Shown: piece by piece, positions 1 through 64,000 of the stretch
How positions within the stretch are numbered: the stretch's first letter is position 1
Layout of the letters: each line of letters starts with the position of its first letter
Origin: Primula veris
Taxonomy: Eukaryota; Streptophyta; Magnoliopsida; Ericales; Primulaceae
NCBI GenBank assembly: GCA_963682055.1
Contig: OY821745.1
Span: 18,101,342 to 18,165,341 of the forward strand
DNA length: 64,000 nucleotides
Direction: 5' to 3'
Position numbers and translations under genes: made by a program
Notes under the pieces: model-generated
Databases searched by the model: none
The model's input: the letters and a program-made list of their open reading frames with translations, nothing else
What the model was told of the DNA's origin: nothing

Positions 1-232
1 CTGAAAGAACCAATGTCAGTTGTCATTTGTCTCTCCATCTACAATTGCGAAGGCAAAGGAATAAAGTCCTATAGAAAAACCATAACATAAAAAAAACAAT
101 TGATAAGAATTTGGAGTTAACAGAAGTTCAACTGGAAAGTGCATGTAAACATGTCAAAATGCATTACAGAAAAAGGGTTCTAACACAAGAATGTATGGTT
201 ACCTCGGTTACCGTTCTTTCCAGTAACGGACA

Positions 233-2213
233 TTAGTTTTGCACGAACTTGCTGAACAAATGCGAAGCATCAACGGACAACAACGATTGTATATACAAAA
301 ACCCTTTAATACATCCGCCAAATGCCACAAAAAGTCGCTCAAACTGGTTACTAGTTCTGTTGATTTCAAGCTCAATACGGCTACCAGGGTTTTGCGACAA
401 TGCAGCGGGAATATACCATTTTAATTCTTCGAATGAATTATCAAGAACACCACTGGAATTTGTCTTTGCAATACATGTTGCCATATAAGCTTTTTTGTAA
501 TTAACCTCGATTCCATAACTTCCATTGATGAGGATAATGACATCTCTAGCTAAAAAGGTGGGCTTACTCTTGACTTTATCGCCAATGAGTTCTGCAATTT
601 TACGACTGCTTAGTCGCTTACACCTATTGGTAACAATCGCAAGATCACAACTATGCTCATTATTAAATTTTCTGATAATAAATGCACCGCTTCGAGTTTC
701 AGTGGATGCAACTATCGACCAACTACATTGTTTGTCTCGCCCTTTCCCATAACAAACATCATCAAACCGTTTTTTGTTATTTCTCACCTTACGAAAATGA
801 AAACCACACCTCACTGAATACTTTTTTAATGTGATGCGTGATCGACCAAGGTGACACAAGATCGACCAAGAGATGGACCTATCTATCAGGTTTCTTGAAC
901 AAATGCGGAATAAAATTAATGATAAAAAAATAACAATAAATAAAAGCCAAACTAAAGACCGCAACCCGTCACCTATAAAGAGGTGGGAACCTTGGTATGA
1001 TTAGCTGGTATGGAACTGCGACCCGTCACGTATAAAGAGGTGAGAACCTTGTTATGTGAAGATGCCACAAACGGTTGCGGGATACCGATTGATAAGTCAG
1101 TTTTGAACGCCACAAGGTAACCCCTTGATAAGTTCGGAAAGTTCAATGAAGAACCAAAGAAAAAACTCTCAAATATATTAATCAAAACTTAAACTTTTAC
1201 AATCTGATTTGGCCCCTATTTATGCTTGGAACAAGCCTCCAAGAATTGGGAAAGTCTAAAGAAAACATTAATTAAACATAGGTTCAATGTAGAATAGACT
1301 TATGACCTTCTAATTACTAGATAACTTCAAAATTAATTAAATCACAATAAATTCATAAATGTATCATAAAAATGAGTGCTTAGACTTCTCCAATACGTTC
1401 CCCTTGAGTTGTAGCATTTAATGGATTCAAATGCATTGAATAATCAGCCCCCATGTATTTAAATCTTCTAGAATCAGCCCTTTTTTGGTTCATGTATGTA
1501 AACCCACGAAATTATCCTTTAATGTGGTGTCTTGAATAGCTCCAATCAGGTTCACAAAGTAATGAGTTTCGTTTGGACTCGTCACGGCCGTGTTTAAGCT
1601 TCTATCGGCCTCGTTTATTCTACGCACAAGCGCGTTCTTTCCCTCGTCATCACGCATACCTTGCAACAGCCCGTTAAACACTTCCTTGAACCTTTTAGCT
1701 CTAGCTCTCATAACTGGTCCAATTGGAACCGGTCATGATCACATCATAATGACTTCCTAAAGTCATCACAACCATCTGGGAAACTCTGCCCAACTTCCTT
1801 AATATGACCAGACCAATGATTCGATAAAAGCACCTTACTCGTGCTAGACTCCTCTCCACTAGTTTCTGATTCATATTCTAATCTAAGTACACTCTCAGAT
1901 ATATCCATCACATCAGATGTACACTCCTTATCAGATCTACTATAACCGACAATCGCGTTTGTACATACTTCAATTCCCACAAATGTCAATGAAAGGCGTT
2001 CATAAGATCAAGCATACAAATTAAATTCGCTTGACTACGTAAGGAAAACCCCTCATTTCCAGAAACAGAATACTTCAATAAAATATTATTACCACTCAAT
2101 TCAGTCCACTCTTCATAAATTTTAACCAAAATATTTCCATAGCACATGTATACATGAACTTTGATAGAAACTTTTTCCAAACCATACTTCCACAACAATA
2201 AAACATACTCCAT
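233..2213 (-). pseudogene. MULE (Mutator-like) transposase, N-terminal part, decayed and interrupted
   Basis: Minus-strand remnant of a MURA-type transposase. The segment 2213-1987 carries the variable N-terminal region typical of plant MULEs. The segment 1989-1752 ends in GQSFPDGCDDFRKSL, the start of the MuDR DNA-binding domain. The segment 826-233 continues with KKYSVRCGFHFRKVRNN, then the HSCDLA zinc-binding-like motif, the plant MULE stretch YGIEVNYKKAYMA, and ends near SVDASHLFSKFV, where the DDE catalytic core should begin. The core itself is missing or broken. The two halves are separated only by the solo LTR at 832-1746, and the reading frame matches across it. A frameshift lies near 1987. 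A splice acceptor (polypyrimidine then CAG) directly precedes 2213. The family assignment is firm; the element is not autonomous here. Confidence 0.8.
832..1746 (-). mobile_element. Solo LTR (915 bp) of a Ty3/Gypsy element inserted into the MULE
   Basis: The segment begins TGATGCGTGATC and ends GATCACATCA, so it has TG...CA termini inside a short imperfect inverted repeat. It is flanked by perfect 5-bp duplications TAATG at 827-831 and 1747-1751. Removing it restores the MULE reading frame. On the minus strand, 1711-1490 is an open frame starting about 35 bp inside the LTR and containing GPVMRARAKRFKE, which resembles the C-terminal tail of plant Ty3/Gypsy polyproteins. In some chromovirus-type elements the pol frame runs into the LTR, and this fits. 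A two-copy direct repeat of about 52 bp lies at 960-1058. The solo-LTR call is strong; the lineage is inferred. Confidence 0.75.
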
Positions 2214-2339
2214 CTGTAGAAAAAAATCACATAAAGGGTAAAGATAAAAAAAATTCACAAAATGCATACAATAGATGTTATGTACCATAGTTATGTCAAA
2301 CATCAAAAGTACATAATGTCTCCAATTAAGATGCAGTGG

Positions 2340-3020
2340 GTTCATAACATCTTTACAAGTGCATAAAATTCTTACAAATGAATAAAAAGTGCATAAAATC
2401 ATTACAAGTGCATATAAAGTCTATGTGGTCTAATCTAAAGTGCATAATAAGTTGCATAATAAATGCATCTGATCTCACTTAAAAGCCAATATTGTCCAAC
2501 TTAAGATTATAATAGTTGCATAATAAGCGCATAAAAAGTTTATAGTATTGTCCAACTTAAATTGCATAATAAGAGCATAAAAAGGACATAATGTTGTCTA
2601 ACTTAAACATAACATGCATAAAAAGTTTATATTCTCTCATTTAAAGCGCATAAGATCTTTACAAGTGCATAAATAAAACTTAAAATCAGTACAAGTGCAT
2701 AAAAAATGTATAAAAAGTGCATAATATCTTTACAAAGTGTGTAAACCATGCATATGTTATCGCTTAAAAGTACAAATGACATAAGATATTTACAAGTGCA
2801 TAAAAAGTCTTTATTGACCCACTTAAAGTGCATAATAAGTGCATAAAAATGCATATTGTATTTGTATATTTACAAGTGCATAAAAAGCGCATAAACAATG
2901 CATATGGTGTCCCTTAAAAAGTATATATTCTCTCAATTAAACTATTATAAACTCGCTACCTCTTAAACATAAAGTACATAATGATCACTAAAAAAGTGCA
3001 TAAAAACAGTTTTTAGGCAC
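2340..3020. repeat. Degenerate GTGCATAA repeat field
   Basis: More than twenty occurrences of GTGCATAA or GCGCATAA, many in the form AAGTGCATAAAAAGTGCATAA, mixed with TTTACAAGTGCAT. Spacing is irregular and there is no fixed unit length. It lies where an intron of the MULE gene would be (between 3457 and 2214). Scattered copies of the reverse form TTTATGCACTT occur at 3150-3180. Confidence 0.7.
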
Positions 3021-3457
3021 TTATTTATGAATAAGAACTTCTCGGTATTCGTAACTGCTAGCTAAGAGCCTGATATATTGAAACTTCACAACATAAAAAT
3101 ACTGTGCGCAAGGCATAAAAGCACTTTTAATAAATATATTTATGTACTTATTTATCCGCACTTTTTATGCACTTATTTATGTAAAAGGTTAGAATTCTAA
3201 GAAAAAAGTATGCATACAAGATCTTTTAATGAACTTATTATGTGAATTAGGGTTCATCTTAACAGAATAAACCCATCAAACCAAAAATCAGCCCCCAAAA
3301 ACGCATACCGCTTATAAAAAACATAAATTATGATATTCACGTAACTAACTTCTCAAAGTAAACATAATTATATGTAATTTCGATCAAAAAAGTGGCATCA
3401 ATTGTAAATTTTAAGTAAAAAGTAACAATAAAAGAGAGAATTGGGAAGAAAACCTAC

Positions 3458-3484
3458 CAGCCAAAATATATATACAACCGGCAT
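3458..3484 (-). other. Candidate first coding exon of the MULE transposase gene
   Basis: On the minus strand an ATG at 3484 opens nine codons followed by a good donor (CTG then GTAGGT) at 3458/3457. This could splice in phase 0 to the exon that starts at 2213. The DNA upstream of the ATG (about 3530-3640) is rich in TC repeats, like a plant 5' leader. Further out, 3690-3760 holds an AT-rich stretch ending in a GGAAAAATGCC-like sequence on the minus strand, which might be the element terminus. This is inferred from splice signals only, because nine codons cannot show homology. Confidence 0.35.
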
Positions 3485-3659
3485 AGATGCAGCTCGATGA
3501 ACACGTAAATAGGGCAAAAAAGATCAAACAGTACGAAGATATAGAGATACAGAATGAGAGATATAGCGAGAGAGAGAGTGAGATCGCATTTTTCGTCGAT
3601 ACGGAGAAGAGAGAGAGAAAGTGAGATAGATAATGGTGAATTAGATTTTGGGGTCTATT

Positions 3660-6600
3660 TATATTAGTCAGAAAGTGTGATTAATTGAAAAGAGTGATGT
3701 TATGTGTGACTTTTTAGGGATTAAGTTGTAAAAGTGTGACCTATTAGGCATTTTTCCTTTATTTTTTCTATTTTCAATAAATTAGAATTTGATAAATTAA
3801 AAACAAATTGTACAATATACTAAAAACTCAAATAAAAATATAGAGCCCTAGGAGGCCTATCCTAAACTTAAATATTAATCAAAATTTAATTTGTTTTGTC
3901 CATTTGACACATTTTTATGTAAACAGATTGTGAACCGGTGTGTATATAGGGTGATTGTTCCCAGATAATTCTCATTCATCACGATGTCTATGTGTGTATA
4001 TACATATAGATTGAAAGAGACATACAAATATTTATAAAGAAAGACTATTTGAGAAAGCACGGTTTGGCTAGGTAATAGGAAAGCAGTTCCTTTTTAGTTA
4101 TATCTAGTTTTCATCCAGGTAATTATCTGATCCTTAAACGTGTACTAAATCACAACAGCTATAAATACGTATAGAACAAGTATTTAACTATGTCGGCTCA
4201 CACCCTAATTAGATCATTGTTCGACAACATAAAAGCTATGGGTTTTCTACAGAGATTTATACCACATGAAACCAAACAAATAGTGTTAATACTTAAAAGA
4301 CTAGGATGATTATAAAATTCTAAGGAGATAAATTATTGATTAATATATATATGCAGTCACAAAAACAGTAAAGTGGTCAGTGTCGAGAAACTGTTAACTA
4401 ATGCTTTGAGTTTAGAGATCATATTTGCATGTTATCATTAAGTAGATTCTGTAACAATTTTTAAAGTTTGAACTCTCTTGATGGCAATTGGAAAACCAGC
4501 AGTGAGCTCGTTGGTATGTATTTTGGGAATAAATGCTCAATTTTTTAAGTTGATTTGGTTTTAAGTGGAGATTAAATCTGGATATAAAACTAGAGTTTTG
4601 TTAGGTTTAGAGTATTGATTAAGGGTTAATGATTATATCTCTGGGTCATTAACAGTTCCGGTGTATAAGTGTTTCGGTTTCTCAACCTGAATCAGGTGAA
4701 TGAGTTTTGTCTTGATATTACAAAATATCCCGTTGCGTCTTTTGACAATGTTTTGCAAGATCGTTTTATTATTTTCAAGTATTATCTATATATATGTACT
4801 GATTGGTTTTGTTATATCGAAAAGAAAGAAAGAAATATCGAAAGATAAAAGAATAAAGCAATTGAGTTATATCCGGTGAATCTGTGTAGAGTGAATGAGT
4901 ATACATTATAAAGATAAATGTTATATACTGTGTTTCATGTACATGGTTTTTAAAATTATTATTTTATGATTTGATTATGATTTGTATTGGGACTTGAGAA
5001 TAAGTCAAACGGAGAATCACCTAATAAGGAGGAGAGGGAAAGTGGGGTGACGTTGTCAACTAAACGAAAGAGTTTGGTTTTCAACGGTTAACTTAACGAT
5101 TGTACATATCTTCGTTAACCGGATCGTTTTAAATAAAAGACTCGGTTGTCAAGCTGTGATGACCTTAAATACGAAGTGTACGTATGGTTTTATGCCAGAG
5201 AAAAAGATGGACGGTAAATGATTGAATAAGTCAATCCGCTTGTTATTCTAAGATATACATGTTATTATTTTGCTATTATTATAAAAAGAAAGAGATTATT
5301 ATTATTATAATTGCGATGGTTTAAAAGATATTTAATCTTGATGAAAAAAGAAAAGTGAAGAATTTATTTATCTTTTATTGCAGTTTATTTAAGTGGTTTT
5401 TAAAAGCTATGTATCAGGAATTTTTATTAAACAAAGCATTATTTTGAAAGAAAATAAAAAATAAAAATCTTATTTTCGCCCCGTATATTATACTGTAAGG
5501 CTTTCACTCTCATTGAGCTCCTCCTTTTTAAAAATATTTTCAGGTTAGCAAGCAATTAAGTACAGTTGATATCGAGTCAGTCAGAAATTGTAGGATTATG
5601 TGTTAGTTTTCCGTTGCGATTACATGTTGAGTTAGCTTATAAGATGTAAAATTACTTTGTAAGAACCTCAATTTTGAAGGTTATATTTAATAAAGTTTTG
5701 ACAGTAATTTGAGCATATTTGAGGAGTAATTTATAAGTGTTTTAAAGTTAGGTTTTGTCTATCATGTGCCGCCACACGTGTTAATATGTCGTGTGACACC
5801 CACTGAATCTGGTATGTTACAATTATGTCGTACTCTCTCGTGGTAGGGTTTACGTGTGGCGCCATCATCGAGCCCGAAAACAAACACAATGTATATATAA
5901 GCCTAGAATTGCTTTTCAAGTAAACAAATTGATGGAATTTTGGGTTACGGAGTACTTTGTAACTTTTACTTTTATTTCGAAATTAGATTTGTGTACACCA
6001 ATATAATTTTTTACCATGGATTGGCCACAACGTTGTATACTTTGACTTATAATCCGGTTTGCGTTTTATCCACTAAAATACGAGAATGGTTCTATAGCAA
6101 CCCTTAAAATTAACCTGAAAAGTATATCCAGATGTAGAATGTCTTGGTCAGTTTTTTTTTTTTTGCATGTGGGCAAATTATTAGCATCAAAAATAATGGA
6201 CGGCCCATTTTCAATGCTAATAAATGCCTTAGTTCATCTCATTTTCTCATCTACTTACTTCGCCCATTACCTATCATTTATTGTATCTTTATGCAAAAAC
6301 TTATGATCGATTTTCGTCATTTGTGTTTTGGAGAAAATAAGCTGATTTTTTTAGTGTCCTTTCAAAACTCGGTTGGTCCAACATGAAACGCCATCCTTTT
6401 CAAGCCAAAATCCTAAAAAATAAAAGTGTAGATGAAAAGGAAATGTATTGATGTTAAAGTGTTTGTTTCGGCTTCCAACATGTGTATTTATGTTATTTAT
6501 ACTTATTGTCATGTTTGTTTGCAATACAGTGTAAACGGGTATAACTTGTAAATAGATACTATTAGTGGGATAGCATGAGCATCCGCGTCAATATCTCTAT

Positions 6601-6780
6601 CAAACACTTCAAATTTTTGGATAAAAGTACACTTTTTAGATTTTGAGAATCCATTTTTACCTCTACCCGGTGAATTTTTATAGATCCATCCCCCGGCGGA
6701 ACCGGACATGATGATTTTTCATCATCCGGCTCAAGCAAGAACTTTAAAGAACTAAATAGATCCATATAAAATACATACGG
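3660..6780. other. AT-rich intergenic DNA, no gene recognised
   Basis: No coding region with recognisable homology on either strand. The open frames are short and of low complexity. Polypurine and TATA-like strings are scattered through it. An isolated ATG with a possible donor at 4481-4513 was considered and not accepted. Confidence 0.5.
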
Positions 6781-6792
6781 GGGAGGATATAT

Positions 6793-7114
6793 GAACATCG
6801 TGAAAAACACCCAACTAGACACTTTTTCGTAAAAACGTTCCAAATCAAGATTTGGTTAATGCAAATCTCCACGGTTTCACGACGGGAACACAAATATGCG
6901 TCTTGTTTTTTTTTTTTTTTTTTTTCTGAGATGTATAATAACATGTTTTGAATTTTTAAATTTTACCATAATTTCGAAAGCATGTAATTATACATCTCGA
7001 AAAAAAAAACAAGACGCATATTTGTGTTCCCGTCGTGAAACCATTGAGATTTGCATTAACCAAATCTTGATTTGGAGCGTTTTTACGAAAAAGTGTGTGT
7101 TTTTCATGATGTTC
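6793..7114. repeat. Foldback (hairpin) element
   Basis: The left arm 6793-6945 and the right arm 6981-7114 are nearly exact inverted copies, with only a few mismatches, one short insertion on the left and a different poly-T/poly-A length. They are separated by a loop of about 35 bp. Weaker complementarity extends outward to about 6765 and 7150. Both arms contain TTTCACGACGGGAACAC or its complement. No open frame is convincing. This is a MITE or foldback transposon; its transcript would form a long, nearly perfect hairpin. Confidence 0.85.
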
Positions 7115-7668
7115 ATATAACATTTCCCAATACATATATATGTTATAAAATCTTATAGGGTATTTACACATATACGCGTCTGCCCGCATATATGGACATA
7201 ATAATATATAAATGTTTCGATATAATAAACATTTTACCATATTCTATTTTTAGGAATTACTACTATTTATTTTATTGTAAAAAAATTTTAGTTGAGAAAA
7301 TTAAGCATTGGACCATGAAAACAAAAGTATTTCAGAATTGGTCCGGATATAAAATTTAATTAAGGATTGGTCCATTATTTCTGAAACTAATTAAGGATTG
7401 GTCGAATATATATAATACATATATTCTGTTTTAATATCACACATATATCTCTCTCTAAATCATATAATCGAGCTCTCTGTCTCAATCATCTCTCATTAAA
7501 CTATCTCTCCCACACTCTCTCTCCCTCTCTTTACATACATATATAACTCACCTAAACCTACCACCACAACCGCTCCTCCGTCATTCCCTCCACCTCCGCC
7601 GCTGCCGTCGGAGGTTCGCTCCTCCTCCCTCTCGTCGTCGCCAGCGGCTTGCCTCCACCGCCGCCTGT

Positions 7669-7705
7669 GTATATATATATATACACACAGATATATATAC
7701 ACATA

Positions 7706-7736
<31 letters not shown>

Positions 7737-7820
7737 CTCTCTCTCCACCGGGAGGAGAGAGAAGAAGAAGAAGTTATACATACATACATATATATATCTC
7801 TCTCTCTATATATATATAAT
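7669..7820. repeat. Microsatellite cluster: (AT)n, (CATA)n, (TC)n
   Basis: Adjoining runs of TATATA, seven or more CATA units near 7705-7735, CTCTCT, and GAAGAAGAAG. Translations across it are low-complexity artefacts. Confidence 0.9.
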
Positions 7821-7836
7821 AGAGTCAGTTTTACCG

Positions 7837-7891
7837 ATGGTCGATCCATTCCTTGTTGAGACTCTGCAAAACCCTCGCCATCGTCTCACCA
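7837..7891 (+). pseudogene. Captured first coding exon of an R3H-domain nucleic-acid-binding protein gene
   Basis: An ATG at 7837 opens 18 codons reading MVDPFLVETLQNPRHRLT, plus one further base, followed directly by the strong donor GTGAGT at 7892. This peptide matches the conserved start of plant R3H/SUZ-domain proteins of the DPFLVEALQNPRHRLT type, recalled from family knowledge. In that family the next codon is Ile, which fits the phase-1 ending. The upstream 7500-7680 is TC-rich and GC-rich, like a 5' UTR. The R3H domain and other exons are absent in the following 2 kb, so this is an isolated exon inside the transposable element rather than a working gene. Confidence 0.65.
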
Positions 7892-8149
7892 GTGAGTTTT
7901 GATTCAGACTCTTTTGTAATTAGTATGTAAAATGGGGTTCAGACTATTTTTGATTCCGACTCTTTAATATATTTTGGTTCAGGCTCTTTTTAAAATAACT
8001 TATTGTTCAGACTTTTTTTAGTTCGGACTCTTTTGTAATTACGTTGCTTCTGTAGGTAAATTAATTAGAAATTGGAATTTTATGTTAAGTCTACAGTGGA
8101 AGACAAAGAGGATATTTGCTTTTTTTCTTTAGTATTTGGATTTAAGACT

Positions 8150-8395
8150 GTTTATTTTTCAGACTGTTTATTTAGTATTTGGAAGACAAACAGCTTGTTT
8201 ATTTTTCAGACTGTTTTTTAATTAATTTATTTTTCAAACTGTTTATTTTTCAGACTGTTTTTTAATTAATTTATTTTTCAGACTGTTTTTTATTTAATTT
8301 ATTTTCCAGACTGTTTATTTTTCAGACTGTTTGTTAATTAATTTATTTTTCCAACTGTTTTTTATTTAATTTATTTTTCAGACTGTTTTAACAAA
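8150..8395. repeat. Minisatellite of CAGACTGTTT units
   Basis: Irregular tandem units of about 18-32 bp built on TTTTTCAGACTGTTT plus TTAATTAATTTA. A looser form, TTCAGACTCTTTT, begins at about 7905, directly after the captured R3H exon, so the array may have grown from captured intron sequence. Confidence 0.75.
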
Positions 8396-9070
8396 AACAA
8401 CGATAATAAAGGTAAATTTTGGATTGACGGGATAATAATGAGTATAATAAACTTACCTTCACAATTTTGTTTTCTGAAATCAACGAAGAGAGAGAATACA
8501 GTCTGATGGTGGGATTTGTTGGCGGTTTAAAGAGAGAGAATACAGTCCAAAGACATTTTTTCGGAGAGAAAGAAAGAGAAAGAGAAAGTTTCATTTTTTA
8601 TTTTTTAATTGTTTTTGATGACGTCAGCAATCTTTTTTAATGATGTCACCAAATGGACCAATTCTTAATTAGTTTCATTTTTATGGTTCAATCTTTAATT
8701 AATTTATAGATAGGTACACAATCCAAAATTTACCCTATCGTGGGAGGTTGTAGTATCTTTTAGGAGGTGTAAGAGAAATTTTAAAATAGGGGAGAGAGAA
8801 GACAAATATTCTATATTTAAAAGATGTGTTCTAAATTAGCCTTTGGGTAAATTTTGGATAATAGAATCTTTTCAATAAGTTAATAGCTTAAACTCAGTAT
8901 TTTAAATAATTACAAAAAAGACCTGTATTTTTGATAAATTGTATTTTAAAATAGTTTTTGTTGCATCATGATTATGTAATTTAGAAATTCCATATTTTTA
9001 ATAAGTTGTGTAGAATAGATAAATAGATAATCTATAAAATAAATATAATGAGTTTGATTGTGTAAAATAG

Positions 9071-9442
9071 GGCTTCAAATTAGTATGGTTAGGTTTTGGT
9101 CAGTTTATCAGTTTTTGTATTCGTAATTATTTTTCGATTTTTTTTATCAAATCAACGTTTTATTTTATTTATAAAGTGTTTATTTAAAAAAATTTGTAAA
9201 AGTTGAACTTTAATATTGTTTTTTGGTATTATTAACATCATTACCTTATAAATTGTCAAACAAACAATTAAACATAAATAAGTATAACAAGTCAACTTTT
9301 ACAGATTTTTTTGAACAAACACTTTAAAAATAAAATAAAACTTTGATTTTTTTAAAAATAAAAAAATAATTACGAATACATATGAAAAAATCGATAACCT
9401 GACTAAAACATGATCCTACTAACTTGAGAAAATTTGAACCCC
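9071..9442. mobile_element. hAT-like MITE with 8-bp target duplication
   Basis: The termini are inverted (GGCTTCAAATT against AATTTGAACCCC). The element is flanked by identical 8-bp TAAAATAG at 9063-9070 and 9443-9450. The interior is a long imperfect inverted repeat: about 9085-9205 pairs with about 9290-9420 (GTATTCGTAATTATTTTT and its complement). It has no coding capacity. An 8-bp duplication is the hAT signature. Confidence 0.7.
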
Positions 9443-9906
9443 TAAAATAGATACTCAAATTAAAATAGCTATTGTGAATGCTGTAAATGCATAACATTAT
9501 ATAACTATAATGAATACATTTTTCATATTAAGGTAACATTGCATAACTATAATGAATACATTTTGTATGTTAAAGCCTAAAGGCAATTTTAGTACCACAA
9601 GTTTGCATTTTATTATGTTAATTTTGATTTAAAATGGGAGATAACAAATATGAAAAATGTTTTTATTCACACATTTTTACTACCCAAAATACCAACCCGT
9701 CGTGGCATATACACATGCCATATCTAGTCATCATGAGTTTTAATTGATAATTGGAATGCTAACAATTTATGACTTATTTGGTAAGTGCATTTATTACACC
9801 TTTTTACAGTTTGTTTGAATTTTTTTAAAATCTCTTTATTTTTGGATAAATTATAAATGAGATTATATCATTATACAAAGACGAATTAATAAAAAAATAT
9901 AACAAA

Positions 9907-10499
9907 TGAGTTGGATTGGTTGCAACTTTTAAGGTTGGCATTTTCATTTTTTTCTCCTTTTAACAATATTATTGACAAAGCCATAACTTTGGTCGGTAGC
10001 GTTAGGCTTTTCAACAATATATATAATGAATTGACAATAAACGATGAACACTTCTTGATCTTTATTATTATTCGGCAATTGCCCTTGTTCGGACTACAAC
10101 TTTTATCACTATATTTATGCTCGGATTCGCTGTTTGATCCGGGATGTGATATTTCTCTTCTCTTCGGTGCTCGATTTTCTATCTTGCTCGGTTAGGCTCT
10201 TGATGTGATACATTCTGACAAGTTTTTATCTTTTCTCTCCTTCTCTCTATATTTTTGAGATGTGTTTTCTGGTCCCTTTCTTAGGGGGGATACTTGGTTA
10301 TTTATAGGCAATTATGCCTCCTAGGATGTTAACAAATGTCTCCATCTCGTGGGATTTTCCAGATATGAGTCCCTAGTTAAGTGGGCTTGGGCTTTTTGTA
10401 AAGGGGTGATAACCCATTAAGCGTTGGATACCCCGTTATGATATATGGGCTGATTAATACCCGAATAGAATATTCGGGTCTAATTTTTATGTTCTATCA
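9907..10499 (-). mobile_element. 3' LTR of the Tat1 retrotransposon
   Basis: Read on the minus strand it starts TGATAGAACAT at 10499, directly after a purine-rich GGGAGCACT stretch that could be the polypurine tract. It has a TATAAATA box (complement at 10299-10306) followed by a pyrimidine/GA-rich leader, and ends near 9907. The right-hand boundary is well supported by TG and the purine tract. The left boundary is a guess, because no second LTR copy is present to align with. Confidence 0.5.
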
Positions 10500-10736
10500 A
10501 GTGCTCCCTGACTTCCTCGGTGTGGTTTCCACGTCGAGGGAGTCACGATTGGTCTGTCGAAGAGATTATTTCGGTTTAGCTGTTCCCTATGTTTCATTCA
10601 ACAAGTGCCCCTATTTATAACTGCTCCTTGGGACCCATTTACTGTCTTGGGAACTTGCAAATTTGCTATTTGACTTTGATACGACCCTTGGTATCTTTCT
10701 TCGAGGAAACCCTTGACCTTTCCAAAAATCACCTTA

Positions 10737-10744
10737 TTATAAAA
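10737..10744 (+). promoter_or_regulatory. TATA box of antisense gene A
   Basis: TATTATAAAAAAGG, about 60 bp upstream of the ATG at 10799. Confidence 0.6.
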
Positions 10745-10798
10745 AAGGAATACCCTTCCCACAATTACTTATTCCATCACCACCTTGCTTGTGACTTG

Positions 10799-11110
10799 AT
10801 GGCTTCTCCCAATGGTTCTACTGGAGACAATTCTTCAGATTATGTCGCTTACTTGGAGAATGAAGTCAAGAAGGCTCGCGTTATGAAAAGGAAGCTGGCG
10901 GACGTGACAAAAAGGTTGTCCGATATGGATGCGGCCCATCACTTGACGATGGCTGGCATGGATTGGGCCTTTGAGCGTATAAAGAGGCTCGAGGCTTATT
11001 TGGCTAAGCAAAAGGCATCAAAAAGGGCCTATAAGCTTGCCTTCAAGGAGTTGCATGCTCGGTCTAAACCGAGTTCGGATGACGTTGAAGGAGGCTCTTC
11101 CTCGGAATAA
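10799..11110 (+). CDS. Antisense gene A: small coiled-coil protein (103 aa)
   Basis: Starts at MASPNGSTGD, the first ATG after a TATA box at 10737. A longer reading frame runs upstream through promoter-like sequence and is not used. Residues 14-85 are strongly helical and charged, with coiled-coil spacing (YLENEVKKARVMKRKL, then FERIKRLEAYLAKQKASKR). The C-terminus is acidic and Ser-rich. A polyadenylation signal AATAAA is at 11179. It lies opposite to gag-pol within Tat1 and is paralogous to the next gene. No domain with a known function was recognised, so the role is unknown. The intact frame and complete gene signals suggest it can be expressed, which is inference. Confidence 0.65.
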   Translation: MASPNGSTGDNSSDYVAYLENEVKKARVMKRKLADVTKRLSDMDAAHHLTMAGMDWAFERIKRLEAYLAKQKASKRAYKLAFKELHARSKPSSDDVEGGSSSE

Positions 11111-11341
11111 TTAGTCTTTTGTGATTTCTTTGTATTGGGTGTCATCACCAAGTTGTAATCGAATCATGGAAAAATATTAATAAAACATCTTTTATTTTCA
11201 TTCTTGTCTGTTTATTCCCTTGATACCTTATTGGATGAATTAATTGGATTTGAACTGCTGTAGTTAACCATAAATGCTCTTGGGAAGTTCAAGAGGTTGT
11301 CTTTCTTCGAGATGACCTTTGATCTACCCCTTGTTTCTTCC

Positions 11342-11348
11342 TATAAAA
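11342..11348 (+). promoter_or_regulatory. TATA box of antisense gene B
   Basis: CTATAAAAGGGG, 57 bp upstream of the ATG at 11399; a close match to the plant consensus. Confidence 0.7.
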
Positions 11349-11398
11349 GGGGACTGTCCCTATATTCTTTGTGCAACTCATTCTTTATTAACAAACAA

Positions 11399-11737
11399 AT
11401 GGCTTCTCCTCGTGAAAATAGTGGTGACTACCTTCCTAAATATGTTGCCCATCTCGAGGAGGAGGTTAGGAAGGCTCGTATCCTCGAAAGGAGGGTTGCC
11501 TCTTTAACCATGGAGGCTCGCCGAGCTGCTGAGATGGACGAGCGCTTGGAGGCCATGGAGAGTGGATATCAGAGGTCTCTGATCGACAATATTTGGGCTC
11601 GTGCTCGGATCAAAGAGCTTGAGGCTTCTAGAGATAGGCATATTGCTTCTAAGAGGGCCTACAAACTGGTCCTTAAGGAAGTGTATGCTCGGTCTAAGAG
11701 GAAGCCGAATGACGAAGCAGGCCCTTCTACGAAATGA
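11399..11737 (+). CDS. Antisense gene B: small coiled-coil protein, paralogue of A (112 aa)
   Basis: Starts at MASPRENSGD. It shares with gene A the MASP start, a YVAxLExEVxKAR block, and the C-terminal block SKRAYKLVLKEVYARSK (A has SKRAYKLAFKELHARSK), so A and B arose by duplication. Residues 15-95 form a predicted coiled coil rich in Glu, Arg, Leu and Ala. The TATA box is at 11342 and AATAAA at 11804, giving a compact unit of about 450 bp. The function is unknown. The strong conservation of the C-terminal block suggests a constrained surface. Confidence 0.7.
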   Translation: MASPRENSGDYLPKYVAHLEEEVRKARILERRVASLTMEARRAAEMDERLEAMESGYQRSLIDNIWARARIKELEASRDRHIASKRAYKLVLKEVYARSKRKPNDEAGPSTK

Positions 11738-12043
11738 TTTTATTATTTTTATTGTACTTCCTTTATGTTGACTGCCTCTTCTGTAATGAAGTATCAATCA
11801 ATCAATAAAGACTTCTTTTTCTTGTTTATATCTGAATTACTTTCCCAATGCAATTTATTTTGACTGCGCATGCTTGTGGCTTCTTTAATGACTTTTCTTG
11901 GACCTTGTGTTTGACCTTATCCACTAAATCTTCTTAGCCTCTGCATTTAGGAAGTAATGGGATTTCTTGAGCCCTGTGCACAAATCTTATCCTTTAAATC
12001 TTGACACTGTTGCACTTCCCTATTTGAATGCTGGCGTAACTGA

Positions 12044-12049
12044 CACGTG
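12044..12049. promoter_or_regulatory. G-box (CACGTG) upstream of gene C
   Basis: GACACGTGTAG, about 155 bp upstream of the TATA box of gene C. The same core occurs three times upstream of the Tat2 antisense gene. In plants it is bound by bZIP and bHLH factors; activity here is not shown. Confidence 0.4.
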
Positions 12050-12199
12050 TAGAGGCTTTTTAGAGATTTACCCTCTTTAAATACTGGCCTGAACCCAAAC
12101 GTTTCTTCTCAACAGACGCACCTTTTCAATTTCCCATGTTTTCCAGCGCCTTTTGACGAACGGTTGCAATTCCCCACATTAATCCTTCCTTAATTTATC

Positions 12200-12207
12200 T
12201 ATAAATA
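12200..12207 (+). promoter_or_regulatory. TATA box of antisense gene C
   Basis: TATAAATA, 92 bp upstream of the ATG at 12292. Confidence 0.65.
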
Positions 12208-12291
12208 CCTTCTTAATATATGGATTTCTTCACAATCTCCCCCTTATCTCTCTTCATAATATACAGAATTTTATCTTATAACTTCCTAAAA

Positions 12292-12585
12292 ATGGAAGGT
12301 TCGTCAACCAAATCTGCATTGGTTATGCAAGTGGAGGCTTTTGAAGCCTCCTATGGCCATGCACTAAAGCTGTTGAAGGATGCTGAGGAGGAGTTAAAGG
12401 TGATGTGTTATCACCATACCGAGATGGTTCGGGAATTGACTTGGCTAAGGTCCGAGCTGGATTATTGCCGACGTGCTCGTCGGGCTCTAATCGAAGAGAA
12501 TGAGGTGTTGAGGGGGAACCCGACACTTCGGGATAGGAATGTCTCTGTCGGGCCCTCTCATCGATACCGATCGACTTCCCCCTAG
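12292..12585 (+). CDS. Antisense gene C: small coiled-coil protein (97 aa)
   Basis: Starts at MEGSSTKSAL. Residues 10-75 are helical (EASYGHALKLLKDAEEELK, then VRELTWLRSELDYCRRARR), and the tail is Ser/Arg-rich (GPSHRYRSTSP). It resembles A and B in size, layout and promoter spacing but shares no clear sequence block with them. The frame is intact. Its transcript would continue through a long pyrimidine tract (12587-12760). No function recognised. Confidence 0.6.
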   Translation: MEGSSTKSALVMQVEAFEASYGHALKLLKDAEEELKVMCYHHTEMVRELTWLRSELDYCRRARRALIEENEVLRGNPTLRDRNVSVGPSHRYRSTSP

Positions 12586-12586
12586 C

Positions 12587-12760
12587 GTCCCCCCTTTTTT
12601 TCTTTCTTTTTATTTTTCTTTTTTATTTTTTTCTTCTGCGCTTCCCCTTTCTTTTTCTTCATCTTCTCTCCCATCACTCTTTTCTTTCTATACCTTTCAG
12701 TTTTTCTTTTATATTTTGTTCTCTCTACTTTTCTCCTCTTCTTTCTCACCACTACGATCT
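12587..12760 (+). repeat. Polypyrimidine tract
   Basis: About 170 bp almost wholly of C and T. The frame through it encodes only Phe, Ser, Leu and Pro strings and is not taken as a gene. It lies in the 3' region of gene C; from here to gene D's TATA box I see no other gene. Confidence 0.7.
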
Positions 12761-13244
12761 AACAATAACCCCTGTGATCCTAAGGGTTTTTTGTTACTTC
12801 TAGGGTTTTTGTCATTTTTCATTTTCCTCTTCTTGCTTTTCACTGCTTCCTTATGTTCCTCTTCATCTTTTTCTTCCTCTTCCCCATCGTCGCCTGTTCG
12901 CTTGGCCTGCTGATACAGTCGATCTTCTTTGTATGATCTTTTGTAATAGATTTTCTCGGATGTAATAGATTTCCTTTTTGATGTCCTCTGATGTAATGAA
13001 CAGTGATGTATCCCATCTTATTAATGAAAATTATATTTGCCCCTTTATCTTGCATTTCTTTTGTCTTGCACTTCTTTTTATGTTGCACTTGTGGTTTGTC
13101 TTTTTCTGGAATGTAGGCTTACTCTATTGTCTTCTTTCTTTTATTTCTTACTGTACCGGTGCCATGTGATATCTGAGGCATGGCAGGCTGGTCAAACATG
13201 TATGTTCCCAAGCATTGTCAGACAATACCATATTATCTTTGCTC

Positions 13245-13252
13245 TATAAATA
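13245..13252 (+). promoter_or_regulatory. TATA box of antisense gene D
   Basis: TATAAATA, about 100 bp upstream of the ATG at 13347. Confidence 0.65.
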
Positions 13253-13346
13253 CTCTTCAAACTTTCTTCAGAATATATCTTTTTTCATACCGTGTTTGCT
13301 CCTCTTTCATCTCTCATCTCCTTCTATACAAAAACAATTTTTCCTA

Positions 13347-13826
13347 ATGTCTAAGCCCGTGGTGAGATATCATGCTCAGATGAAGGACTTGGATGCTGAG
13401 GTATCTCGGGTCCGTCGTAGAATGGCTAAGCTTGAGAAGGAGTATGGTGTCCTGGCTTTGAGTTTGTACAACTCTCACCCCGATGAGACAATTAAATGGA
13501 CCGAGATTTCGGCCTTGGGTCGTGAACTTGACCACCTATTGGAGTGTAGGAACACTCTGGCCAACTCCTGGTATGAAGCCGAGGAGATTTGGGATCATGC
13601 TCAGAATGAGTTTGATAACTCCCCTCAAGGCCTCGCTAGTATGACTATTAAAAATGCTCGGCTTAAAGAACAAGTTACTGCCCTTATTGGCGAGAATGCA
13701 TACCTTGCCCGGGAGAATGAATGTTTGGTCGTCATGAACGACTCATATGAAGCTCGGTTAGCTAGCTCTGCTCGGGCGACTTCCTCTCGGTCTGGCAGTT
13801 CTGTTGTCCCACCCACTGATCCTTGA
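13347..13826 (+). CDS. Antisense gene D: coiled-coil protein (159 aa)
   Basis: Starts at MSKPVVRYHAQ, the first Met after the TATA box. Residues 10-40 (QMKDLDAEVSRVRRRMAKL) and 85-145 (a LKEQVTALIGENAYLAREN block) are coiled-coil-like. The middle has Trp-containing segments, and the tail is Ser/Ala-rich (SSARATSSRSGSS). It is the longest of the five small genes. The frame is intact and opposite to gag-pol. No catalytic motif, signal peptide or membrane segment is seen. The function is unknown; an oligomerising or scaffold-like protein is the most that composition allows. Confidence 0.65.
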   Translation: MSKPVVRYHAQMKDLDAEVSRVRRRMAKLEKEYGVLALSLYNSHPDETIKWTEISALGRELDHLLECRNTLANSWYEAEEIWDHAQNEFDNSPQGLASMTIKNARLKEQVTALIGENAYLARENECLVVMNDSYEARLASSARATSSRSGSSVVPPTDP

Positions 13827-13971
13827 TTAGATTAGTCTATTTTTCTTATTTTCTATTTTGGAACTTGTATTAGAATAGTTGTATCTTTTCGTATTTCGTG
13901 TCTTTGTCTTGTGAACCGTTGCAACGCCTCGTACTTTGTGCCTTTTCGTTTTTTGTACCCTTGAATTTCTT

Positions 13972-13978
13972 TATAAAT
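13972..13978 (+). promoter_or_regulatory. TATA box of antisense gene E
   Basis: TTATAAATGC, 82 bp upstream of the ATG at 14054. Confidence 0.55.
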
Positions 13979-14053
13979 GCTCCCTATTGCCTGTACTTCA
14001 TTATCCAATCTCCTTTTCTCTCTCTTGTTTTTTCTAACTTGCTTTTGTTTGAG

Positions 14054-14422
14054 ATGTCTCCCATCACTAGATCTGTCTCCAAAAATAAAGCCCTTCTGGA
14101 AGAGGAGCCTACTTTTTTGCTACCTCGTCCCCCTGGTTTCGGGGAAGAGGATTTGACTCCTCTTCAGCTAAAAGAAATCGAGATGTCGTGGCTGAAACAC
14201 GATCTTAAATGTGCTCGGACTGAAGTTAGGAGGTTTAAACAATATTGGGATGAGGAGGGTACTGCTCGTTTTAAAGCCGAGCAAAAATGTAAATCTCAGT
14301 CCTATGCTTTGCAACAGGCTGAGATGGCGATTTCTCGTTTGATTAAGGAGAGGGATCATCTCCAGGAGCTCTTGGCTAAGAGGGATGCCGAGGAAGGTGG
14401 TAGTTCTAGGGCTCAGAATTAG
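14054..14422 (+). CDS. Antisense gene E: coiled-coil protein (122 aa)
   Basis: Starts at MSPITRSVSKNK. A Pro/Gly segment (LLPRPPGFGEEDLTP) precedes a helical region, residues 48-112, with KHDLKCARTEVRRFKQY and QQAEMAISRLIKERDHLQ. The tail is acidic and Ser-rich (EEGGSSRAQN), like the tail of gene A. AATAAA lies at 14496. The frame is intact. No function recognised; grouped with A-D by size, strand, promoter layout and tail composition. Confidence 0.65.
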   Translation: MSPITRSVSKNKALLEEEPTFLLPRPPGFGEEDLTPLQLKEIEMSWLKHDLKCARTEVRRFKQYWDEEGTARFKAEQKCKSQSYALQQAEMAISRLIKERDHLQELLAKRDAEEGGSSRAQN

Positions 14423-14509
14423 AGAAGTATTCTAGTGTTGAAGTTGTAATTTTTATTTTTCCCGTTGTAACTGGTTGTTTTCCCCTTTGTGGATGAATAA
14501 AACTTGTGT

Positions 14510-15159
14510 TTTGCAACTCGATCCTGTCTATTTTATTTGCTTTGCCTTTATGTTGATATCATTCGATGTCTCAGTATCGGACACCGAGCACGGTGCACCG
14601 TGGTTATCCCCCCGGAGAGCGTTGTTAGACTCGATGCTTAAATGCCGTCGAGCTAGGAACGGTCTCCGTCCACCTTGGTCGGTGTGCTTTTCGGGTAAGA
14701 CACAGTTTTGTGTCGAGGAACTGAGTCGTAGGACATCCTCGGTTTGGTAATATTGGTAGCGTATGCTGGAAGCTTTTCGTGGTAGGGTCCACTAGCCGTT
14801 TATTTAGGTGTAATGATGTGAACTGCCTTGGGTAGTGGGATACACTATCTGACGTGGCAAGATCTGGAGCCTTGATTTGCTGACATAGCAGCAGTTGGGG
14901 ACTTTTCTGTGGTTGGAAAAAAGATGAACCTCTGTCACACGAAAAGGCGGTTATTATTTTATTCTTTCTGTAGTTCCTCTCCTTTTAACTGTGCCAAGTA
15001 ATCCCATTAGTTTTTACCCCATAATTTGCTGGAAAAATATCTCTTATCTTCTCTCTCTAGGGTTTGTTCTTCCCGCCAAAAAATTTTCTGCCTCTCTATC
15101 TAGGGTTTCTCCTGACTGTTGAGAGATTTGCTGCTGCGTTCCCCTTCGTGCTCTCGAAT
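14510..15159. other. Spacer before the four-exon antisense gene
   Basis: No convincing gene. The 3' part (15040-15159) contains TCTAGGGTTT twice, typical of plant 5' leaders, so it probably holds the promoter and 5' UTR of the gene starting at 15160. No clear TATA box was seen. Confidence 0.4.
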
Positions 15160-17688
15160 ATGACTGTAAGTGTGTTCGAAATATTTGTATTTGATTTGTT
15201 GTTGTGGTCATGTATGTGGCATTGATATATTGTCGTGTTTGCCTATATATGTTTATTTAGGAGGTTGATTGGTAATTTGTCTTCATGTATAGGATTTTTG
15301 TTGCACCGGAAAACTTTTGGGTTTCTGGTAATTGAGGGGGCGGAGGGGGCTCTCATCGTGTGATTTGTGTTTGGTTAGTATATTGATGTAGTGTTTATGA
15401 TGTTTGGATAGGACATTCTGGCCCAATGCCTGGCCCAAGTTGGCCCATTTGTGGAGGAAGACTTTAAGAAGTCGGCCGGAATACCCGCCGACATACGTAT
15501 TCGGCTACCCATCTCGGATGAGGAGGTGATGGGTGTTGTTCCTGCCGGTGAGGTAGCTGTGCGCTCATCGACATTCTTTACCGGGGGTCTTCGACTTCCT
15601 TTCATCGAGTGGATGGCTTCGTTCTTTGAGGCCGTCCAGATTGCTCCGGCCCAATTGGCCCTGAACGGCTACCGTACCCTGAATGGTATTCAAAGGTTGT
15701 CGGAATTGTCTGGGATACATGTCGAAATGAAAGATGTGTTCGGAGTCTACAGTTTGAGTTTTGAGCATCGTAGTTCGCACTTGAAGACATTGCGCTCTTT
15801 CTCTCGGCTTGTCATCGGTCTTCCCGATACTAACAAAGAGCATAACCTCGGCATCGTTATTGCTTCCGGAGAATGGGGTTGTGATGGGTACCAGATTCCG
15901 GGACCTGCCACGATGGCTCCCGATATTCCAGACCTAGGTACTGCCAATGTTGAAGCGCTGTTAGCGCTTTGGAACTGGTGGGGGCCTGGACCGACGAAGG
16001 ATCCGGCGAGCCGTACTGCTCCCATGTTGTTAGGTTACCCTGCGGGGCCGGTGACCAAGGGCAATCCTGCGCCCGAGATTCCCGTCGAGACTGAGGAGGA
16101 CTTCCTCAAAATTGTGAAGGCGCGAAATGCTTCTCGGGGAGGGAAAAGGCCTGTTCGTCCTAAGCGCCGAGCATCGGACCCCGCTGTTGGTACCCCGAAG
16201 AGGGCTAGAGGGACTGAGACATCGGTAAGTGAGGAAGGTGCCGATGTTGGTACTGGAGTGGCGGTGGTTGCTTCTTCCCAGGGTGATACCACCGAGGAGG
16301 CTTCTATTCATGCCGATGTACGTGTATATTTTTTTTTTTGTGTGAATTGTTTCTTTTAATTCTCTTGTTCGTCGCTTTATTTGTCATCCTGTTTCAGCTA
16401 CTGACTTCTTCGTTGGTTACCCTTGCTCTTGCCCGGTCTATGGGTATTATTGTGTTTCAGGGGTCGTTCGACAACATATTCAGACATATTAACCTCCTGG
16501 TGAACATGGGCGAGGATACGATGACCCTGCCTGTCACCTCGCCTATCCGTACCGAGGACCCGATAGATCTGCCTGTTTGCTCGCCCATCCGTACTGAGGA
16601 GGTGATCGAGCATAGGGCCACTGAGACCGATCCTTTGGAGAAGGAGGTGAGGGAGGAAGTGGAGGTGGAAGCCGGCAAAGAGACTGCCGTGGATGGTGTG
16701 GTGGGTGGCGAGGATGAGGTTCTCGAGGGACCTGAAAAAGTGTTGGAGGATGGGGTCGCAATGACCCGTTACATTGAGCGGTGTGGGGGTGAACTGTTGG
16801 AGCAACCCCGAGTCTTGAGGATGGGGTATACTGCTCTTAAGCCCCTCGTCGTCAAGGATGCAGAGAAAATAGCTGCTCGGCCTGTAATGTCGGTTATAGA
16901 GCAGGCCAGCACTGATGTACTTCGGGTATGTTGCGCACGTATTTTGTTATATAGGTCGTGATGCTCTTATTTTGGCTGGTGTCTGATGTTTCTAAATACA
17001 TGTTTTTGTGGATATCGTGGTGTTAAGGGATCAGCTGTCAGCACTAGGGGCTGAGAAAGAGAACCTGATGGCCGAAAATAAAGCAATGGTCAAGGATACA
17101 GTTCAGAAAATGAAGTTGGTCTCCGAGCTAGAGGCGGAGAACAAGAAGCTGATGGCCGAAAGTAAAACAACGGCCGAGGAGAAGGCCCAGATGGCTAAGT
17201 TGGCCTCTGATTATGAGAAATTGGTGGGAGATAACTTATGCCTGATCGAGGAAGTCGAGAAGTTGGGGGCCGAGAAAGAGCATTTGGTCGAAAAATACGA
17301 CCTACTGGAGGCCGATAACTTGCTCATGGCGGAGGATGTGGAGGCCGGAACATCAGAGGTTGCTGCTCTGAAAGTAGAGCAAGCAGATGAACGGAAAAAG
17401 TTTGCAATGATGGCTAACTTTTCTGTCTTTTGCGCTCATGTCCGAGCTTTAAACTTTGCTAAGGTACCACTGTCGGACCGGGCATGGTCGGAATTGGTGT
17501 ATCCCTGTCCGCAAGGTGCCCCTCCTAAGCCTCTAGATTGGGCCAATCTTCGGGATGAGGAGCTCCCACGGCTACCGGGGCATACTACATCAACGGCGCT
17601 CCGTCCCCATTCCAGGTCGGTTCCATCGACTTCTCGGTCTGCTGCTGCTGTTACTCCCCCACCCGCATCCCCTCAGGTGGAGCCTTGA
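15160..17688 (+). CDS. Four-exon antisense gene: Transposase_28-like (putative gypsy-type) domain plus coiled coil (676 aa)
   Basis: Exons inferred at 15160-15165, 15412-16317, 16461-16925 and 17035-17688. All introns are GT-AG and phase 0, and the spliced frame is open from ATG ACT to the TGA at 17686. Exon 1 codes only Met-Thr. Exon 2 carries a domain with LRLPFIEWMASFFEAVQIAP and the following QLALNGYRTLNGI, similar in pattern to the putative gypsy-type transposon domain (Transposase_28) known from antisense ORFs of Tat elements; its end is basic (GGKRPVRPKRR, nuclear-signal-like). Exon 3 is acidic with repeated PIRTE units. Exon 4 is a long coiled coil with repeats of AENKxLMAE, then a Pro/Ser tail. 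The role is unknown. Confidence 0.65.
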
Positions 17689-17912
17689 CCATTTATTTGC
17701 GGTATTTTCTATGTAGCTTAGCGTAAAATCTTTTGGTACCCGAATTGTGGGTCTCTTTTGTAACTAGAAAGATAATTCTTTTGGGAAATGGTAATATAGG
17801 TACTATGTTTTCTTTCTGTTTGCTTTCCTTGTTAATTTCCTTGTTTGTGGGTCGTCATCTTTTGAAGGATGTAAAAATAAAATCTTGTCAGGTACCTGTT
17901 AACCCCCTTGCC

Positions 17913-18374
17913 ATGGTGGTATGGACCTCGCCTAGTCGTAGTGTAGGAGATGTTATAGATGGTCGTGAAAGATCTAAAGCGTCGCTAACTTCTGAACTGA
18001 ATTCCGCTCGTCGTGAAATCGAGGGTCTGAATATTCATATTTCAAACTTGTCAATTCGATTACGTGACTTGGGAGAGAAGTTCAGCAAGAAGACCGCCTA
18101 TTATACGGCAAATAAGGGAAAGGCTAAAGAGCTTCTTGGTGCGCTTCGGCGCTCTCGTGATGAAGCCCGAGGCCGGGTGACGAGCTTGAACTTGGTTCTA
18201 GGGGCCGTTTTCGAGGACGCGGACCTGTTGCTATCCTTTGCCAAAGCGTATTGGGCCCGAAGTCGCGCATTAGAGGTGCTCGATCATGTAAAAGGGATGT
18301 GTGGTGTTGCCTGGGCAGAGCGCATGGGTGATGCTATGGCCGGGGTAACTGAGACCACGGCTGCCTTGAACTGA
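17913..18374 (+). CDS. Antisense coiled-coil ORF (153 aa)
   Basis: The start was placed at MVVWTSPSRS (GCCATGG context). The frame is also open upstream to 17733, where it reads as hydrophobic, unconserved sequence. An AG at 17890-17891 (TTGTCAG) could be a splice acceptor feeding this exon, so it may be a downstream exon of a longer gene. Residues 28-90 are coiled-coil-like (LNSARREIEGLNIHISNL, then RLRDLGEKFSKKTAYY). The C-terminal half is Ala-rich and helical. No known domain. The position and composition match the other antisense ORFs. Confidence 0.5.
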   Translation: MVVWTSPSRSVGDVIDGRERSKASLTSELNSARREIEGLNIHISNLSIRLRDLGEKFSKKTAYYTANKGKAKELLGALRRSRDEARGRVTSLNLVLGAVFEDADLLLSFAKAYWARSRALEVLDHVKGMCGVAWAERMGDAMAGVTETTAALN

Positions 18375-18640
18375 GTGGATGCGGTCGTATAGGAACGTTT
18401 GGGGACTCAAATTTTCTCATTGCGAGAGATTCATTTCGCTGATGCCGTAGAGACCTCAGCGTCTGTTGACGGGTTATCGGATTGATGATTGAGTAGCTTG
18501 TTTTGTCATTTTACTTGTAGCTTGTATATATAAAAAAAATCTTCGTTTTTCTACTTTTGTGTCTTTTCTTTATTTGCGGATGAATATTCATCTCTTCCTT
18601 TCTTCCCCATTTTTTTTTTTTTTTTTAGGCACATGCTACT

Positions 18641-19276
18641 ATGTCGCACCAGGCTGGTTCTCCATGCCTAGTTAGTCCGGGGCTAGGACCTACTGGTGTT
18701 GCCCGGGACGAGGTCTCATCTGGTACGGCTAGTGAAGGGCATGCCAAGTGGCCTTACATCGTTTTAATGGGCAAAAACGTCAAGTTGGTCGATCAGTGTA
18801 CCCGACTTAGGGCCAAGTTGAAAATCCAGGCGTCCTCTTTTCGTGAATATGTTCGTCGTGCCGAGCATGTCGTTGAGGTTCAGGAACGTCGTTTAGATCG
18901 ATATTGGCGTGTAAAGGAAAAATACCTCGGTAAACTAAAATCGTTGGTATCCCAAGCCAATATGTTGGTGAAGTATTTTCGTTTGTCCCGATCCAGATAC
19001 GATGCTTCTGCGGCCATGATCGAAGCTCGTAAGCTTCCCTTCGATGATGCTCGTCGTAAAGTGGCCTCGGATGCTCACGAGATCGCTAAAGGAGCCGAGT
19101 TCTCCGTGCGGCTTAAGACGCTTACATGTGTTGGTGCTCATACGACCAACTTTGATGCCCTCATTTCTGAGGAGCGTTTCGATGGCAAGGAGACCGATGG
19201 GGATACGGCGACAGATGACGAAGAGGTAGAGCTCGGTCAATTGCCGTCGTGCTCCTCATGTAGTAGTAGTTCTTAA
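18641..19276 (+). CDS. Antisense coiled-coil ORF (211 aa)
   Basis: Starts MSHQAGSPCL. The ATG lies 12 bp after a 17-T tract ending in TAG (18612-18628), which looks like a splice acceptor, so an upstream non-coding or short coding exon is likely. Residues 48-130 are basic and helical (VDQCTRLRAKLKIQASSF, then VVEVQERRLDRYWRVKEKYL). The end is acidic and finishes in a Ser/Cys string. The frame is intact. No known domain. It is the member of the antisense cluster nearest the tandem array and pol. Confidence 0.5.
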   Translation: MSHQAGSPCLVSPGLGPTGVARDEVSSGTASEGHAKWPYIVLMGKNVKLVDQCTRLRAKLKIQASSFREYVRRAEHVVEVQERRLDRYWRVKEKYLGKLKSLVSQANMLVKYFRLSRSRYDASAAMIEARKLPFDDARRKVASDAHEIAKGAEFSVRLKTLTCVGAHTTNFDALISEERFDGKETDGDTATDDEEVELGQLPSCSSCSSSS

Positions 19277-19539
19277 ATCAATTTCGTTAAGGTTGGTTGT
19301 ACCTTGTTGCCTCCGTAATGCGGGCGAGGACTATTTGCTTTATTTCTTTCTTCTTGATTTCGGATCTTCTCATTGTCGTACTGATATTTCATTGATTGGA
19401 TTGATTTTTCTTTTCTGATTTCTTCGTTCGATGTTTCATTGCCTCCGTAATGTGGGCTAGGACTATTTGTTTTCCCTTGTTTACCCCTTTTTCCTTGATG
19501 GAGTTGGTACCTGCATAAGTGGGACAGAGCTATTATTTC

Positions 19540-20165
19540 ATATGCCTCCGGTTACGTTGGAGGACTTTTTTGTTCCTAGGCAATAAGTAATACATGTCGT
19601 TTAGGAATTTCTTATACCCCCGGTTACGTTGGGGGACTTTTTGTATTCCTAGGCAATAAGTCATACATGCCGTTTAGGAATTTCTTATGCCCCCGGTTAC
19701 GTTGGAGGACTTTCAATGTTCCTAGGCAATAAGTCATACATGCCGTTTAGGAATTTCTTATGCCCCCGGTTACGTTGGAGGACTTTCAATGTTCCTAGGC
19801 AATAAGTCATACATGCCGTTTAGGAATTTCTTATGCCCCCGGTTACGTTGGAGGACTTTCAATGTTCCCAGGCAATAAGTCATACATGCCGTTTAGGAAT
19901 TTCTTAGGCCCCCGGTTACGTTGGAGGACTTTCAATGTTCCTAGGCAATAAGTCATACATGCCGTTTAGGAATTTCTTATGCCCCCGGTTACGTTGGAGG
20001 ACTTTTAGTATTCCTAGGCAATAAGTCATACATGCCGTTTAGGAATTTCTTATACCCCCGGTTACGTTGGGAGACTTTTAGTATTCCTAGGCAATAAGTC
20101 ATACATGCCGTTTAGAAATTTCTTATACTCCCGGTTACGTTGGGGGACTTTTAGTGTTCCTCAAC
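19540..20165. repeat. Nine-copy 72-73 bp tandem array 3' of Tat1 pol
   Basis: GGTTACGTTGG recurs at 19550, 19622, 19695, 19768, 19841, 19914, 19987, 20060 and 20133. Each unit contains TCCTAGGCAATAAGTCATAC and GCCGTTTAGGAATTTCTTA. Copies are nearly identical. Tandem arrays in the 3' region of Tat and Ogre elements are known seeds of plant satellite DNA. Confidence 0.95.
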
Positions 20166-20251
20166 CATGGTAAATAACAAAATATCTTATGAATTCAAAA
20201 ATAATGTTGTGACAAAGTAGAGGTACGTTGTGACCTGTACTAGAAGCCAGT

Positions 20252-23200
20252 TCATACGTAGTACTTCTTGAGGTTGGTCACGTTCCAAGAATTCTTTTCT
20301 CCTCGGCTATTTTCGAACAGAACGCTTTTGATCTTATAGGTCGCCTCGCTTGTTCTTTTGATGATTTCGTATGGGCCTTCCCAGGTAGGGCTCAGTTTGC
20401 CATGTATCTCGTTTCTGGTATAGACCGTTACTCGCCGTAACACCAGCTCTCCCACCATAAATTCCTTGGTCCCTTTCACCCTTTTGTCATAGGTTTGCTT
20501 AACGCTTTGCTGGTACTTTGCTAGTGTAAGGGCTGCTATCTCTCGTTTCTCGTCCAGCATGTCGAGTTCTTCTCTCATCCTTTGTTCATTGTTTCCTTGC
20601 TCGACTAGAGTTGTTCGGAGTGTAGGTAGCCCGATTTCCGTTGGTATGACGGCCTCGACGCCGTGCGCTAAACTGAACGGGGTTTCCTTGGTGCTCGTTT
20701 TTGGCGTAGTTCGGCAAGACCATAAGACGTTGAGCAGTCGTTCAGACCATCTTCCCTTTACCCGTTCGAGGGTCGTCTTGATACCATCCAGGACAGTTCG
20801 GTTCGTAACCTCGGCTTGCCCATTACCCTGTGGGTATGTTGGGGTCGAATAGAATTTCCGGATACCGAGTTCTTCGTACCAAAGCTACAGCTTGGCGTCC
20901 TTGAATTGGGTGTCGTTGTCTGCAACAATGGCGTATGGTATGCCGAACCTAGTGATGATGTACTCCCAGATGAATTGTTTAACATTACTGGCTTTAATCT
21001 CTCGGAGAGGCTTAGCCTCGACCCATTTGGTAAAGTAGTCCGTCGCTACGATCAGATATTCCACACTGCTGGGTGCCCTGGGAAGTTTCCCGATAATATC
21101 AATTGCCCATTGCGCGAATGGCTAGGGTGCCGATACCGGGGTCATCATCGATGATGGGAGACGAGGTATTTTGGCGAATCTTTGGCACTTGTCGCATCTT
21201 TGGACATAAATGTCTGCATCTCGTTTGATATAAGGCCACCAATATCCTTGAGTGATTGCCTTGTTGGCGAGGGATCGCCCTTTGATGTGTGCTCCGCAAG
21301 ACCCTTCGTGGACCTCTTCCAAGACAGGCTGTTGCAGTTTGGGCCGGACGCACAAAAGGTGAGGGCCTCGGTAATTGGATTTATACAGCTTGTCGTCCTC
21401 AGATAGCCAGAACCGAGGGGCTTTTCTTGTGACCTTCAACGCTTTTATCTTGTCTTCCGGGAGCGTCCCGTTTCGCAGATAGTGAATCATGTCGTCCATC
21501 CATCCTAGCTCGTATTGTACTGATGTCACTCGGTCTATTCTTTTAGTTATGCTCGAGGCTTCCAGAAGCTCCACTGTGATCGTCCGAGTGTCGGTCAACG
21601 TTAATGTCGAGGCTAGGGTGGCCAAGGCGTCGGCATGTGTGTTTTCGGTGTGATTAATTCTTATTAGTTCGCATTGTGCGAACATGACCATTATGCTCTG
21701 GACTTTCTCTTGGTAGAGGATCATTCGGTCATCCTTGGCTTGGTATTCTCCAGTAGCCTGGTTGACGATTAGCATGGAGTCGGAGCTAGCAATCAAGTGG
21801 GTGCATCCTAGGGATCGGGCAATGAGCATGCCATTGATCATGGCTTCGTATTCCGCCTCGTTGTTAGTAGCTCGGAAGCCCAACTTGATGCTTTTCTCGA
21901 TGATCGCCCCTTCTCTGGACTTGAGGACGATGCCTGCTCCCGATCCGTCCTTGGTGGACGATCCGTCAACATGTATCTCCCAGTGCGACTGTGGTAAAAT
22001 GGTCAGGGGCTCGTCATACCCTTCGGTGAACTCGGCGACGAAATCAGCCAACACCTGTCCCTTTATGGCGTGTCGGGGTGCGAATTCGATATGAAATTGG
22101 GATAGCTCGACCCCCCATGCCGCTACCCGACCGCTGATGTCCGTCCGTCGAAGGGACTCCTTGACGTGGAACTTCGTGTAGACTTGGACTTTGTGAGCTA
22201 TGAAGTGGTGTGGCAGTTTCCGGGTAGCAACGACCAATGCCAAACACAACTTTTCCAACGGTAGGTAGCGTGTTTCGGCTTCGACCAAAGTCTTGCTGAC
22301 GTAGTAGATTGGGAATTGTTCGCGTCCTTCTTCTCTTAGGATGACTGCGCTCACGGCTGTAGTGGAAATTGCCAGGTAGCAGGCCAGAATATCTCCTTTA
22401 TTCGGCCTCACTAGCAGTGGCAGCGTCCTTAGATAATCTTTGAGGTTATTGAACGACTCCTCACACGCCGGGTCCCATACGAACTTTTTATCCTTCTTAA
22501 GGGTCTCAAAAAATGGTCGTCCCTTTTCTGCGGATCGACTGATGAACCTGCTTAGTGCGGCCATCATCCCCGTGAGCTCTTGCACCTGCTTCTTATTCTT
22601 GGGTGCTGCTAGGTTTTGCAGAGCCGTTATCTGGTCGGGGTTAGCCTCTATTCCTCTTTGGCTGACCATATGCCCCAAAAACTTCCCTTTGCTGATGCCG
22701 AATGCACATTTGCTAGCATTTAGCTTTAGTTTGTGCCCGCCCAGCGTTTGGAAGACGTCTTTAATGTGCTGGAGGTGGGAAGTGGCATTTTCGCTCTTGA
22801 TGACCATGTCGTCTATGTACACTTCCATTGTTTTCCCTATATGCTTTTGGCATACCTTCATTATCATCCTTTGGTATGTTGCTCCTGCATTTCGTAGGCC
22901 GAATGGCATAACCGTATAGCAATAGTTTCCCAAAGGCGATATGAACGATGTCTTTTCTTGATCTTCGAGGGCAAGGGGGATTTGATGATATCCCGAGTAT
23001 GCATCGAGGAAGGTCATCCTTTCTGCTCCTGCCGTGGCGTCCACTAGTTGATCAATCCTTGGTAGGGGGAATGGATCCCTCAGGCAGGCTTTATTCAGAT
23101 TGGTGAAGTCTATACAGACTCTTTCCTTCCCGTTCTTCTTTGGGACGACGACCGGATTAGACAGCCACTTCGGGTAGAACACTTCCCGAATTGCTCCTGC

Positions 23201-24067
23201 TGCCAACAACTTTCGGACTTCAGCAATTATAGCCGCTCTGTGCTGGACGGACACCTTCCTGCTCCTTTGAGTTATGGGCTTGTATTCGGCATTTACGCTG
23301 AGGTGGTGGCATGCTGTTTTCGGATCTAGACCGGGCATGTCTTTGGGGCTCCAAGCAAACTTATCGATGTTGCAGAAGAGGAACGCTTCTAACTCCTCGG
23401 ATTCCTCTTTAGGAAGGCTATCTCCGATAAGGAAGTAGTGCTCCTCGTCCGTATCCGGAATATACACCTTCCGGAGTGTTTCTCCGACCTGTTCTTCAAC
23501 AACCCTCTCAGCTCGTGCTATTTGGTCGATTAGCTTCCCTACGTTTGTGGGTTGTTCGACAACTACAAGTTGTCTCTTCAACGCAGCGGTGATGTCTTCA
23601 CAGCGTCTCGAATCCTCCTGACATCCTCGGGCTGTCTCGATCTCCCCCTTGGCATTAGGGTATTTCACTTTCTGGTGGTAAGTGGAAGGTATCGCCCGCA
23701 TAGCATGAAGCCATGGTCGGCCCAAGATCGCATTGTGGCCGGAATTATCATTGACCACTAAGAATTCCACGGGGTCAGATACGGATCCCGTGGTAACATT
23801 TAGGACGATCTTTCCCAACGGTTTAGTCGTCTCAGAGATGAACCCGATCAGGGTGATGTCAGTGGGCTGTAGATCTTGCAATTTGAGCTCCATCTTGTCA
23901 AAGAGCTCTTTGTACATGATATCAGAAGAGGCTCCTTGGTCGACAAGCACTCTACTGACGGTGCCTATACCGATCTGGACGCGTAGGTTAATGGCGTCTC
24001 CGTGAGGGTATATCACCCCTTCTTCATCAAGATCTGAGAAAGAAATGGGTGGGTGTCGTTGCGGCAT
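20252..24067 (-). pseudogene. Tat1 pol polyprotein: protease, RT, RNase H, second RNase H, integrase
   Basis: One continuous frame of about 1270 codons, broken only by two stops (21122-21124 and 20885-20887). In order: protease with LVDQGASSDIM (DQGA instead of the usual DTG/DSG); reverse transcriptase with VPKKNGKERVCIDF and the catalytic YIDDMV; a conventional RNase H region; a second, archaeal-type RNase H (HVDGSSTKDGSGAG, NNEAEYEA, HADALATLAS); the integrase zinc-binding region (HEGSCGAH ... CDKC); the integrase core (SPTWEGPY follows in the C-terminal part). Both stops fall in integrase and could each come from one C-to-T change on either strand. As it stands, translation would end before the integrase core. 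Confidence 0.85.
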
Positions 24068-24069
24068 GC

Positions 24070-25740
24070 ATTGCCGCTTTGAGGTCGACGCCTGTGAAGC
24101 TTTAGCTACTTGCCCAAAGTGGGCCAGCTGCCGTTGTTGGGATCAATCCCCCCCGGTGCTCTTGGGCCTTGACAAGTGGACAACGTTGATCATTTTCCCT
24201 TGTCGGCTGTCCGTTCCCTCGATGACTAGCTGCTTGCCTTTGTCCCTATTGCCTTTGATGAATTTATTGAGCAATCCCACGTCTCCCCACGCGTTCATCT
24301 TCCACCGCAGGTTTCTGCAATGCTCGGTGATATGGCCGTGATCCTCATGATAGGCACAGAAGAGCTTGGTGTCTCTGGAATCAGGGTGGGAATGGATTTT
24401 TTCGGGTCGGGAATACCAGTTTTCTCTGCATATATCCTTTAGGATATCTTCGGCAGACAGATTGAAAGTGTACCCAACTCGACCGGTTCATAACGCCTCT
24501 GGCGTTCCCTTTCTGGCCCACGACCTTGCTGAGGTGGTTTGGGCGGCATTGGATAGGCGATTCGGAGCGGCTTGGGCTCGGGCTCTATGGGTATGTATTC
24601 CCTTCGCTGAACCTCGGGACCCTTGTCCCGTTTGGATTGGGGGACTGGTTCCCCATGATTGTTCTTGGCTCTCTTGCGGTCCACCTGCGCTTCCCGGACC
24701 GTCTCTCTTCTTGGTGGATCCCGGTTGAGGACTCGCATCTCTTCATTCTTATCGGTAAGGTGGGTGCAATAGGCCAGAAGGGCGTCGGTGGTCGGAAAAT
24801 TCTTGCCGATGAACTTCCTTCTCGCCCAATAGCCGCTGGGGATAGAGTTGAAGTTCTGGATGGCTATGTTCTTGGCGTATTGCGGGATCTGGTTCGCCAC
24901 GTCGATGAAGCTTATGCAGTAGTCCTGGAGCCTCTCATTGGGCAACATAGCCATTTTTAGAAGGGTTTCAATGTTAACCTTCTTCTTCCTATGAGCGGCG
25001 TATCGGGTGGAATATGCACGGAGGAGCTCAGCCCAGCTTCATATGGATCCCCGTGGTAGATTATGATACCACGACGACGCCTCCTGACCCAAGCTGTTCT
25101 TAAAAAATTTGCACATCAGTGCACTGTCGTCACTCCACAACTCCATCCTTGTTTTGTAATGTCGGAGGTGATCGATGGGGCAGCTCCTTCCATCATATAG
25201 TCTGAATTCGGGGATGACAAACCCGACATGATTGCGGTACCGAGTTATCTGATCGGTACATGGAGTCTCTTGGCATACGTCCCAAGCCTGTTGGAACGCT
25301 TCATCCGGTGCCGAGTAGTGAGGGGCGTATCCCCCATATGGGTGTTGTGGATAGTAACCGACTATGACCCTGTGGTCGCCGTTCCTCCCGTTGTTCGGAT
25401 TTCTGTCGAGGTCAGGTAGAGGAGGAGCGCCTTTGTGATCGTAGACCGTCGGGGTTATCCTCGGGATGGGTTCTCCTTGTCTCGGCATCCTCGTATCATG
25501 AGGTCGGCCCATCGCTGCCATCGCTGCTCGGTAAGCCGAATCTTCCGCTTCACGTCGAGTGTCAGTTTGCGTGTTGGTCGGTTGGATGGGTGGTATCGTG
25601 ATGCCGGCCGCTGCCATGGCCGACATGCATGCCCCTAGCTGGGCTTGCAGCAGGGCATTACGTTTTTCTGCGGTCCGTGCCAGTGCGGCCGTAGTTCTAT
25701 CTTGTCGAACAGGAGTTTGTAGTTCCACCGTGTACGGCAT
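24070..25740 (-). pseudogene. Tat1 gag, interrupted
   Basis: The segment 25740-25039 begins MPYTVELQTPV, is followed by a Pro-rich region, and contains the gag core (CQETPCTDQITRYRNHVG, then HLRHYKTRMELW and SSWYHNLPRGSI), ending in a TGA where Arg is expected. The frame continues through 24954-24439 (NERLQDYCISFIDVANQIP). A frameshift near 24480 moves to another frame carrying a CAYHEDHGHITEHC zinc-knuckle-like motif, which runs into the protease start region. Gag packages element RNA into particles. Here it has at least one nonsense codon and one frameshift. Confidence 0.7.
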
Positions 25741-25826
25741 AATTATCCGCGGTGGGAGGGTTGGATACGGGACTACCCATGTTGTAGTATTATTAGTATC
25801 GTGATACCTATGTTATACCATGTTTA

Positions 25827-26018
25827 CACTAAAAAAAAAATCCAAATAGCGACGGGATTAGTGACGGTATTTTTTGTTACGAGCTTATTAGCGACGGTTT
25901 TTGTGACGGCTTTGTGACAGTTTAGTCAATTTGCGACAGATTTGTGTCAACTTTTTAAATTAGCGACAGGCTTGTGACAACTTTTGACTCTCACTAAATT
26001 AAACATTATTTTGTAGTG
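25827..26018. mobile_element. CACTA-type MITE (192 bp) with TTA duplication
   Basis: Starts CACTAAAAAA and ends TTTTGTAGTG. It is flanked by TTA at 25824-25826 and 26019-26021, the 3-bp duplication typical of CACTA elements. Subterminal motifs GCGACGG, GTGACGG and GCGACAG repeat across the left two thirds, as in En/Spm relatives. No transposase. Confidence 0.85.
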
Positions 26019-26021
26019 TTA

Positions 26022-26985
26022 TTTACACAAATGACATTCGGTATTATTTAAGGTATAATACTAGTTATAGTACATTTTATGCTAATAAGGGGTAGAGCAA
26101 CTACATCACAGTCACTAAATGTGATAAATTTATTGTAATAGAGAGAATTGAACAAAAAATGATATCAAATCAATCTCACAACTCACTCTTTATAAATATC
26201 GAAATTAGTTTGAACTCTTTATATTAAGTGAGTATCACTCATCCTCATTAAAATAAAATAACTATATTTTATTACAATCTATTGTCACTTCCTTTCATTT
26301 ACATTGTCACTTTAAATTTTAACTCTTTATTAATAATAGACAATGATTTAAATAACCATGACTTAAATTTAACAAATTGTTAAAACTTTCATTCAAAATA
26401 GCTAAAAGTTACTCTTTAAAGAATCCGACGCAAATGTTCTTATAATGTAAATATTTCAAAACAGGTCGCTGGGGCAGGGCAATTGCATCACGAACATCTG
26501 ATCCACCAAATTACATGTTTTAAGGTTTTGTCATAAAAAATTCCTTGCATCATCTACCTTATTATTCTTTATTTATAAAGTTAGGACCGAGGAAAACGCG
26601 TCCCAACCCTATTCTGATGGCCGATCCGAACCCGACCCGAAAGAACCCCGACTCGACTTTTCAAGTATTCTCGCGACCCGAAACTTTTGGGGTCAGAATC
26701 AGTTTTAATACTAGATACTCGTCGGATACACGGTCCCGACTCGAAAATATCCTGACCCGAAAAGAAACTTAACTCGACGTTGTCGGGTATTCTCCGAAAA
26801 GAAACTGTAGGGATGAGGATCAGATGTAGTTCTATATAATATTTTTACATATTATGTATTAAGCTAAAATTTATAGATTTTTTTTCTAGTATCTTACGTT
26901 TGAATGAAACATATATTAACACAATATGTCAAATAAGAGAAATAAAACTAATTTGAGATAATCTTATCTTATGTTAACGTTTTCT
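26022..26985. other. Intergenic DNA with a CCCGAC/CCCGAA-rich dispersed repeat
   Basis: 26022-26560 is AT-rich without genes. 26585-26820 is rich in CCGACCCGA-type motifs (both CCCGAA and CGGGT), the pattern of a common plant dispersed repeat of uncertain class. The short frame through it is a by-product of the motif. Confidence 0.45.
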
Positions 26986-26999
26986 AAATATATTTAGAA

Positions 27000-27300
27000 A
27001 TTCAACATGCCCGTGAACTTTGACAGCAAGCAATAATTGTACATCTAGTAGAGTGATCGTAATTTCATCAACACTAAAGTGAGAAGTATGCATCGCATAC
27101 ACCGTCTATCCAATAAAATATTTTGCAACCCATAAGAATCAACAATTATGATATAAGGTAAAATCCTAGGATCATGCGAACCTCGAAATCCATAGTTATA
27201 TGTCCTAACGACACATCTATCATACGCATTTTATTTTTTTGTCGAGTGGTGGTTAGTTTGATCGTATAACACTTCACTATCAAATGGACCTGACCTATAT
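27000..27300 (-). pseudogene. Plant mobile domain (PMD, MAIN-like) fragment
   Basis: The minus strand from 27290 reads GPFDSEVLYDQTNHHS, matching the conserved GPxDxSVLxxQxxHxS start of PMD proteins. From 27090 in another frame it reads HTSHFSVDEITITLLDVQLL, matching the THTFHLxxGEMTITLxDVxxLL motif. A frameshift and stops lie between. A minus-strand TATATAAGG near 27680 and a leader-like stretch to 27560 suggest this was a promoter-bearing copy. PMD genes occur as host genes and inside Gypsy and MULE elements; which applies here is unknown. Confidence 0.6.
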
Positions 27301-27699
27301 CTAGATGATTCATGATGACCTATGTGCAAAATTATAATGAAACAATAACTGACCCAACTGTTCATGATTTGTCAATAACAAACACATTATATGCATTAAT
27401 CCACCGAAATCGTTTCATTTTCTTAGTCAATAATAATTAAACAATTCATGATAGCGTAACAATTAATTAAAATCAAACAAATTGCCCAAAAGCATATACT
27501 ACAACAATTTGCCCAAAGTGGTGACATGATCAAAATTGTTTTTTTTTTTTTTGTTGAGAATAATTACCTTTGTTAAGTATTGAGGGTTGATTTCGATGAA
27601 TACAATTACGATGAAAAGAAGGGTTTTTGTGAGAGATAGGGGTTTCAATTTTTTGTTTATTTGGCTTAGGATGCTCTCCTTATATAAAGGATATAAGGT

Positions 27700-28500
27700 G
27701 TAAATTGCACATGTTGTTACAATTTGTAAATAATACTATGTGCAATTGAATTTAGAGTGAAACCATTCTTATTATGCTTAAGTTAATGAAGTCGAAATAA
27801 CCGGAGGCGGCTTTAGTCCCTTAATTCAAGTCAAAATGTATATTTTGTATACCAAATTGGAAAGTATGTTAGGTTCAATACCAAATCACTAAAAATCGAT
27901 AGATTAGATATAATTTTAATATTTTTCCTAAACCACAAGTACATATGAGATTTAATTATATTCATATATATATTGTAGCAAAAAAAAAAGCCCCTTCGTT
28001 ACATATATCTTTTTCCAGTGTTACAAATCTAAATACATTTCAAAATGGTACATATTAGTGTATGGCGCACTTATTATGTACTATTTTGACTTTTTGACTT
28101 TTTTTTAAAAAAAAAATAAAAAAGCCGAAAAATAAAAATCAGAAAAAAATTCTAATAATAAAACTGAGTTATAAAGATTATTAACGGAGTTTCTCAAGTT
28201 ATAAGTTATTTTTTTATTTGATTTTGTATTTTTTGACTTTATTTAAAGGTTTTTATAAAGAAAAATGTGAAAAAATATAAAAATAAATTAAAATTATTTT
28301 CAAAGTTTTTTGTAACTGTTATAGCCAAGTTGTATAATTTACTGATTTTTTTTTGTAGTTTTTTTGTAGTTTTTTTTTTTATATATATAAACCTTTTAAA
28401 AAGTCAAAAAATAAAAAATATAACTTATCAAACTCCATTTATAACGATTATAATTTTTTGTTATACAAATAAAAATCATTTACTAAACCACGTAGCAGAA
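27700..28500. other. AT-rich intergenic DNA upstream of the SART3-like gene
   Basis: No gene seen. Long A and T runs (28090-28130, 28350-28390) and short inverted AT-rich stretches. The 3' end leads into the GA-rich leader of the first copy of SART3 exon 1. Confidence 0.5.
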
Positions 28501-28571
28501 AGAAAGAGCATTTTTTTTTTATTTGGTTTGGGAAACAGTAAAAAGAAAGCGAGTAGAGAGAGAGAGAGAGA

Positions 28572-28751
28572 ATGGAAGAGGAGAGCTTAGCAAGTGGGCA
28601 AAAGGCGAAGGAGGAGGATGAAACTATGGAACAACAACACTCGGACTCATCTGATTCCGATTCTGATTCGGATGATAACGAAGCGGTTGAGTTACAAACC
28701 CTAGAAACTGAGTTATTCAATAACCCCACCAACTACGACTCTCATATCCAA
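28572..28751 (+). other. Duplicate (upstream) copy of SART3 exon 1
   Basis: An ATG at 28572 opens 60 codons (MEEESLASGQKAKEEDETME, then an acidic SDSDSDSDD run and VELQTLETEL) ending CAA before GTACTC. This is almost the same as the exon at 29253-29432: same length, same phase-0 donor, same flanks. The duplicated block is roughly 28510-28870 against 29160-29585. Either copy could splice to exon 2 at 30532. The upstream copy has the more ordinary leader (GA repeats); the downstream copy sits directly behind an (AT)n run. Which is used cannot be told from sequence. Confidence 0.75.
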
Positions 28752-28765
28752 GTACTCCCTTCTTC

Positions 28766-28815
<50 letters not shown>

Positions 28816-29220
28816 GTATTATACACCTGCTTTGGTTATTCCCTTATTCTCCATTTAGAGCATGTTTAACGGTTTCGAATAATTCCACTCGAGCGTTTAA
28901 CAAATGAATGTAGTCCCTGGCTTGTATAGTCTACTCCAGACATAGTTGTCAATTTGGAAACATTATGGGGAACGGAAACGGAAACGGAAGCAGAAATTGC
29001 AGATTAATTATTTTTTTATGTAAAACGGAAAACGATAAAAATAAAATATGAATGTCTCTTTTACAGAAATTATATTAATTTATGGATTCTAAATGATGCG
29101 AATGAATATTAAATACGTTATCTAAATATTACATGGATGGAAAAATAAATAAAAAAAGAACCAGAAAGGGGCCTATATTGTTTTGGTTGTGGTTGGGAAA
29201 CAGTAAAAAAGAAAGCGAGA

Positions 29221-39557
<10,337 letters not shown>

Positions 39558-40834
39558 TATTGTTCTAATAACTTAGTGGTAGCCAACATATTCACCAAGC
39601 TACCAGTTTTAGGTGTAAGGTGCAAATCATGTGTTCTAATAGTACGACGTTTGTTATCTTACACTGTCATGCACATGTTTCATGCTATTACAGAACTTTG
39701 GCTGTTTTTGCACTTATTTGGATCCTGTAATTGCTTGATCTGTTGTTCGATCTCATTAATTCTGTGGCTATATGCGCAAATGGTATGTGGTGTCTCTACT
39801 TTGGGTTACAAGCTTACGGGCTAGGCTTGTCAAGTGTTCAAATCATGTTGATTCTTTAACGAACCAAACATGAATAAAAATGTTAGTCGTTTAGTAATCC
39901 TGAGCAAGCTTTATTCAGCCTGTTAAGAGCTTGTCTCCTTATAGTTAAATAGTTGACACTAATATAATTCTTGGATACAAAGCAAACTCGAAGGGTGTTG
40001 AAAATTACTGATATATATTGGAGAGTTTGGCTTCGCTCATAGAATCTACTGTTGCAAGTAAAATGATCATTCTTGCTTGTGCGTACCTAGGATTGCAAAA
40101 ATAATGAACTTTTATAGTCAAATTTATATTCTGCTTGTGAAGCCTTAGGCTTCGGGTTGTTTTTTTTCTTTTAAAACAAACACAAACTGAATGTGAACAA
40201 GAACAAGCCTTTTGAGTAAATAAGTTGAAGTCGAACAAAGATCGCCACCTTCGGTTCTTTTGCAGCTCCACTGGTACGATGTAAACTAACTTCTTCTGTG
40301 TGCACATGACTTCTTTGTTGAAGGGTACTTGAGGATTTATGTGGTGATGACATGATGGTGGTTCAGATTTAGCATGTATATGCTCTTGGACTGAGAAAAA
40401 AAATCTGATGAGTCAGATAAACGTCGAACACTTACACATGATAACTCGCATGTCCGTTATGATTTTTCAGTAAACCACTTGGACATGCTAGTCGGACACT
40501 TAGCTAAAAAAAAAATTGTTAATTTTGGTTTTTTTTAACATTAGAACCTACTAAATTGCTCTATAGAAATGTGGGTTTAACATATATTTGTCAATTGACA
40601 TATATCATGCAACACTATTACAGAATTGACATCATTGTACTATCACAGTTCATTATTTTCCTAAAAAACGAAAAAACTGGAGACGGGCAACGTGTGAACA
40701 TCTTTATTAGGTTTTTTATATCCCATTCTTTTATAGTATTAAGATAAGGTACCATTTTTAAAAACTTATTTGGATTTGTTACCACTATATAAAGGGAGTC
40801 CTGTTCTATTTATTTATTTTTGTTACCACTTCTT
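39558..40834. other. SART3 3' UTR and intergenic DNA
   Basis: An AATAAA-like signal occurs near 39870. No further gene. The region ends at the abrupt left edge of Tat2. Confidence 0.5.
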
Positions 40835-43800
40835 CATGGTGGGCGAAAACTAAGCGAGCCTGAGGTAACGGATCTCGTCGGGTTTCTACTCCAGTACCTC
40901 GATAATTTCACATGGACCCCGAGCGAGATGACGGGCATCAGTCCCAACCTCGCATGTCATCGATTGAACGTCAACTCGGACGCGAAGCCTGTGATGCAAA
41001 AGGGACGCCGTGTCAGTCCATAGCATGCTGATGCCGTCAACGAGGAGGTACAAAAGCTTCTGCTGGCCGGAGGCATTAGAGAAATCTATTACCCCAGATG
41101 GCTCGCTAACCCCGTGGTTGTCCCCAAAAAGAACGGAAAACTGCGTGTATGTATCGATTACACAAGCCTTAACCGGGCCTGCCCAAATGATCCTTTCCCT
41201 TTGCCCAAAATTGATCAAATAGTGGACTCCACGGCCGGAGCCGCCAGAATGAGCTTCCTAGATGCCTGCTCCAGCTATCATCAAATACCCATGTCGGAGG
41301 TTGACCAAGAAAAAACTGCCTTCATAACCCCAAGGGGAAATTACTGTTACAGAGTGATGCCATTCGGGCTCAAGAACGCCAGGGCAACGTATCAGAGAAT
41401 GGTCACCAAGATATTCTCTAAGAATATAGGCCGGACCATGGAGGTCTATATTGACGACATGGTGGTAAAAAACGTCCGAGAGGAGGACCACCTGTCCGAC
41501 CTAAGAGAGGTGTTCGAAACAATCTGAAGGCATGGCCTGAAGCTGAATGCTTCCAAGTGCGCCTTCGGGGTAGGGGCCGGCAAGTTCCTAGGGTTCATGG
41601 TAACCCATCGAGGCATAGAGGCAAACCCGGATCAAATCTCAGCCTTAAAGAACTTGAGAACCCCTGAAAAGAGAAAGGACATACAAAAACTAGCCGGGAT
41701 GGTGCCGCCCTCAACAGGTTCATTGCCCGGTTCGGGGACCGTTGCAAGCCATTCTTTACGGCTCTAAAGGCTCAGAAAAAGTTCGAATGGAACAACGAAT
41801 GCCGGATTGCATTCACGGAGCTCGCTGACTATCTGGGGAGCGCGCCCCTATTAACGAAGCCGGACATAGGTGATGTCCTTGCCCTATATCTAGCCGTGTC
41901 CGAGATAGCTGTCAGTGCCGTCCTTATCAAAGAGCTTGGCAGAGAGCAAAGGCCCATTTATTACGTGAGTAAGACCCTCCTCGACGCCGAGGCCAGGTAT
42001 ATGCCCCTAGAAAAGCTCGTCCTAGCCCTCGTTATGGCCTCACGAAAGCTAGCTCACTACTTCTCGGCACACAGTATCGTGGTGTAAACCGATCAGCCCG
42101 TTCGAGAAATACTCCAAAAAGGGGATCTCTCTCGACGAATGACGAAGTGGGCCTGTCATCTAAACGCATACGACATCCGCTATGAGCCACGAACGTCCTT
42201 TAAGGGGCAGGCTCTGGCCGACTTCGTGGCAGAGTTCACCATAGCGGACAGAACGACCCTATGTCCCGGTACCACGGAGCTTGCCCAGGAAACATGGACC
42301 TTGCATGCGGACGGAGCTGCCAATAAAAAAGGATCCGGCCTCGGTGTTGTGCTCCGGTCTCCACAAGGTGACGTGATCGAGAAGTCAATCCAGCTTGGCT
42401 TCCGAGTCACCAATAACGAGGCGGAGTACGAGGCCGTGATCGCCGGCTTGAAAATGGCACGGAGCCTTGGAGTCAAGAAAATACTGGTGAACACCGACTC
42501 CCAATTGGTCAGCAGCCAGATTAGTGGGGAGTTCCAAACGAAGGATGAAAGGATGACAAGCTACGTGGCCATCGCTTCCGGAATACTCCAAACCTTTGAC
42601 CATCAAGAAGTCGTCAACGTCAATAGGAATGAGAACTCTCACGCCGATGCACTAGCAACCTTGGCCTCGGCCATAGGCGATAGCAGAGAGAGGGTCATCA
42701 CCGTAGAGTATGTCCCCTTGCCCAGCATCGACGCCAAGTCAAAGATCAATGTGGTGACCGACCTCCCACCTGAGCCAAGTTGGATGGACGCCATAATCGA
42801 ATACCACCGCTCCGGCGACCTGCCCGACGATAAAAAGGAAGCTGAGAAAATAAGGAGAAAGGTGCTAGGATTCTGGCTGGCCCCCAACGAGAAGCTCTAT
42901 AAAAGGTCGTTCTCCGGGCCCTACCTGCTATGTGTCCACCCCGATATGGTGGTAAAGGTCATGGAAGAAATACACGAAGGAACCTGTGGAAGCCATGCCA
43001 GGGGCAGATCCCTGGCCAACCGGGCCCTGACCCACGGGTATTGGTGGCCCCTCATGCAAAAAGATTCAAAAACGTTCGTGCTCAGGTGTGAGAAGTGCCA
43101 GAAATACGCGCCCATACCTCGAGCCCCGGCGCAAAAAATGAGCAGCGTGACCTCGCCTTGGCCATTTGCACAATGGGGTATGGACATCGTTGGACCATTC
43201 CCTAGGGCCCCGGGGGGGAAAAAATTCCTCCTCATGGTCACTGACTACTTCTAGAAATGGGTAGAGGCCGTGGTGTTGGCAAAAATAACGGAAGCTGAGG
43301 TGATTAGGTTCCTCTGGAGAGACGTGATCACCAGATTTGGAATTCCTTACTCGATAGTCGCGGATAACGGGGGTCAGTTTACAGGGGCGAGGTTAAAAGC
43401 GATGTATGCCAAGTATCACATCAAGAACTATTATTCGACCCCATCGTACCCCCAATGCAACGGACAAGCTGAGGTGACGAATAAGACCGTGATCGACGGG
43501 ATCAAGAAGAGGTTAGACGAGTCCAAAGGACGATGGGCAGAGAAACTACAGCACGTCCTATGGGCATACCGAACGACGAGAAGACGGGGCACCCAACAGA
43601 CGCCCTATAGCCTAACCTATGGGATGGAGGCTATCATCCCGTTAGAAATCGGGCTCCCCTCCCTAAGGACCAACATGGTGGAGAATGGGCTGAACAAAAG
43701 AATGATGGGGCTCGAGCTCGATTATGCTGAAGAAAGAAGAGAAGTTGCGGCCATCCGTAACGCAGAGTATAAGAACAAACCGGGACGTTCCTATAACAAA

Positions 43801-44022
43801 AGAGTGAACGCCAGACGTTTTCAAAATGAAGACCTCGTGCTACGGAAAGTGAACAACAACTCAAGAGTACAGTCCGACGGGAAGTTAGGCCCCAACTGGG
43901 AAGGCCCCTATCGAATCCTTGGGGCAATAGGAAACGGTGCCTATCTGTTGGGTCGCCTGCCCGACGATGCCCCGGTGGACCGACCTTGGAACGTCAACAA
44001 TCTTAGGAAGTACTATCAGTAG
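40835..44022 (+). pseudogene. Tat2 pol fragment: RT, two RNase H modules, integrase
   Basis: Starts near EPEVTDLVGFLLQYLDNFTW. RT contains VPKKNGKLRVCIDY and YIDDMVVK. Stops interrupt at 41021-41023 and 41525-41527, there is a frameshift near 41700, and another stop lies near 42085. The frame 42139-43254 carries the archaeal-type RNase H (LHADGAANKKGSGLG) and the zinc-binding HHCC region (CEKCQKYAP). One in-frame stop at 43252-43254 precedes the integrase core frame that runs to 44022 (VADNGGQFTGARLK, PSYPQCNGQAEVTN, WEGPYRIL). It is more decayed than Tat1 and cannot be functional. Confidence 0.85.
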
Positions 44023-44107
44023 AATGACTTGACCTTCGTGTTTTGGTACAAATATGATGTAAATATGCCTGAGGGCCTTATGAATAAAACTGTTGTTCTT
44101 TCAGAAT

Positions 44108-44405
44108 TGGCACACCGGTTTAAATTTCTGTAAATTTCTAAGTGTTTCAGAACACCCGAGCCTATATAGCACCCCGGTTTAAATTTCTGTAAATTTCTAA
44201 GTGTTTCAGAACACCCGAGCCTATATGGCACTCCGGTTTAAATTTCTGTAAATTTCTAAGTGTTTCAGAACACCCGAGCCTATATGGCACCCCGATTTAA
44301 ATTTCTGTGAATTTCTAAGTGTTTCAGAACACCCGAGCCTATATGGCACCCCGGTTTAAATTTCTATAAATTTCTAAGTGTTTACAGAACACCCGAGCCT
44401 CTGAG
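44108..44405. repeat. Five-copy 59-bp tandem array 3' of Tat2 pol
   Basis: CCGGTTTAAATTTCTGTAAA starts near 44115, 44174, 44233 and 44351, and a CCGATTT variant near 44292. Each unit ends AACACCCGAGCCTATAT. A degenerate sixth unit follows to about 44500. It has the same position relative to pol as the Tat1 array, with unrelated sequence. Confidence 0.9.
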
Positions 44406-44748
44406 GCACCCTTCTGTCCCAAGAGGGTTTCGGCCCTCAAGGGACCCCAGTTTAAATTTTATAAATTTATTGAGTATTGCCACGGTATGCCCCATGAGGG
44501 TTTCGGCCCTCCGGAGCTCCAGTTTCTTAGTTCAGATTATGTGTTATTTAAAAAGAATGGACCCTATGGCGAAGCATAAAGGCCCACTCATTGGGAGCAC
44601 ATAGGAAACACAATGGAAACGAAAACAGAAAAATAAAAACACATAGTCCAAAAGCCAAAACTGTTCATTCACTCATTTCTCAGAAAAGCTATTACAAGCT
44701 AAGAAAACAAAAGAAATTACATCAAAAATAGAGAAACACACCCAAGCC

Positions 44749-45961
44749 CTAATTGGCCTCGTCCTCATCTGCCTCCTCGTCCGAAAGGGCCCGGGGAGTT
44801 AGGGGAACCACCTCAGGAATGGGAGCCGCGGGGACGGGAACGAATATGTTCTCCATCTTCCACACGGGATGCTCAGGCACCGCCCTCATGAAAACAGCCG
44901 CCTCGGAGCAGCTATCGACGTAGAAGGAATTGAAATCTTTCTGCGTCTTAAGGGCCAAAGCTGCACTCATCTCGGCCTTGGCGGATTGAACCGCGGCCCT
45001 TACCTTCTCGGCCCCTCTCGGAAATGGACTGTGGCCTCAATCTCCTTGGGCACCTTAGGAGGGAGAGTGGACTCCAGCCCCTTCTCCTTCTCCCATCTAT
45101 CCCGGGAGTACCTCACAGGACAGAAGGTCCTATGGGGCCAGATGAAGTCGTTCCCCTTGCAGAAAGTGGGGGAACCGCACGTTAGCAGACGCTCCGCATC
45201 ATGTGCACCAGCATCGGTCCGTTGGGGGCCCCACCAGTTGAGAGCCACCTCCAGTGACCGGACGTTAGCCTCACCGAGGTCCCCTCAGCTTCATGGCCAC
45301 TGTGGCCTTGTTTTCTTTGGTGCTAAGCACCCTCCCCGTCCTGGTAGGGAGGGTCAGATCGTCTCGGGAGAGCTAGTTTCCCTCCACCACGACCACATCT
45401 TGCGTGTAACCCCGATTCGAATTGGAGTTACCTGTGATCAGTTGGTTATAGGCCCGACACCGTAGGTACGGTTGTCTGCTTTTGGCCTGAGAGCTGGGCT
45501 CGCTCTGCAAAAACTCATAGCAGGCCAATAACTCCTTTAGCCCTAACGGTTTCGGTAGGACCGAGCCCAACAGAACGTTGAGGGCCTCCATACCGGCGCA
45601 GACACGGTGTGCCTGCAGAGGCCACTGGCAAGGGAGAGTCTGCGTCCAGGCGCACAACTCCACCAACAGCTCAGGAATGGGGAGGTCGGTACCCCCATAC
45701 AAGATAGTAGAGAGGGAGAGGGCACCATGTTCTTGGGATCGGCTACGATCCCGTTCACCTCGTCGGTGCTCTCCCATTTTCGAAGTCGGAAATCTTCGCC
45801 GATCCCACAAACTGTCGAAACTCGTCTAGATCGGGCCCGTGTAACCTCACCATGATACTATTGTCATTGACGGCCACGGACAGGGCCGGGTCAATGACCA
45901 TTGCCCGAAATGGCAGGGCATTCGCCATCACGGCCAGGCGCCGTGGTTGGGGAGCAACCAT
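44749..45961 (-). pseudogene. Tat2 antisense gene, Transposase_28-like pattern, frame-broken
   Basis: Opens at 45961 with MVAPQPRRLAVMANALPFRA. After a frameshift near 45780 it continues LPIPELLVELCAWTQTLPCQ, then RVCAGMEALNVLLG and LKELLACYEF. This spacing of Pro, Gln, Arg and aromatic residues parallels exon 2 of the Tat1 gene at 15160. After further breaks it ends with KTQKDFNSFYVDSCSEAAV and an acidic tail (RALSDEEADEDEAN). At least two frame breaks are present. It has its own TATA box. Homology to the Tat1 antisense domain is by pattern only and is an inference. Confidence 0.5.
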
Positions 45962-46097
45962 CGGGCCTTACCAGCTCTGTGAATGACCATTCTGGCTTGT
46001 GTTTGCTAAAAATGCTAAGTATGGGAAGAGAGAAAGTGGTTTGCTGTAAAATTCTAGAGAGAGAAGAAGAAAGTGTAAATAAAATTTTCACTCGGGG

Positions 46098-46105
46098 TAT
46101 TTATA
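46098..46105 (-). promoter_or_regulatory. TATA box of the Tat2 antisense gene
   Basis: The minus strand reads GTCTATAAATACCCC, about 140 bp upstream of the ATG at 45961, followed by a pyrimidine-rich leader (TTTCTTCTTCTCTCTCTAG). Confidence 0.65.
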
Positions 46106-46211
46106 GACCCCCACTGGAAGGTGAAAAGACATTTACCAGAAGGTGAAAAGACAACAACGGTCCACTGCACGAACTCCCACATATAACCGCCGCCACGCAA
46201 TGGGCGGGCTC

Positions 46212-46365
46212 CACGTGTATAGCATGAAGAGGCCAACTGCCAAGTGTCACTCAGCAGTTATTGACTTTAATGGCATTAATGACATTGAAAAGGCAGAGGC
46301 GGCGCATCATAAAAGCAAGTTAGGCGTGCTCCACGTGTGAGACATCTGCGTCGTTTGGACACGTG
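46212..46365. promoter_or_regulatory. Three G-boxes (CACGTG) upstream of the Tat2 antisense gene
   Basis: CACGTG at 46212-46217, 46332-46337 and 46360-46365, all upstream of the minus-strand TATA box. G-boxes are bound by bZIP and bHLH factors in light and stress responses in plants. Confidence 0.55.
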
Positions 46366-46620
46366 TCACAAGACGGACCATGTAGAGTCACCCCCGTACC
46401 TTTAGAAGCATGAAAATGACCGGAGCCCCTGTAAAGAATGGAGTCCCCTGCCGACCTTATCCTTAACGACGACTCCGGACAGGGAGCTGTTGGCGAGGGA
46501 ATGTCAGCATCCCCCTCGTCCTGGGCCATACCACCCCCATTACGGTGTACCCGGACCTCTACCAACCATGAATGACACACCACCGCGGACATGAAGAGAC
46601 CGAGCTGTGTCTACACCGGC

Positions 46621-47395
46621 CTAAAGAAGCGTATCAAGTAATAGACATGTTGTGACTATAATTATCATGTTAAATCAAACATTCCAAATCTATTAGCTTA
46701 TAAATATATGGTTACAACTCAATAAAGTCTTAGATAACAACAATTGATGATTGTATTTTCACCATGTAAAAAATTTGGGTGGCTTTCCTTTGTTTTTTTC
46801 TTCTTCTTGGTCTTTGTTGATCATTGGAGCATTAAATTTAACATACACTAGGTTGTTCAATCTTGACACGTCTAGTCTATTGCTTGTTCAATCCTTGTTC
46901 GTCGATCGAAGAAAGGGGATTGGTTTCACACCTAAATTTATTATGGTTAATATGTTTTCTTGTTACTAGGTGTTTTTTTAAACCCTTTGAAAAAGGATCG
47001 ACCCCTCAAATATGTGTTAACCCAAATTAAACTACAAAGTCAAACGCCTACATAAAAGTGGCGTGTCCAGGTGCCCCGCCTAGCGCCTAGGCGGCCGTCT
47101 GGACGGCCTTTTGAAACACTGGAAAAAACCAAGACTTTTTGGACTAAAAAATCTGTGTTAAATCAGTTTAAATTTTGTAATAAAGCAATCAAGATCACCC
47201 TCAAATCTGCACGCTTCCCTAGATAATATATTGGAGCTTTTGATATATGAACTGAACAACTTTGTTGTCAAATTTTGCTGCATTTGCTACTTTACGTTTT
47301 AATAGTTCAAAAGAGTTTCAAGAGTCGATCCCTCTAATAATTTTAATGACCTTTTTTTCAGCTTATTTGAATTTCCCTAAACTGCATTTGCAATT
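46621..47395. other. Promoter side of the MTR4-like gene and repeat fragments
   Basis: 46670-46710 (AAACATTCCAAATCTATTAG) resembles 48415-48455. 47060-47115 is a GC-rich stretch (GCCTAGCGCCTAGGCGGCC) similar, in opposite orientation, to 48285-48320. Both look like pieces of one short dispersed repeat. A pyrimidine tract ending CAG at 47361 may be a 5'-UTR intron acceptor. Confidence 0.4.
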
Positions 47396-48282
47396 ATGGG
47401 GTCGATGAAGAGGCCACTAGAAGAGCCATCTGAGGAAGCTAGTCCTTCTACTAAACAACAGAAAGGAAATGGTTCTGATGTTTCGGATGAAGCTGTAGCG
47501 TGTGTACATGATATATCGTATCCCGAGGGTTATGTTCCTTGCTCAAATCCGTTGTCAGCTCAAGAAGATTTTAAACCAGCAAAGCAGTTCCCTTTTAGTT
47601 TGGACCCTTTCCAGTCTGAAGCAATTAAATGCCTTGATAATGGCGAATCTGTCATGGTAAAGTTAACTAATCGTCACCTTTCTTTTTTCCCTTTGTGCAG
47701 TTCTTCTATTATAGGTCAAATTGATTTTTAAAATGCTGACCTTTTTTTGTTAATTGGGTAGGTATCAGCTCACACATCAGCTGGGAAAACTGTTGTCGCG
47801 TTGTATGTCATTGCCATGTCTTTACGGAATAAGCAACGGGTTATATATACTTCGCCAATCAAAGCACTCAGCAATCAGAAGTATAGAGAATTTAAAGAAG
47901 AGTTTTCAGATGTTGGCTTAATGACTGGAGATGTCACCATTGAGCCAAATGCATCTTGCCTGGTACATTTTGTCAATACCTTCCTTTCCCTTTTTCCTAT
48001 ATATATGTAGCGGTGGAAATTCAACTTTATATGTAATTCAGGTGATGACGACTGAAATTTGGAGGAGTATGCAGTACAAAGGTTCAGAGGTTGTGTGCGA
48101 GGTTGAGTGGGTAATTTTTGATGAAGTACATTATATGCGTGATAGGGAACGAGGCGTGGTATGGGAAGAGAGTATTGTTATGGCACCAAAGAACTCTCGA
48201 TCAACAGTGCCTAATGCAAAGGAGTTTGCTGATTGGGTTGCAAAGGTGGTTACTGTTTCCTAGTTAATTTATTAATTTTGTA

Positions 48283-48500
48283 CAAGGTTTCAAATGGCGC
48301 TAGGGGGTGAGGGGGCGCCTGGCGGAAAGTCATAATTTTTCACATTTTTTCATAATTTTTCACAATTTTATTAGGCATTCATATAATAAACGTGTTATAA
48401 ATAAATTTACCCAGTTAAATTGAACATTTCAAGTCTATTAGCCTATAGTTATACTATTAAAATCCATTTTTTAAAGTATTGCTGAAAACAAAATGATAAA
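48283..48500. repeat. Short dispersed repeat in MTR4 intron 3
   Basis: Starts with a GC-rich head (CAAATGGCGCTAGGGGG) and has an AT-rich body. Head and body each have a partial relative upstream of the gene (47060-47115 inverted, 46670-46710 direct). The class is uncertain (SINE or MITE). Confidence 0.4.
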
Positions 48501-51500
48501 AAAAAATATAAAAATCATAACTTTTATTATTTCTTTTCTTTTATACTTTTTATTTTTATTTTGTAATATAAATACAAAAGTAATATTCTGTCAGGGCACT
48601 TACATAATCTAAAAAATGCAGGTCCATCAGCAGCCATGTCATATTGTTTATACTGATTATCGACCAACACCTCTCCAGCATTATGTTTTTCCGTCTGGGG
48701 GTGATGGCTTATATTTGGTAGTTGATGAGAGAGGAAAGTTTCGCGAGGAAAGCTTCCAAAAATCGTTAAATGCTCTTGTACCTCCTAGTGAAGGTGAAAA
48801 GAGAAAAGATAATGGCAAAATGCAGAAGGGTTTGGTAGCTGGTAGGGCTGGTGAAGACAGTGACATTTTTAAGATGGTAAAAATGATCATTCAACGCCAA
48901 TATGATCCCGTAATACTTTTCAGCTTTAGCAAAAGGGAATGTGAGTTTCTTGCCATGCAGGTAGTTTTTTAAATTTTCTAAGCCTTGAACTTATCAAGTC
49001 CCCCTCATGTTTGATATGCCTGAGTGTCATTTTGTTTTAGAAATTATGCAGTTAGTTTTAAAATAATTTAAGCCTTGAACTTATTAAGTGCTCCTCATGT
49101 TTGATATGCCTAATTGTCAATTTGTTCTTGAAATTTCATGTACACAGTGAAGTCAAATATGTGTATAGTGAAATTTATTATAATGACAAAAAATCCGACA
49201 CGTCTTTTTTCATTTAAATTCAATCATGGCTCAACATTACATGTACATATTGGCAATAATTGAGCTTTAGTATTCTGATTGATTATTTGTCGCTGAAAAT
49301 TATACAGTATTGGAAAAGTTGCTTTTATGTTGGTGTATTAGCTTCTTTGTGATCCCTGGTTATATTTTCATATGGTGCTGCAGATGGCAAAAATGGATCT
49401 TTGTGAAGAAGTGGAGAAAGCAACTACAGAAACGATTTTCTGGAGTGCAATGGACATGCTATCGGATGATGATAAGAAGCTTCCTCAGGCAAGTGCTTGT
49501 CTACTCTTTGTAATGTTTATAATAGTTAGATGTTGAGGTATACATCTTAAAAAGGATGGGTGCCGTACCGCGAGGGAAGGATGGAAATGACTTTGAGAAG
49601 AGAGTCAAAGATATACATCTTGTGTCCATATTCATTTGTCCTCTACTATTCATTTTTTTTTTTGTTAGATCATCCTATACACGGATTTCTGTTTATCCTA
49701 TATTTTCTGCTCACTTTCTTTCAAAAGTGATTAGTAGGGAAGATATAGATCTTCTTGTTTATGACTGTTCTTGAATTTGCAGGTTTCAAACATGCTGCCC
49801 CTTTTAAAACGTGGAATAGGCGTGCATCATTCTGGTTTGCTTCCCATACTGAAGGAAGTTATTGAGATTTTGTTTCAAGAGGGGCTAATAAAGGTAGCTA
49901 ATTCTTGTTTTTGGTTGTAACATGTACAATTATTTTAAAAACTTATTTCGTTGTTGGTCGATCTGCTTATAACCATCGAGATCGTTTTCTAACTTCCAAA
50001 TGGGAGGTCAAGGGTTCAAGCCTCATATACTGTTTGAAAAAATAGGTTATTCTGAATGGACCTTGGTGAATACCACCAAGTATTAAAATAAATCTTATCT
50101 TTGGACCAAAACAAGCAAGGGGTGGAATACCGCAAATTTCTTCTTTTGTTTGATTGCCTCTTCTGACATCCATCATGTTATTAGGGTATGTTTGGCAACA
50201 AATTTGATGTCTAAAATATGCTGTTAAAAATCTGTTTTGAAGTCCACTAAAAATCCAGATTTTAGATTTTTAGCCTAAATATCTGCTTTTTAAAGGTTAG
50301 ATAATCTGACTGTCTAAACACCCACAGATTTTTAAAATCAAAATTCCAAAAATCAGCTAACAAAATCTGTTACCAAATAGACGCTTAAACTTCCCTCTTC
50401 AAGGCTACAACGCAATAGCAAGCTTGTAGAGGGCTGTGGGCTCAGTACCGGTTGATAAATTTATGCTCCACCTTTCATTCTTGTCCATTTGGTTATCTTT
50501 TTTCTTTAGGGCGGTGGGTGGGTTGGAAGGGTAAGTCTCTTGTTGGTTTGTTTTAGATATATTCTTTCGTTTTCATGTTGCACTTATTTCTGCAGTGTCT
50601 GTTTGCGACGGAAACTTTCAGCATTGGTTTAAACATGCCTGCAAAAACTGTGGTGTTTACTAATGTGCGTAAATTCGATGGAGATAAGTTTAGATGGTTA
50701 TCAAATGGAGAATACATACAGATGAGTGGGCGTGCTGGTCGTAGAGGCATTGATGAACGTGGTATATGCATTCTTATGGTGGATGAGAAGATTGAACCTT
50801 CTACTGCTAAAATGATGCTCAAAGGGAGCGCTGATAGTTTAAACAGGTTGGCACTTGAAAGTATCTGGTCTTATATTTAATCTTACTTTTTAGGTATATA
50901 TGATCTCCACTCTCAATTAGATTGCAATTTTCTTCACTCCCCTCTAGTTTTCTATCTCGTTCAGTTCTGTTTGCAAAGTACATTCCAAAGAAACCCTAGT
51001 TCAGCTCGATAGTTATAGATTATTCTAGTAAACTTCACAAGTTTTTTAACTTGGTGAAGAACCAATTACTGTTTAGGTAGTTGTCAATTACTATAAAGCT
51101 AATCAGTCTCTTGATAGGATTTCTCGCGCGCGGCAAAAGCTGTTCAATTTAGATTTTTTGAGCCATGTCGTTAGCCAATCTAGATAAAAGTGCAATATGC
51201 TCTTCACAAATTAATGACAACCATCTTTGTGACCTCTGATACTCTTTTGGAAATATCTAATTATAATGCTTGCAACGGTCGGCCGTGGTTTCTTTATTAT
51301 GACATGGTTGTTCTTAATACCAAACCTTCTTACTCGGATGTTTTTTTTTCCAGTGCCTTCCATTTGACTTACAACATGCTTTTGAATCAAATCCGGAGTG
51401 AAGATGGAGACCCTGAAAATCTACTCCGCAATTCCTTTTACCAATTTCAAGCTGACCGAGCCATACCTGACCTTGAGGTGGGCTAGCTTCTGGACTTTTA

Positions 51501-52685
51501 TCAGGTTTACTTTGGCTTTTACTTGTGCACCAAAGGTCCAAATCTAACTAAAACATTATATTTCAGAAGCAAGTAAAAAACCTTCAGAAGGAGAGGGATT
51601 CAATTGTTATAGAAGAGGAGGATGGCTTAGAGAAATATTACTCTCTGTTGGAGCAGTACAGAAGTTTAAGAAAAGAAGTGTGTGCCATTGTGTTTTCTCC
51701 TCGGTACTGCTTACCCTTCTTACAACCTGGAAGGCTTGTATGTATATATTGTACAAAAAGTGAAGAAAACTCTCCCTCTTTCACCTTGGAGGACCCAGTT
51801 ACGTGGGGAGTTATTATCAACTTCCAAAGAGTAAAAGGTGTTACAGAAGGTTAGACATGAATTTTCAGGTTATCATTGGTCTGAGAACTGGTTTTAAGGT
51901 TAAACACAGAAATGGGATTTGCGGTGGCAAAAGACTTTGCTTATTATTTTCCAGAAAACGACTTCAGAGTTCTACAAACAATTGATCTTCAGTTTACTTT
52001 ATTAACGTGTTATTGGAAGATTGAATTGTCATTAAAACAAGGAGGTTTCTAATGTTTCGTTGTTTTCAGTCTAAAAGACAATGCAAGCAATGACTGAAAA
52101 TGCAGAAAACACATATAAACAGGAGAGTAACTTAATTTGTTTGATACAGATGATGGCGATAGAAAACTAGAGGAGGCCAACTACACAATTGATGTGCTTA
52201 CAAAGTGTGCAGTGCACAGGGCTGAAGGTGGGAAAAAGAAAATCAAAATCATTCCATTGAAAGAACGCGGAGAGTCTGCTGTTGTTTCTATTCCCATCTC
52301 TCAGGCACAGTTCCCTCTTTGTTTCTCACATATTTTTAAAGATTGCTGTTATATTCTAATTTGCTCTTTCTGTGCTGCTTTTTGGTGAAGTTTCGTGGTT
52401 ACCAAAATAAATTACACTGATTTTATATGCTATCTTGTTTACTGTTGTATATTGAGCACATGAAAATCTTTTCGAGGGCCAGATACCTTACCATTTTTCC
52501 TAAGTACACACTCTTCTTTGTGCAGATATGTAACTTGAGTACTGTTCGGATTATTATTCCCAAGGATCTTTTGCCATCAGAAGCTCGTGAAAATACAGTA
52601 AAAAAGGTGGCTGAAGTTCTCTTCAGATTCTCCAAAGGAGTTCCCCTCTTAGATCCTGAAGAAGACATGAAAGTAGGTTTCTGAC

Positions 52686-55600
52686 TGTAGGAGAAAATAC
52701 TGGAAAACGTGAAAAGAAACTAGAGAGAAGAAAACTCTCTTTTTTATTATTATTATTTACTGATAAGAGCTACATCAGTTTAAATAGAAAGTATACAAGC
52801 TTATGCTCGTAAAAGTAAGGAGATAAGATAAAAAAAAGAAAAACTAACATTCAAATTTGAACTCTGATCCCATAGAGATCAGATTAATTTCCTAACTTTT
52901 CTACACTCCCCCTCAAGTTGGCGTGTAGATATTAATCAAGCCCAACTTGCATACGAAATGTTCAAAATTATGTCTCGCAAGTCCCTTAGTTAAGATGTCG
53001 GCCGTTTGCTGGATAGAAGGCACAAACAGTAAGCAAATAATCCCAGCTTCAAGTTTCTCTTTAATGAAGTGTCTATCAATCTCAATATGCTTCGTTCTGT
53101 CATGTTGGACAGGATTGTAAGCGATACTTATTGCAGCCTTGTTATCGCAGTACAATCTTAGGGGCAGTTCCAAAGTTGTCTCGAGTTCTTTTAAGGATTC
53201 TATGTATCCACAATACCTCACAGATCCCGTGAGCCATCGCTCTAAACTCAGCTTCAGTGCTACTTGCCACGACAGTTTGCTTCTTGCTTCGCCACATAAC
53301 CAAGTTTCCCCACACGAAGGTGCAATACCCCGATGTCGACCTCCTGTCACTCCCCCGAACTTGCCCAATCGGCATCAGTAAACACTTCAACGCTTCTTTG
53401 ATTTGTCTTTTAAAAAAATAGTCCTTTTCCCGAAGTAGACTTCAAATATCTCAAAATTCGGTAGACGACCTCAAGATGTTCTTCATAAGGTGCATGCATG
53501 AATTGACTAACAACACTGAAAAAGCAATATCCGGCCGAGTATGTGATAAATATATTAACTTCCCGACCAACCTCTGGTATATACTGGTATCAACGAGAAC
53601 ACGTCCTTTTTCCCAGAGCTTCACATTGGGATCCATTGGAGTTTCAGCTGGTCTGCAACCACTCATACCAGTTTCCTTCAACAAATCAAGAATATATTTT
53701 CGTTGCGATACGACAATGCCATTCTTTGAATGAGCAACTTCCATGCCAAGAAAATATCTAAGCGCTCTCAAATCCTTGATTTCAAATTCTGACGCAAGCT
53801 TTCTTTTTAATCTCTCCATCTCAATGACATCTATCACCCGTCAGAATTATATCATCAACATAAACTATTAGTATAGAAACCTTGCTTTCAGAAGAGAATT
53901 TGAAAAACAATGTGTGACCGTTTGTCCTTGAGAATATCATTTGTCTTCTAACAGATTGAGTGAATTTCTCAAATCAAGCTCTTGGAGTCTGTTTGAGACC
54001 ATACAAAGACTTCCTTAGCTTACACACTCGTGAGCCAAAATTTCCTTCAAAGCCAGGTGGACTATCCATGTATACTTCTTCCTCTAAGTCACCGTTGAGA
54101 AAGGCGTTCTTCACATCTAGTTGTTGCAACGACCAATCCAGATTAGCTGCAATAGACAACAGTACTTTCACAATGTTTAATTTTGCAACAGGAGCAAAAG
54201 TCTCGGAGTAATCAATATCATATGTCTGAGTGAATCCCTTCGCCACCAATCTAGCCTTGTATATCTCCACTGAACCATCAGAGTTGTACTTCACGGTAAA
54301 AATCCATTTACAACCCACAGTAGTTTTCCCTTTCGGCAATGCTTCAACACTCCAGGTCTTGTTCTTTTCAAGAGCTCGCATCTCTTCAAGCACTGCTTCC
54401 TTCCACTTCGGAACTTTTAGAGGCTCATGTACATTTTTAGGAATTTCTACACTAGATAACTGAAAGGTAAAAGCCACAAAAGATGAAGACAGTTTCGAGT
54501 ATGAAACATAATTAGACAAAGGATGACTAGTACTAGATCTTTTTACTTTATGAAGAGCTATAGGAATATCAGAATCTCTAGATTCAGACCGACTGTTATG
54601 AAGAGGGAGATAGTTACCTATAGCAGGCTCATATGCTTGATTTGTCCTTGGTTCGGAATCATGACAGTGCTGTAGAGTGAACTCGTCTTTCTTGTTATTC
54701 TTTTTCCTCAAGTAGACATTCCCTTTCCAAGTCTGGTCATCTTCCTGGAATCTATTATTTGTTCCTTTTACAGAATTGTTATCATGTTGTACTATTATAG
54801 TAGGTTGTTCTGTAGTTACAATTTCTATAACTTCTTTTTCTGAATTTTGATTTTGATTTTGTAATGTAGGCCTAGACTTCGACGAAACATCACTCACAGT
54901 AAGAGGAGTTTCAATGAAGGAGTCTTGGCCATTATCTGTAGGTGCAGAAGTATTAAGCATAGAATCTTGTGAGAAAAACCCATCAGTTAAGAGAAAAACA
55001 TTACCAGAGTTGATAAAATGAATCTTTTTTATAATTCTACCCCTTAAGATTAATGTCCTTGAAAAAAGGTTGTTTTTAAAAAAATGTGACATCCATTGTG
55101 ACAAAAAAATTCTTCAGTATGGGGTCAAAACATTTATACCCTCTTTGAGTTGGGGAGTAACCAATGAAGACACGTTTTATAGCTCTAGGTTCAAGTTTTC
55201 CGATTGTTTTATGTTCATGAACAAAGGCTGTACAACCAAATATCTTTAAAGGTAGATTAGTAGAAAGTCTAGAAGCCGGAAAAAAGTTTTTAAAAACTTG
55301 AAAAGGAGTTTGAAATTGTAAAACTCTTGAGGGCATTCTATTTATTAAATACACAGCGGTTAAAACAACCTCTCCCCACATATACTTAGGCACTTTAGTT
55401 GCAAAAAGCAGTGTACGAGCCACTTCCAACAAATGTTTATTTTTTCTTTCTGCAACACCGTTTTATTGCGGTGTATTATTGCAAGAACTGTGATGAACTA
55501 TGCCTTTTTCAAGAAAAAAGTTTCCCAAAATCGAGTTAAAAAACTTTTTCCCAGTATCACTTCTGAAAACTTGTATGTTAGTTTGAAATTGGGTTTGCAC

Positions 55601-56814
55601 CATATTGTAAAAGCTTTTAAAGACATGTTCTACCTCTGATTTTTCTGTTAATAAGTACACCCAGCAAAGTCGAGTATGATCATCCGTAAATGTGACGAAC
55701 CGTCTCTTTTTAGAAGTTGTACTTATTTTATCAGGACCCCAAACATCACTGTGAACTATAGTAAAAGGCTTTGACGGTTTATATGGTTATGAAGGAAAAA
55801 AAGTACGATGGTGTTTTGTAATTTCACATACTTCACAATGAAACAAGGATGGGTCTTTATTGCCAAATAACTTAGGAAACAAATGTTTCAAATATTTGAA
55901 GCTTGGGTGGCTTAATCTTAAATGCCATAACATAATGTTACTATCTGAAAGAGAAATAGATTCAAAACAGGAACTTATTCGTTGCGATTGACGCATTAAC
56001 TCAGATCCATTGTCGAAGAAATAGAGGTCTCCACTTTGCTTAGCACTGCCAAATATCCTCCCCGATGTCAAATCCTGAAAAACAAAATGACTTGGGATGA
56101 ATATAGTTTGACAGTTTTGATCACGGGCGAGTTTACTGACAGATAAAATATTGCAAGAAAGTTTAGGAACATGAAGGACATCATAAAGAGTAAGTGATGG
56201 AGACACTACAATGGAACCTTTTCCTGCAATGGCTGAAAAAGAGCCACCTGGGATCTTAATTTTTTCATTACCAGCACAAGGGTTATATGAAGAAAACAGG
56301 TTTGACAGTCCCGTCATATGGTCTGTTGCACCTGAATCGATGATCCAGGTGCCTACAAGGTTGACATTAAGGAAAGCTGTTTTCGGGTAATTACCTTTTT
56401 GAGCTAAAGAACAAGGACTTTTTTGAGACTCGAGAAGTTTGTACAGTTGCTCTATCTGTTCTTTGGTAAAAGGAGACAAACTCGCAGTGCCTTCCCCTGG
56501 CGCTGCTGAGTCCTTGCTACCAGTTAAAGCCGTTTTCCACGGAGTTTGGTTTGTCATAGATAATCACTAGGTCAGAACCTAGGCATCTGATACCATGTAG
56601 GAGAAAATACTGGAAAACGTGAAAAGAAACTAGAGAGAAGAAAACTCTATTTATTATTATTATTATTTACTGATAAGAGCTACATCAGTTTAAATATAAA
56701 GCATACAAGCTTATGCTCCTAAAAGTGACGAGATAAAATAAAAAAAGAAAAACTAACATTCAAATTTGAACTCTGATCCCATAGAGATCAGATTAATTTC
56801 CTAACTTTTCTACA
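52686..56814 (-). mobile_element. Ty1/Copia retrotransposon with both LTRs, inside MTR4 intron 11
   Basis: The left LTR 52686-52905 (3' LTR) and right LTR 56596-56814 (5' LTR) are about 220 bp, begin TGTAGGAG, end TTTCTACA, and differ at roughly nine positions. The flanking 5 bp are CTGAC and TTGAC, a target duplication with one change. A primer-binding site complementary to initiator tRNA-Met (TGGTATCAGA on the minus strand, 56595-56586) adjoins the 5' LTR. A purine tract (GAGGGGGAG on the minus strand) adjoins the 3' LTR at 52906. It begins 13 nt after the exon-11 donor and is antisense to the host gene. Confidence 0.95.
52913..56557 (-). pseudogene. Copia polyprotein lacking gag: protease, integrase, RT, RNase H
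   Basis: Starts MTNQTPWKTALTGSK only 39 bp after the 5' LTR. Within about 90 codons it reaches the protease (WIIDSGATDHMTG), so the gag domain is absent. Then come the GAG-pre-integrase HHCC region (WHLRLSHPSFKYL, FHCEVCEITKHH), the integrase core (HSDVWGP, RSDTGKKF), RT ([20 protein letters not shown], and YVDD near 53856) and RNase H (STSGYCTF, ASSTEAEFRAM). In-frame stops occur near 55784, 55465 and 53974, with frameshifts near 53840 and around 53370-53450. It is not autonomous. Confidence 0.85.
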
Positions 56815-58085
56815 TTGACCTCATTTTCTTATATTGTTTTTCATTTTCTTCGTTTTTAATTTCATTTTTGTCCATAATTTAGGTCCAAAGTAACTCGTAC
56901 AAAAAAGCTGTTCGTAGAATAGAGGCATTAGAGGGCCTGTTCGGAAAGCATGAAATTGCAAAATCTCCACTTATTAAGCAAAAACTTGAAGTATTACACA
57001 TGAAGAGAGAGTTTACGGCCAAAATTAAATCTATTAAGGGAACAACGCGGTCTTCCACGACATTAGCTTTCAAAGATGAACTTAAAGCAAGAAAAAGAGT
57101 TCTTCGGCGACTCGGGTAAGTTTTTACTAATGCATTGTATAGCTGATGTATAAAGCAAATTGAATACTCTTGTTCTGTTTTATGCTACTAGATTCATGGC
57201 TCCCATTTTTTATTACTAATGTTCTTGAGAGCATATTTTTCCTTGTATATATATTGGTTTCCCTTCTTATGGGTTTGGACATGCACAATATGAATTATGT
57301 TTAATTTTATTTATTTAGTGTTTTGTTGGTGAAAGTAGCTTTAGCTGGTCGTTTGGTTTTAGTTTGTAGCTTAGATTATTATTTAATAATATCCAAACGG
57401 ACAATTGTAAAGTAAATTCTCTAAGAAACTGATGTGTCTGTCTTTTCTTTGGGTAAGTCTGATGTGTCTGTCTTGGTTTGTGTAAAAGCAGTGGTCCACC
57501 ACCTGGGTTATAAGACCCATGAATTGACGACAATTTAGTTTGTTTGGATGTTTTTGTTTGAGCTGTTTGTTGGGTGGTGTGCTACCGTCTCATTTAAAAG
57601 CTTAAGGTGTTAAGGAGAGTACACTATTTATTTTATTGGACTCGTATTCTGTAATTATTTACTTACTGACTCACCTCTTTATGTAGTTTGCATTTTTTTC
57701 ATCACATTGTTATCTTTTCTATTATGTCTTAATTAAGTCGTCGTGAAGTTGTAGCAGTCCTTTCTGAATCTCACTGTTCAAATACTTGTGTGAAATTTAT
57801 GCAGATATGTTACAAGAGATGATGTGGTCGAGCTAAAGGGAAAGGTAGCGTGTGAAATTAGTAGTGCAGATGAGTTGACTTTGACGGAACTGATGTTCAA
57901 CGGAGTTTTTAAAGACATTAAGGTGGAAGAATTGGTCTCTCTTCTTTTATGTTTTGTTTGGCATGAGAAGCTTAAGGACGCTCAAAAGCCAAGGGAAGAA
58001 ATTGAGGTGTTGTTCACACAATTTACAAGATACCGCCCGTAGGGTTCCCAAAGTTCAACTTGAATGCAAGGTAATGTTTAGTATG

Positions 58086-60110
58086 TGTCACGCCCCAGAT
58101 TTCAGTAAAACCTGAGACCTGAATTTGGAAACTAAAGAAAACATACTGGAAGAAAATACAACTTTTTAAGCACACTTTTCCGACTTATATTACACAAAAA
58201 TATTATATTACATTAGTACGTACACAACTACTCCTAATGTACATCATTTACAAAGTATTACACCAAACTAAATAGGCTCTGAGTGTCTAGGCTACCCGCA
58301 CAACCCAAAATCTATCCCGCTCGCAACCTCGCTCAACAGCTTAACCTGTCCTGGAACTCAATACATCTGAACCTCCACCTAAAATAATAAAATAAACAAA
58401 GACAAAAAACGAAGGAAAAGAGTGAGTCAATTATTCATTATATATATACGTTAACAAACTAAAAATAAATAAATAATGCAATGCATATATATTTAGTTAT
58501 TTATATATGTATTTTGTCTTTTTATTTCTCCTCCGCTAACCTCCTCTACTACAACTACTTACGCCAAGTGGCGTGACTCGATAACCGACTCAAATGTGTA
58601 TAAAGTCGGATTCACAAATAAAGTGCCAGATCACTTCTCAGATCCACGTATGGAGTCAACTGCTCATGAAACCATACGCCAGCTATTGCCGTATTTTCCG
58701 TGAGCACCAGGCCTACTGGAACCCCTTTTGGCACGTGAACCCTAAAAGAAATGTAAAAGACGGACACCGACAAACAACTCACGACAACACCACACCTCTC
58801 CTCCTCGGTTACTTAGCCTCATTATTTCTCTTTGTTCAAGAGTTATATGATAAACATTTATTAAACTAAATGTAAAGACTACTGTCATCACAATAATAAA
58901 TAACATAAAAGTGTACAGACAATTCAAACTGCAAAACTTTTGGTCGAAAAGCTCGACAAGTCCCATGTAGTGATTCAAGTTTCAACAAAATATACATATA
59001 ATTCCACTAGCATGAACTACATCAGACTTAGTAACTAGCAAGGAAAAAAAAAAGAAATACATGAACTAATTCATACCCTCCATCATGAGTAAGACCCGCC
59101 TTCTTATTTAGTACCATAACAGTATCTTAATAAATCCTATAACCAACCAATTTCAGCTATGAAATTAGCCCCACAAGTCTATGAACAATTAACTCAATAT
59201 ACTCAGCATTTTATTGCATAACAGAACAAAACAGGAAGACAATATTGCCATCATAACGAGTAACCCCCAAATTTTTGTACCAAACGGTACTTCATCAAAG
59301 CCGATTATCAACTGAATTCTGCTATACAACTACTACTACTGAAAGTAAGTCTAATACCAAGACAGTTACTCGGTAAGGTCGATAACCATTCAGGTTCATT
59401 ATATGATAACGACTTTGATTAATTTTACCATCACAAACTACCAAGCAATATAAAAAGCAGGGAAACAAGACCCGCCTAATAACACATAGTTAACTCCCCT
59501 TTCAAGTACCGAAACTGCGCCAACCAACAAGCTTCAGTTATAAATCTACAACTACTACAGGCAACATAAACATATATAAACATGAAACATATTCCTTCCA
59601 TCGCAATGAGTATAAATAAGCATTTCCGTACTGAAATGGCACCACAATAAAGTCACTGAACTACAAGTTCAGTTGCGCATCTACGACTACAATTAATATT
59701 ACTTGATAAACAACAAATATCAAAAGGAACCGGAAATCGATTCCTGCACTAATACAACACAAAAGACTCCCCTTTCAGTACCGAAACGGTACCTTTATGA
59801 AGCTCAACACCGGATGGAAATACAGCAGCTGGGTAAACGTTGATTTATGCTTTAAAATTGAGAGCAAACCCGCAAGGAATCGTCTAAAAAAAATAACCAA
59901 ATACAGATTTTATCAAAATTACAAAACAGATTTTTGCAAACTGATTTTAACCCACCGGAAAGGAGATTAAATCGACAAACCATACCTCAAAATACTCTCA
60001 TCTACGATAGCTATCTAACGGAAAAGACGGATTGAAAAACGGATTACTGATTTGAGAGAAAATGAGGTTTAAAAAGTGTGTTTATATAGTTTTATAAATA
60101 TGGGTGTTTA
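58086..60110 (-). mobile_element. LTR-like element fragment adjoining the broken end of MTR4
   Basis: Begins TGTCACGCCCCAG at 58086, which read on the minus strand is the GGGGCGTGACA ending common to plant Gypsy LTRs. Near the other end, a minus-strand TATATAAACAC (about 60085-60095) is followed by a TC-rich leader. No coding region was seen. The interior 59080-59830 has a degenerate repeat with CTCCCCTTTCAGTACCGAAA. The right limit and target duplication were not found, so it may be a solo or truncated LTR. Confidence 0.45.
59080..59830. repeat. Degenerate internal repeat, core ACTCCCCTTTCAGTACCGAAACGG
   Basis: Variants of AGTACCGAAACGGTACC (ACCAAACGGTACTTCATCAA, AGTACCGAAACTGCGCC, GTACTGAAATGGCACC) recur at about 59280, 59505, 59628 and 59780, each followed by sequence like CAACTGAATTC or AAGCTTCAGTT and CTACAACTAC. 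Spacing is uneven. Confidence 0.55.
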
Positions 60111-60604
60111 ACTTAATATACATGTGTCATTTAATAGATTTTTAAATGACGATGTGTCACTAGTTAATAATAAAAAGTTAACAAAACTATTGTGAATGCT
60201 CTAAGTGATAGGTGTTAAATCATTTTATCATCCTTAATAAGATTTAAAAAAAAACGTTATATGTAAATTGAATGACCTTCAAAAAATTGCAACTTACTAC
60301 ACACCGATTGATAGCGTGACTTAACGGGGTTGATAAAGTTTGATAAATAAAAAAATGTGATCAATATGTAATTAAGTGAATAGTATTTAATTTGGTTAAG
60401 ACATTTCAAAAAAATTCTCCGGGCGAACTCACATACTGTAATGAGGCTGGATTTTTTCACTGCAATATATCCGTTTTTCACGCCAAAATCGTAACTTTTT
60501 TTTACGAATCGTAAGTCAAAATTACGGTTTGACTAAGTCAGATTTACGGTTTTGACTGTAAAATTACCAAATTGCCCTTGCGTTGAAAATCTAAAATTTT
60601 TACT

Positions 60605-60636
60605 GAGGGCTTGGCCGATCGATCGGCCAAGCTCTC
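60605..60636. repeat. Near-perfect 32-bp palindrome
   Basis: Centred between 60620 and 60621 on CCGATCGATCGG, extending to GAG...CTC with a single mismatched pair. A smaller hairpin (CTGAAATTTTTTTCAG) follows at 60636-60652. A related ATCGATCGGCCA occurs at 60999-61010. The surrounding 60480-60740 repeats ACGGTTTGAC motifs. Confidence 0.7.
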
Positions 60637-61140
60637 TGAAATTTTTTTCAGAGGCCTGAGTACTGTAAATTTGCCTACTTAACTCAAAAAAATATTTACG
60701 GACCGTAATCGTGACTTACGGTTTGACTTATTCATATTTTTTTTTTCAATATCGTATATTGTAGAACTATAATTTATTCGTTCGGACTCACTCCAAATTT
60801 ATTCGTATATCAATTTAAACAAATTAACCATTTTTTTAAATGATTAGTATTCGAAACGAACTTTTATCGTATTACTCAAAACAAATTAAGTTATTGATTT
60901 TTTATAAAACCGTAACTTATTGATCTTTTATAAATCATTGCGGTTCCTAAATAGTTTTCTGATTTAATTAGTTCTGGAAAAATTTTCCACAAGGGCCATC
61001 GATCGGCCATTTTGCCATTTGGTAGTTTTAGGGTGAAAACCGTAAATTGTCTCCAAATCGGTTACAGCATGAAAACAGATAAATTGATAAATTGCACTAG
61101 TGTAAAAATCCAGCACCGAGACGGAGAGAGAGAGAGAGAG

Positions 61141-62214
61141 ATGATAGTTCGGACTCCGCCGCTGAAACGAAAAGCTGAATCTCCGGCGATCCCTTCCTCC
61201 GCCTCCGCTGCTGACGGAAATATTGTCATCTACGAAGACGAACCCGACCCTTTTCTCTGCACTTACCAATGTCGTCAGATGGTATCCTCTCCTTCTCTTC
61301 CTCTCTCTCTCTATATATATATACACACAGGACCAGTGGCGGTCCTGGGCTTTCCGGCACCTCAGTCGAGCTTTAGTTTTTCTGCCCTAATCTTTTTCAC
61401 TTATACTACATAATACTAATCTATTTGTTTCTAAAATAGAATTTAAATAAACCTATCATATATAATTATCTAGTGTACATTTCAGAGTACTACATTTAAT
61501 ACACGTTTCTTGAGTTCAACCATGTTTGCCACATATTTTTTCTTTTTAAAAATTTATTTAATAGCAAAAATGAAGCTAGTGTGTTTTGAACCTAACTTGG
61601 TCCATTTATAATAAGGACATTAAGACCACTTTCTTGATAGTATTGAGATGTTCTGCATACAATATATAAACAAATATTAGTAGTTAATTAATACTATTTT
61701 AAACAATTTCAAATATTTTGCGCCTCAGTGGGTTTGGCTCATTTGCCTTCCCATAGGACTGCCTCTGCACGGGACCCATACTATCTGTGGAAGGCGTGAA
61801 TTTGTGTTACTCGTTTACTATAATTTGTAATGGTTAGGCATTGAATCAAAGAAAACTTGCGATAAAGAAAAGCAACTGTACTTTAGAATAATGACTTTTA
61901 CCGAACAATTGGCGTGCTCTTGTTTCCGGTGGTGTTTTTAATTAGCAATATGTAAAGAAAACAATACATTTCAAAACAAGAAATTTTAATGAGGAACTTT
62001 GAGATGAATAGTAGACAAACAGAAGAAAGGGATGGGTAGTTCCCTTGCTATAGTGGAAGGGAGCGGTTAAAAAAAATGAACAGTTATTTCTCTTTTTGAA
62101 ATGAAGAGCGGTTGTTTTTTCTCTTTTGTAATTTGTTAAAGTTCAAGGGTTGTTTTGTATACTAACTTTGCCGGCTTCATAAGGGGTGGTTTACATAAAT
62201 AATAGTATGAAGTA

Positions 62215-62260
<46 letters not shown>

Positions 62261-63820
62261 TATTCATGTAACAAGCTCTTATTGTAAGAGCAACCACATC
62301 AGGGTAGCGATCACACTCTTCAAATTTAACACAAAGAACCTACTTTTTTAGTTTTAGACTTTTAGCTATTCAATTAACATTGATTCAAGACATCAGCCTC
62401 TCTATTAAACTCTTCATTACATTTATTTATTACTTGTTACTTTTAAAAATAAAATAATTTTTTTTCTCTCCATTTTTTCTTTAATCTTCATCAAAACTAA
62501 AATTGTTGTTAGTCAGTATGAACTTTTATAGCTTGAGTCCATGAAAACAAAGCACCCCCACACGATAATCCCATCAAACGTCAGATAATTAGGAAAACAT
62601 AAGAGTTATAGGGAAGTTACCATTAAAATTTACGTCATTTTAACTTTCAGTTGAGAAGTGAACAATTTTTATGTTATGGTAAGTATGTATATAGTGATAG
62701 TGACAGACAGGAAAGAAAAGTTTTGGGTTCTCAAATTCTGGGAACATGGGAGATGCTTGAAAGGAGACAAGTTCATTAAATTACTATTGTTTAATTGTTA
62801 ACTAGCTGAATCTTGCTAGCCATTTCTACCTATCCACCTTGCCATTGTTAGATTTAGCTAGGACCCTAATGAGCCTGATGTGAAAGGAGTTTCGATACAA
62901 CCTAGTTGAATTTTAGCTAAAAGTATATAATAGCAAGCCTGATGAGCATGCTCTAATTTGTAAACCTATCAATACCACCCACGTATAGGCATCTTGCACG
63001 CGTCACCTGAAATCTTACTTTCAACAATCTGGCATGTTTTATACTACAAGTAGTGAGTAACTTTAATTTTTACAGTTTTAGAGTACGACGTCGGCGGAAA
63101 ACTATTACTCCCTTCGTTCCCATTAAATTGTCACTCTACGAAATTACGTTCAATTTTCACCGGCTTATAATTTGTATCAAAATTTACTCATATAATTCTA
63201 CATTTGAACTATATGATTAACTTTTGAAAATTTCCATTCCGACAATTTTGGTACAAGTTTTTGGCTGGTCCAAATTGCACATCTTTTCGTAGTGGACAAT
63301 TAAATGGGAACAGAGTATATATTATTTTTTGTCATTCTTTTTCACCATTTTTGAGATAAGCTGTGTTTTAACATCGGTTAACGTCCAGCGCTCTTTGACC
63401 ACAAGCTCATTCTCCAAAGCCACAAAAGTATCATATTTGTAGAGAGGTCCCACTTTGCGAATAGGAAAACAACTGTAGGTTCTATTTACTTTAAGTCTTA
63501 ACATTATTAAAAACTAAAATTTAAAAAGATTTGAAACTTATTACAATCAGCCTATGGGGCTCACCTGTAGCATCTCAGATCCATATCCAACATTTAATTC
63601 AAGTGTGTCAAAGCTTCCCAGTGTTCTTTATAGTTTGTCGGGATATTCACCGTTATAATATGAGATCAACATTAGTTTTTCCCTTTGTCTGTAAGATAAT
63701 TGCTACTTGGTAAACTGTAGGTGAAATCAGAATTCTTCGATATTTTAAGCAGTGCAGAGAAGCAGGCACATGATTATAAATCTAAGTTCGAGGCACTCAG
63801 CAATGAATTTCAAAAATCAG
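61141..63820 (+). CDS. MAD1: MAD1 spindle assembly checkpoint protein, first two coding exons (runs off the window)
   Basis: Exon 1 61141-61281: MIVRTPPLKRKAESPAIPSS, then IVIYEDEP and LCTYQCRQM, ending at a GT donor in phase 0. Exon 2 63721-63820: VKSEFFDILSSAEKQAHDYK ... NEFQKS, phase 1 at its donor. The RTPPxKR start, the CTYQCRQMVKSEF block and the start of a coiled coil match plant MAD1 (NES1). In the family MAD1 recruits MAD2 to unattached kinetochores and sits at nuclear pores. The leader is GA-repeat-rich directly before the ATG. The 2.4-kb intron 1 holds an (AT)n run and no other gene. The remaining exons lie beyond 64000. Confidence 0.8.
62218..62260. repeat. (AT)n microsatellite in MAD1 intron 1
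   Basis: About 20 uninterrupted AT units. Similar (AT)n runs occur at 28785-28811, 29223-29254 and 29454-29500. Confidence 0.95.
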
Positions 63821-64000
63821 GTCGGTTTTGTTGTGATTACAATTTGATTATAAATTTGCGAATCTTTAACCATCACATCAAAACATGCCTTTATCTCATT
63901 TGTTAATCTAAAACATGACAATGTAATAAAACACTCAGAAGTTTTTTTGGTGTGTGTTTACAATACAAGTAACTCTTGCACCGTAGTCTTCAAAAAAAAA

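What the first reader, a model, noticed from the sequence alone, without database searches (positions are those of the whole stretch)
10737..19276. Cluster of eight opposite-strand genes inside one Tat retrotransposon, five with their own TATA box
Seen: five consecutive small intact frames (103, 112, 97, 159 and 122 aa), each 55-100 bp behind a TATAAA-type box, several followed by AATAAA, then a four-exon gene and two more ORFs, all opposite to gag-pol and all coiled-coil-rich. Known: Tat-lineage elements can carry one or two extra ORFs here, often antisense. Inference: this element carries a whole set of independently transcribed coiled-coil proteins, which may form a hetero-oligomeric assembly serving the element, or may be an amplified captured family. 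I do not know of a described element with so many.
Basis: partly seen in the sequence, partly recalled or inferred. Interest (0 to 1): 0.9.

Follow-up and report, generated by a model that had tools for sequence, protein, structure and literature searches.

The report
Retrotransposon with eight antisense accessory genes
A common plant jumping gene carries eight extra protein genes read backwards inside it, five of them tiny genes with their own start signals, and natural selection has preserved all eight across the family, which suggests that the element makes a larger private toolkit than was thought.

Summary
Opposite to gag-pol, between integrase and the 3' LTR (9973-10499), lie five intronless genes of 97-159 codons, each 57-102 bp behind TATAAA, then a four-exon gene and two more. 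Three capped searches scored 97 distinct copies. The block is colinear in 20 other copies, with local losses; its o4-o5 part is in 27 of 27 examined copies chosen by integrase (12 unexamined). Pairwise dN/dS is 0.18-0.38 in the genes' own frames (o4 only in a second, more divergent set; 0.95 in the first) and 0.59-2.0 in shifted forward frames. Indels are rare in exons, common in introns and spacers. TATA boxes, splice sites and three AATAAA signals are conserved. Chance or purely noncoding readings are unlikely. Only the first two genes are visible paralogues. The element is Tat, Retand-like: archaeal-type RNase H before integrase, tandem array, a weakly Transposase_28-like antisense gene. 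Its pol-3'LTR region (9.75 kb) exceeds the published Retand range (2.9-6.6 kb), and published surveys left out most ORFs this small. Function is inferred: a nuclear regulatory or anti-silencing set is my best guess. Transcription was not tested. New variant of a known kind.

The parts
9973..10499 (-). 3' LTR of this copy (527 bp, TG...CA); the polypurine tract side is at 10500
   Evidence: Matches sequence beyond gag, where the 5' LTR should be, in 3 of 4 other copies; ends read
10738..10743 (+). TATAAA box of gene 1 (o1), 61 bp before ATG
   Evidence: Kept in 10 of 12 rows that cover it, window included
10799..11110 (+). o1, 103 aa, paralogue of o2
   Evidence: dN/dS 0.20 [0.12-0.33]; open at about full length in 16 of 20 other copies; AATAAA at 11179 in 19 of 20 rows
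11342..11347 (+). TATAAA box of o2, 57 bp before ATG
   Evidence: 20 of 21 rows
11399..11737 (+). o2, 112 aa, paralogue of o1
   Evidence: dN/dS 0.26 [0.15-0.41]; 16 of 20 open; 13 of 14 indels are multiples of 3; AATAAA at 11804 in 20 of 21 rows
12200..12205 (+). TATAAA box of o3, 92 bp before ATG
   Evidence: 20 of 20 rows
12292..12585 (+). o3, 97 aa
   Evidence: dN/dS 0.21 [0.13-0.35]; no indels counted; 18 of 20 open
13245..13250 (+). TATAAA box of o4, 102 bp before ATG
   Evidence: 21 of 21 rows
13347..13826 (+). o4, 159 aa, predicted all-helical
   Evidence: dN/dS 0.31-0.32 with 20 more divergent copies, shifted frames 1.00-1.27; 0.95 [0.51-1.61] with little power in the first set; 15 of 20 open; AF2 mean pLDDT 76, three long helices; homologues P0002 77% and P0003 73%
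13972..13977 (+). TATAAA box of o5, 82 bp before ATG
   Evidence: 20 of 20 rows
14054..14422 (+). o5, 122 aa
   Evidence: dN/dS 0.18 [0.11-0.28]; homologue P0001 85%; AATAAA at 14496 in 20 of 20 rows
15160..15165 (+). o6 exon 1 (ATG ACT), donor GT at 15166
   Evidence: ATGACT in 18 of 19 covered rows, GT in 19 of 19
15412..16317 (+). o6 exon 2, 302 codons, divergent Transposase_28-like region and a basic stretch resembling a nuclear localisation signal (by eye)
   Evidence: dN/dS 0.20 [0.16-0.24]; PF04195 in 10 of 11 members at E up to 0.1, best 8.8e-4, in the window itself below the curated cut-off; acceptor AG 18 of 19, donor GT 20 of 20; 2 of 27 indels are multiples of 3
16398..16925 (+). 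o6 exon 3 (start 16398 or 16461; both acceptors conserved and in frame)
   Evidence: AG 20 of 20 at both, donor GT 19 of 19; dN/dS 0.38 [0.24-0.57] in the coding frame
17035..17688 (+). o6 exon 4, coiled-coil-like C-terminus
   Evidence: dN/dS 0.23 [0.18-0.31]; acceptor AG 19 of 20; an 84-bp (28 aa) repeat in 14 of 20 other copies, not in the window
17913..18374 (+). o7, truncated in this copy; constrained frame runs to 18485 (190 aa) in other copies
   Evidence: dN/dS 0.22 [0.16-0.31]
18767..19276 (+). o8, constrained part 169 aa (the listed ORF starts at 18641)
   Evidence: dN/dS 0.29 [0.21-0.42] for 18641-19273; sliding profile; 8 of 8 indels multiples of 3
19535..20161 (.). 73-bp tandem array, 8.6 copies, between o8 and integrase
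   Evidence: unit differs between copies
20252..25740 (-). gag-pol remnants (protease, RT, RNase H, archaeal-type RNase H, integrase); broken in this copy into several frames
   Evidence: the gag stretches had no Pfam match and are named by position and by dN/dS

Best explanation
The block is a family-wide set of eight real accessory protein genes of a high-copy Retand-like (Tat) LTR retrotransposon, lying antisense between pol and the 3' LTR. Shown here: coding constraint on all eight, presence in every copy examined (whole block in 20 copies with local losses, its o4-o5 part in 27 copies chosen by integrase), conserved TATA boxes on five, conserved splice sites on one. Inferred: the five small genes are transcribed separately from the integrated DNA by RNA polymerase II, not from the LTR. 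Because the genes are antisense, the LTR-driven genomic RNA carries only their complement, so the introns of gene 6 are not spliced out and survive reverse transcription. Inferred with lower confidence (about 0.35): the products work together in the nucleus on the element's own DNA or chromatin, as transcriptional or anti-silencing regulators. In that reading the Transposase_28-like, basic, coiled-coil protein of gene 6 would be the DNA-contacting partner and the short helical proteins its adaptors.
For: Colinear block in 20 of 20 other copies chosen by o4, with local losses in some. o4-o5 present in 27 of 27 examined copies chosen by integrase: 17 by listed coordinates, 10 fetched; 12 of 39 not looked at. 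dN/dS 0.18-0.38 in the genes' own frames, 0.9-2.0 in shifted + frames except one of 0.59; o4 0.31-0.32 in the second set. The sliding profile rises and falls close to the gene borders. Indels 0-2.6 per kb per copy in exons against 6.8-23.7 in the spacers and introns between the genes; 62 of 105 exon indels are multiples of three against 219 of 1,148 (sums). TATA and AATAAA kept. GT-AG kept. Gag benchmark pN/pS 0.48 from four sequences. First-look candidate counts are alike for o4, o5 and integrase: 1296, 1281, 1278, of which 40 each were scored. Homologues of o4, o5 and o6 exon 2 in metagenome proteins at 73-85%. For the nuclear role: KR-rich basic stretch in o6 exon 2; nuclear location and own promoter of Grande GENE23, as told in a review (PMC7264820).
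Against: No RNA data were available, so promoter use is unproven. o6 and o7 have no TATAWA within 250 bp upstream; o8 has a TATATATAAAA in the window at about -115 that only 2-4 rows cover and keep. As single hexamers the TATA boxes are only moderately more conserved than their spacers. Exon 2 indels are mostly not multiples of three (2 of 27). Distances between copies correlate weakly among o1-o5 (r 0.19-0.58) but well among o6-o8 (0.58-0.87), so versions are reassorted; that fits loosely coupled proteins better than one co-adapted complex. PF04195 is below the curated cut-off in the window copy and the exon 2 structure model failed (mean pLDDT 33), so DNA contact is not shown.
Confidence: 0.7

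Rival explanations
1. The products form one hetero-oligomeric coiled-coil assembly (a particle or scaffold part) that serves the element.
For: o4 is predicted as three long helices; o1 and o4 beat shuffles for heptad periodicity; o6 exon 4 has a 28-residue repeat, four heptads, in 14 of 20 other copies.
Against: Six of eight stretches do not beat shuffles at 0.05. Gene versions reassort between copies. No complex could be modelled here.
Confidence: 0.2
2. The antisense transcription itself (double-stranded RNA or interference) is the function, and the frames are by-products.
For: Antisense transcripts with regulatory roles are discussed for such elements (PMC7264820).
Against: Constraint is frame-specific, exon indels are rare, and stops are few only in the coding frames.
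Confidence: 0.04
3. A captured host gene cluster or a nested insertion of another element.
For: Separate TATA boxes, AATAAA signals and introns look like ordinary host genes.
Against: Present in every examined copy, including copies whose o4 stretch with flanks is only 74-80% identical to the window, so a capture, if any, is old. No Pfam family above its cut-off for nine stretches of the block (exon 3 of o6 not scanned). No host homologue was sought separately, so an old capture is not excluded.
Confidence: 0.15
4. An amplified family: all small genes descend from one gene by tandem duplication.
For: o1 and o2 are clear duplicates (hhalign 99.3%, E 2.7e-20), each with its own TATA box.
Against: The other 20 of 21 profile pairs among o1-o5, o7 and o8 show no homology (probability 7.1% or less).
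Confidence: 0.05

Closest known systems
Retand lineage elements with an antisense Transposase_28 (TRP28) ORF (Vicient 2025, PMC11963269; parts 1-4 of 5 of the text read)
   Same: LTR of about 0.5 kb, tandem arrays often beside pol, long pol-3'LTR region with antisense ORFs, one of them with TRP28 (weakly so here)
   Different: pol-3'LTR is 9.75 kb here against 2,933-6,566 bp in that survey; eight constrained genes in one element against 104 antisense ORFs of at least 600 bp in 63 clusters; the five TATA-led small genes would fall below that survey's cut-off
Maize Grande gene23 (known to me only through the review PMC7264820, parts 1-2 of 3 read, and reference lists; the original was not read)
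   Same: Antisense accessory gene between pol and 3' LTR with its own upstream promoter; nuclear product
   Different: One gene in the review's account; here eight, five with separate TATA boxes, one with three introns
VANDAL/VANC anti-silencing systems of Arabidopsis (PMC5735166; abstract and one section read)
   Same: As an analogy only: element-encoded accessory protein; targets often form tandem repeats that differ between related copies, as the array here differs between copies
   Different: Not an LTR retrotransposon (recalled: DNA transposon); different protein families (DUF1985, DUF287), no match to those here; no methylation data here

Membership tests
Tat clade (angiosperm Ogre/Retand) | Archaeal-type RNase H between RNase H and integrase (PMC6317226, passages read) | tested here: met
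   RT 308-467, RT_RNaseH_2 531-629, RVT_3 700-818, Integrase_H2C2 908-964 in the 981-aa frame; that RVT_3 is the archaeal-type RNase H is recalled
Retand | Reverse transcriptase groups with Retand in a tree | not tested
Retand | Antisense ORF with TRP28 domain (97% of clusters in PMC11963269; 23% of Retand elements in PMC6317226) | tested here: inconclusive
   PF04195 in 10 of 11 exon-2 members at E up to 0.1, best 8.8e-4; window 14.9 bits against a cut-off of 26.2
Retand | Long pol-3'LTR region with antisense ORFs, often tandem arrays | tested here: met
   10500-20251 with eight genes; 73-bp array 19535-20161
Ogre | Plant mobile domain in the extra ORF (57% of Ogre elements, PMC6317226) | tested here: not met
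   No PF10536 match in nine stretches of the block at E up to 1 (exon 3 of o6 not scanned); the feature is not universal, so Ogre is not strictly excluded
VANC anti-silencing proteins | DUF1985/DUF287 domains | tested here: not met
   No such match among the same nine stretches
Coiled-coil protein set | Significant heptad periodicity in each protein | tested here: inconclusive
   p<0.05 in 2 of 8 stretches

The most novel reading that the evidence does not exclude
An LTR retrotransposon that carries a dedicated, separately promoted, multi-protein nuclear regulatory system on its antisense strand. TATA-led small helical proteins cooperate with a Transposase_28-like protein to keep the element's own chromatin open through its fast-changing tandem array. 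By this reading accessory gene sets of this size are common in Retand elements and were missed because surveys dropped ORFs below 200-250 codons.
Probability: 0.25. Interest if true: 0.9.

Novelty: new variant of a known kind. Interest (0 to 1): 0.72.

Why it matters
Antisense ORFs of Retand elements are known, but their function is open, and one survey asked whether such heterogeneous extra ORFs have any function at all. Here eight of them show coding constraint, with dN/dS below that of gag in the same family, and five have conserved promoter boxes. That makes them testable proteins, shows that published ORF cut-offs hide such genes, and gives a simple reason why accessory genes sit antisense: their introns and promoters are invisible to the genomic RNA.

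Tried and rejected
Rejected: chance ORFs. The pyrimidine-rich stretch 12586-12912, part of a listed 124-aa ORF, gave dN/dS 0.57-0.93 in + frames (reverse frames 0.55-1.19), with 55 in-frame stops over the rows in the listed frame, unlike the genes. Rejected: an amplified family beyond o1/o2. A result against my reading, later explained: o4 gave dN/dS 0.95 [0.51-1.61] in the first set. Those copies had been picked for o4 similarity (dS 0.024). With 20 copies picked by o5 the value is 0.31.

Led nowhere: exon 2 structure model (mean pLDDT 33); Foldseek of o4 against PDB, 0 matches at E 0.001 or less; PDB sequence searches (none; seven weak matches, best E 0.032); IMG/VR scan with o4. Three protein searches found 4 relatives in all, from metagenome sources, so spread among plant species is unknown. 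LTR, PF04195 and P0003 genome searches did not complete.

Limits: Nei-Gojobori pairs are not independent; copies are mosaics; copies are best matches, not a random sample; 19 of the 39 other o4 copies were not fetched; rows with gaps were left out codon by codon; rows with more than half gaps were left out. In one search only the first 30 of the 40 o5 places were given; by eye the other ten match none of the unmatched integrase places.
Full report
What is there. The window lies in a genome of 436.5 Mb in 34 contigs; by its content it is a plant's. A Ty3/gypsy element lies on the minus strand: gag-pol remnants at 25740-20252, a 73-bp tandem array at 19535-20161, and an LTR at 9973-10499. The LTR was found because the same sequence stands beyond gag in 3 of 4 other copies fetched there; the fourth, L030, had no match. 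In those three copies a PBS-like TGGCGCCGT (two) or TGGCACCGT (one) follows two bases after the LTR. The window copy has lost its 5' end: homology ends at 25790. Its gag-pol is broken into several frames. The stretch from integrase to the 3' LTR is 9.75 kb and holds the eight plus-strand genes.

Beyond chance. I fetched 20 other copies (L009-L028, 10 kb each, the best o4 matches). All 20 carry the block in the same order and orientation; single genes are 80-98% identical to the window. By the alignments, o1 is missing in L019; L018 breaks off after o4, L017 in o6 and L010 in o7; o8 is also missing in L026; L009 and L013 lack stretches inside o6. Frames open at about full length from the expected start: o1 16 of 20, o2 16, o3 18, o4 15. 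For o8 6 of 20 from the outer ATG and 12 of 20 if frames starting at the inner ATG are added. For o5, 12 of 20 are of about full length, and for o7 12 of 20 reach the 190-aa end, by my count from the listing.

Selection. Nei-Gojobori dN/dS over all pairs of 21 rows: o1 0.20, o2 0.26, o3 0.21, o5 0.18, o6 exon 2 0.20, exon 3 0.38, exon 4 0.23, o7 0.22, o8 0.29. Upper bootstrap limits lie between 0.24 and 0.57. Shifted forward frames of these genes give 0.9-2.0, with one exception (o2, 0.59). One reverse frame of each gene is low (0.22-0.50), because it shares the wobble positions. o4 was uninformative in that set (0.95 [0.51-1.61], dS 0.024), because the copies had been picked by o4. With 20 copies picked by o5, o4 gives 0.31 among them and 0.32 against the first set, with shifted frames at 1.00-1.27 and no in-frame stop in 17 of 20. 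A 30-codon sliding profile turns on and off close to the gene borders, shows that gene 7 runs to 18485 and that gene 8 is constrained from about 18767. Indels per kb per copy: 0-2.6 in exons, 6.8-23.7 in the spacers and introns between the genes (4.7-5.9 in the LTR part and after o8). Of exon indels 62 of 105 are multiples of three, of spacer and intron indels 219 of 1,148; exon 2 of o6 goes against this with 2 of 27 (sums). Gag, from four sequences, gives pN/pS 0.48, shifted frames 1.02-1.07.

Promoters and processing. The five TATAAA boxes are kept in 10 of 12, 20 of 21, 20 of 20, 21 of 21 and 20 of 20 covered rows, window included. As single hexamers they stand in the top 4-22% of their own spacers; of other hexamers made of A and T alone 40, 8, 2, 18 and 70% are as well kept, so conservation alone is moderate. 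Their placement is the stronger evidence: they are the only five such sites on that strand in 2,862 bp. AATAAA after o1, o2 and o5 is kept in 19 of 20, 20 of 21 and 20 of 20 rows. Gene 6 has GT-AG sites kept in 18 of 19 to 20 of 20 rows, exons of lengths divisible by three, free of in-frame stops in 14 of 20 (exon 2), 17 of 20 (exon 3) and 13 of 18 (exon 4) rows, and two usable in-frame acceptors for exon 3.

Presence judged without the block. Copies chosen by integrase alone (40 scored, one being the window): 17 of the 39 others have a listed o4 or o5 match at 6.5-7.5 kb in the same orientation; of the 22 remaining I fetched the first 10, and 10 of 10 hold the o4-o5 stretch there; 12 were not examined. 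The three listings together name 97 distinct copies, window included, by my count. First-look candidates number 1296, 1281 and 1278 for o4, o5 and integrase; only 40 were scored in each case, so these are not copy numbers.

History. The two LTRs of three copies are 97.0-97.5% identical over 316-428 bp, roughly one million years at a recalled rate of 1.3e-8 per site per year. The o4 stretch with its flanks is 74-95% identical to the window in the o5-picked copies, so the gene set looks far older than the insertions. Pairwise distances correlate weakly among o1-o5 (r 0.19-0.58) and well among o6-o8 (0.58-0.87): copies are mosaics. The array also comes in types: 73-75 bp in seven other copies and the window, 37 bp or composites of it in nine; in four of the 20 no array was reached.

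What it is. The RNase H order (rule from PMC6317226, passages read) puts it in Ogre/Retand. The antisense Transposase_28-like gene and the tandem array point to Retand, though PF04195 is weak and no RT tree was built. In the Retand survey (PMC11963269, parts 1-4 of 5 read) the pol-3'LTR region spans 2,933-6,566 bp, and ORFs under 600 bp were left out unless they held TRP28; PMC6317226 used 250 codons. My paper searches (open-licence papers only, listings and abstract starts; one search read my domain name as another word and was of little use) listed no element with a comparable set. Steinbauerova 2011 and Gomez-Orte 2013 were seen only in reference lists or through a review.

How it probably works. 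The antisense lie matters: genomic RNA carries only the complement of these genes, so their introns are not removed and their promoters not used during the RNA stage. They would be read only from integrated DNA. This is inference, but it explains why three introns persist in a retroelement. A nuclear regulatory or anti-silencing role is the best-fitting guess, by analogy with Grande GENE23 (review, PMC7264820) and VANC (PMC5735166, abstract and one section read), and because o6 has a KR-rich basic stretch. I rate that step at about 0.35. The hetero-oligomer idea stays open.

Noticed in passing
window 41066-44411: Second Tat-like element on the + strand (RVT_3, Integrase_H2C2, SH3) with a 59-bp tandem array at 44108-44411; by eye none of the 13 ORFs of 90 aa or more listed for 38-52 kb resembles the small antisense genes.
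   Followed up: partly
window 19535-20161 and L009-L028: The array between o8 and integrase has a 73-bp unit in some copies and a different 37-bp unit in others; the type mostly follows the o6-o8 version, L011 being an exception.
   Followed up: partly
window 16511-16600 and exon 4 of o6 in copies: o6 holds in-frame tandem repeats: 42 bp x 2.1 in exon 3 of the window and 84 bp (28 aa) x 2-2.8 in exon 4 of 14 of 20 other copies.
   Followed up: no
window 6616-6741 (-): Piece matching the plastid petD group II intron (Rfam), probably plastid DNA in the nucleus.
   Followed up: no
window 25791-26000: Homology to the element ends at 25790; nearby sequence looks like a CACTA-type transposon end (by eye).
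   Followed up: no
window 28514-29499: Duplicated stretch, 79% identical, holding an acidic SDSDSD-rich reading frame twice.
   Followed up: no
window 47396-51500: Looks like exons of a helicase gene (Helicase_C in one ORF, just under the cut-off).
   Followed up: no
window 6819-7096: Inverted repeat with 97-bp arms, 97% complementary, 84 bp between.
   Followed up: no
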